Assembly: GCA_039638595.1 (NCBI GenBank)
Contig: JBDIWM010000020.1
Location: forward strand, 1 to 37,056
From: Atribacterota bacterium
Lineage (GTDB): Bacteria > Atribacterota > Atribacteria > Atribacterales > Caldatribacteriaceae
Reading direction: 5' to 3'
Length of the DNA: 37,056 nt
The first letter of the stretch is position 1; the number at the start of each line of letters is the position of its first letter. The translations under genes were made by a program, and so were the position numbers. The notes under the pieces are model-generated. The model was not told the origin of the DNA and did not search any database. It was given only the letters and a program-made list of their open reading frames with translations. Shown here piece after piece: positions 1 through 37,056 of the stretch.

Positions 1-1
1 T

Positions 2-667
2 TTTCTGGAAGGTGGAGCGGGGCAGACTGACTTTGCTCTGTGTCTTATCAATAGTTTCATTGCCGCTGGTTTGGGTACCTTTTTGGCGGTTATCCTGGGG
101 GTAATGGCTGGATATGCGTGTTCCCGGTTTCGCTTTTTTGGCAAAAATGACTATTTATTTTTTACTCTTTCCACTCGTATGTTGCCCCCTGTGGCTGTGA
201 TTATCCCTATCTATATTATGTTTTCGCGATTGGGGTTGCAGGATACGAGGTTGGGTATGGTTTTGCTCTATACTATGTCAAACCTTGGTTTGGCCATATG
301 GATTATGAAAGGTTTTTATGATTCCGTACCAGTTCAGTACGAAGAGGCTGGGTTGGTGGACGGTTACACGCGCTGGAAAATATTTTGGAGGATTATCATT
401 CCCTCGGTAAAGGGCGGTATTGCTGCAACCATGGGTTTTTGCTTTATTTTTGCCTGGAACGAATTTACCTTTGCATCGATTGTCACCACGCGATACGCGA
501 AAACCCTTCCTCCCCGGATTGCTGCTGCTCTCGGTGCCGCGGGTCTTGATTGGGGTCAGGTTGCTGCAGCTGGATTTATTCTAATTGTTCCGGTTTTAGC
601 GCTGTTCATTCTTATCCGAAATTACCTTTTAATGGGAATGACGTTCGGGGTTTTGGGGAGAAGATGA
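2..667 (+). CDS. CUT1-type sugar ABC transporter permease, MalG family (5' truncated by window edge)
   Basis: Inner-membrane permease subunit of a carbohydrate ABC importer. The frame is open from the first bases (FLEGGAGQTDFAL...), so the gene starts outside the window; a TTG at 71 is internal. Visible are several hydrophobic helices and the cytoplasmic EAA coupling loop YEEAGLVDGYTRWKIFWR, followed by the IIP and FAWNEF motifs usual for MalG-type subunits. The C-terminus (MGMTFGVLGRR) matches the family's usual GLTxGAVKG-type ending. The stop overlaps the next gene's ATG (ATGA), indicating translational coupling. The binding protein of this system is presumably upstream and not seen. Family assignment is secure; the substrate is unknown. 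Confidence 0.93.
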   Translation, partial: FLEGGAGQTDFALCLINSFIAAGLGTFLAVILGVMAGYACSRFRFFGKNDYLFFTLSTRMLPPVAVIIPIYIMFSRLGLQDTRLGMVLLYTMSNLGLAIWIMKGFYDSVPVQYEEAGLVDGYTRWKIFWRIIIPSVKGGIAATMGFCFIFAWNEFTFASIVTTRYAKTLPPRIAAALGAAGLDWGQVAAAGFILIVPVLALFILIRNYLLMGMTFGVLGRR

Positions 668-1776
668 GGCGACTTGCGTTTTTTATAATTTTCGCCTTAA
701 TAAATATTTTCTGTTACCAGCTTGGTGCCATTAGTGTTCCCGCTTTCGTTCCTCAAGAAATGAGGCATTTTCTAAATAAGGTTCCGCTAAATTTAGATTG
801 GCATTACACGTTGCCTCTTTTTGATTGCTCTAATCAAAAGATTGGGAAAGTGGTTGGTTATCGAGGTACGGAAGATACTCCTTATGAGTTTGTTTTTGTT
901 GGGGATCAACTGATAGGAGTAGGGTTAGGAGAATATCTATCTAAAGTTTTAGAAGAGTCAAAGCGGTTGGCGCACGAAGCACTGATGAGTCGTTTTGGAG
1001 ACCAAGTAAAAGTTTTGGATATACATTTAACCTGCATTAGCCCTGTGTCTTTCTGGGTAAGGATTATTTATAGCTACGAGGATAAAATTCTTGACGATCT
1101 TTATTTAAAAAGTGATTCTTTACATTTTACACTGGCTGAATGTAGTGGGCAGAACTTGGATTGGGAAAACGTCTCTTTGGTCACAGAATCTCCTCCGTTA
1201 TCAGCCGGAGATTTTTCCTGGATTGAGGTCCGTCACGATTTCCCTTTTTGGGAGTACTATTTGAGTAGTCTTTCCAACGCCGTTGTCACTTTGGCGGATT
1301 ACTGGAAAGCAAAAGGTTTTATTACAATGCCCATATACCCCGATGATCCTCATTTCTTATTGACTAATATTCATCTTATGATGCAGGATGTCGAAATGCT
1401 CAAAAGAAGGTGTGCTTGTGAGCAATCCGAAACCGGGGTATCGGAAATTTTGGAAAAGTTCATCAACGCTCGAGGTGGATCGGTGAGAGTTGTGACTAAA
1501 ACTGTTTCTCTCGAGGATAATGTTGCTTCGAGCATTCAGGATGTAGAAAGGCTTATTCGCTTAGAGAATCAACCCTTCTTGTTTGAGTTGAAGGGAAATT
1601 GGAATACAAGTTATGGTATCGCAGTGGGATACGTTTCATCCCGAAATGGATTTTTTATAAGCACTCTTTTACCAGTGAAACCTGTTGGTGAAACAATGTG
1701 GAAACGATACTTCTTTCGGCTGACCCCAGGTTATATTCTCAAAATTTATGAAATTTCCACTGAAAGTGGGGAATAA
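664..1776 (+). CDS. secreted protein of unknown function within transporter operon; possible degenerate C39-like fold
   Basis: The start is ATG 664, overlapping the preceding stop (ATGA) and preceded by GGGGAG; a longer frame to 550 would run through the permease gene and is unlikely. The 370-residue product begins with a signal peptide or anchor (MRRLAFFIIFALINIFCYQLG). I do not recognise a family with confidence. The C-terminal half (about 187-370) loosely follows the layout of C39-like papain-fold domains: HDFPFWEYYLSSLSNAVVTL where C39 proteins have a CGPAS-type stretch, and NTSYGIAVGYVSSRNG where they have the catalytic His and a GY turn. Both the Cys and the His would be missing, so any such domain would be non-enzymatic. 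Lying between two permease genes of one transporter, it may assist substrate capture or envelope assembly. The gene is clearly coding and in operon; its function is unknown. Confidence 0.8.
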   Translation: MRRLAFFIIFALINIFCYQLGAISVPAFVPQEMRHFLNKVPLNLDWHYTLPLFDCSNQKIGKVVGYRGTEDTPYEFVFVGDQLIGVGLGEYLSKVLEESKRLAHEALMSRFGDQVKVLDIHLTCISPVSFWVRIIYSYEDKILDDLYLKSDSLHFTLAECSGQNLDWENVSLVTESPPLSAGDFSWIEVRHDFPFWEYYLSSLSNAVVTLADYWKAKGFITMPIYPDDPHFLLTNIHLMMQDVEMLKRRCACEQSETGVSEILEKFINARGGSVRVVTKTVSLEDNVASSIQDVERLIRLENQPFLFELKGNWNTSYGIAVGYVSSRNGFFISTLLPVKPVGETMWKRYFFRLTPGYILKIYEISTESGE

Positions 1777-1779
1777 AAG

Positions 1780-2775
1780 ATGGATAGGAATAAAATGGAC
1801 AAGAACGAAGGAATAGTAAATCAGAAAGAAGATGTAGTGGAGAAATTTATCAGGGTGAGTGATGCATTTACGCCTGCAAGAAAGACGTACGGTTTGTCAG
1901 ATCGGACATTTATGTTTTTCTTTCTTCTTCCCAGCCTTTTCATTTTGCTGTTTTTGGTCGGTTATCCTTTCATTACTCTTATAAAGTCTGGTTTCTATAA
2001 CTTTTCGGTGCTGAGAGCAGCAACTCCGCCCAAATTTATTGGCGTTGAGAATTTTTCTTTTATTTTGACTGACCCTTTTACTTGGGAACGATTCGTTTTT
2101 ACAGGGAAATTCGTTATTTTAAACGTTCTGGTGCAGTTTCTTTTAGGAATCAGCATTGCCTATCTTTTGCAGAAGAACTTCAGGGGGAGAGGTCTTGTTT
2201 TGACGCTTATTCTTATGCCTATGATGCTCTGTCCAATTGTGGTGGGGTTGTTCTGGAAGTATATGTTTAATACTGAGTGGGGAATCGTTAATTACATTCT
2301 GGCACTTTTTAGAGTGAGTAAGATGGAATGGTTAGCTCGGGAAAGTGTAAGTATCTATAGTGTGATCATTGTGGATACCTGGATGTGGACGCCATTCATG
2401 ATTCTGCTTGCTCTGGCCGCTTTTACCGCTATTCCAAAGTACCTTTACGAAGCAGCGGAAATAGACCGTGCTTCGTCTTGGTTTAAGTTCAGACATATCA
2501 CTCTTCCTCTTTCGGCTCCAGTTTTAATCATAGCGGTTTTGTTCAGGATGATTGACTCGATTAAGGCTTTTGATTTGATTTATACCCTTACTGGTGGTGG
2601 GCCTGGTAGTGCAACGCAGACCCTTTCCTTTGATCTTTATAAGAGGGCTTTCCAGTACTTTTATACCGGCGAAGCATCTGCCTATGGTGTCATTCTTTTG
2701 CTTGTTATCATGAGCTTGAGCCTCATTTTCATTCGGTATCTTAACAGATTAGCGGCGCAAAATATACAAAGGTAG
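1780..2775 (+). CDS. CUT1-type sugar ABC transporter permease, MalF/UgpA family
   Basis: Membrane subunit that pairs with the MalG-type permease encoded at the window's left edge. The 331 residues comprise a charged cytoplasmic N-terminus (about 45 residues), a first helix (MFFFLLPSLFILLFLVGYPF) and further helices. The EAA loop reads YEAAEIDRASSWFKFRHITLP, and TGGGPGSATQTLS is typical of MalF-type proteins. The EAA loop has Arg where nearly all homologues have Gly (DGA becomes DRA). ATG 1780 follows the previous stop by 3 bases; ATG 1795 is an alternative start. The order in this operon is MalG-type, secreted protein, MalF-type, the reverse of the usual F-G order. Confidence 0.93.
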   Translation: MDRNKMDKNEGIVNQKEDVVEKFIRVSDAFTPARKTYGLSDRTFMFFFLLPSLFILLFLVGYPFITLIKSGFYNFSVLRAATPPKFIGVENFSFILTDPFTWERFVFTGKFVILNVLVQFLLGISIAYLLQKNFRGRGLVLTLILMPMMLCPIVVGLFWKYMFNTEWGIVNYILALFRVSKMEWLARESVSIYSVIIVDTWMWTPFMILLALAAFTAIPKYLYEAAEIDRASSWFKFRHITLPLSAPVLIIAVLFRMIDSIKAFDLIYTLTGGGPGSATQTLSFDLYKRAFQYFYTGEASAYGVILLLVIMSLSLIFIRYLNRLAAQNIQR

Positions 2776-2784
2776 GTGTGGAAA

Positions 2785-3873
2785 TTGTCCCTCGTTAGGT
2801 TAGAGAATTTGAAAAAATATTATGAAAATGTAAAGGCTGTTGATGGTATTAACTTACGAGTGGAAAATGGTAGTTTTGTGGTTCTACTAGGGCCTTCTGG
2901 ATGTGGGAAGACAACCACTTTACGATGTATAGCCGGTTTGGAGATTCCCACCGAGGGAAGAATTTATTTTGATGAAAGGGACGTAACTGCCTTGAGTCCC
3001 AGCGAGAGAAATGTAGGTATGGTTTTCCAATTTTACGCTCTTTATCCGCACATGAAAGTGCTGGAGAATATTACTTTTCCTTTAAGAGCGTGTCGCGTCC
3101 CTCCCAGGAAGATTGAAGAGAAGGTCAGAGAAGTGGTGCAGATATTTCAGTTAAAAGATCTTTTGAAATATAAAGCAAGTATCTTACCACCTGGAGATCA
3201 GCAAAGAGTTGCTTTGGCAAGAGCTATTGTGCGTGAGCCTAATGTTCTTTTGCTTGACGAACCACTGAGTGCGCTGGATGAGAAATTTCGGGAAGAAATG
3301 CGGAGCGAATTAGGTAAGTTGCAGAAAAAGATTGGCATTACAACTGTATATGTTACTCATGACCAAAGGGAGGCCATGGCCTTGGGAGATGTGATAGTCG
3401 TCATGAGAGATGGCTTGATTTTGCAAATTGGTTCTCCCCAAGAACTGTACGAACATCCGAATTCGGTTTTTGTGGGTAATTTCTTAGGCACTCCAGGAAT
3501 GAATTTCGTAGAGTGTGAGTATGATGAAGGTTCGCTGGTTTTGAAGGGGACAGATTACCGATTAAAGCTCCATAGGTCGGATTTGATTGACGCTCTCAAG
3601 AATTATCAAAACAGGGAGTTCATAATGGGAATAAGACCAGAATATGTCCATATCGATGGCGAAACAGGAAATGATGGTCTTCTATTAGAGATTATTGCTA
3701 TAGAGCCTGCTGGTCGATATCGTCTCGTTGATTTTCTCGTGGGAGAAAAGATTTTTCGTGTGAGAACGGATTGGAGCTTGTCCTTAGTGACGGGACAAAA
3801 AGTTTGGAGTCGAATCAGGGAGGATAAGGTTTGTATTTTCGATCGCGATAATGGGATGGCTATCGTGAATTAA
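2785..3873 (+). CDS. CUT1-type ABC transporter ATPase with aberrant signature motif
   Basis: MalK/UgpC-like nucleotide-binding subunit of about 362 residues. TTG 2785 gives the family-like N-terminus MSLVRLENLKKYYENV; GTG 2776 in the same frame is the alternative. Walker A is GPSGCGKTT, the Q-loop keeps Gln (GMVFQFYALYPH), Walker B is VLLLDEPLSALD and the switch His is present (YVTHDQ). The ABC signature, however, reads LPPGDQQRVALARA where LSGGQQQR is expected, losing the Ser and the first Gly that contact ATP in the partner's site. A TOBE-type C-terminal domain follows. It sits directly before a second, different ATPase gene, so a heterodimer with one weak ATP site is likely. The altered codons are plain in the DNA (atc tta cca cct gga gat cag). 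Confidence 0.93.
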   Translation: MSLVRLENLKKYYENVKAVDGINLRVENGSFVVLLGPSGCGKTTTLRCIAGLEIPTEGRIYFDERDVTALSPSERNVGMVFQFYALYPHMKVLENITFPLRACRVPPRKIEEKVREVVQIFQLKDLLKYKASILPPGDQQRVALARAIVREPNVLLLDEPLSALDEKFREEMRSELGKLQKKIGITTVYVTHDQREAMALGDVIVVMRDGLILQIGSPQELYEHPNSVFVGNFLGTPGMNFVECEYDEGSLVLKGTDYRLKLHRSDLIDALKNYQNREFIMGIRPEYVHIDGETGNDGLLLEIIAIEPAGRYRLVDFLVGEKIFRVRTDWSLSLVTGQKVWSRIREDKVCIFDRDNGMAIVN

Positions 3874-3886
3874 GGGGAGGAGTGTT

Positions 3887-4984
3887 ATGCTTGAGCTGCG
3901 GAATATATCAAAAATCTTTGGAGACATCGTTGCTGTTGACGGTTTGAATTTGGAAGTACAGGATGGCGAGTTTTTCGTCATTCTTGGTCCTACTGGTGCT
4001 GGTAAAACCACTACGCTCAGAATCGTAATGGGTCTGGAAAAGCCTGACTCTGGAGAAGTTTATTATGATGGTCAGGAAATTACCCATGTCGCTCCTCCTT
4101 TAAGGAATTTTGCTTTTATGTTTGAATCACACAACCTTTACCCTGTTTTAAATGTATATGACAATCTTGCGTTTCCCCTTCGTTCGCCTCTTTTTAGGGT
4201 ACCTGAAGATGAGGTAAAAAGGAGGGTGGAAAACATTGCCAGGGAGCTTCACATAACACATCTTTTAAAGCGCAAAGTTAGCCACCTTAGTGGTGGAGAA
4301 CAGCAAAGAGTGGCGCTTGGTAGAGCTCTGGTGAGAAGACCGCGAATTTACATTCTTGATGAGCCGATAAGTAGTTTAGACTATAAGCTCAGGGAAGAAT
4401 TGCAAACGGAATTCAAAAGAATTCACGAAGAGTATGGCATTACAATTCTTAGTGCTACTCATGATAATATTTCAGCTATGGCTATGGCAAGCCGTATTGG
4501 TATCATGGAGCATGGTAGAATCATTCAAGTGGGTTCCCCTCGTGAAGTGTATATCAATCCCGTGAATGTTAGTGTGGCTCGTATTATAGGAGCGCCTTCT
4601 ATGAATTTCCTGGAATGCAATATTCTGAACGGGCAGTTGGCTATAAAGGATCGTCATGATTACATCTTTAAGGTGAGGTCTGAGAAATTTAAATTTTTGG
4701 AGGAGAAACTGAGAGGTGGAGATAGGGTTTTAGTTGGCATTTGGCCAGAAAGTATTCTGGTATCGGGAAGCGCAGATGAGGCTTGGATGAAAGCAGCTGT
4801 AGAAAATGTAGAATATCATGGCGCGGAGAAATTCGTTAATTTAAATCTTGGTGGGTGGCCCATTAAGGCGTTACTTCCTGGTGATTTTGTTCCTAGACAC
4901 GGATCAGAGGTTTTTGTGCTATTTCCAGAAGAAAATCTTTATTTTTTTTATGTTGAAAGTGGTATGAGAATCTACACAAATTGA
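3887..4984 (+). CDS. CUT1-type ABC transporter ATPase, second subunit of the pair
   Basis: MalK/UgpC-like ATPase of 365 residues, ATG start behind GGGGAGGAG. Walker A is GPTGAGKTT (about 34-41), the signature LSGGEQQRVALGRA is intact, Walker B is IYILDEPISSLD and the switch His is in SATHDN (about 192). The Q-loop position is Glu (FMFESHNLYPV, about residue 80) instead of Gln. The C-terminal TOBE domain is full length. It forms a natural partner for the ATPase encoded just upstream: its own Walker A site would face that partner's damaged signature, while the partner's Walker A would face this intact one. Heterodimer formation is inferred from gene order. Confidence 0.93.
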   Translation: MLELRNISKIFGDIVAVDGLNLEVQDGEFFVILGPTGAGKTTTLRIVMGLEKPDSGEVYYDGQEITHVAPPLRNFAFMFESHNLYPVLNVYDNLAFPLRSPLFRVPEDEVKRRVENIARELHITHLLKRKVSHLSGGEQQRVALGRALVRRPRIYILDEPISSLDYKLREELQTEFKRIHEEYGITILSATHDNISAMAMASRIGIMEHGRIIQVGSPREVYINPVNVSVARIIGAPSMNFLECNILNGQLAIKDRHDYIFKVRSEKFKFLEEKLRGGDRVLVGIWPESILVSGSADEAWMKAAVENVEYHGAEKFVNLNLGGWPIKALLPGDFVPRHGSEVFVLFPEENLYFFYVESGMRIYTN

Positions 4985-5001
4985 AGTTGGGGGTTGAAAC
5001 C

Positions 5002-5223
5002 ATGGGTCTTGATAATTCCTCAACCTTTTTGGCAAAGGGAATGGCTGGGAGAGAGAAAAAACGAAAGGTTGTTAATAGTATTGAAATTTTGGGTATGGGA
5101 ATTATGGTGATGGGGATTGTCCTCCTTTTTCAGCCTTTTCATATCCAGCTTTTTAAGGGGGGTTTCCCTTTTCTTTTAATTGGTTATACGGTATACAACG
5201 TTTTTGCCCATATCCCGAGATGA
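5002..5223 (+). CDS. small two-helix membrane protein of sugar transporter operon
   Basis: A 73-residue protein beginning at ATG 5002, with TTGGGGG about 8 bases upstream; an in-frame TTG at 4981 overlapping the previous stop is a weaker start. The N-terminus is polar and basic (REKKRKVV), followed by two hydrophobic segments (IEILGMGIMVMGIVLLF and GGFPFLLIGYTVYNVF). I do not recognise a domain. A similarly sized two-helix protein is encoded at 20288-20521 in the third transporter. Small integral membrane proteins also accompany two-ATPase transporters such as the rhizobial glycerol system GlpSTPQUV (GlpU), so an accessory transport role is plausible. Homology to GlpU is not shown. Confidence 0.72.
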   Translation: MGLDNSSTFLAKGMAGREKKRKVVNSIEILGMGIMVMGIVLLFQPFHIQLFKGGFPFLLIGYTVYNVFAHIPR

Positions 5224-5258
5224 TAGAATCAAAATAAAGAAAGAAAGGAGCGAAAAAT

Positions 5259-6119
5259 ATGTTTAAGTTTGGGGTAGACACATTTATTTGGACGGAGGCT
5301 TTTTCGGAGAAGGATTTATGGGTGATCGATCGAGCGAAAGAGGTGGGATTTGAGGTCATCGATATTTTCATTTCCCATCCGGAAACGTTTCCAACGGAAA
5401 AGGTGAAGAAAAGAGTAGACCAGGTGGGTATCGAACCGGTGACGACCATTACCCTCAATGAAAAGACTAACCTTCTGTCACCAGATCCAAAAATACGGGA
5501 AAACGGGGTTGAGACCCTTAAACTGATGGTGGATATCAACTTGGCTTTGGGGTCGAAAATCATTGGGGGGGTGAATTATGCGGCTTGGGGCTATTTAACT
5601 GGTAAGCCTCGCACAGAAGATGAATGGAAGTGGTCGGTTGAGGCTATGCGTAAGGTGGCTGAATATGCAAAGGAAAAAGGGGATGTAGTCATCGCCGTAG
5701 AGCCAGTGCAGCGTTTTGAGACGCATTTTCTGAATATTGCTGAAGATGCCGTGCGGTACTGTAAAGATGTTGGTGTTCCGAACATGAAGGTTCATCTTGA
5801 TTCTTTCCATATGATTCGGGAAGAGCGGAGTTTTAGAAAAGCGGTGGAAATTTGTGGCAAGGAGTATCTTGGTTATGTTCACGTGTGTGAAAGCGACCGA
5901 GGAGTACCGGGTACTGGCCTTGTCCCCTGGAAGGAGTTCTTTATCGCGTTAAAGGACATTGGGTACAGTGGACCTTTAGTGATTGAATCGTTTGACCCGA
6001 GCTTTGAGGAGCTGAACCGGATGTGTGCCATATGGCGAAAATTTGCTGAATCTGGAGAAACTTTGGCTGTAGAGGGTCTGAAAAATCTGAAAGCCATCGC
6101 CAGTGAAATTTGGACTTAG
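5259..6119 (+). CDS. ketose 3-epimerase-like TIM barrel (D-tagatose/D-psicose/L-ribulose 3-epimerase family)
   Basis: A 286-residue xylose-isomerase-like TIM barrel of normal length for ketose 3-epimerases, ATG behind AAAGGAG. The metal-binding set can be read off: Glu in VIAVEPVQRFETHFLN, Asp in HLDSFHM, His in GYVHVCESDRGVPG, and Glu in LVIESFDP. These are the hallmarks of D-tagatose 3-epimerase, D-psicose 3-epimerase and L-ribulose 3-epimerase, which invert C3 of free ketoses using Mn or Co. As last gene of the first transporter operon it probably acts on the imported sugar or its ketose. Substrate choice among ketoses, or a sugar-phosphate, cannot be told from sequence. Confidence 0.85.
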   Translation: MFKFGVDTFIWTEAFSEKDLWVIDRAKEVGFEVIDIFISHPETFPTEKVKKRVDQVGIEPVTTITLNEKTNLLSPDPKIRENGVETLKLMVDINLALGSKIIGGVNYAAWGYLTGKPRTEDEWKWSVEAMRKVAEYAKEKGDVVIAVEPVQRFETHFLNIAEDAVRYCKDVGVPNMKVHLDSFHMIREERSFRKAVEICGKEYLGYVHVCESDRGVPGTGLVPWKEFFIALKDIGYSGPLVIESFDPSFEELNRMCAIWRKFAESGETLAVEGLKNLKAIASEIWT

Positions 6120-6133
6120 AGTATAGCCACAAT

Positions 6134-6183
6134 CGCCTTTCTTCGTCCGTGATAAACCTGATGAAGAGAGGCGGTCTTTCCTT
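6134..6183 (+). terminator. intrinsic terminator-like hairpin after first transporter operon
   Basis: A 13-bp stem with two G-T wobbles pairs 6134-6146 with 6161-6173 around a 14-base loop and is followed by a T-rich but interrupted tract (GTCTTTCCTT). It lies 14 bases after the epimerase stop and before the promoter of the SorC-type regulator, a sensible place to end transcription. Confidence 0.6.
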
Positions 6184-6248
6184 CCATATCTTGATTGGGT
6201 GATAAACGCTGAAGTTGGAACAAAACATCTTGACTTTTTGAATGTGAT

Positions 6249-6314
6249 TTGATACTTTGTTAATCAACAATTGTTATAATTTTTGTTATCCAACAGTTAT
6301 CCAACAGTTGTTGC
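6249..6314 (+). promoter_or_regulatory. promoter and operator-like repeats upstream of SorC-family regulator
   Basis: A TATAAT hexamer lies at 6275-6280, with TTGATA at 6249-6254 as a possible -35 (spacing of 20 is long). A perfect 10-bp palindrome AACAATTGTT (6266-6275) abuts the -10. Just downstream, an 11-base unit GTTATCCAACA occurs twice in perfect tandem (6285-6295 and 6296-6306), followed by GTTGTTGC. The core TATCCAAC reappears inverted as GTTGGATA at 7369-7376, ahead of the first binding-protein gene. The layout suggests binding by the regulator encoded just downstream, controlling itself and the following operon. Binding is inferred. Confidence 0.55.
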
Positions 6315-6329
6315 AAAGGAGGGTCTAAA

Positions 6330-7286
6330 TTGGATGGTTCAACCGATAAAGGCCTTTTGGCAAAGATTGCCAAGCTCTATTATCTTGATGATTTATCAAT
6401 CATAGAAATTGCGAAGATTCTGGGTATGTCCCGGCAGCGGTGTTCGAGGCTTTTAAGGAAGGCGAAAGAGGAAGGGGTTGTCCAAATTGAAGTCATCGAT
6501 CCTGCTCAAGAGGGTGTCCGGAATCTGGAAAAACAGATAGAGGGTAAATTTGGTCTTCGTAAGGCCCATGTGGTGAGTGTCTTCAGTCGGGACAGTGATT
6601 TAATTCGAAAAGCGGTAGGGGAAGCAGGGGCTCGCTTTTTCCTGAAAACGATAGCTCCGGGAAATAAAATTGGCGTTGCTTATGGTCGAACCCTGTATGA
6701 GCTCGTTCGCTATGTCCGACCATCCTTTATTCGAGAAGATTTGAATCTCAATGTAGTTCAGCTCATGGGGGGATTAAGTCGTATTTCTGCTAATGTGTTT
6801 GCCACCGAGATTCCCAAGCGTTTGGCTGAAGCTCTGAATGCTCAAGTGTACTACCTTCCTGCTCCCGCTTTCACCAAAGACCGGGTTACGCGCGATGCTA
6901 TGTTAAAAGATGAGAACGTCCAGGCTACCTTGAAGGAGAAAATTGACTTGGCGCTGGTGGGTATTGGGAGTGTTTCTCCCGGTGCGATGCTGATCCAGAC
7001 TGGGGCGATTACGGCTGATGAATACCAGGAGTTGCTTGCCAAGGGTGCAGTGGGTGATATCTGTGGAACGTTTTTCGATGTTTCAGGAAAAATTGTGGAA
7101 TTCAGTGGCAATGAGCGTCGAATCGCCGTATCTCTGGATGATTTGCGCAATAAATGTCCTCTGGTAATCGGTGTTGCGGGTGGTTTAGAAAAAGCTGATG
7201 CCATTCTGGGAGCTTTGCAGGGTAAGTTCCTCCACGTGTTGATTGTGGATAGCCTGACGGCAGAGAAAATTCTGGGGGAGGTTTGA
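6330..7286 (+). CDS. SorC/DeoR-family sugar-responsive transcriptional regulator
   Basis: A 318-residue cytoplasmic regulator. TTG 6330 is preceded by AAAGGAGGG at good spacing, which fixes the start. The N-terminal helix-turn-helix reads KIAKLYYLDDLSIIEIAKILGMSRQRCSRLLRKAKEEG in two parts (about 9-46, recognition helix SRQRCSRLLRKA). A SorC-type sugar-phosphate-binding domain follows (about 60-318), with family patterns IGVAYGRTLYELV, VVQLMGG, LALVGIGSV and GAVGDICGTFFD. It lies immediately before the 20-kb transport and catabolic operon, so it is the likely controller, probably responding to a phosphorylated intermediate. Whether it represses or activates cannot be said. Confidence 0.92.
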   Translation: MDGSTDKGLLAKIAKLYYLDDLSIIEIAKILGMSRQRCSRLLRKAKEEGVVQIEVIDPAQEGVRNLEKQIEGKFGLRKAHVVSVFSRDSDLIRKAVGEAGARFFLKTIAPGNKIGVAYGRTLYELVRYVRPSFIREDLNLNVVQLMGGLSRISANVFATEIPKRLAEALNAQVYYLPAPAFTKDRVTRDAMLKDENVQATLKEKIDLALVGIGSVSPGAMLIQTGAITADEYQELLAKGAVGDICGTFFDVSGKIVEFSGNERRIAVSLDDLRNKCPLVIGVAGGLEKADAILGALQGKFLHVLIVDSLTAEKILGEV

Positions 7287-7319
7287 GTGGGTTATCGGGT
7301 CATGATTACTCTCTAACCG

Positions 7320-7431
7320 AAGGAGGTGATGTCAAGAGCGGAAATGGAATTGAAGTAGAAAGGAATACGTTGGATAGTTGTGGAAAATTGATTTTGGAAA
7401 ATGGAAAAAATGATAGGAGGGATTTGAGGGC
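7320..7431 (+). promoter_or_regulatory. 5' leader of first binding-protein gene with isolated Shine-Dalgarno and tiny frame
   Basis: A perfect anti-SD complement AAGGAGGTGA at 7320-7329 lies about 100 bases before the real start. ATG at 7329 opens a nine-codon frame ending in TAG at 7356-7358 (MSRAEMELK). An inverted copy of the operator core, GTTGGATA, is at 7369-7376. The leader ends in AGGAGGGATTTG just before the ATG of the binding-protein gene. The second binding-protein gene has a closely similar arrangement (16995-17099). Confidence 0.4.
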
Positions 7432-8829
7432 ATGAAAAAGATGAGTGGGTTTGTGGTTGTTTTGATGCTCGTATTTTTGGTCTCTGTGGTTGGGGCTCAA
7501 GAAGATCCTCTGGCCTATTATCAGCAGGCGAAAGTCAACTGGAAGGCTTTTGAGGGAACGCAGTTAACGATTGGCTTGAATAAGCATCCGTTTACCGAGT
7601 CCTTAAGGCCGTTACTGCCTATTTTTGAACAGTTGACTGGTATTAAGGTTGCTTACGTGATTTTGCCGGAGGAGGAGTTTTTTGAAAAGCTCCTTATCGA
7701 CCTTTCCAGTGGTGGTGGTATCTTTGATGTGTACATGACCTCACCTATGTTCGAGTGGCGATACCAGTATGCGGGATGGATTGAAGACCTGAATCCCTAC
7801 TGGAATAACCCAGAACTCACGGATCAGGCCTGGTATAATCGTGACGATTTCTATGAGAAACCGTTGCGGGCCAATATGTGGGATGGAACGATTGCTGGAG
7901 GATTGGGACAGGGGCGGTGGAATGGTATTCCGGTAATGGTTGAATTCTTCTGCCAGGCTTATCGGAATGACTTACGAGAAAAATGGGGTCTCACTGTGCC
8001 CACCACCTATCCAGACCTCTTGGATACTCTGGCCAAAGCGGCTGAATTAGGAAAGCAGGAAAAACCTCAGGTGTACGGAGTCGCCAATCGTGGCATTAAA
8101 AGCTGGTCGACGGTGCATTCAGGGTACTTTACTGCTTTTAGCACCTACGGGCAGAAGGACCTCAATCCTGATTTAACGGCGGCGATCAACACTCCTCAAG
8201 CTAAAGAAATCACCAAGATCTGGGTTGATATTCTTCAGAAGGCTGGACCTCCGGGTTGGCCAAACTATACCTGGTATGATGCCAAACAAAACTTTGCTGC
8301 AGGGAGATTCTATGAAATCACAGATTGTGACTTCTTTGCGGCCACTTATGAGAATCCGGCTCAGTCGGTAGTAGCAGGCAAAACCGGATATGCATTGCCT
8401 CCAGCAGCGCCTGATGGAAACATTACTTCAAACATGTGGACCTGGTCCCTGGGAATGAGTTCGCTTTCTAAACACAAAGGGGCAGCATGGTTGTTCCTCT
8501 TGTGGGCTACTGCTCCACAGACCATGCTTGACGGGACTTTGAAGCACGATAACTTTAATCCAACCAGAAAATCGGTTTGGGAAAATCCAGCAGTGGTAGA
8601 GAAAACCATGAAATGGGGTACCAAACCTGGTGAATATCGAGAAATTGTGGATGCCATGTATGCAAAGTATGGTGACATCCGCTGGACTCCTAACCCCGAT
8701 GTGACGGCGATTGGTGATATCTGGGCTGAAGCGCTCCATGAGGCGTATGAAGGGAAGAAAGCCGTGGATCAGGCCCTGGATGACGCAGCGGTGAAGATTA
8801 ACGAGTTTATGGCGAAGTGGAAAAAATAG
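7432..8829 (+). CDS. sugar/polyol ABC transporter substrate-binding protein (family 1), transporter 2
   Basis: A 465-residue extracytoplasmic solute-binding protein. The signal peptide (MKKMSGFVVVLMLVFLVSVVGAQ) has no lipobox Cys, so the protein is either released by signal peptidase I or stays anchored. The mature part follows the family-1 pattern: FEQLTGIKVAYVILPEEEFFEKL, FDVYMTSPMFEWRYQYAGWIEDL, WNGIPVMVEFFCQAYRNDL, and a C-terminal AWLFLLWATAP segment. Aromatic-rich stretches (PGWPNYTWYDAKQNF, TSNMWTWSLGMSS) suit a sugar or polyol site. ATG 7432 follows AGGAGGG. First gene of the region B transporter operon; substrate unknown. Confidence 0.92.
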   Translation: MKKMSGFVVVLMLVFLVSVVGAQEDPLAYYQQAKVNWKAFEGTQLTIGLNKHPFTESLRPLLPIFEQLTGIKVAYVILPEEEFFEKLLIDLSSGGGIFDVYMTSPMFEWRYQYAGWIEDLNPYWNNPELTDQAWYNRDDFYEKPLRANMWDGTIAGGLGQGRWNGIPVMVEFFCQAYRNDLREKWGLTVPTTYPDLLDTLAKAAELGKQEKPQVYGVANRGIKSWSTVHSGYFTAFSTYGQKDLNPDLTAAINTPQAKEITKIWVDILQKAGPPGWPNYTWYDAKQNFAAGRFYEITDCDFFAATYENPAQSVVAGKTGYALPPAAPDGNITSNMWTWSLGMSSLSKHKGAAWLFLLWATAPQTMLDGTLKHDNFNPTRKSVWENPAVVEKTMKWGTKPGEYREIVDAMYAKYGDIRWTPNPDVTAIGDIWAEALHEAYEGKKAVDQALDDAAVKINEFMAKWKK

Positions 8830-8847
8830 AGTTATACAGAGGGATGG

Positions 8848-8881
8848 TTCTGTGGGATGAGGGCAACCTCATCCCACAGAA
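8848..8881 (+). promoter_or_regulatory. perfect 15-bp hairpin between binding-protein and permease genes
   Basis: Bases 8848-8862 pair perfectly with 8867-8881 around a GCAA (GNRA-type) tetraloop, starting 18 bases after the binding-protein stop. No T-run follows (TGAGAAG), and the permease ribosome binding site lies just beyond, so this is not a standard terminator. Such hairpins often protect upstream binding-protein mRNA from 3' decay or cause partial termination, giving excess binding protein. Confidence 0.8.
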
Positions 8882-8905
8882 TGAGAAGAGAGAGGGGTGT
8901 CAATT

Positions 8906-9808
8906 TTGGCCAGTGGAATGGAGTTGCGTCAAAGTTTTTGGCGGAAAAATATTGCTTTGTTGCTTTTTCTTCCGGCTTTTCTTTTGACGGTAGGGATTCT
9001 CGCTCCTTTCGGTTATTCTGTGGTTATGTCTTTTACCAATTTCAATTTGACCACTGGAACTTCCAATTTTATCGGGATTAGCAATTATATAAAACTGGTT
9101 CGCGATCCGGAATTCTGGAACTCTCTCAAGGTTACGATTCTTTTTACCATCGGTGCGGTGCTTTTTGAAGTTGGCGTTGGTTTTATTGCGGCATATCTTT
9201 TGAATATCGGTTTATTGGGTCAGAAACTGTGGCGTACCCTTTTCCTCCTTCCGGTGATGTTACCACCTACGGTCGCAGCAATTATGTGGAAACTGATGAT
9301 GGCCCCTATCCAGGGAGTGTTCAATTACCTTTTGCAACTTGTGGGACTTCCTGGTTCCGAATGGCTGGGAAGCTCAAGCACAGCTCTTTTATCTGTTATC
9401 CTCATTGATGCATATGTATTCATTCCCTTTGCTGGTATGATTTTCCTGGCAGGAGTCCAGAATTTGCCTAAGGAACCGTATGAGGCTGCAGCTGTGGATG
9501 GGGTTTCAAACTGGTTTACCTTCCGAAAGTTGACCATTCCTCTTTTGAAGCCGGTTATTATCATTGTGCTCCTCTTTAGGATTATGGATTGTCTCAAACA
9601 TTTTGACATCATTTATGCAGCGACAAAAGGTGGTCCGGCCAGTGCTACAATGACTCTTTCAGTGCAGGCATACTATCACAGTTTTCGCTGGACGGCCATG
9701 GGATATTCTTTCGCACACCTCGTGGTGTTGTGGGCGATTGTTTATGCTTTGAGTTATTTCCTGGTGGGCCAATGGAAAAAGGCAGTTAGCGAAGTCCATG
9801 GATACTAA
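8906..9808 (+). CDS. CUT1-type sugar ABC transporter permease, MalF/UgpA family, transporter 2
   Basis: Inner-membrane permease of about 300 residues. TTG 8906 has GAGGGG eight bases upstream and is preferred; GTG 8897 in the same frame overlaps that ribosome binding site. Helix 1 is NIALLLFLPAFLLTVGILAPF; the EAA coupling loop is YEAAAVDGVSNWFTFRKLTIP, with the usual Gly; the MalF-type segment TKGGPASATMTLS is present. Its stop overlaps the next reading frame's first possible ATG, so expression is coupled to the MalG-type partner. Confidence 0.93.
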   Translation: MASGMELRQSFWRKNIALLLFLPAFLLTVGILAPFGYSVVMSFTNFNLTTGTSNFIGISNYIKLVRDPEFWNSLKVTILFTIGAVLFEVGVGFIAAYLLNIGLLGQKLWRTLFLLPVMLPPTVAAIMWKLMMAPIQGVFNYLLQLVGLPGSEWLGSSSTALLSVILIDAYVFIPFAGMIFLAGVQNLPKEPYEAAAVDGVSNWFTFRKLTIPLLKPVIIIVLLFRIMDCLKHFDIIYAATKGGPASATMTLSVQAYYHSFRWTAMGYSFAHLVVLWAIVYALSYFLVGQWKKAVSEVHGY

Positions 9809-9828
9809 TGCGGTGGAGGTTTGGGCGA

Positions 9829-10692
9829 ATGAATAGTGAAAAGTTTTCTATAGTTCAGTTTGTGTCGCTTATTGGTCTTATTCTTTTGATGTTGTGGACC
9901 GCTTTTCCTCTTTATTGGGTATTCAATATGTCGATCCAAACACCCTTAGATGTTATTTCCTATCCACCAAAGTTCGTTTTTGATGCGACTCTGGAAAATT
10001 ATTCGGTAGTGCTTCTGGGAAAAGCATGGTTGGGAAAGTATGAAACCGTTCAGACTGACTTCCCCCGTTATTTTTTGAATAGTTTAATTGTTTGTTTTGG
10101 AGCGGTGGGACTGAGTATGCTCGTGGGAGTGCCGGCAGCGTATTCCCTGGCCCGGTATAATTTTCGAGGTAAAGAGAACTTTGCTTTTACGCTTCTCAGT
10201 TTCCGATTTGCACCGGGGTTAATTGTTATCTTACCTCTTTTTGTCATTTTTAGAAGACTGGGTATTTATGGAACATACCATGGGATGATGATTGCCTACC
10301 AGTTGATTACCTTACCTTTTTCAGTATGGCTCATGAGAGGTTTCTTTGAGGATATTCCCATGGAATTGGAACATGCAGCCCGGATTGACGGGTATTCGTG
10401 GTGGGGAATTTTCCGCAAAGTTGATTTGCCTCTTGTTGCTCCAGGTATTGCAGCAACCGCGATTCTCTCTTTCATCTTTGCTTGGAATGAATTTCTCTTT
10501 GGATATATTCTTTCCTCTGATGTCACTCGGCCGGTTACTCCGTCTCTCATGGGGTTCATTTCCTACGAACAGGTTTTGTGGGGGCAAATGGCTGCTGCTG
10601 CGATTATCACCCTCTTGCCATCTCTGATTTTGGCCATTTTTATTCAGAGATACTTGGTGCGCGGTCTGACCTTTGGTGCAGTGAAGGGATGA
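9829..10692 (+). CDS. CUT1-type sugar ABC transporter permease, MalG family, transporter 2
   Basis: Partner permease of about 287 residues. ATG 9829 is preferred because GGAGGT (9815-9820) lies eight bases ahead; ATG 9808, overlapping the previous stop, would put that site inside the gene. The EAA loop LEHAARIDGYSWWGIFRKVDLP, the FAWNEFLFG motif and the C-terminal RGLTFGAVKG are all typical of MalG-type subunits. The segment between helices 1 and 2 includes GKAWLGKYETVQTDFPRYF, slightly longer than in the other two MalG-type proteins here. Confidence 0.93.
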   Translation: MNSEKFSIVQFVSLIGLILLMLWTAFPLYWVFNMSIQTPLDVISYPPKFVFDATLENYSVVLLGKAWLGKYETVQTDFPRYFLNSLIVCFGAVGLSMLVGVPAAYSLARYNFRGKENFAFTLLSFRFAPGLIVILPLFVIFRRLGIYGTYHGMMIAYQLITLPFSVWLMRGFFEDIPMELEHAARIDGYSWWGIFRKVDLPLVAPGIAATAILSFIFAWNEFLFGYILSSDVTRPVTPSLMGFISYEQVLWGQMAAAAIITLLPSLILAIFIQRYLVRGLTFGAVKG

Positions 10693-10702
10693 GGAGGAAG
10701 AC

Positions 10703-11827
10703 ATGGTGGAGTTGGAGCTCAGAAATGTAACCAAGAGGTATGGGAGTCTGGTGGCAGTGAAAGACTTGTCCTTTAGAACCCGCAAAGGAGAACTTGTCGT
10801 TTTACTGGGTCCTCCTGGTGCAGGAAAGAGTTCCACCTTGAAGATGGTGGCTGGCGTGGAAAATGTGACATCCGGTGAAATTTTGATGGATGGTCAGGTC
10901 ATTAACCATTTTGACCCCGCTGAGCGGGATGTAGCTATGGCCTTCGAGACGTATGCTCTGTATCCGCATCTTTCGGTGTTTGAAAATATCGCTTTCCCCC
11001 TGCGTTCACCGAAGAGAGCTCGTAATTTTTCTGAGGAAGCGGTGAGGAAAAGGGTTCTTGAAGTCGCTCGGTTTCTGGAAATTGACATGCTTTTGGAGCG
11101 AAAGCCAAAAGAACTGAGTGGTGGACAACGGCAGAGAGTGAGTTTAGCTCGATGTCTCATTCGGGAGCCCAAGGCTTTTCTTTTGGATGAACCGATTGCA
11201 CATCTCGACGCTAAGCTCCGGCACCGCTTAAGAAGGGAATTGAAAAAATGGCAGGAAGAACGTGGTACCACTACTCTCTATACCACTACTGATTATCTGG
11301 AAGCTTTTTCGGTAGCGGATCGGATTACGGTATTAAATAGGGGGATCTTAGAACAAATTGGAACCTGGGAGGAGATTTATAACCACCCAGCAAGCCAATT
11401 TGTGGGTATGATTGTGAGTGATCCGCCCATGAACTACGCCGATGCAAATGTTGTTACAAAAGACGGTGAAATTGTTCTGGATGTGAAAGGGATTTTATTC
11501 AGATTGTCATCTTTTACCCAGGAAAAAATCCGTGCCATGAAATTCCAGGAAGTTATCATGGGTATTTTTCCAAGTAAAATTGTACCTTTAGCGCCCGGTT
11601 TATCTTCCTCTTCTGGGACAATTGTTCATGGTGTAGCGAAATTTGTGGAACTGCGTGGTTCGAGGAAAATTGTTTTCGTGGCTACTGAAAAGAACTTCAC
11701 TTTCACCGTCCAGCTCTCAGCGGAGGAAAAGGTGAAACCGGGGGATACGGTGCAGTATTTCTTCGGAATGGAAGAGATTCAGGTGTTTGATCGAGAATCC
11801 AAAAAGAACATCATTTTCCTTAGTTAG
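10703..11827 (+). CDS. CUT1-type ABC transporter ATPase lacking the switch histidine, transporter 2
   Basis: A 374-residue MalK/UgpC-like ATPase, ATG behind GAGGAGG. Walker A is GPPGAGKSS (about 36-44), the signature LSGGQRQRVSLAR is intact, and Walker B is FLLDEPIAHLD with its catalytic Glu. Two key positions differ: the Q-loop Gln is Glu (MAFETYALYPH, about 82), and the H-loop reads LYTTTDYLEAF, with Thr (about 196) where homologues have THD. The ATPase at 20529 in the third transporter has LYTTHDYREAL at this point, so the His was probably lost here. A TOBE-type C-terminal domain is present. It is paired with the ATPase encoded immediately downstream. Confidence 0.93.
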   Translation: MVELELRNVTKRYGSLVAVKDLSFRTRKGELVVLLGPPGAGKSSTLKMVAGVENVTSGEILMDGQVINHFDPAERDVAMAFETYALYPHLSVFENIAFPLRSPKRARNFSEEAVRKRVLEVARFLEIDMLLERKPKELSGGQRQRVSLARCLIREPKAFLLDEPIAHLDAKLRHRLRRELKKWQEERGTTTLYTTTDYLEAFSVADRITVLNRGILEQIGTWEEIYNHPASQFVGMIVSDPPMNYADANVVTKDGEIVLDVKGILFRLSSFTQEKIRAMKFQEVIMGIFPSKIVPLAPGLSSSSGTIVHGVAKFVELRGSRKIVFVATEKNFTFTVQLSAEEKVKPGDTVQYFFGMEEIQVFDRESKKNIIFLS

Positions 11828-11837
11828 GTGATGCAAA

Positions 11838-12959
11838 ATGGCAGAGGTGCGAGTAGAGCATGTCTGGAAATTTTACCGGGAAGAGGCTGGTGCTGCTCAA
11901 AGGATAGAAGCAGTGAAGGATGCTTCGTTTCGGTGCGAGGATAGAGAATTTCTGTGTTTATTGGGTCCCTCAGGGTGTGGTAAGACCTCAACGTTGAGAA
12001 TGATTGCTGGGTTAGAAAAGATTTCCCGAGGAGATATCTACATAGGTGAAAAAAGGGTTAATGATTTGCCACCGAAGGACCGAATGTTGGCCATGTCTTT
12101 TGAGTCGTACGCCCTGTATCCGCCTTTGAGTGTATACGATAACATCGCTTTTCCCCTGCGAGCGAGGAAATATCCCGAGAACAAGATCAAGGAGAAGATA
12201 TCCATTGTGGCGGACCTCTTAGATATTGGAGATATTTTGAGTTTTAAGCCGGCAAAGTTGAGCGGTGGTGAGCAGCAGAGGGTTTCTCTAGCTCGGGCTT
12301 TGGTGCGGGAAGATGCTCAGGTGACGCTGATGGATGAACCAATATCACATCTTGATGCTCAATTGAAGGCCAAACTCCGTATCGATTTGAAGCGAATCCA
12401 GAGGGAATGGAATTTAACAGTCATATATGTGACCCACGACCAGCTTGAAGCACTCAGTATGGCTGATAAAGTGGTGGTTATGAATCTTGGGGAAATTCAG
12501 CAGGTCGGAAGCCCAGAAGATCTCTACGAAAGACCAGCGAACCTTTTTGTAGCTGGTTTTATTGGTGAACCTCCGATGAATTTCATCGAATGCTCCTTGG
12601 TGGAAGAAGGTGGACAATCCTTTCTTAAATTCCATGAATTTACCTTTCCTCTTTCCAGTGAATTGGCTCAAAAAATGAAAAAAGAGGATGGCAAAGAAAA
12701 GTGGATTGTGGGTGTCCGTCCTGGTGATGTGCTTTTGGGAGTGGAAGTGGAAGGTGGGTACACCATGAAGGGTTTGGTATATAGCGTAGAACCTTTGGGA
12801 GAATCTTCTATTGTTATTCTGGAGGTAAACGGGCAGAGAATTTTTGCGGAAGTAGCTGGTTCTTCGGTGGAAAAAGAGGGAAATGTGGTGACTTTTTCTT
12901 TCCACCGGGAAAAGGCTCACATCTTTAATGCTTCAACAGGAAAGTCTATCAAAATATAA
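11838..12959 (+). CDS. CUT1-type ABC transporter ATPase, second subunit, transporter 2
   Basis: A 373-residue MalK/UgpC-like ATPase, ATG behind TTAGGTGATG. It carries a short insertion after the first strand (REEAGAAQRIEAVKD). Walker A GPSGCGKTS, signature LSGGEQQRVSLARA, Walker B VTLMDEPISHLD and the switch His (IYVTHDQ, about 200) are intact; the Q-loop residue is Glu (MSFESYALYPP, about 89). As probable heterodimer partner of the preceding ATPase it would supply the one site with a complete Walker B and His set. Its C-terminal TOBE region is complete. Confidence 0.93.
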   Translation: MAEVRVEHVWKFYREEAGAAQRIEAVKDASFRCEDREFLCLLGPSGCGKTSTLRMIAGLEKISRGDIYIGEKRVNDLPPKDRMLAMSFESYALYPPLSVYDNIAFPLRARKYPENKIKEKISIVADLLDIGDILSFKPAKLSGGEQQRVSLARALVREDAQVTLMDEPISHLDAQLKAKLRIDLKRIQREWNLTVIYVTHDQLEALSMADKVVVMNLGEIQQVGSPEDLYERPANLFVAGFIGEPPMNFIECSLVEEGGQSFLKFHEFTFPLSSELAQKMKKEDGKEKWIVGVRPGDVLLGVEVEGGYTMKGLVYSVEPLGESSIVILEVNGQRIFAEVAGSSVEKEGNVVTFSFHREKAHIFNASTGKSIKI

Positions 12960-12971
12960 AGGGGTGAAACC

Positions 12972-14075
12972 ATGTCGTATTTTGAAGCGGTTGAGGGTTT
13001 GCCAAAAAAGATGAAGGCGGTGGTAGCGTATAAGCCCGGGGATTATCGGCTTGAGGAAGTGGACGTACCCGACCTTGATGATGAGGAAGTGTTACTCCGG
13101 GTGGGAGGATGCGGAATTTGTGCCGGGGATGTGAAGGGGTACCATGGTGCACCATCGTTCTGGGGTGGAGAAGGGCAACCGTCGTGGATCAAGGCTCCTT
13201 TTATTCCTGGGCATGAGTTCTACGGTCAGGTAGTGGCGCTGGGAAAAGGAGCCAGGGAGAAGTATGGGTTATCTTTGGGAGATTGGGCGGTTTCGGAACA
13301 GATTATTCCCTGTGGAAAATGCCGCTTTTGTCTTGAGGGAAAGTACTGGATGTGCGAAGTGCACAATATTTATGGTTTTCAGGGTAAGGTGGCCGATGGT
13401 GCCTATGCTGAGTATGTGAGGCTTCCCAAAACGGCCAGAAATTATAAACTGCCGGAAGGTTTCCCTCTGAAGGTTGCCCCCTATGTGGAACCTCTGGCTT
13501 GTGCTATCCATGCCGTAGAGCGGGGTGATATTCAGTTTAACGATGTGGTGGTGATTGCTGGGTTGGGAGCCCTGGGCTTAGGGATGGTTCAGGCAGCCCG
13601 ATTGAAGAACCCCAAAATGCTGATCGCGATTGATATTCGGGAAAAACGTTTGCAGTTAGCCAAGGAATATGGTGCTGACTTAATTTTGAATCCTCAAAAG
13701 GAGGACGTGGTAGGCAAAGTGAAATCCCTCACCGGTGGGTATGGCTGCGATGTGTATATCCAGGCCAGTGGCCATCCCTCCGGAGCGGTTCAGGGTTTGC
13801 AGATGATTCGTAAGCTCGGTCGTTTTGTGGAATTCAGCGTCTACAATGATCCGGTGACCGTGGACTGGAGTATCATTGGAGACCGGAAAGAACTTGATTT
13901 GCGCGGTGCCCACTTGAGTCCCTATACCTACGAGAGCACGATTCGGTTTCTGAACGATGGTCGGATCAAGGCGGATCAGATCATCACCCATGAGATTCCC
14001 TTGGCTGAGTTCAAAAGAGGTTTTGAGATGGTGGAGAAAGGGGAAGAGTCAATTAAGGTCGTATTGATTCCATAA
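12972..14075 (+). CDS. zinc-dependent polyol/alcohol dehydrogenase (MDR family)
   Basis: A 367-residue medium-chain dehydrogenase of the sorbitol/threonine dehydrogenase type. Catalytic zinc ligands are visible as Cys in CGGCGICAGD-like GGCGICAGDVK, His-Glu in PGHEFYG, and Glu in VEPLACAIHAVE. The structural zinc site is CGKCRFCLEGKYWMC. The Rossmann motif is AGLGALGLGMVQ, and an Asp at the end of strand 2 (AIDIREKR) favours NAD. ATG 12972 follows AAGGGGTGAAACC. It heads the catabolic block with RpiB-like, DhaK, DhaL and SDR genes, so it probably oxidises an imported polyol to a ketose, or reduces an aldose. The exact substrate is not known. Confidence 0.9.
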   Translation: MSYFEAVEGLPKKMKAVVAYKPGDYRLEEVDVPDLDDEEVLLRVGGCGICAGDVKGYHGAPSFWGGEGQPSWIKAPFIPGHEFYGQVVALGKGAREKYGLSLGDWAVSEQIIPCGKCRFCLEGKYWMCEVHNIYGFQGKVADGAYAEYVRLPKTARNYKLPEGFPLKVAPYVEPLACAIHAVERGDIQFNDVVVIAGLGALGLGMVQAARLKNPKMLIAIDIREKRLQLAKEYGADLILNPQKEDVVGKVKSLTGGYGCDVYIQASGHPSGAVQGLQMIRKLGRFVEFSVYNDPVTVDWSIIGDRKELDLRGAHLSPYTYESTIRFLNDGRIKADQIITHEIPLAEFKRGFEMVEKGEESIKVVLIP

Positions 14076-14092
14076 GAAGAAGGAGTGAGAGA

Positions 14093-14551
14093 ATGTACCT
14101 GGCTATTGCATCGGACCATTTTGGGTATCCCTTGAAAGCAGTGTTGGTGGAACACCTGAAGAGTAAGAATGTGGAATTTGAAGACCTGGGAGTTTTTTCA
14201 GAGAATGAAGTGGTGGATTACCCTGATGTGGCGTTAGAGCTTTGTCTTGGAATTCGAGAGGGAAAATATCAGTATGGGGTTTTGGTCTGCGGAACCGGCA
14301 TCGGAATGGCTATGGCGGCCAACAAGGTTCCAGGGATATACGCGGCCTGTGCCCATGATATCTACTCTGCAGAGCGAGCTAAGAAGAGTAACAACTCTAA
14401 CGTTCTTACTTTAGGGCGACACATTGTGGGTCCGGAGTTGGCCAAGATGCTCCTTGATGCCTGGTTAGGGAGTGAATTTCAGGGCGGAAGGTCGTTACCC
14501 AAAGTGAAGAAAATTCGGGAGATAGAGAAAAAATTAATGAAGGGGGAATAA
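14093..14551 (+). CDS. RpiB/LacAB-family sugar-phosphate isomerase, possibly tetrulose-phosphate specific
   Basis: 152 residues, the usual RpiB length, ATG behind AGAAGGAGTGAGAG. It aligns with E. coli RpiB from memory: SDHFG near the N-terminus, the catalytic Cys66 in CGTGIGMAMAANK, and GGR phosphate-binding residues near the C-terminus. The position of His99, which opens the ribose ring in RpiB (E. coli RQHNDTNVL), is Ser here (KKSNNSNVL). A ring-opening residue is not needed for acyclic erythrulose 4-phosphate or erythrose 4-phosphate, and RpiB homologues acting on tetrulose phosphates are known in erythritol and threitol pathways. Lying next to DhaK/DhaL and a threitol-type dehydrogenase, that role is likely. 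The specificity is inferred. Confidence 0.87.
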   Translation: MYLAIASDHFGYPLKAVLVEHLKSKNVEFEDLGVFSENEVVDYPDVALELCLGIREGKYQYGVLVCGTGIGMAMAANKVPGIYAACAHDIYSAERAKKSNNSNVLTLGRHIVGPELAKMLLDAWLGSEFQGGRSLPKVKKIREIEKKLMKGE

Positions 14552-14554
14552 ATA

Positions 14555-15553
14555 GTGAAAAAGTTCATCAATCATCCAGAAAACTTAGTTGAGGAAATGT
14601 TGGAAGGATTTGTCAAGGCCAATGTTGATAAGGTTCGGAGATTACCCACCGAAAGGGTTCTGGTGCGAAAAGATGCACCAGTGAAAGGAAAAGTGGGAAT
14701 CGTGACTGGGGGTGGTTCAGGACATAAGCCGGCTTTTATCGGATACATTGGGAAAGGCCTTGTGGATGCGGTGGCAGTGGGTGATATTTTTGCTGCCCCC
14801 CCGGTCCAGAGAGTATATGAGGCCATCAAGGCCGTGGATGGTGGAAAAGGAGTTCTCCTGTGTCTGGGAAATTACTCTGGAGATGTGATGAACTTTGGCA
14901 TGGCTGCTGAGCTGGCTCAGGCAGAGGGAATTCCAATAGAGAGTGTCATTGTGAATGATGATGTGGCCTCGAGTCCTAAGGATCGGATGGATAATCGCCG
15001 GGGTGTAGCTGGAGAGGTCATTCTCTGGAAAGTGGTGGGAGCTCTGGCGGAGGAAGGAGCAGATTTAGCCAAAATGAAGGAGGTGGGAACCCGGGCTGTT
15101 TTTAATACCCGCAGTCTCGGGGTAGCCCATACACCCTGTATCATGCCTTCTTCAGGGAAGCCGAGTTTTGAGATTGGGGAAGATGAAATGGAGATTGGTG
15201 TAGGTCACCATGGAGAACCGGGTATACAAAGGATGAAAATGATGAGCGCTGATGAAGTTACAGAACTCATGACTTTGAAAGTGATCGAAGACCTTCCTTT
15301 TAAATCTGGGGATGAAGTGACCGTGCTCATCAATGGACTGGGTTCAACTTCACTTCTTGAAATGTACATCTCTTTCCGGAAGGTGGCTCAGATTCTTGCC
15401 GATCATTCCATCAAGATTCATCGGACATACATTGGTGAATTCTTTACCTCCATGGAGATGGGTGGTTTCTCAGTGACACTCACCAAAATGGATGATGAAT
15501 TAAAGCGTCTTATGGATGCCCCCTGTAACGGAGTTCACTTTATCCAACATTGA
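14555..15553 (+). CDS. dhaK: dihydroxyacetone kinase-type subunit DhaK (or ketotetrose kinase substrate subunit)
   Basis: A 332-residue DhaK, full length, GTG start behind GGGGGAATAA. It binds the ketose substrate and works with the DhaL encoded next. GGGSGHKPAFIGY carries the conserved His (about 56-57), NYSGDVMNF the Asp, and GVGHHGEPGIQ the His (about 219) that forms the covalent hemiaminal with dihydroxyacetone in known DhaK proteins. Related kinases in mycobacterial erythritol/threitol pathways phosphorylate erythrulose instead. The neighbouring RpiB-like isomerase and SDR favour a C4 or C3 ketose. Confidence 0.92.
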   Translation: MKKFINHPENLVEEMLEGFVKANVDKVRRLPTERVLVRKDAPVKGKVGIVTGGGSGHKPAFIGYIGKGLVDAVAVGDIFAAPPVQRVYEAIKAVDGGKGVLLCLGNYSGDVMNFGMAAELAQAEGIPIESVIVNDDVASSPKDRMDNRRGVAGEVILWKVVGALAEEGADLAKMKEVGTRAVFNTRSLGVAHTPCIMPSSGKPSFEIGEDEMEIGVGHHGEPGIQRMKMMSADEVTELMTLKVIEDLPFKSGDEVTVLINGLGSTSLLEMYISFRKVAQILADHSIKIHRTYIGEFFTSMEMGGFSVTLTKMDDELKRLMDAPCNGVHFIQH

Positions 15554-15571
15554 AGTAAGGGAGGTTTTGCG

Positions 15572-16213
15572 GTGGGCGTATCGTTTGAAAGAGTGAAAAT
15601 GGCTTTTGTTCGAATACTTGAAGAACTAGAAAAAAATCGCCAGTATCTCAATGATCTTGATGCTCCGATTGGGGATTCAGACCACGGAGATAGTGTCACC
15701 AATGCGTTTCGAAAAGTAAAAGAAGCAGTGGATAAATATCCAGAAGGAGATCGGGATATTGGAAAACTTCTTCAAGAAGTGGGGAAATCCATCATCTTTT
15801 CCGGAGGGGCGGCCATGGGGCCTCTTTATGGGACTGCCTTTATGGATGCCGGGAAGGTGGTCAGTGGGAAACCTGAGCTGACTCCTCAGGATGTGGTGAC
15901 CATGTGGGAAGCTTTTGCCGGAGGCATTGCCCGTCGAGGAAATGCTAAGATGGGCGAAAAAACCATGTACGACACCATTTATCCCATGGTGGAATCGCTC
16001 AAGGCATCTTTAGCTGCTGGAGAGGGCTTTGAGGAAATGATAACGAGGGCCATCGAAAGAGCTCGGCAGGGAATGGAATCAACCAAAGATATGCTCTCTC
16101 TGCGAGGTCGTTCCAGCCGCCTTGGAGAACGAAGCATTGGTCACATTGATCCTGGAGCTGCGTCGAGCTTTATCGTCATTAAGGCATTTCTGGAAACATT
16201 ACTTGAAAAGTGA
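15572..16213 (+). CDS. dhaL: dihydroxyacetone kinase-type nucleotide-binding subunit DhaL
   Basis: 213 residues, GTG start behind GGGAGG. It carries the Mg-ADP/ATP-binding features of DhaL: APIGDSDHGDS near residue 32 (Asp ligands of the two Mg ions), GGAAMGPLYGTAF, GEKTMYDTIYP and LGERSIGHIDPGAAS. It transfers phosphate to the ketose held by DhaK. No DhaM or other PTS gene is in the window, so the phosphate donor (ATP directly, or a distant DhaM) is open. It overlaps neither neighbour; 18 bases separate it from dhaK. Confidence 0.92.
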   Translation: MGVSFERVKMAFVRILEELEKNRQYLNDLDAPIGDSDHGDSVTNAFRKVKEAVDKYPEGDRDIGKLLQEVGKSIIFSGGAAMGPLYGTAFMDAGKVVSGKPELTPQDVVTMWEAFAGGIARRGNAKMGEKTMYDTIYPMVESLKASLAAGEGFEEMITRAIERARQGMESTKDMLSLRGRSSRLGERSIGHIDPGAASSFIVIKAFLETLLEK

Positions 16214-16225
16214 GGAGGATTTGGC

Positions 16226-16996
16226 TTGAGTGAATTTCAGGTTGATATTTCGTTTTCCTTAAAGGATAAAGTTGCTCTCGTTACCGGTGGAGCCCGAGGG
16301 ATTGGCAAGGCTATCGCCATCCTCTTTGCTCAAAATGGTGCCCGTACGGTACTGGTCGACCTTGACCCGGTGGTGGAGTCAGTAGCACGAGAAGTTTCCG
16401 CGTTGGGCAATAGCAGCATTGCGGTTGTAGCTGATGTGACGAAGAAAGAAGATGTGGAAAAGGTTGTAACCACAGCGGTCCAGGAGTTTGGGACGATTGA
16501 TATTCTGGTCAATAACGCTGGTGTAGCATACCTCGATGATGCAGAAAACCTTTCCGAAGAGTCCTGGGACAAAACCATGGCTGTTAATCTCAAAGCTCCT
16601 TTCTTGCTGGCTCAAACCGCAGGAAAGGTGATGATTCAGAATAAGAAGGGAAAAATCATCAACATTGCTTCCCAGGCTGGAATCGTTGCTCTTGATAAAC
16701 ATGTCGCATACTGTGCCAGTAAAGCTGGCCTTATTGGCATGACCAAGGTTCTGGCTCTGGAATGGGCGGAGTTTGGCATCAATGTCAATGCCATTGCTCC
16801 TACGGTGATTTTGACTGAACTGGGCAAAAAAGCCTGGGCTGGTGAAGTAGGAGAAGCCATGAAAAAGAAAATCCCCTTACGACGTTTTGGTTATCCGGAA
16901 GAAGTCGCTGCTGCAGCGCTCTATCTTGCGAGTCCTGCTTCAGACCTTGTGACTGGAGAGACTCTGGTCATCGATGGTGGATATACCATTCAGTAA
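16226..16996 (+). CDS. SDR-family polyol dehydrogenase, resembling D-threitol/GolD-type glycerol dehydrogenases
   Basis: A 256-residue classical short-chain dehydrogenase, TTG start behind GAGGAGG. The cofactor motif is TGGARGIG with Asp at the end of strand 2 (VDLD, NAD preference), followed by VNNAG. The catalytic Ser-Tyr-Lys sits in NIASQAGIVALDKH and AYCASKAG. Several stretches look, from memory, very close to the GolD/D-threitol dehydrogenase group: ENLSEESWDKTMAVNLKAPF, TVILTELGKKAWAGEVGEAM and VIDGGYTIQ at the C-terminus. It would oxidise D-threitol to D-erythrulose, or glycerol to dihydroxyacetone, feeding the DhaK/DhaL pair encoded upstream. Confidence 0.9.
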   Translation: MSEFQVDISFSLKDKVALVTGGARGIGKAIAILFAQNGARTVLVDLDPVVESVAREVSALGNSSIAVVADVTKKEDVEKVVTTAVQEFGTIDILVNNAGVAYLDDAENLSEESWDKTMAVNLKAPFLLAQTAGKVMIQNKKGKIINIASQAGIVALDKHVAYCASKAGLIGMTKVLALEWAEFGINVNAIAPTVILTELGKKAWAGEVGEAMKKKIPLRRFGYPEEVAAAALYLASPASDLVTGETLVIDGGYTIQ

Positions 16997-17099
16997 AGGA
17001 GGTGAGAGAAGGCAGAAATTCGATAATCCTCGTGTGGGTGTCGTTTATGATGTAAGGGTGTGAGATGTTTTCGTTAAAATTTGGAAGGAGGGATTTGTA
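16995..17099 (+). promoter_or_regulatory. 5' leader of second binding-protein gene with isolated Shine-Dalgarno
   Basis: A perfect anti-SD complement AAAGGAGGTGA at 16995-17005 overlaps the SDR stop and is not followed at normal spacing by any ATG, GTG or TTG that opens a clear gene. The functional site GGAAGGAGGGATTTG lies just before ATG 17100. The same two-SD layout and the shared AGGAGGGATTTG end occur before the first binding-protein gene. No clear -35/-10 pair is seen. Confidence 0.35.
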
Positions 17100-18404
17100 A
17101 TGATCAAAAAGGTCACAATGTTGGTGGTGAGTTGTTTTTTGGTGTTTGGTGTAACAGCGCTGGCTTTTGGTTGGAGCCTTGAGGAAGCAGCGAAACCTTA
17201 TGCTGGAGCGACGATACGATTTATTACCGAAACGACGCCCCCCAGTTACTGGATTGAGGAAGCTTTGCCTGAGTTTGAGAAAGCGACTGGCATCAAAGTA
17301 ATTGTTGAACGGCAAGCACATCCTCACCTTGAGGAGAAGGCGTTAATGGATTTTGCAGCGGGGACTGGAATCTATGACGTATTTAACTTTGATTATTCCT
17401 GGACTGGCAAATATGTGAAAGCTGGATATATTGAACCATTTGATAAATACATTAACGATCCGAAATTGGCTGATCCGAACAATGACCTTAAAGATTTCTA
17501 TTCCCGGATGTGGGAGGGAACCAGCTGGGATGGTGTCCCTTATGGTTATCCTTTCGACAGCGTTATTGAGTATCTCTTCTGGAACAAGGCCATTTTTGAT
17601 AAATATGGTGTAGCTGGACCACCAAAAACGCCGGATGAGTGGATGGATGCCATGGCAAAGCTTAATCATCCACCAGAGCTCTATGGAACTGGGATGCAGG
17701 CCAAGCGACATCTCTCTATTGTCTGTGAGTGGCTCAATGTCCTGTGGGCCTTTGATGGTGACCTGTACGATGAAGATTACAACGTACTGCTCAACAATGA
17801 AAATGCCATGAAGGCTACAGAATTCTATAAGAAGATGGCTGAATATGCACCTCCTGGTGTGACCACCTGGACCTGGGACGACGTGAACACTGCGTTGCAA
17901 CAAGGAATTGTGGCGCAAACCATCCAATGGGACGAAAACTATGGAAGCATGGAAGATCCCGAGGAGTCCAAGGTTGTTGGTCAAATGCGCTACGCTCCAG
18001 TTCCTACGGCTCGCGCTGATGGGAAACCGGTATCTCACTATGGTGGTTCAAGTTTAGGTATCCCAGTTTCTTCCAAAAATAAAGAGGCAGCCTTCCTCTT
18101 TATTCAGTGGGCGACAAGCTATGATGTCCAGCTTCGGGGTGTAGGTAAAGGGTCTTCTCCTACAAGAAGGTCCATTTATCAAATTCCGGAACTAAGGGCA
18201 AAATATCCCAGCTTTGAGGCGACCGACGCTGCAGCCGAAACCACATTCTGGAGACCTCGTATTCCTGAATGGGATGAAATGGTGGAAGTACTGGCTCTGG
18301 AGCTTAATTCAGTTGTGGCTGGTGCAAAAGACGTGAAAGAAGCTCTGGCTACTTCAGCGGCGAAGATTGAAGAAATTCTTGTGAAAGGTGGTTACAAGAA
18401 GTAA
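17100..18404 (+). CDS. sugar/polyol ABC transporter substrate-binding protein (family 1), transporter 3
   Basis: A 434-residue extracytoplasmic binding protein with signal peptide MIKKVTMLVVSCFLVFGVTALAFG. Its one Cys sits inside the hydrophobic core rather than at a clear lipobox end. Mature-part features include LPEFEKATGIKVIVERQAH, GTGIYDVFNFDYSWTGKYVKAGYIEP, WDGVPYGYPFDSVIEYLFWNK and AAFLFIQWATSYDVQ, all typical of family-1 sugar-binding proteins. It differs strongly from the protein at 7432, so the two transporters probably take different substrates. ATG 17100 follows GGAAGGAGGG. Confidence 0.92.
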   Translation: MIKKVTMLVVSCFLVFGVTALAFGWSLEEAAKPYAGATIRFITETTPPSYWIEEALPEFEKATGIKVIVERQAHPHLEEKALMDFAAGTGIYDVFNFDYSWTGKYVKAGYIEPFDKYINDPKLADPNNDLKDFYSRMWEGTSWDGVPYGYPFDSVIEYLFWNKAIFDKYGVAGPPKTPDEWMDAMAKLNHPPELYGTGMQAKRHLSIVCEWLNVLWAFDGDLYDEDYNVLLNNENAMKATEFYKKMAEYAPPGVTTWTWDDVNTALQQGIVAQTIQWDENYGSMEDPEESKVVGQMRYAPVPTARADGKPVSHYGGSSLGIPVSSKNKEAAFLFIQWATSYDVQLRGVGKGSSPTRRSIYQIPELRAKYPSFEATDAAAETTFWRPRIPEWDEMVEVLALELNSVVAGAKDVKEALATSAAKIEEILVKGGYKK

Positions 18405-18407
18405 TTT

Positions 18408-18449
18408 TTTGTTAGTTGGGGGAAGAGTGTTCTTCCCCCAACTAACAAA
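18408..18449 (+). promoter_or_regulatory. perfect 19-bp hairpin between binding-protein and permease genes
   Basis: Bases 18408-18426 pair without mismatch with 18431-18449 around a GTGT loop, beginning 3 bases after the binding-protein stop and ending at the permease ribosome binding site (GGGGGTAG). No T-run follows on the + strand. As at 8848-8881, this probably stabilises the upstream binding-protein message or lets only part of transcription through. Confidence 0.82.
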
Positions 18450-18463
18450 GGGGGTAGAAAATT

Positions 18464-19396
18464 TTGTCTAAAGACCATTTTTCTCTCTATCGAAGGTTCA
18501 GTTCCTGGATTTCTAAAACCGAAAATCGTTTCAAATGGGTTTTGATTCTACCCACCATTGTTCTTTTAGCTTTGATTACAGTATATCCTACTCTTTACGC
18601 CTTGCGATTAGCGTTATCTGATTATAACCTGGCTCGAGCAGCTGAAACCCTCAAGGGTTATATCGGTTTGGACAATTTTCGAGAAATCTTAAAAGATGTA
18701 ACTTTTTGGGGTTCTCTGAGAACGACTGTTGTATTCACAGTCGTTGTGGTAACCGTCGAGTTTTTCTTGGGTCTTGTGATTGCGCTGATTCTGCAGGGGG
18801 TGATTACCCGCTCAAAGATTGTCCGTACTTTCATTCTGTTACCTATGATTATGGCTCCCATCGTGGTAGGGTTAACCTGGACCTATCTCTATCAATCAGA
18901 ATTTGGTTTGGTTACTTATATTCTACGCAAACTTCATCTTATGAGTTATCGAACTGCGCCCCTTGCTGATGTAAGGACTGCGCTTCCAGCTCTTATGGTT
19001 GTGGACATATGGCAGTGGACCCCTTTTTTGATTATGGTTCTTCTCGCTGGGTTAGAGGCTCTTCCTACTGCTCCCTATGAAGCAGCGAGGATTGACAAAG
19101 CTCCACCTTTTCTTGTATTCCGGAAAATTACTTTGCCACTGTTGAAGCCTGTTATTCTCATTGTTTTGGTTTTGCGAATTATGGATGCAATCAGGGTTTT
19201 TGATATCGTGTACGCTTTAACTGAGGGTGGTCCAGGAGAGGCAACCGACGTGCTTAGTATGTTTATCTATCGGAATAGCTTTTATCTTTGGAATATCGGT
19301 AAAGCTTCGGCACTCTCTTTCATCTTGCTTTACATCATTATGATTATTTCGGTTATCCTGGTGAATGTGCTGAGCCGCGTTAAAGAAGCTGTGTGA
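18464..19396 (+). CDS. CUT1-type sugar ABC transporter permease, MalF/UgpA family, transporter 3
   Basis: A 310-residue membrane permease; TTG 18464 lies behind GGGGGTAG, the start fixed by that site. Helix 1 is WVLILPTIVLLALITVYPTLYAL. The EAA coupling loop is YEAARIDKAPPFLVFRKITLP, with Lys where the conserved Gly should be, and LTEGGPGEATDVLS follows. Its order with the MalG-type gene is the usual F-then-G order. The Gly replacement parallels the Arg in the MalF-type protein at 1780. Confidence 0.93.
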   Translation: MSKDHFSLYRRFSSWISKTENRFKWVLILPTIVLLALITVYPTLYALRLALSDYNLARAAETLKGYIGLDNFREILKDVTFWGSLRTTVVFTVVVVTVEFFLGLVIALILQGVITRSKIVRTFILLPMIMAPIVVGLTWTYLYQSEFGLVTYILRKLHLMSYRTAPLADVRTALPALMVVDIWQWTPFLIMVLLAGLEALPTAPYEAARIDKAPPFLVFRKITLPLLKPVILIVLVLRIMDAIRVFDIVYALTEGGPGEATDVLSMFIYRNSFYLWNIGKASALSFILLYIIMIISVILVNVLSRVKEAV

Positions 19397-19433
19397 TGGT
19401 TGTGTAGTGCAAAGCAGTGCTTTTTAAGGGGTG

Positions 19434-20264
19434 ATGTTTTTGGAAAAAGAGAGAGCAAAACTTATAGTGGCGTGGGTGATTATTACCGTTATTATGGTGG
19501 TCAATGTACTGCCGTTTGTCTGGTTAATCTTAACTTCTTTGAAGACTCGCCTCGATATCTTTGCCATCCCCCCACGTTTTATTTTTCAACCTACATGGAA
19601 GAACTACGTATCGGCCTTTGGGAAGAGGCATTTTCTCCCCATGTTCTATAATAGCCTCATCATCTCGGTAAGTACCACGTTGCTTTCTCTGGCTGTTGGA
19701 ACACTGGGTGCATATGCTTTAGCCCGTTTTCGTCTTTTTGGAGGGAAACACATTTCCTTTTGGATTCTCAGCACCAGAATGTTTCCGCCTATCGTTCTTG
19801 TTATTCCCTTCTATATTATGGCCACTCGCTGGGGGTTGCATGATTCGAGATTTCTCATGGTGATTGTGTATACAACCTTTAATCTACCTTTTGTGGTGTG
19901 GATTATGCGCAGTTTCTTTGAAGATATTCCCTATGACCTCGAAAAAGCCGCTATGGCTGATGGGTACACTCGATGGGATGCCTTCTGGAAGATTATTCTT
20001 CCTTTAAGCGCGCCAGGCCTAGTGACCACGGCAATTTTGTGTTTCATATTCTCCTGGAATGAATTCCTGTTTGCCAACGTTTTGACTGCGGCGGTGGCCA
20101 AAACCGTTCCCGTGGGTATTCGTGGATTGGTGACCTCCCGGGCAATTGAGTGGGGTGAAATTGCGGCAGTGGCGACTCTGCAGGTTATTCCTGTGCTGGC
20201 CTTCACCTTTGCGGTGCAGAAGTATATCATCAGGGGTCTCACCTTAGGTGCAGTAAAAGGTTAA
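19434..20264 (+). CDS. CUT1-type sugar ABC transporter permease, MalG family, transporter 3
   Basis: Partner permease of about 276 residues. Possible starts are GTG 19431, ATG 19434 and TTG 19440; AAGGGG at 19426-19431 gives TTG 19440 the best spacing, while ATG 19434 is the best codon. The EAA loop LEKAAMADGYTRWDAFWKIILP, the FSWNEFLFANV motif and the C-terminal RGLTLGAVKG identify the family. Its EAA region resembles that of the truncated MalG-type permease at 2-667 (both DGYTRW), suggesting transporters 1 and 3 are closer to each other than to transporter 2. Confidence 0.92.
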   Translation: MFLEKERAKLIVAWVIITVIMVVNVLPFVWLILTSLKTRLDIFAIPPRFIFQPTWKNYVSAFGKRHFLPMFYNSLIISVSTTLLSLAVGTLGAYALARFRLFGGKHISFWILSTRMFPPIVLVIPFYIMATRWGLHDSRFLMVIVYTTFNLPFVVWIMRSFFEDIPYDLEKAAMADGYTRWDAFWKIILPLSAPGLVTTAILCFIFSWNEFLFANVLTAAVAKTVPVGIRGLVTSRAIEWGEIAAVATLQVIPVLAFTFAVQKYIIRGLTLGAVKG

Positions 20265-20287
20265 ATGAAAAAGAGGGAATGAACGCC

Positions 20288-20521
20288 ATGGACTTTGGAT
20301 TTGGAGATCGTTTGTTCGTTTCGGTGATGTTGACGTTTGGCCTGGGGTTTTTATGGTTAGGATGGCTAGAACGTTATGTGACGATTTGGGTTGTACCTTT
20401 TATAGGTTTTGCGGTAGCTTTGATGTTGATCATTCCATGGTATAAGGTCTTCCGGATGGAAAGGAAAAAGGAACAAGAAGAACTTAAACGTATGGAAAAA
20501 CAAGCCCTGAAAGAAAGGTGA
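20288..20521 (+). CDS. small two-helix membrane protein of sugar transporter operon
   Basis: A 77-residue protein. ATG 20288 lies about 9 bases after GAGGGA; ATG 20279 is too close to that site. Two hydrophobic segments (LFVSVMLTFGLGFLWLGWL and IWVVPFIGFAVALMLIIPW) are followed by a highly charged tail (RMERKKEQEELKRMEKQ) that would face the cytoplasm. I see no named domain. It sits between the permease and ATPase genes of transporter 3, as another small two-helix protein follows the ATPases of transporter 1; transporter 2 has none. An accessory role in that transporter is inferred. Confidence 0.75.
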   Translation: MDFGFGDRLFVSVMLTFGLGFLWLGWLERYVTIWVVPFIGFAVALMLIIPWYKVFRMERKKEQEELKRMEKQALKER

Positions 20522-20528
20522 ATGGGCC

Positions 20529-21632
20529 ATGGCTGACTTAATGCTCAAAAATGTTTGGAAAAAGTATGGGGAAGTTGTAGCGCTAAAAGGAATCAATCTT
20601 CATGTGCATGATGGAGAGCTTGTTACCATTCTTGGTCCCTCTGGTGCCGGCAAGACTTCACTTTTACAAACCATTGCTGGAGTAGAAGAGATACAGGTAG
20701 GAGAGATTTATATTGGAGGACAACAGGTAGCGAGTCTTCCCCCTTTCCAGCGGAACGTAGCGATGATTTTTGAGACCTATGCGCTTTATCCGAACAAAAC
20801 GGTTTATGAAAACATGGCTTTCCCCTTGCGTTCGCCTTATATTAAGTTTCCCGAAGAGGAGATTGATAAGCGGGTGAAAGAGGTCAGCACGATGTTGCAA
20901 ATCGACTGGCTTTTGGATCGGAATGTGGCTCAGCTTTCGGGAGGACAGAAGCAGCGAGTTGCTTTAGGGAGAATGTTAGTTCGCAACCCCCGGCTTTTTC
21001 TAATGGATGAGCCTATTGCGCATCTTGATGCCAAACTCCGTCATCGTCTGCGGGCTGAGCTGAAAAATATTCAAAGAACATTTGGTATTACTACCCTGTA
21101 TACCACTCATGATTATCGAGAAGCCCTGGGCATGGGTGACAGGGTAGTAATCCTCAATCAGGGGGTTATAGTTCAGGTTGGCACGCCTGATGATATTTAC
21201 AATGTTCCGCAAAACGAGTTTGTAGCGGGGTTAGTTGGTGACCCACCCATGAACTTCTTTGATGGCACCTTCGTTGAATCGGATGGTGGTCTTCTTGTGC
21301 AGACAAGAGCCTTCCAGCAAATGGTTCCGGATGACATCGTTAACCGTTTACGCTCGTTGAGGGATAACCGCGTAAAGGTTGGGCTCAGACCTTCGGACAT
21401 TTCTATATCGAAGGAAGAAATTTCTTATGGTTTTGGAGCTCGAGTTTATGTGGTTGAACCCCTGGGGGTCGTAAAAGTTATCACCCTGGAAAGAGAGGGC
21501 GTGAAGTTTCAGATTAAGTATATGGGCGACGAAAGTTTTGAGATGGGTGAAACCACTTTCTTTCATTTTCCTCCAGAACGTCTCTATTTCTTTAATCCAG
21601 AGACGGGCTTGAATCTTCTTATTTCTGAATAG
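20529..21632 (+). CDS. CUT1-type ABC transporter ATPase, first subunit, transporter 3
   Basis: A 367-residue MalK/UgpC-like ATPase, ATG behind AAAGGTGAATGG. Walker A GPSGAGKTS, signature LSGGQKQRVALGR, Walker B LFLMDEPIAHLD and the switch His (LYTTHDYREAL, about 194) are all present. The Q-loop residue is Glu (MIFETYALYPN, about 82). It closely parallels the ATPase at 10703, sharing DEPIAHLDAKLRHRLR, but retains the His that one lacks. The C-terminal domain is TOBE-like. Confidence 0.93.
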   Translation: MADLMLKNVWKKYGEVVALKGINLHVHDGELVTILGPSGAGKTSLLQTIAGVEEIQVGEIYIGGQQVASLPPFQRNVAMIFETYALYPNKTVYENMAFPLRSPYIKFPEEEIDKRVKEVSTMLQIDWLLDRNVAQLSGGQKQRVALGRMLVRNPRLFLMDEPIAHLDAKLRHRLRAELKNIQRTFGITTLYTTHDYREALGMGDRVVILNQGVIVQVGTPDDIYNVPQNEFVAGLVGDPPMNFFDGTFVESDGGLLVQTRAFQQMVPDDIVNRLRSLRDNRVKVGLRPSDISISKEEISYGFGARVYVVEPLGVVKVITLEREGVKFQIKYMGDESFEMGETTFFHFPPERLYFFNPETGLNLLISE

Positions 21633-21646
21633 GGGCGGGTGGAGCG

Positions 21647-22756
21647 ATGGCCAGTGTCAGTTTGCGGAATTTATGGAAGAAGTATGGAAAAGTGGAGGCG
21701 GTGAAGGGGATTAATCTTGATGTTGAAGATAAGGAGTTTGTTGCTTTTCTCGGTCCTTCAGGTTGTGGAAAGACCTCGACCATGAGGATGATAGCGGGGT
21801 TAGAGCATATCTCAGGGGGAGAGATTTATATTGGTGGAAGATTGGTGAATCATCTTGGCCCCGAGGAACGCAATATTGCCATGGCTTTTGAATCATATGC
21901 TTTATATCCACCGATGACCGTTTTTGATAATATTGCCTTTCCTTTAAAGGCAGCAAAGGTACCTGAGGGGGAAATTAAAAAAAGGGTTTATCGCATTGCT
22001 GAAATTCTGGAGTTAACTGATGTGCTCAATAAGCACCCGAAAGGTTTGAGTGGTGGGCATCAACAGAGGGTTTCCTTGGCCAGAGCGTTGGTGCGTGATG
22101 CAGATGTGTATCTCCTTGATGAGCCCATCTCTCATCTGGATACCAAAATGCGCAACCGAATGCGGGCCGAGCTGAAAAGAATTCATCAAGAATTAAAAAG
22201 TACCGTTATTTATGTAACCCATGACCAGATTGAAGCTCTGGCCATGGCTGATAAGGTGGTGGTGATGAACGAAGGTTTGATTAAACAGATTGGGACACCT
22301 CAAGAAGTTTATTTTAAGCCCCGCAATATTTTCGTGGCAGATTTTGTAGGGGAACCGCCAATGAATTTTCTGGATTGTGCTATTCTTCTAAAAAGTGACC
22401 ACTGCCAGGTGGTTATTGATAATCTTTATTTCCAGATTTTTGATCCTGAAAAATTAGCCGTACTCAAGGGACTGCCGCCTTCGAAGTTGAATACGTTGGT
22501 TTTGGGGATAAGACCGTGTCATATCGATATCCTTTCAGAACCTTCCACTTTGGGTAGGGGTGAAGTAAAAGGTAAGGTTTTTCTGGTGGAACCCTTAGGA
22601 GATTCAAAAATTGTGCACGTGAGGATGAATGAGCAGCTTGTTTTAGTCGAGACCTTGGCTACGGTGCGGCAGAGAGAAGGGGATGATATTTTCATCCGTT
22701 TTCAGGAAGAGCATTTGCATCTATTTGACAAAGAGTCTGAAGAGGCAATATTCTGA
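21647..22756 (+). CDS. CUT1-type ABC transporter ATPase, second subunit, transporter 3
   Basis: A 369-residue MalK/UgpC-like ATPase, ATG behind GGGTGGAG. Walker A GPSGCGKTS, signature LSGGHQQRVSLARA (His at the last position of LSGGQ), Walker B VYLLDEPISHLD and the switch His (IYVTHDQ) are present; the Q-loop residue is Glu (MAFESYALYPP, about 82). It parallels the ATPase at 11838, so the two ATPase pairs seem to descend from one ancestral pair. It completes the third transporter module. Confidence 0.93.
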   Translation: MASVSLRNLWKKYGKVEAVKGINLDVEDKEFVAFLGPSGCGKTSTMRMIAGLEHISGGEIYIGGRLVNHLGPEERNIAMAFESYALYPPMTVFDNIAFPLKAAKVPEGEIKKRVYRIAEILELTDVLNKHPKGLSGGHQQRVSLARALVRDADVYLLDEPISHLDTKMRNRMRAELKRIHQELKSTVIYVTHDQIEALAMADKVVVMNEGLIKQIGTPQEVYFKPRNIFVADFVGEPPMNFLDCAILLKSDHCQVVIDNLYFQIFDPEKLAVLKGLPPSKLNTLVLGIRPCHIDILSEPSTLGRGEVKGKVFLVEPLGDSKIVHVRMNEQLVLVETLATVRQREGDDIFIRFQEEHLHLFDKESEEAIF

Positions 22757-22782
22757 TATAAGAGAAAAGGGGGGTTGTTTTT

Positions 22783-23535
22783 ATGCGCTTGAAGGAGAAA
22801 GTAACCATTGTGACTGGTGCAGCAAAAGGAATTGGTCGAGCCATTGCTGAGGGTTTTGCTCGAGAGGGCGCAAATGTGGTGATTAACGACATTCTGGAGG
22901 AGCCGTGCCAGAAAGTAGCGAAGGAAATTGGTGAAAAGTATGGAGTGAAAACACTGGCTGTGCCGGGGGATGTGAGTGTACGGAGTACCGCAGTAAAAAT
23001 TAAGGAAGAGACCCTTAGAACATTTGGAACCATTGATGTTCTGGTTAATAATGCCGGCATTATGATTTCTGGTTTGGTGCTCGATTATAGAGAAGAGGAT
23101 TGGGATAAAATTTTTGCGGTCAATGCAAAAAGCGTCTTTTTGATGTGCCAGGAAATTGGAAAAGTAATGGTGGAGAAAGGTTATGGGAAAATTATCAATG
23201 TGGCTTCCATCGGGGCCAAAGATGGAGCGGTTGCCCAGGCTGCATATGCTGCGACCAAGGCGGCGGTAATGAATTTCTCCCGGGCTCTTTCCAAAGAGTT
23301 TGCCCCGTATAATGTGAATGTAAACTCGATTTGTCCAGGAATTGTGGAAACGGAACTCGGTCAGGTTAATTTGGCTGACCCGGAGAAACGGAAAAAATTC
23401 ATTGCCATGACTCCCAAAGGAAGAATTAGTGTTCCGGAAGATCTGGCAGGAATTGCGATTTTCTTAGCCAGCGATGAATCGGATTTCATTGTAGGTCAAG
23501 CCATCAATATCGATGGTGGTATCCTCTACTATTAG
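22783..23535 (+). CDS. short-chain dehydrogenase/reductase, probable sugar or polyol dehydrogenase
   Basis: 250 residues, ATG behind AAGGGGGG. The cofactor motif TGAAKGIG is followed by NDI at the end of strand 2 (Asp, NAD preference) and VNNAG. The catalytic Ser-Tyr-Lys is in NVASIGAKDGAVAQAAYAATKAA. The C-terminal region (GRISVPEDLAGIAIFLASDES, INIDGG) is typical of sugar and polyol SDRs such as sorbitol or deoxygluconate dehydrogenases. Placed directly before the FGGY kinase, it probably forms the ketose that this kinase phosphorylates. The substrate is not determinable. Confidence 0.9.
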   Translation: MRLKEKVTIVTGAAKGIGRAIAEGFAREGANVVINDILEEPCQKVAKEIGEKYGVKTLAVPGDVSVRSTAVKIKEETLRTFGTIDVLVNNAGIMISGLVLDYREEDWDKIFAVNAKSVFLMCQEIGKVMVEKGYGKIINVASIGAKDGAVAQAAYAATKAAVMNFSRALSKEFAPYNVNVNSICPGIVETELGQVNLADPEKRKKFIAMTPKGRISVPEDLAGIAIFLASDESDFIVGQAINIDGGILYY

Positions 23536-23550
23536 GGGGGTCTTTCACTT

Positions 23551-25062
23551 GTGGTAAAACAATACATTCTGGGAGTGGATCTGGGAACTTCTTCCCTTAA
23601 GGGGACTCTTCTAGACCTTGAGAGTAACGAGGTGGTGACCGCTTCGGTAGAGTTGTCGGTTTCCTATCCCGATTCCTATTCCGCCGAACAAAGTCCCCAA
23701 GATTGGTGGAATGCCTTTTTGTCCCTCTTGCGGAAGTTGAAAGAAAAAATAGGTGACTTGAACCAGATTGCAGGTATCGGTCTTTCGGGACAGATGCTGG
23801 GACTCGTGGTGCTGGACAAAGAGGGACAGCCGTTATATCCAGCGATCATCTGGTGTGATCAACGGAGCTTCAGAGAGTTGGAATATATTAAGGAAGCTCT
23901 GGGGGTAGAGAAGCTTTTAGAGTACACGGCTAATACCCCGCTTACCGGGTACTGGTTGCCCAAAATCCTCTGGTTAAGGAATCATAAACCCGAAGTGCTC
24001 CAAAACGCTGCCAGATTTCTTTTGCCGAAAGACTATCTGCGTTTCCGGTTGACTGGAGGGTACGTGACCGAAGTTTCCGATGCATCGGGAACGCTCGTTT
24101 TTGATGTAGCACATCGGAGATGGTCGGAGGAGATTATTCAGTTCTTTGCTCTCAAGCGCATTGTTTTTCCCGAAGTGGTGGAATCACCAGAAATCACGGG
24201 GTACGTTGATGAAAAAGTAGCCCAGGAGACGGGCTTGCGTTCGCAAATTCCGGTTGTGGGTGGTGGAGGGGATCAGTCCAGTGGGGGAATTGGTTTAGGG
24301 GTGATTAAAAAGGGCATTTTATCGTGTGTTTTGGGGACTTCAGGTGTGGTTATGGCGATGACCGAGAGTCCCAAAAGGGATTATAAGAATCGGGGTTTGC
24401 ACTCTTTCTGTTATTCTATTCCCGGAACCTGGTTTTTAATGGGGTGCACACTGGCTGCTGGTGGTTCCTATCAGTGGTTGTTGCAGACCATGCGGGGGGT
24501 CAACCCCAATCTCGATTATACCGCGCTCAATACCATGGCTGAACGGGTTCCGGCTGGAAGCGAAGGCGTGTTGTTCCTTCCCTATCTCATTGGGGAGCGG
24601 ACTCCCCATTCCGATCCCAAAGCTCGAGGAGTATTCTGGGGTCTTTCTTATCATCACGAGCTCAGACACTTGGTACGTGCGGTCATAGAAGGGGTCGCGT
24701 TCAGCCAGCGAGAATCGGTAGAGATTTTACGTGAGTTCGGCTTAACTGGAGAGAAGATGATTCTTTCGGGTGGAGCGGCTCGAAGCTCGCTTTGGTGTCA
24801 GATTTTTGCCGATGTAGTTGGTCTACCGATGGTGACGACCAGTGTCGACGACCCGGCTTCCCTGGGGGCGGCCATTATTGCTGGTGTGGGTATGAACCGT
24901 TTTTCTTCCTTTGAGGAAGGTTGTGGCCGGTACGTTACGATGCAGCAAGTTTTCGAACCGTCTTCCGCGAATCACGAACTCTATACCACGCTTTTTACTC
25001 AGTACCGGCAACTCTATCAGTCACTGAAGATGTTTAATCACGGTTTCCCACTTTTGCAGTAA
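23551..25062 (+). CDS. FGGY-family ketose kinase, xylulokinase-like
   Basis: A 503-residue cytoplasmic kinase, GTG behind AGGGGGG. The N-terminal phosphate loop is DLGTSSLKGTLLD. The substrate region IGLSGQMLGLVVLD and PAIIWCDQRS follows xylulokinases, as do NTPLTGYWLPKILWLRNHKPE and SDASGTLVFD. The catalytic Asp is in GGGGDQSSGG, and the ADP-binding part contains LGTSG, LSGGAARSSLWCQ and DDPASLGAA. XylB proteins have QMHG where this has QMLG, so substrate preference may differ (for example L-ribulose or L-xylulose). It is followed by an AraD-like gene, which fits that idea. Confidence 0.92.
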   Translation: MVKQYILGVDLGTSSLKGTLLDLESNEVVTASVELSVSYPDSYSAEQSPQDWWNAFLSLLRKLKEKIGDLNQIAGIGLSGQMLGLVVLDKEGQPLYPAIIWCDQRSFRELEYIKEALGVEKLLEYTANTPLTGYWLPKILWLRNHKPEVLQNAARFLLPKDYLRFRLTGGYVTEVSDASGTLVFDVAHRRWSEEIIQFFALKRIVFPEVVESPEITGYVDEKVAQETGLRSQIPVVGGGGDQSSGGIGLGVIKKGILSCVLGTSGVVMAMTESPKRDYKNRGLHSFCYSIPGTWFLMGCTLAAGGSYQWLLQTMRGVNPNLDYTALNTMAERVPAGSEGVLFLPYLIGERTPHSDPKARGVFWGLSYHHELRHLVRAVIEGVAFSQRESVEILREFGLTGEKMILSGGAARSSLWCQIFADVVGLPMVTTSVDDPASLGAAIIAGVGMNRFSSFEEGCGRYVTMQQVFEPSSANHELYTTLFTQYRQLYQSLKMFNHGFPLLQ

Positions 25063-25092
25063 TGAATTTGAGCGTCATTCGAGGTGAGAAAA

Positions 25093-25791
25093 GTGCTTGA
25101 GGCATTGAAAGAAAAGGTGTGGCAAGCAAATCTGGAATTGCAGAAAAAGGGGCTGGTGCTCTATACCTGGGGTAACGCCAGTGAAATCGTGCGGAGCGAG
25201 GGGCTGGTGGTGATTAAGCCCAGTGGAGTACCGTATGAAGAGTTACGTCCAGAGTCCATGGTGGTTGTGGACCTTGAGGGAAAAGTTGTGGAGGGAAATT
25301 TACGCCCTTCAGTGGATACAAAGATTCACCTTGATCTGTACAAGGCTTTCCCCGAGATTGGTGGTGTGGTCCACACCCATTCTACGTATGCTTGTGCGTG
25401 GGCGCAGGCCTGCCGGGATATTCCCTGTCTTGGAGGTACTCATGCTGATTATTTCTTTGGTTCCATCCCCTGTACCCGTCCGCTCTCTGAAGAAGAAGTG
25501 GAACGATCCTTTGAAGGGGATACGGGAAAAGTGATTGCAGAACGTTTTGTTAACATTAAACCCCTGGAAATCCCCGGGGTTCTTGTGGCCTATCATGGTC
25601 CATTTACCTGGGGGAAGGATGCTGACGAGGCGGTATTCCACAGCGTGGTTCTGGAAGAAATAGCCCGCATGAGCTGGCTGACGCTATCAATCAATCCGCA
25701 AGCGGTGCCGCTTTCCCCCAAAATGCTTGAAAAACGGTATTTTCGTAAACACGGTAAGGATGCTCACTATGGGCAGAGGTTACCTCACTAA
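25093..25791 (+). CDS. araD: L-ribulose-5-phosphate 4-epimerase-like class II aldolase family protein
   Basis: 232 residues from GTG 25093 (GAGGTG six bases upstream; GTG 25084 lies inside that site). The sequence reads like AraD throughout: YTWGNASE, VIKPSGVPYEEL, zinc ligands in VVHTHSTYACAWAQA, GTHADYFFGSIPCTR with the catalytic Asp, and the third His in AYHGPFTWGKDADEAV. AraD converts L-ribulose 5-phosphate to D-xylulose 5-phosphate by retro-aldol chemistry. With the preceding FGGY kinase it gives a route from an L-pentulose into the pentose phosphate pathway. A fuculose-phosphate aldolase role is less likely. Confidence 0.9.
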   Translation: MLEALKEKVWQANLELQKKGLVLYTWGNASEIVRSEGLVVIKPSGVPYEELRPESMVVVDLEGKVVEGNLRPSVDTKIHLDLYKAFPEIGGVVHTHSTYACAWAQACRDIPCLGGTHADYFFGSIPCTRPLSEEEVERSFEGDTGKVIAERFVNIKPLEIPGVLVAYHGPFTWGKDADEAVFHSVVLEEIARMSWLTLSINPQAVPLSPKMLEKRYFRKHGKDAHYGQRLPH

Positions 25792-25818
25792 GTCAGAATT
25801 TTTGAGGAGGTGAGTGGA

Positions 25819-26619
25819 GTGGAATATATTGTCCTTTATGGAACCAAAATTCCGGTCATTGGTTTTGGTACCTGGGATATACGGGGTGAAGTGGGAGAAA
25901 AAGCGGTTTTGAGCGCACTCTCTCTGGGGTACCGTCACATTGATACGGCTGAATTCTATGACAACGAGGAGAGAATAGGTTCTGCCATTCGGAAATCTGG
26001 AGTACCCAGGGAGGAGATTTTTTTGACCACCAAAGTCTGGTATACGCATCTCCGTTGGGAGGATGTAAAAAAGTCCTGTGAGGAGAGTTTACGCAAGCTT
26101 AAAACCGATTATGTGGATCTCTATCTCATTCACTGGCCGACGGAGAGCGTTCCTTTAGAAGAAACCATTGGAGCGATGGAAAAACTTCGGGAGGAAGGGA
26201 AAATCCGTTTTCTGGGAGTCAGTAACTTTGATATCTCGTTACTCGAAAAAGCCCTTCAAGTTGCCTCGTCGCCTGTTCTTACTAACCAGGTGGAATGTCA
26301 TCCCTATCTGACTCAGCAGGATTTACTCCGTTACTGTCAGGAAAAGAACGTGATGCTCACGGCCTACTCACCTCTGGCTCGGGGAAGACTTCTTGGAGAC
26401 CCGGTGCTCACGCGTATAGGCGAAAAATATGGAAAATCGCCCAATCAGGTTGCCCTGCGCTGGCTCGTCCAGCGAAAAATGGTGGCAGCCATTCCCAAAG
26501 CCCAGAGCATTGAACATCAAAAGGAAAATCTGGAAATTTTTGACTTTGCTTTAACCTCTGAAGAAATGGAAGAGATTGGTCGTTTAGACCGTGGAGAAAA
26601 AGTTGCTTCGAGGTTGTAA
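25819..26619 (+). CDS. aldo/keto reductase
   Basis: 266 residues from GTG 25819, with GAGGAGGTG at the right distance; GTG 25810 overlaps that site. The catalytic tetrad is visible: Asp and Tyr in HIDTAEFYDNE, Lys in LTTKVW, and His in YLIHWP. Cofactor features LGVSNFD, NQVECHPYL, AYSPLARG and the IPKAQSIEHQKEN stretch near the C-terminus, which usually binds the NADP phosphate, are all present. It may interconvert an aldose and its alditol, matching the polyol theme of the operon. Confidence 0.92.
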   Translation: MEYIVLYGTKIPVIGFGTWDIRGEVGEKAVLSALSLGYRHIDTAEFYDNEERIGSAIRKSGVPREEIFLTTKVWYTHLRWEDVKKSCEESLRKLKTDYVDLYLIHWPTESVPLEETIGAMEKLREEGKIRFLGVSNFDISLLEKALQVASSPVLTNQVECHPYLTQQDLLRYCQEKNVMLTAYSPLARGRLLGDPVLTRIGEKYGKSPNQVALRWLVQRKMVAAIPKAQSIEHQKENLEIFDFALTSEEMEEIGRLDRGEKVASRL

Positions 26620-27820
26620 GGTTTTCCTGGGTATTGTTTTCCTGACCCTCCTTCTTGTAGAAAGCGCGTTGTCGATGCCACCGCGCTTTCTTTTTCTCTT
26701 TATCGGTGACGGGATGGGTGAAAATGATGTGCAATTGTTGAAGGCCTATCAAGAATCGCGTGGTCTTGTGAGTGCGTTTTCGGCTCTCCCATACGCTGGT
26801 GTGGTTGGCACCACCTCCCTTGGAGAAATTCCCGATTCGGCGTCTTCGGGAACAGCCCTGGCCTGTGGGGTGAAAACTCGAAATGGAACGGTTGGGCTGG
26901 ACCCCTCTGGAAGAACCGTTCCATCCATTGCTGAAATCGCAAAAAGGCAGGGTTTTCGGGTGGGCATTGTCACCAATGTGGCCATTAACGATGCCACGCC
27001 AGCTTCCTTCTATGCCCATCGCTCTTCCCGTCGAGATTACTCTGGTATTGCCTTCGATATGGTTGAAAGCGGTTTTGACCTTTTTGTAGGATGGGGAATT
27101 GCCTCACCAGGTAATGCGCTTACTTTGGCCAGGGAACGAGGGTACACGGTTATCCGGAGTTGGGACGATTTCCTCTCTCATAAGGAATTACCGCTCATTG
27201 CCCTGCTTTCCTTTCCCTTTCGCATTGACCAAAAAGAAGGGTATACGTTAAAGGATGCCGTTCGCCGGGGGATAGACCTTCTTTCTAACGATCGGGGTTT
27301 CTTTCTTCTGGTAGAGGGTGGAAAGATTGACTGGTGTAAACACATGAATGACGTGGGAACACTCCTCTTTGAGTTACTCGATTTTGATGAGGCAATTCAA
27401 GAAGCGCTGTCCTTCGCTCATCGATATCCCCAGGAAACTTTGATTCTGGTTACTGCAGACCATGAGACTGGAGGGCTGGGAGTGGGTGTTGATGTGAACT
27501 TTTTGGGCATTCTCAGCCAATCCTTCTCGTATCAGATTTTTCTGGATAAGGTTTCTTCCGGGGTGTCTCTGCCTGAACTTGCCCGAGAAATGTGGCCTCT
27601 GGGAGAATTTTCGGATTTCCAAGTTCCCACCGGTGATGTCAACAAGACATTCGTGGCCCTGGCACGTGCGTTTTCTCGGAAGGTCGGGATTTCCTGGGAA
27701 ACCACCGGCCACACTGGAAAGAACGTACCGGTTTTTCTGTGGGGACAGCCTGAACCTTCTTGCATCTTCCAGGACAACACCGATGTTTTTAAAATCCTGA
27801 AGGATTGCCTAAAGAGGTGA
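26603..27820 (+). CDS. secreted alkaline phosphatase (PhoA family)
   Basis: About 405 residues. TTG 26603 has GGAG six bases upstream and overlaps the reductase gene by 17 bases; GTG 26591 is an alternative. A signal peptide (VFLGIVFLTLLLVESALS) directs it out of the cytoplasm. Metal and nucleophile motifs are complete: FIGDGMGENDV, PDSASSGTALACGVKT (Ser after Asp), NDATPASFYAHR, VEGGKIDWCKHMND, VTADHETGG and TGHTGKNVPVF. It would release phosphate from phosphomonoesters outside the membrane, perhaps from a phosphorylated polyol or sugar before uptake. It is the last gene of the operon and ends one base from the convergent gene. Confidence 0.9.
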   Translation: MLRGCKVFLGIVFLTLLLVESALSMPPRFLFLFIGDGMGENDVQLLKAYQESRGLVSAFSALPYAGVVGTTSLGEIPDSASSGTALACGVKTRNGTVGLDPSGRTVPSIAEIAKRQGFRVGIVTNVAINDATPASFYAHRSSRRDYSGIAFDMVESGFDLFVGWGIASPGNALTLARERGYTVIRSWDDFLSHKELPLIALLSFPFRIDQKEGYTLKDAVRRGIDLLSNDRGFFLLVEGGKIDWCKHMNDVGTLLFELLDFDEAIQEALSFAHRYPQETLILVTADHETGGLGVGVDVNFLGILSQSFSYQIFLDKVSSGVSLPELAREMWPLGEFSDFQVPTGDVNKTFVALARAFSRKVGISWETTGHTGKNVPVFLWGQPEPSCIFQDNTDVFKILKDCLKR

Positions 27821-27821
27821 C

Positions 27822-28319
27822 TCAGGCTTCTTCCTCTTTTTCTTCTAAATGGATTTCCTGTTGGTCGGAGTCGACCCAGATCAGTTCAGCAAATCGACCC
27901 CAATGGAGCATTGCGTTTTTAATTTTTTGGACTTCTTCCGTGGTGAAGTCTCTGGTGATGAGCTGGTCCAAGTATTCCATGCCCACGGTGTGTTCTTCGC
28001 TTTGGGTGAGGAAGGAAAGTAACTCTTTGAAAACGGGAATTTCGAGTAACGTGGTAGCGATAATCTTTTTCCGTTCTTCCTGGCTACTCTGGACAAAATG
28101 TTTTCCCTTGGGAGTGAAGAAGACATCTCCAGCATCGTACTCGATAAAACCAAGTAATCTGGCGGTTTCCAAAACGCTGAGAAGTTGCTCTAACTGGTGA
28201 TCGATGTTCTTGCCTAACCTGTAAACGTCTATTTTTCCCGATTCGTCGTCTAAAATTTCTAAAAATCCAATGACTTCGCTTACCCCTGCTTTAAGGTAAG
28301 GACCGGTTTCATCGTCCAT
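27822..28319 (-). CDS. stand-alone AAA-associated C-terminal domain protein (NitT/TauT-type ABC accessory)
   Basis: A 165-residue acidic cytoplasmic protein; ATG 28319 is preferred over GTG 28322 for its spacing from AGGTGA. It matches the domain usually found as the C-terminal half of nitrate/sulfonate-type ABC ATPases: LKAGVSEVIGFLEIL, GKIDVYRLG, LETARLLGFIEYDAGDVFFTPKG, and WGRFAELIWVDSD. Here the domain is a separate gene after the ATPase gene, which is short and lacks it. A paralogue with the same ending (AELIRVDSDDQEIHLEE) is at 30648-31163. It probably regulates or stabilises the ATPase. Stop codons of this gene and the phosphatase are one base apart. Confidence 0.85.
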   Translation of the reverse strand: MDDETGPYLKAGVSEVIGFLEILDDESGKIDVYRLGKNIDHQLEQLLSVLETARLLGFIEYDAGDVFFTPKGKHFVQSSQEERKKIIATTLLEIPVFKELLSFLTQSEEHTVGMEYLDQLITRDFTTEEVQKIKNAMLHWGRFAELIWVDSDQQEIHLEEKEEEA

Positions 28320-28351
28320 CACGTTTCACCTGCAAACCCTATTATACCATT

Positions 28352-29119
28352 TCACTTACTGATGTGGCTACTCACGATAAGCGCGTAGAGGTGATCCAGG
28401 ATGGATTCGAACTCTTTGGAGTGAACGTCTCGGGGACGGGGTAGGGAAACTTCGATTTCTCCCACGACTTTACTGGGACGGGTGCTGAGCACCACGATAC
28501 GGTCGGACATGAGAATGGCTTCTTCGATGTTATGAGTGACCATGACTACCGAACGAATGGAGAGCTTACCACTGGTCCACAATTTGAGGAATTCCTCGCG
28601 AAGGTCAGCAGCGGTAAGGACGTCAAGGGAGGAAAACGGTTCATCCATGAATAAAATCTCTGGTTCTACCGCCAGGGCACGGGCAAATCCCACTCTCTGT
28701 TTCATACCTCCAGAGAGTTCTCGGGGATATGCGTCTTCGAAAGAATCGAGACCCACAAGGTCGATGTATTTTAAAGCAGTACGGATGCGTTGTCGGGGAG
28801 GAATACCCCGGGCTTCGAGCACCAGTTCGATGTTTTCCTGAACAGTGAGCCAGGGAATCAGAGCGAAGTTTTGAAAAACAATCGATGCGTTGGGATTGGG
28901 TCCAGAAAGTGGTTGCTCTTTATAAAGAACCTGTCCTTTGGTTGGGGGGACGAGACCGGCGGCAATGCGAACCACGGTCGATTTTCCTGAACCAGATGGA
29001 CCAACGATGACCACAAATTCCCCTTCTTTCACCACAAGGTCGATCTCATCGATGACAGAAAAATATTTCCCTTTCTCGATATACGCTTTAGTGATTTCTT
29101 TAAGTTCTAACAAAACCAT
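28352..29119 (-). CDS. NitT/TauT-type ABC transporter ATPase
   Basis: 255 residues, ATG behind GAGGAAT. Walker A is GPSGSGKST, the Q-loop FQNFALIPWLTV retains Gln, the signature is LSGGMKQRVGFARA, Walker B is ILFMDEPFSSLD and the switch His is in MVTHNIEEAI; all are canonical. PWLTVQENIEL and the overall length match the nitrate/sulfonate/taurine family core. Many relatives that work with such fused permeases carry an extra C-terminal AAA-associated domain; this one ends after the core, and the domain is encoded separately on both sides. Confidence 0.92.
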   Translation of the reverse strand: MVLLELKEITKAYIEKGKYFSVIDEIDLVVKEGEFVVIVGPSGSGKSTVVRIAAGLVPPTKGQVLYKEQPLSGPNPNASIVFQNFALIPWLTVQENIELVLEARGIPPRQRIRTALKYIDLVGLDSFEDAYPRELSGGMKQRVGFARALAVEPEILFMDEPFSSLDVLTAADLREEFLKLWTSGKLSIRSVVMVTHNIEEAILMSDRIVVLSTRPSKVVGEIEVSLPRPRDVHSKEFESILDHLYALIVSSHISK

Positions 29120-29130
29120 GATGTATTCCT

Positions 29131-30633
29131 CTATTCACTGAAGTTGTATTTTTCAGCCGCATGATGATACCAGCGTTTCCAGAAAAAGGTGTTGATGAAT
29201 ACGATCCAGATGGTCATAGCGAGTACTACCCAGAGAAGTTCTTTGGGTTGTGCGGTAGCGGAAAGAAGCAGAGAACCAATGCCATGAATGGAAAAAACCT
29301 CCTTTCCGAAATTCACTTCTTCAGCCACCATGGAAGCGTTCCAGGCTCCACCCCAGGCTGTGATGGTCCCCGTGATGAGCGAGGGGAGCATGGCTGGAAT
29401 GAGGATGGTGCGGTAATAGAGGAATCCTCGCACACCAAAGTTACTGGCCATCTCAATAATGGTGGAGGGAATCATGAGTGCGCCTTTGAGCATGTTGAAA
29501 AGGGTATACCAGAGCGACCCGGTAAGGAGAAGCAGTACGGCGGCTATTCCCATGTACTCTCTACCAATGTTACGCACGATAAGTGGGTAAAAGATAACCG
29601 CCGGGATGCTCCCCATGGTTGCTGCCAGGGTGTAAATGTTTTTTACGGTATTGCTCGCTCGAATCGCCTTAATGACGAAAGGAAACGAGAAAAGAATGGA
29701 GAGTCCTACCGCGACTATGACCCGGAAGGTGGTGGCAATGAGGTTTTCAGGAATTTCCACAAGACGAGGAGGATAAGGTGGTTTCAGAAGCCAGTAAAGA
29801 AAATAGGCAAAAAGTCCGAGAAGAAGGGTGTAGAAAACGTACCGCAGGGTGGAGAGGAGTTTCTGATGTCTTTGTAATCCTCCTCCCCAGGAAAGGATAT
29901 GGTCAAGATGCTGGGAGAGTTTTTCCCAGCGGATATTGTTTCGTAAAAAGGTTACAACGCCTGGTTCTTCAGGAGCACTCCCCACGGCACCAAATTTGAA
30001 GAGGTCACTCCATTCAATTAGCGGGCGGAAGAGAAACCACTGGGTGCACCAGTTGATGAAAACAATGGTCCCAACGGTGATGAACATACCGACAATGTTA
30101 CCCTTAGCGACGTAACTCATCATGGCTGTCCCGAGCCCGGGTAAACGGACTTCCACATTTCCCAGGGTGATGATTTCCGAAGCCATGAGGAAGTACCAGC
30201 CAACGGCAATGCTGACACCACTATTATAAACAATGGTGGGAGCAAGAGCAGGGACGTAAATGCGTTTGACCAGAAAGTTGGGGTTCATACCGAAAGATCG
30301 GGCCATTTCAGCAATATCCCTGGGGAAAGTTTTTACCGTTTCATACACTCCAAAGGCAATGTTCCAGACCTGGGAAGTAAAGATGAGAAAGATTGCCGCC
30401 AGTTCTAAACCTATACGCTGTCCTCGAAAAAGAAGTACCAGAATTGATACGGCGATGGGGAAAAAACCAAGAATTGGAACCGATTGCAGGACATCAAGAA
30501 GTGGAATCATCCAGCGTTCTCTTCGAGGACTCATGGCTGCTAAAACTCCATAAACAATCCCAAAAAGGAGGGAAAAAAAATAGGCAACAAAAATACGAAT
30601 CACAGACCAGAATGCTGCAGAAAAAAGATACAT
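29131..30633 (-). CDS. fused double permease of NitT/TauT-type ABC transporter
   Basis: A 500-residue membrane protein made of two binding-protein-dependent permease domains. Domain 1 (about 1-215) has PLLDVLQSVPILGFFP and coupling loop EMARSFGMNPNFLVKRIYVPALAP; domain 2 (about 270-495) has GSIPAVIFYPLIVR and coupling loop EMASNFGVRGFLYYRTILIPAMLP. The linker has a cytoplasmic stretch (RWEKLSQHLDHILSWG). This double-permease family is known in other bacteria without a dedicated binding protein, and none is visible here. ATG 30633 lies behind GGGAGTG. The substrate is unknown. Confidence 0.9.
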   Translation of the reverse strand: MYLFSAAFWSVIRIFVAYFFSLLFGIVYGVLAAMSPRRERWMIPLLDVLQSVPILGFFPIAVSILVLLFRGQRIGLELAAIFLIFTSQVWNIAFGVYETVKTFPRDIAEMARSFGMNPNFLVKRIYVPALAPTIVYNSGVSIAVGWYFLMASEIITLGNVEVRLPGLGTAMMSYVAKGNIVGMFITVGTIVFINWCTQWFLFRPLIEWSDLFKFGAVGSAPEEPGVVTFLRNNIRWEKLSQHLDHILSWGGGLQRHQKLLSTLRYVFYTLLLGLFAYFLYWLLKPPYPPRLVEIPENLIATTFRVIVAVGLSILFSFPFVIKAIRASNTVKNIYTLAATMGSIPAVIFYPLIVRNIGREYMGIAAVLLLLTGSLWYTLFNMLKGALMIPSTIIEMASNFGVRGFLYYRTILIPAMLPSLITGTITAWGGAWNASMVAEEVNFGKEVFSIHGIGSLLLSATAQPKELLWVVLAMTIWIVFINTFFWKRWYHHAAEKYNFSE

Positions 30634-30647
30634 TCTAACACTCCCGC

Positions 30648-31163
30648 TTATTCATTTTCTCCGTTCCCTTCCCTTTCTTCCTCTTCTTCCAGGTGAATTT
30701 CCTGGTCATCAGAGTCCACCCGGATGAGTTCGGCAAATCGTCCCCAATCGAGAATGATATCTTTTGCCTTTTCTACCTCTTTTTCCGGAAGCACCCGGCC
30801 GATGATTTCTTCCAGGTATTCGACATCCACCACATGATTCTCTTTGAGATGGAGCACATCGAGAAGTTCTTTGAATACGTCGAACTGAGGAAGAATCTGG
30901 GCGATGATTTTTTTGCGTTCGTCGGTAGAACCCTGGAGTAAGGTTTTGCCCAGCCCGGTAAGCAAGATATCCCCTTCTTCCACCGTAACAAAGCCAAAAG
31001 TTTTGGCTGTTTCCACCGCACTCAGGAGCTGATCCAGTTTGTGACCAATGGTTTTTCCAATTTTGTAGACATCGATTTTACCGCCTTCATCATCGATCAT
31101 TTCCAGGAGTCCTACAACTTCGCTTACTCCTGCTTTTGGCCAGTGGCCACTTTCTTCTCTCAT
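30648..31163 (-). CDS. stand-alone AAA-associated C-terminal domain protein, paralogue
   Basis: 171 residues, ATG behind GGGGAGG. It is paralogous along its whole length to the protein at 27822-28319: PKAGVSEVVGLLEMI, GKIDVYKIGKTIGHKLDQLL, VETAKTFGFVTVEEGDILLTGLGK, and WGRFAELIRVDSD are shared with small changes. The tail is strongly acidic and glycine/asparagine-containing (EEEEEREGNGENE). First gene of the transporter operon, 15 bases before the permease. Two copies suggest a heterodimer, or one copy per ATPase. Confidence 0.85.
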   Translation of the reverse strand: MREESGHWPKAGVSEVVGLLEMIDDEGGKIDVYKIGKTIGHKLDQLLSAVETAKTFGFVTVEEGDILLTGLGKTLLQGSTDERKKIIAQILPQFDVFKELLDVLHLKENHVVDVEYLEEIIGRVLPEKEVEKAKDIILDWGRFAELIRVDSDDQEIHLEEEEEREGNGENE

Positions 31164-31240
31164 AGTTTTCCTCCCCGTTCGTAACTCTTTCTCCTCTAAT
31201 TTCGTATTCTACACTACTTTGTAAAGGAAAAAAAAGCCAA

Positions 31241-31966
31241 TCAGTTGGGGTTTGATTCCGTGGCAAGCGCCCCTTTCAACTCCAGGGCATTTTCAAGCAT
31301 AAAGGTATTATTGAAAAGACAGAAAGTTTCTTTTTGTATTTCTTTCAGTTTTTGGGCAAGTATTCTGATTTCTTCCTGGGTATAGCGGTAGTGATAGCTT
31401 CCTTTACCGTGAAGGCGAAAGTACTGAATGCTACCGGTGGTAGGGAAAGCGTAAAATGGGTCAACGACATGAATCAGGTCAAGGTCTTTGCAAATTTTGC
31501 GAATGATTGCTGAAGGCCAATTTCCTCGGGGTTCAAATCCCCATAAAAATGGATTTCTTTCCAGTTTTCGGAAAAAGTGTGAAAGGTTGGTGAGGTTTTC
31601 GGAAGTCGGCTGGAAAGAGGGAGGGCATTGGATAACGATGACTTTGGCTTGGAGAATATGGGCTTCGTAAAGGGTGATGGTGATGCTTTCTTCAACCTCG
31701 GGAGTATTCTTAAAGAAACCCAGATTGTGAGGGACGAAGTGGGGTGGAAGTTTCGCTCGGCGATAGGTGGGAGACGTATGGGGATGAGTGATTCCTTGAA
31801 ACGCTTTCATGGTGAAGATGAAAGAAGAAGGTGCTCCTTTTCGGAGGTTAAGAAGGTTTTTCTCGGAGAGCGGCGTATAAAAGGTCTTCTGGATTTCGAC
31901 CACGTCGAGTTGTTGAAAGAGCGAAATTCGTGAGACTGGAAGTCCGCATACTCCAACTCGAATCAT
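31241..31966 (-). CDS. DUF72 family protein (YecE-like)
   Basis: A 241-residue DUF72 TIM-barrel-like protein of normal length. Motifs include VEIQKTFYTPLS, FIFTMKAFQGITHP, WGFEPRGNW, YFRLHGKGSYHYRYTQEEI and CLFNNTFMLENALELK, all typical of the family. The biochemical role of DUF72 is not established. The start codon overlaps the stop of the preceding SPOR/glycosidase gene (ATGA), so the two are translationally coupled, which is an uncommon pairing. It ends before a T-rich stretch (31227-31235 as read on the minus strand). Confidence 0.9.
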   Translation of the reverse strand: MIRVGVCGLPVSRISLFQQLDVVEIQKTFYTPLSEKNLLNLRKGAPSSFIFTMKAFQGITHPHTSPTYRRAKLPPHFVPHNLGFFKNTPEVEESITITLYEAHILQAKVIVIQCPPSFQPTSENLTNLSHFFRKLERNPFLWGFEPRGNWPSAIIRKICKDLDLIHVVDPFYAFPTTGSIQYFRLHGKGSYHYRYTQEEIRILAQKLKEIQKETFCLFNNTFMLENALELKGALATESNPN

Positions 31967-33705
31967 TTCTTTTTGAGTAAAATCGCGGTGGAAATTTTTC
32001 TCTCTCCGGTGAAGTCAGCCGGTATGTTCAGGATTTGGCCCTGGAGGTAAAAAGTGGTTGAACCTCCACCGTCGAGATTGAGGGCATTTTTGATGTGATA
32101 ATTTTTCAACTCTTCCACCAGTTCCTGGATGGTAAGTCCCAAACTGTGTCCGGGACGTCGACCATCGACGGCAAGGAAAAGAATGTCACCGCTTTTGGTT
32201 TCTCCGATCACCGTACGAGGGTGCCGTTTGTTAACCACATCTTGGTTAAACTGACCAAATGGTCCTGGATTGCCTTCAAAAAAAAGAAGTGGACCTCCAC
32301 TCACCGCGTATTGCATTTTCTGCCATTTGGTGATGTCTCCGGTGAGGGGGTAAAGGCCAATCTTCAATTGGATTTTTTGTCCGGGAGTTACGTGAGCAAG
32401 GAGCCACTGGGCACCCTTCCCATTTCCCTGCAGGATGAATCCCTGAGCGGGGATAGAGGTTTCTCCCTGGCTTTCTCTGATTTGCTCTACAACACCATTA
32501 CGCACGATACACTCTACGCCTTTTTGGGCAGGTGTTTTTGGACCGAAGAACGGGTCGTAGATCACGATTTCGTTTCCCTGGTTCAGGCGATTGATGCCCT
32601 TGACTGGATGAGAAGTGCCATTTTCAAGAATGGCTTCGGCTCTAAACTTCATTTCCCCGAAGAAAATTTCGTTCTCGGCGGTGAAACCGCAGTTATACCA
32701 CCCATCAATGGGTTCGCTCAGAACCCGACCGTTGGCAAATAAAAGACCCAGGGGTTCTCCAGCTTTGGTGAAAAAGCTGGCATTGAGGGCAAAGATAGCG
32801 TTATTCCGACGAGCAATTTCACTGGTTTTCTCCCGATCCATGATCTGGTCGTTGGCCAGCGCCACCTCAATTTGGAAAGGGGCATTGCGCGGATCAAAAA
32901 GAAGAGCGAGGATGAAAACCGGTCCCGAGAACGGTTGTGCTCTTGTCCCGTTTCCTTTTTCAAGAACAGGATAGGAGGAGAAACCCTGATTTTTTAAGCG
33001 TTCTCCCACGGTTTTAGCCTCTTTTTTAGAATAGGGGCCAACCCGCACTTTAAACAGGTCGTTTTCTTTCTGGATCTGGGCGGAATATCCTAATTCTTTA
33101 AGGAAAGAGAGAATCCTCTGGGCTCTTGTTTCGTCCTGATAGGCTCCGACCTGCAGAAAAAATTGTTCTCCTTGTGGTTCTAAAGGTGGAACGAGACTTG
33201 ACGAAAATCCCCGCTTTTTGGTGATCAGGGTCAGGTTGGGATGCAATTTTTTTTCTCGATAGAAGGAAATATTTCCTTGTGCATAGGTTCTGAGCGTTTC
33301 TTTTAAGTAGGAGAATTCTTGCCGAGTAAGGGGTTGATTTAGGTTCAACATCCCTCGAATATCGCCCTTAAAAAGTGGTGGGTTCAGCGTTACTGCCAGA
33401 GCCACCCATTTTTGGTCTTCTTTTTTGAGCTCTCGCACTTCAGGAAAGGGAAGATTTTCGGCACTGACGAAAGGAAGGAGGTCATCATAGGAAAGTGCCT
33501 TGATGGCTTCTTTGATGACTTCAAGTCGCAGGATGGGAGCCTGGCTTCTGGGGTCCTGAGTTTTTGGCTGGGGGAGTCCTAAGATGGTGTAAAGGGAAGA
33601 GATAAACTCTCCCCTGGTTAATGTTTGGGCCCTCACCACGGAGGAGAAGAGCACCAGAAGCACAATAACGGTTGCTATTGCTATAGAGAGTCTTCTTTCT
33701 TTCAT
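31963..33705 (-). CDS. secreted protein with SPOR domain and NAGPA-type phosphodiester glycosidase domain
   Basis: 580 residues. A signal peptide (IAIATVIVLLVLFSSVVRAQ) is followed by an SLH-like stretch (about 28-140, LTRGEFISSLYTILGLP and LTRQEFSYLKETL). A SPOR domain at about 181-249 (QFFLQVGAYQDETRAQ, LFKVRVGPYSKKEAKTV) normally binds denuded peptidoglycan glycans. The C-terminal NAGPA/phosphodiester-glycosidase domain (about 300-575) shows ALNASFF, AVSGGPLLF, RHPRTVIGE, LAVDGRRPGHS and ALNLDGGGSTTF. It probably acts at the cell wall, removing or hydrolysing phosphodiester-linked sugars. ATG 33705 has no strong ribosome binding site. Confidence 0.9.
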   Translation of the reverse strand: MKERRLSIAIATVIVLLVLFSSVVRAQTLTRGEFISSLYTILGLPQPKTQDPRSQAPILRLEVIKEAIKALSYDDLLPFVSAENLPFPEVRELKKEDQKWVALAVTLNPPLFKGDIRGMLNLNQPLTRQEFSYLKETLRTYAQGNISFYREKKLHPNLTLITKKRGFSSSLVPPLEPQGEQFFLQVGAYQDETRAQRILSFLKELGYSAQIQKENDLFKVRVGPYSKKEAKTVGERLKNQGFSSYPVLEKGNGTRAQPFSGPVFILALLFDPRNAPFQIEVALANDQIMDREKTSEIARRNNAIFALNASFFTKAGEPLGLLFANGRVLSEPIDGWYNCGFTAENEIFFGEMKFRAEAILENGTSHPVKGINRLNQGNEIVIYDPFFGPKTPAQKGVECIVRNGVVEQIRESQGETSIPAQGFILQGNGKGAQWLLAHVTPGQKIQLKIGLYPLTGDITKWQKMQYAVSGGPLLFFEGNPGPFGQFNQDVVNKRHPRTVIGETKSGDILFLAVDGRRPGHSLGLTIQELVEELKNYHIKNALNLDGGGSTTFYLQGQILNIPADFTGERKISTAILLKKK

Positions 33706-33845
33706 AGCGTATTAGCTTAACAGAAAAGGTTTATCTATGCAAGTTTTTGTGTTATCAAGCATAACGGGTGTCAAGAGGAACTCGTTATTCCCCATGGTTT
33801 CTTTTGTCTTTTTCTCGAGTTTTTTGGTTTTTGTGTCTTTTGTGG

Positions 33846-33911
33846 TTACTGTGCCCACTCCTGGAGGAGATAAATAATCGCTTCAGACTTGATTTCCTTA
33901 CTGGAAGACAT
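33846..33911 (-). CDS. possible 21-residue small protein between chemotaxis and glycosidase genes
   Basis: On the minus strand, ATG at 33911 lies eight bases after GGAG and opens a 21-codon frame (MSSSKEIKSEAIIYLLQEW then AQ) ending in TAA. Codon use and the amphipathic, charged make-up look protein-like, but so short a frame can arise by chance. It could be a remnant of a larger gene or a true small protein. The remainder of the 33706-33971 gap shows no other gene. Confidence 0.25.
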   Translation of the reverse strand: MSSSKEIKSEAIIYLLQEWAQ

Positions 33912-33971
33912 AAGTCCATCTCCTGCAGGAGGTATCAACGTTCGGAGTCTCTTCTTGGTATGGAAACCCGT

Positions 33972-36539
33972 TTATATTTTGAATTGCCCGAGGTCTTTTT
34001 GAAGTTTTCTGGCTAATTCTGTTGTTGCGGCAACATTTTGGTCTATTTCTTGGAGGGCAGCATTCTGTTTCTCTGATGAAGCGGCCACTTCTTCAGCCGA
34101 AGCAGCATTTTCCTCGGATATTGATGCGACATGACTGAGAGTGTGAAAAATTTCCTCGGAAAGGTGCATGGCTTTTTGAATCCGTGCTGCGTTTTCCTGG
34201 GAGATTCTGGTGACTTCATTGGAGAGTAAAGTAATAGATTGTGTTGCTGCTTCGACTTTCTGGAAGGAGGCGGCAATACGTTCGGTTTGCTGGGTAACAA
34301 CTTCATTTGTCTTGTGAATTGCTCCGAAAGACACCCTGGTCTGTTCCACGGCCACACTTCCCCTTTTGACCTTCTCCTGCGCTTCATTTGCTGAGAATAC
34401 GGCCTGTTTTGCTTCCTTCTGGATGTCCTGGATTAAGGAGGCGATTTTTTGCGCGGCCTGAGCCGATTCTTCAGCCAGTTTTCGAACTTCCTGGGCCACA
34501 ACGGCAAAGCCACGTCCTACTTCTCCGGCCCGAGCCGCTTCAATGGCTGCGTTGAGGGCAAGAAGATTCGTTTCTTCGGCAATGCCAGTGATGAGGTCAG
34601 TGATACTTCCGATTTCTTGAGAACTTTTGCCCAGATTCTCTACCGTTTTTCCAGCAAACAACACCGAGTCCTGAATCGTGTTCATAGCTTGGATGACCTC
34701 TTCTAAGGTTTGTTCACCCCTTTCTGTGGCACTCAACGCGGTGTTTGCAGCGTTGCTCATTTCCTGAAGGTTGTGGGCTGTTTCACGGATTTGTTCTTCA
34801 ATGCGTTCTATTTCTTCTAAGGCTGCAGTTGTTTTTTCAACTTCAAACGAAAGCTTTTCGCTTGCCATTCGTATTTCATTCAGGAATTCCTCCATTTTTT
34901 TCGAGGTTATGATGAGATTCTGGTTTTGCTCTTCAGAACCTCGAGCAACCTGGGCGATGGTTTGGGCAATTTGGTCTCCAGTTTGGGCGATTTCTCGGGA
35001 ACCCTGATGGAGGTTTTCCATGGTCTTGGAAATTTCCTGCGCAGAAAAGGCGACCTCGGCAAGAAAGCGTCGTAACGAGGATGTGGCTTGGGTGAGGGCT
35101 GAGAGCAATGTTCCAATTTCGTCCTTTTGTCTGATTTTAAGACTCTGGGTCAGGTCTCCGTGTTCCATAACCTGGGCGAACGCCACGCCTTGCCGAAGGG
35201 GAATGACGATACTTCGAGAGAAAAAGAGTCCAAGAACAAGAGCAAGAACTAACGCAACGACGACGATAAAAATGAGGGTCTGCTGGAGGGTTTTCTGGGT
35301 AATTTTTGTGACGATCATGCTCTTTGTAAAGTATTCGGACACCCGTTGGGTTACTGCATCGACGGTAAGTGTGATGCGGTTTTCAATTTCTCGCACTTCT
35401 TCCAGAATGTGGGTAATCTCTTCGTCCAACCGGAGTAGGCTTTGGTCGAGTTCTGTTACTTCCTGCCAGAGGGTTTTAAGGGGAGTGAACCCGTTGCTCA
35501 CAATGGTCTGGGTTGTATCCGGATTGTAAATCTTTGCAAAATCTTCTTCAAAGAATCTGGACAGGATTTCAAAATTTTTTTCCACCGATGCTTTTGCTTT
35601 TATTTTTTCCTCTCCAGAGAGGAGCAGATAGTTTTTACGCTCCTGGTTAAGGAAGTGGATGTTTTCGGTCCATTGTTCAAGGCGTAAGGTGCTTAGAACT
35701 CCTTTAAACGATCGGTATGCTCGGTAGAATTCCATAAAATCCCTGTCTAATTGGAGGTTTTCTTCATTATGCAAGGCAGCAAAGAAGATACTGCTCTTTT
35801 CTTCTAATGTTTTCAGTTTTTCAGAGAGTGACTTACGGGTTTTCTCGGATAGCGGTAGCTGCGCTAAGTCTTTTTGAAATCGTTCAAAATACGAGCTCAG
35901 ATTAGCCCGAATCCGATTTTGCTCTTGCCAGAAATAGATTTCGTTGAAGGGGTCGTCATATTTGGCAATCATTCCTCCCATATTCTGCACAAAATCGACA
36001 ATAACCCGTGACGGTTCGTCCATGGCAACAATTTTTTCATTCCGGGTTCTCTGGGTGGCAAGCCATTCTTGCCAGTTGTTACGTGCCTCTTGAGTTTTGG
36101 TGATGTATTGGGCCTGAAGGGTTTGGATTTCCCTGAACTGGACCCCAAGCTCGCTCTCCTCTGCAGGGGGTATAATGGTGGCAGAAAACTCCTCAGTACT
36201 CCAAAGATCGCCATATCGCGACAAAAAGTCTGTGGAGTTGCTTCCCAGGGAACACGCGTTGAGATACATTTCAATCCGTGTTTCCAGGTTTTTCAACGAG
36301 GTTTCGTAATTTTTGAGCTTTTCTAAATTTTCTTCTCGAAGATAAGAAAGTAGGAGGGTATCGTACGTGGAAAGGATATTCTTCAAACGAGAGGTTGCCA
36401 GTAACAGGGGAAAAGCATTTTCTACATTTTGGAATGAACGGTTGGTTTCCCTCAAAGCAAAGATGGCCACTATTCCGATAACACCACAAAGAACCGCAAG
36501 GACAATAAAACCCAGAACAATTTTCGTTTTGATTTTCAA
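33972..36539 (-). CDS. methyl-accepting chemotaxis protein with large helical sensor domain
   Basis: 855 residues. TTG 36539 lies behind AAGGAGGAGG. Transmembrane helix 1 (about 7-29) and helix 2 (about 421-441) bracket a 390-residue extracytoplasmic region rich in helices and coiled coil, much larger than the usual four-helix bundle sensor. A HAMP domain follows (about 441-495), then the long cytoplasmic signalling hairpin with the conserved tip ([19 protein letters not shown], about 655-673) that contacts CheA and CheW. The end ([13 protein letters not shown]) has no CheR/CheB pentapeptide tether. The ligand is unknown. Confidence 0.94.
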
Positions 36540-36692
36540 GAGTATTCCTCCTCCTTCTCGGTGTTCTTTTCTATTTTCTCTGAATGTTGAATTGAACGCA
36601 AGATTCTGAATAAGCGTATCAGGGACCTGGTACTCTTCTTGTTGTCGCTGTCCCGTGTTTTAAAAATTCTTAAAAACTCCTCTTAAGGTAGC
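36540..36692 (+). other. divergent intergenic region with A/T-rich UP-like element
   Basis: Between the chemotaxis gene (minus) and the rRNA promoter (plus). It carries the ribosome binding site of the chemotaxis gene (36548-36557, read on the minus strand) and an A/T-rich stretch at 36659-36690 directly before the rRNA -35, as expected of an UP element. I see no gene and no sure promoter for the chemotaxis gene. Confidence 0.5.
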
Positions 36693-36721
36693 TTGACAAC
36701 CCCACACTCTTGTGTTACATT
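36693..36721 (+). promoter_or_regulatory. rRNA operon promoter
   Basis: A consensus -35 TTGACA (36693-36698) and a -10 TACATT (36716-36721) are 17 bases apart, with A/T-rich sequence immediately upstream. It lies about 125 bases before the 16S gene, so it is the likely main rRNA promoter. Confidence 0.7.
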
Positions 36722-36845
36722 TACTTTTGCCTTCGGGCAGGGAAAGATGAACCTTGAAAAGTCAATATTCCGCCTACTTCCAAATGATTTTGAGTTTTTC
36801 CATTTTCAGTCTGGATCAGCCCCGATGAGGGGCTTTAACGAGTTT
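36722..36845 (+). other. rRNA leader with two small hairpins
   Basis: The leader contains a TGCC/GGCA stem with a TTCG tetraloop (36728-36739) near the transcript start and a 6-bp AGCCCC/GGGGCT hairpin (36818-36823 with 36829-36834) followed by TTT, a few bases before the 16S. No clear boxA is seen. The second hairpin may take part in 16S processing. Confidence 0.45.

Positions 36846-37056
<211 letters not shown>

Follow-up and report, generated by a model that had tools for sequence, protein, structure and literature searches.

A predicted tetritol import and oxidation operon in an Atribacterota genome, with EltD-like and DthD-type dehydrogenases beside a split DhaK/DhaL kinase

A pathway for D-threitol, L-threitol and erythritol has been described in Mycobacterium smegmatis; as far as it is recounted in PMC10733421 and PMC12780249, it consists of EltD, DthD, LerK/DerK, LerI and DerI (Huang et al. 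2015). EltD and LerK together convert erythritol to D-erythrulose 4-phosphate and L-threitol to L-erythrulose 1-phosphate, with LerI and DerI completing the route to erythrose 4-phosphate (PMC10733421). The same study placed the M. smegmatis genes in an E. coli delta-tktAB strain and asked whether erythritol could stand in for the erythrose-4-phosphate supplements. From these steps, the erythritol and D-threitol branches need only a dehydrogenase, a kinase and DerI, and all these enzyme types are encoded in the window, by which we mean the whole stretch of 37,056 nucleotides that was analyzed; a LerI-type isomerase is unneeded for these two substrates and is required for L-threitol. The window and M. 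smegmatis, likened here by enzyme type and not by sequence, share a Zn-dehydrogenase, an SDR, a DhaK/DhaL-type kinase and an RpiB-type isomerase, and both routes would end in erythrose 4-phosphate; the window differs in that DhaK and DhaL are separate proteins and that LerI is lacking. The tetrulose kinases of M. smegmatis are single chains. The ery pathway of Brucella and rhizobia resembles our proposal in using an RpiB-type isomerase to reach erythrose 4-phosphate, but it runs through five steps via erythrulose 1-phosphate (PMC12780249). The Listeria gol operon (L167) has RpiB, DhaK2, DhaL2 and an SDR in common with the window, the last being the closest plasmid match of the window SDR (60% identical); unlike the window, it contains DhaM2, a TPI-like gene, a transaldolase/FSA and a transketolase, and no EltD or ABC importer. 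On plasmids of Sinorhizobium and Shinella (L168 and L202), DthD stands by a split DhaK and DhaL with no DhaM, the same DhaK motif class and an ABC importer, all as in the window, but these stretches have neither EltD nor RpiB and their importer is of the ATPase/permease/periplasmic-binding type.

The window comes from contig 20 of a 2.1-Mb Atribacterota genome that is 97% complete. The five genes at 12972-16996 are intact and all on the forward strand, with successive gaps of 18, 4, 19 and 13 bp, and a five-gene importer (7432-12959) lies directly upstream. Since no gap among the importer and enzyme genes exceeds 68 bp, they are likely to be read as one transcript. The original prediction of a tight run of Zn-dehydrogenase, RpiB, DhaK, DhaL and SDR after an importer is thus borne out, as coordinates, family matches and domain matches agree. 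We consider it likely that 12972-16996 supplies the core enzymes of an operon by which tetritols are imported and oxidized, with erythritol and D-threitol as the likeliest substrates; we infer the substrates and their stereochemistry from enzyme families and gene context. In our scheme, importer 1 would take up the tetritol, and erythritol would be oxidized by EltD, and D-threitol by the DthD-type SDR, to D-erythrulose. This tetrulose would be bound by DhaK and phosphorylated by DhaL, probably with ATP, and the resulting D-erythrulose 4-phosphate would be converted to D-erythrose 4-phosphate by RpiB in the role of DerI. In the Brucella/rhizobial ery pathway, the kinase acts first. For the use of erythrose 4-phosphate, the genome has a TAL/FSA-family gene as well as genes with transketolase domains. 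The pathway is of a known kind, of which the Atribacterota locus is a fresh example; our literature search found no paper on tetritol use in Atribacterota.

The first enzyme gene (12972..14075, +) encodes a Zn-dependent polyol dehydrogenase with ADH_N and ADH_zinc_N domains, for which we predict the conversion of erythritol to D-erythrulose. Its best annotated relative, a Providencia protein annotated as erythritol/L-threitol dehydrogenase, is 57% identical. The structural-zinc cysteines (Cys114/117/120/128), together with Cys47/Cys50, His81-Glu82 and Glu173, show no variation across the alignment, so the protein groups with EltD both by overall sequence relation and by its zinc-site residues. 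Asp221, which follows the second Rossmann strand, suggests NAD+ as the cofactor. The protein passed no NCBIfam equivalog model, the best scores being sub-threshold ones to threonine dehydrogenase and scyllo-inosose dehydrogenase, and its PDB matches, threonine and polyol dehydrogenases only, were uninformative for naming it. In a tree of 86 sequences, the Atribacterota EltD-like groups A, to which the window protein belongs, and B form one separate clade (98/100), and the DhaK-linked EltDs of other phyla form a different one (100/100), in which 37 of 43 rows are DhaK-linked. Since the Atribacterota proteins thus fall outside the DhaK/RpiB-linked clade, we call the window protein EltD-like and take its substrate from context. 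The last enzyme gene (16226..16996, +) encodes an SDR that scores above the curated cut-off of the GolD/DthD family (NF005309, 376.5 against 286) and is predicted to oxidize D-threitol to D-erythrulose; it is 56% identical to a Sinorhizobium protein annotated as D-threitol dehydrogenase.

Support for a joint function comes from the recurrence of the gene set. We took the best 80 EltD loci in named genomes, 72 of them outside Atribacterota; the eight rows L051-L058 were counted as Atribacterota, including L058, which is titled only "uncultured bacterium." A DhaK lies within about 10 kb of EltD in 36 of the 72 and an RpiB as well in 28, and the linkage of the three genes is therefore not due to chance; against a joint function, a good many relatives of EltD lack a DhaK in their neighborhood. 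A DhaM-like match occurs in only 1 of the 72. The window order of importer, EltD, RpiB, DhaK and DhaL is found in Paenibacillus dendritiformis (L073), Petroclostridium (L110) and a member of Verrucomicrobiota (L065), and as far as DhaK on a Spirochaetales contig (L087); a Pseudalkalibacillus plasmid carries EltD, an MFS transporter, RpiB, DhaK, DhaL and GlpX. About 10 of the EltD-linked DhaKs are fused proteins of 599-667 aa. The clusters of Bacillota and other phyla (L034, L070, L073, L086, L110 and L065) share with the window the EltD-RpiB-DhaK-DhaL set, the split DhaK/DhaL and, usually, the lack of DhaM, and in L073, L110 and L065 also the importer ahead of EltD. Unlike the window, many Bacillota clusters add GlpX; the window, for its part, has an EltD from outside their clade and, in addition, DthD and a second importer. 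The suggestion that separate DhaK and DhaL would be a variant layout is therefore weak: Bacillota commonly have a split, DhaM-free pair beside EltD and RpiB, and the layout occurs also in Pseudomonadota, Spirochaetota and Verrucomicrobiota and is not peculiar to this organism.

Within Atribacterota the picture is more divided. Importer 1 consists of an extracellular solute-binding protein (7432..8829, +; PF01547), permease A (8897..9808, +; UgpA-like at 109 bits, below the equivalog cut-off), permease B (9808..10692, +), assigned from its position and conserved synteny, and ATPases A (10703..11827, +) and B (11838..12959, +), which score 351 and 364 bits with a UgpC-like subfamily model whose cut-off is 432. 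Orthologues of its binding protein, 84-94% identical, precede EltD in other Atribacterota, and homologues that are 33-36% identical precede EltD-RpiB-DhaK in L065, L073, L092 and L110. Downstream of the SDR lies importer 2, with a binding protein, two permeases and two ATPases (17100..22756, +), which accompanies DthD in most Atribacterota. It adjoins a module (22783..26619, +) of a second SDR (SDR2), a XylB-type kinase (TIGR01312, 530 against a cut-off of 380), an AraD-type epimerase (NF006047, 338 against 257) and an aldo-keto reductase; SDR2, XylB and AraD are probably a pentitol/pentulose branch. In seven other Atribacterota loci (L169-L172, L175, L177 and L178), the cluster runs DthD, importer 2, SDR2, XylB, RpiB (where seen), DhaK and DhaL, and in L039 and L043 importer 1 and EltD stand apart from the DhaK-DhaL cluster, so the association of EltD with DhaKL is not an obligate one. 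These separate clusters, together with the position of EltD in the tree and its sub-threshold NCBIfam scores, would suit a locus for polyols more broadly, with EltD and importer 1 serving a different substrate, another polyol or a cyclitol-like compound, and DthD, DhaKL and RpiB working with importer 2, SDR2 and XylB. We regard this as unlikely, since EltD directly precedes RpiB-DhaK-DhaL in the window genome (G000) and in G011, G023 and G024, the last 90 EltD residues remain at the same place of the cluster in G007, and the same gene order recurs outside the phylum. Given the separate clusters in relatives and the joined EltD here, the window is a merger of two modules with a common kinase and isomerase.

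For the tetritol reading, the RpiB-family isomerase (14093..14551, +) is predicted to turn D-erythrulose 4-phosphate into D-erythrose 4-phosphate. It passes NF004051 (173 bits, cut-off 135) and TIGR01120; with the DerI model NF051858 it reaches 151 bits against a cut-off of 240, and we propose it as DerI-like only. The genome encodes three RpiB paralogues including this one, in keeping with a dedicated role. The genome has no second triose-phosphate isomerase: its one TPI-family gene is on contig C5, and no LerI candidate of that family is present, so the LerI on which the L-threitol branch of the M. smegmatis-type pathway depends has no counterpart here. This would be compatible with L-threitol as the main substrate if EltD formed L-erythrulose and an epimerase, taking over from LerK and LerI, turned this into the D-erythrulose used by DhaKL. 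A candidate tetrulose/pentulose 3-epimerase does lie upstream (5259..6119, +): this TIM barrel of the D-tagatose/D-psicose 3-epimerase family, an accessory of uncertain role, matches D-tagatose, D-allulose and L-ribulose 3-epimerases in the PDB (E about 1e-39) and scores 177 bits with NCBIfam PsicseEpim, below the cut-off of 300. The gene is placed 5-8 genes upstream in G000 and, at the same position, in G011, and lies near DthD in G005 and G008, but no epimerase adjoins the cluster in G023 or G024, and the 80 EltD loci yielded none, Atribacterota matches outside that set excepted. L-threitol as the main substrate is thus quite improbable. Between this gene and importer 1, a SorC/DeoR-type sugar-responsive regulator is encoded (6330..7286, +; PF04198 Sugar-bind, 221 bits), an orthologue of which precedes the cluster in G011, G024, G005, G022 and G001.

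DhaK (14555..15553, +; Dak1, 415 bits), predicted to bind D-erythrulose, and the nucleotide-binding subunit DhaL (15572..16213, +; TIGR02365, 189 against 138) have the Dak1 and Dak2 domains and the catalytic His and Asp of the two-subunit kinase fold, with His57, Asp110 and His219 kept in DhaK. Their closest PDB relatives are subunits of PTS-type dihydroxyacetone (DHA) kinases. In the whole genome (97% complete), searches that gave matches in control genomes found none for EIIA-Man/DhaM, HPr or EI-N. The predicted lack of a PTS therefore holds genome-wide, the kinase is not of the DhaKLM type, and ATP is probably its phosphoryl donor. At two positions the window DhaK departs from DHA kinases: it reads GHKPAF where DHA kinases have GHEPxH, and GNYSGD where they have KNYxGD, which puts Phe60 and Gly105 in place of a His and a Lys that we take to be His59 and Lys104 in E. 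coli DhaK numbering. The His/Lys pair is present in all ten DHA-type DhaKs examined, namely the second DhaKs of the window genome and of G024 and eight plasmid proteins (from Cryobacterium, Deinococcus, Cetobacterium, Citrobacter (two), Staphylococcus, Pantoea and Cedecea), most of which lie beside DhaM or glycerol dehydrogenase; it is also present in the E. coli and Lactococcus DhaK structures. Phe/Gly is found in 36 of 36 EltD-linked DhaKs, in the Atribacterota orthologues covering both positions, and in DthD-linked and Listeria gol DhaKs. A Parasedimentitalea plasmid DhaK fits neither class. DhaKs with the non-DHA motif are also encoded next to oxo-isoapionate and PdxA-like genes, so the motif speaks more clearly against DHA than for a tetrulose, and Phe/Gly may be read as a non-DHA motif class in whose counts shared ancestry and function are not separated.

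That the block serves glycerol or DHA catabolism, the SDR or EltD oxidizing glycerol to DHA and DhaKL yielding DHAP, is very improbable: the PDB neighbors of DhaK and DhaL and the kinship of the SDR with that of the gol operon would favor it, but Phe60/Gly105, the absence of a PTS donor, the second DhaK-DhaL in the genome (C41), which has the DHA-type motif, and the constant RpiB partner, which has no role between glycerol and DHAP, argue against it. Of the two functions originally proposed for the block, tetritol or glycerol/DHA use, it is accordingly the former that is favored, by the EltD-like and GolD/DthD-family dehydrogenases, the RpiB paralogue, the non-DHA motif of DhaK and the recurrence of the set in many phyla. 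The Listeria gol SDR is reportedly a glycerol dehydrogenase, and gol SDR and kinase are said to form a glycerol/DHA system; that they have the same motif class counts against the tetritol reading, with which the alternatives considered here also partly overlap. More tentatively, Phe60/Gly105 may mark DhaKs for tetruloses or other larger ketoses rather than for DHA, the window DhaK-DhaL being driven by ATP and the Listeria gol operon then a tetritol operon too. A literature search found nothing on the DhaK Lys104 position. At present, DHA kinases and kinases acting on larger ketoses often receive the same annotation; the motif offers a testable criterion for telling them apart, and the gene set is compact and open to expression and assay. 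If our reading is true, the Atribacterota, a phylum for which most knowledge comes from genomes, would be predicted users of tetritols.

Each of three importers in the window carries two adjacent ATPase genes that differ from one another (10703-12959, 20529-22756 and 2776-4984). Since the position of the Q-loop glutamine is occupied by glutamate in most of these paired ATPases (FETYALYP, FESYALYP), and since the ATPase at 10703-11827 has YTTTDY in place of the usual YVTHD and thus lacks the H-loop histidine, the sequences suggest that the three importers work with asymmetric ATPase pairs. Rhizobial GlpS/GlpT is such a pair. Elsewhere in the window, a 408-aa reading frame (550-1776) is flanked on both sides by importer permease genes and shares 42% identity with an equivalently placed frame in the Atribacterota relative G011 (L038:2691-3773). 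The stretch 27822-31163 encodes a nitrate/taurine-type ABC transporter, comprising an ATPase and a 500-aa permease, with a small minus-strand protein on either side; these two proteins, 166 and 171 aa long, resemble each other.

The second importer forms a module with an SDR, a XylB-type kinase, an AraD-type epimerase and an aldo-keto reductase (17100-26619); in relatives, its counterpart carries DthD and the DhaK-DhaL pair. Another contig of the genome holding the window (L037:5388-8778, G000:C41) encodes a further DhaK-DhaL pair, which bears the DHA motif. It is accompanied there by a regulator of the XRE type and an ABC importer of the branched-chain-amino-acid type, and the relative G024 has the same set (L182). 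In the relative G007, only the C-terminal 90 residues of EltD are found (L174:10704-10973, contig C4; 87% identical), between the SorC regulator and RpiB-DhaK-DhaL; this is an EltD remnant.

On a Klebsiella variicola plasmid, locus L196 encodes RpiB together with a fused Phe/Gly-class protein of the DhaK family, a member of the TPI family, transketolase, transaldolase and a sugar-binding regulator. The locus has the appearance of a full tetritol gene set, LerI candidate included, carried on a conjugative plasmid.
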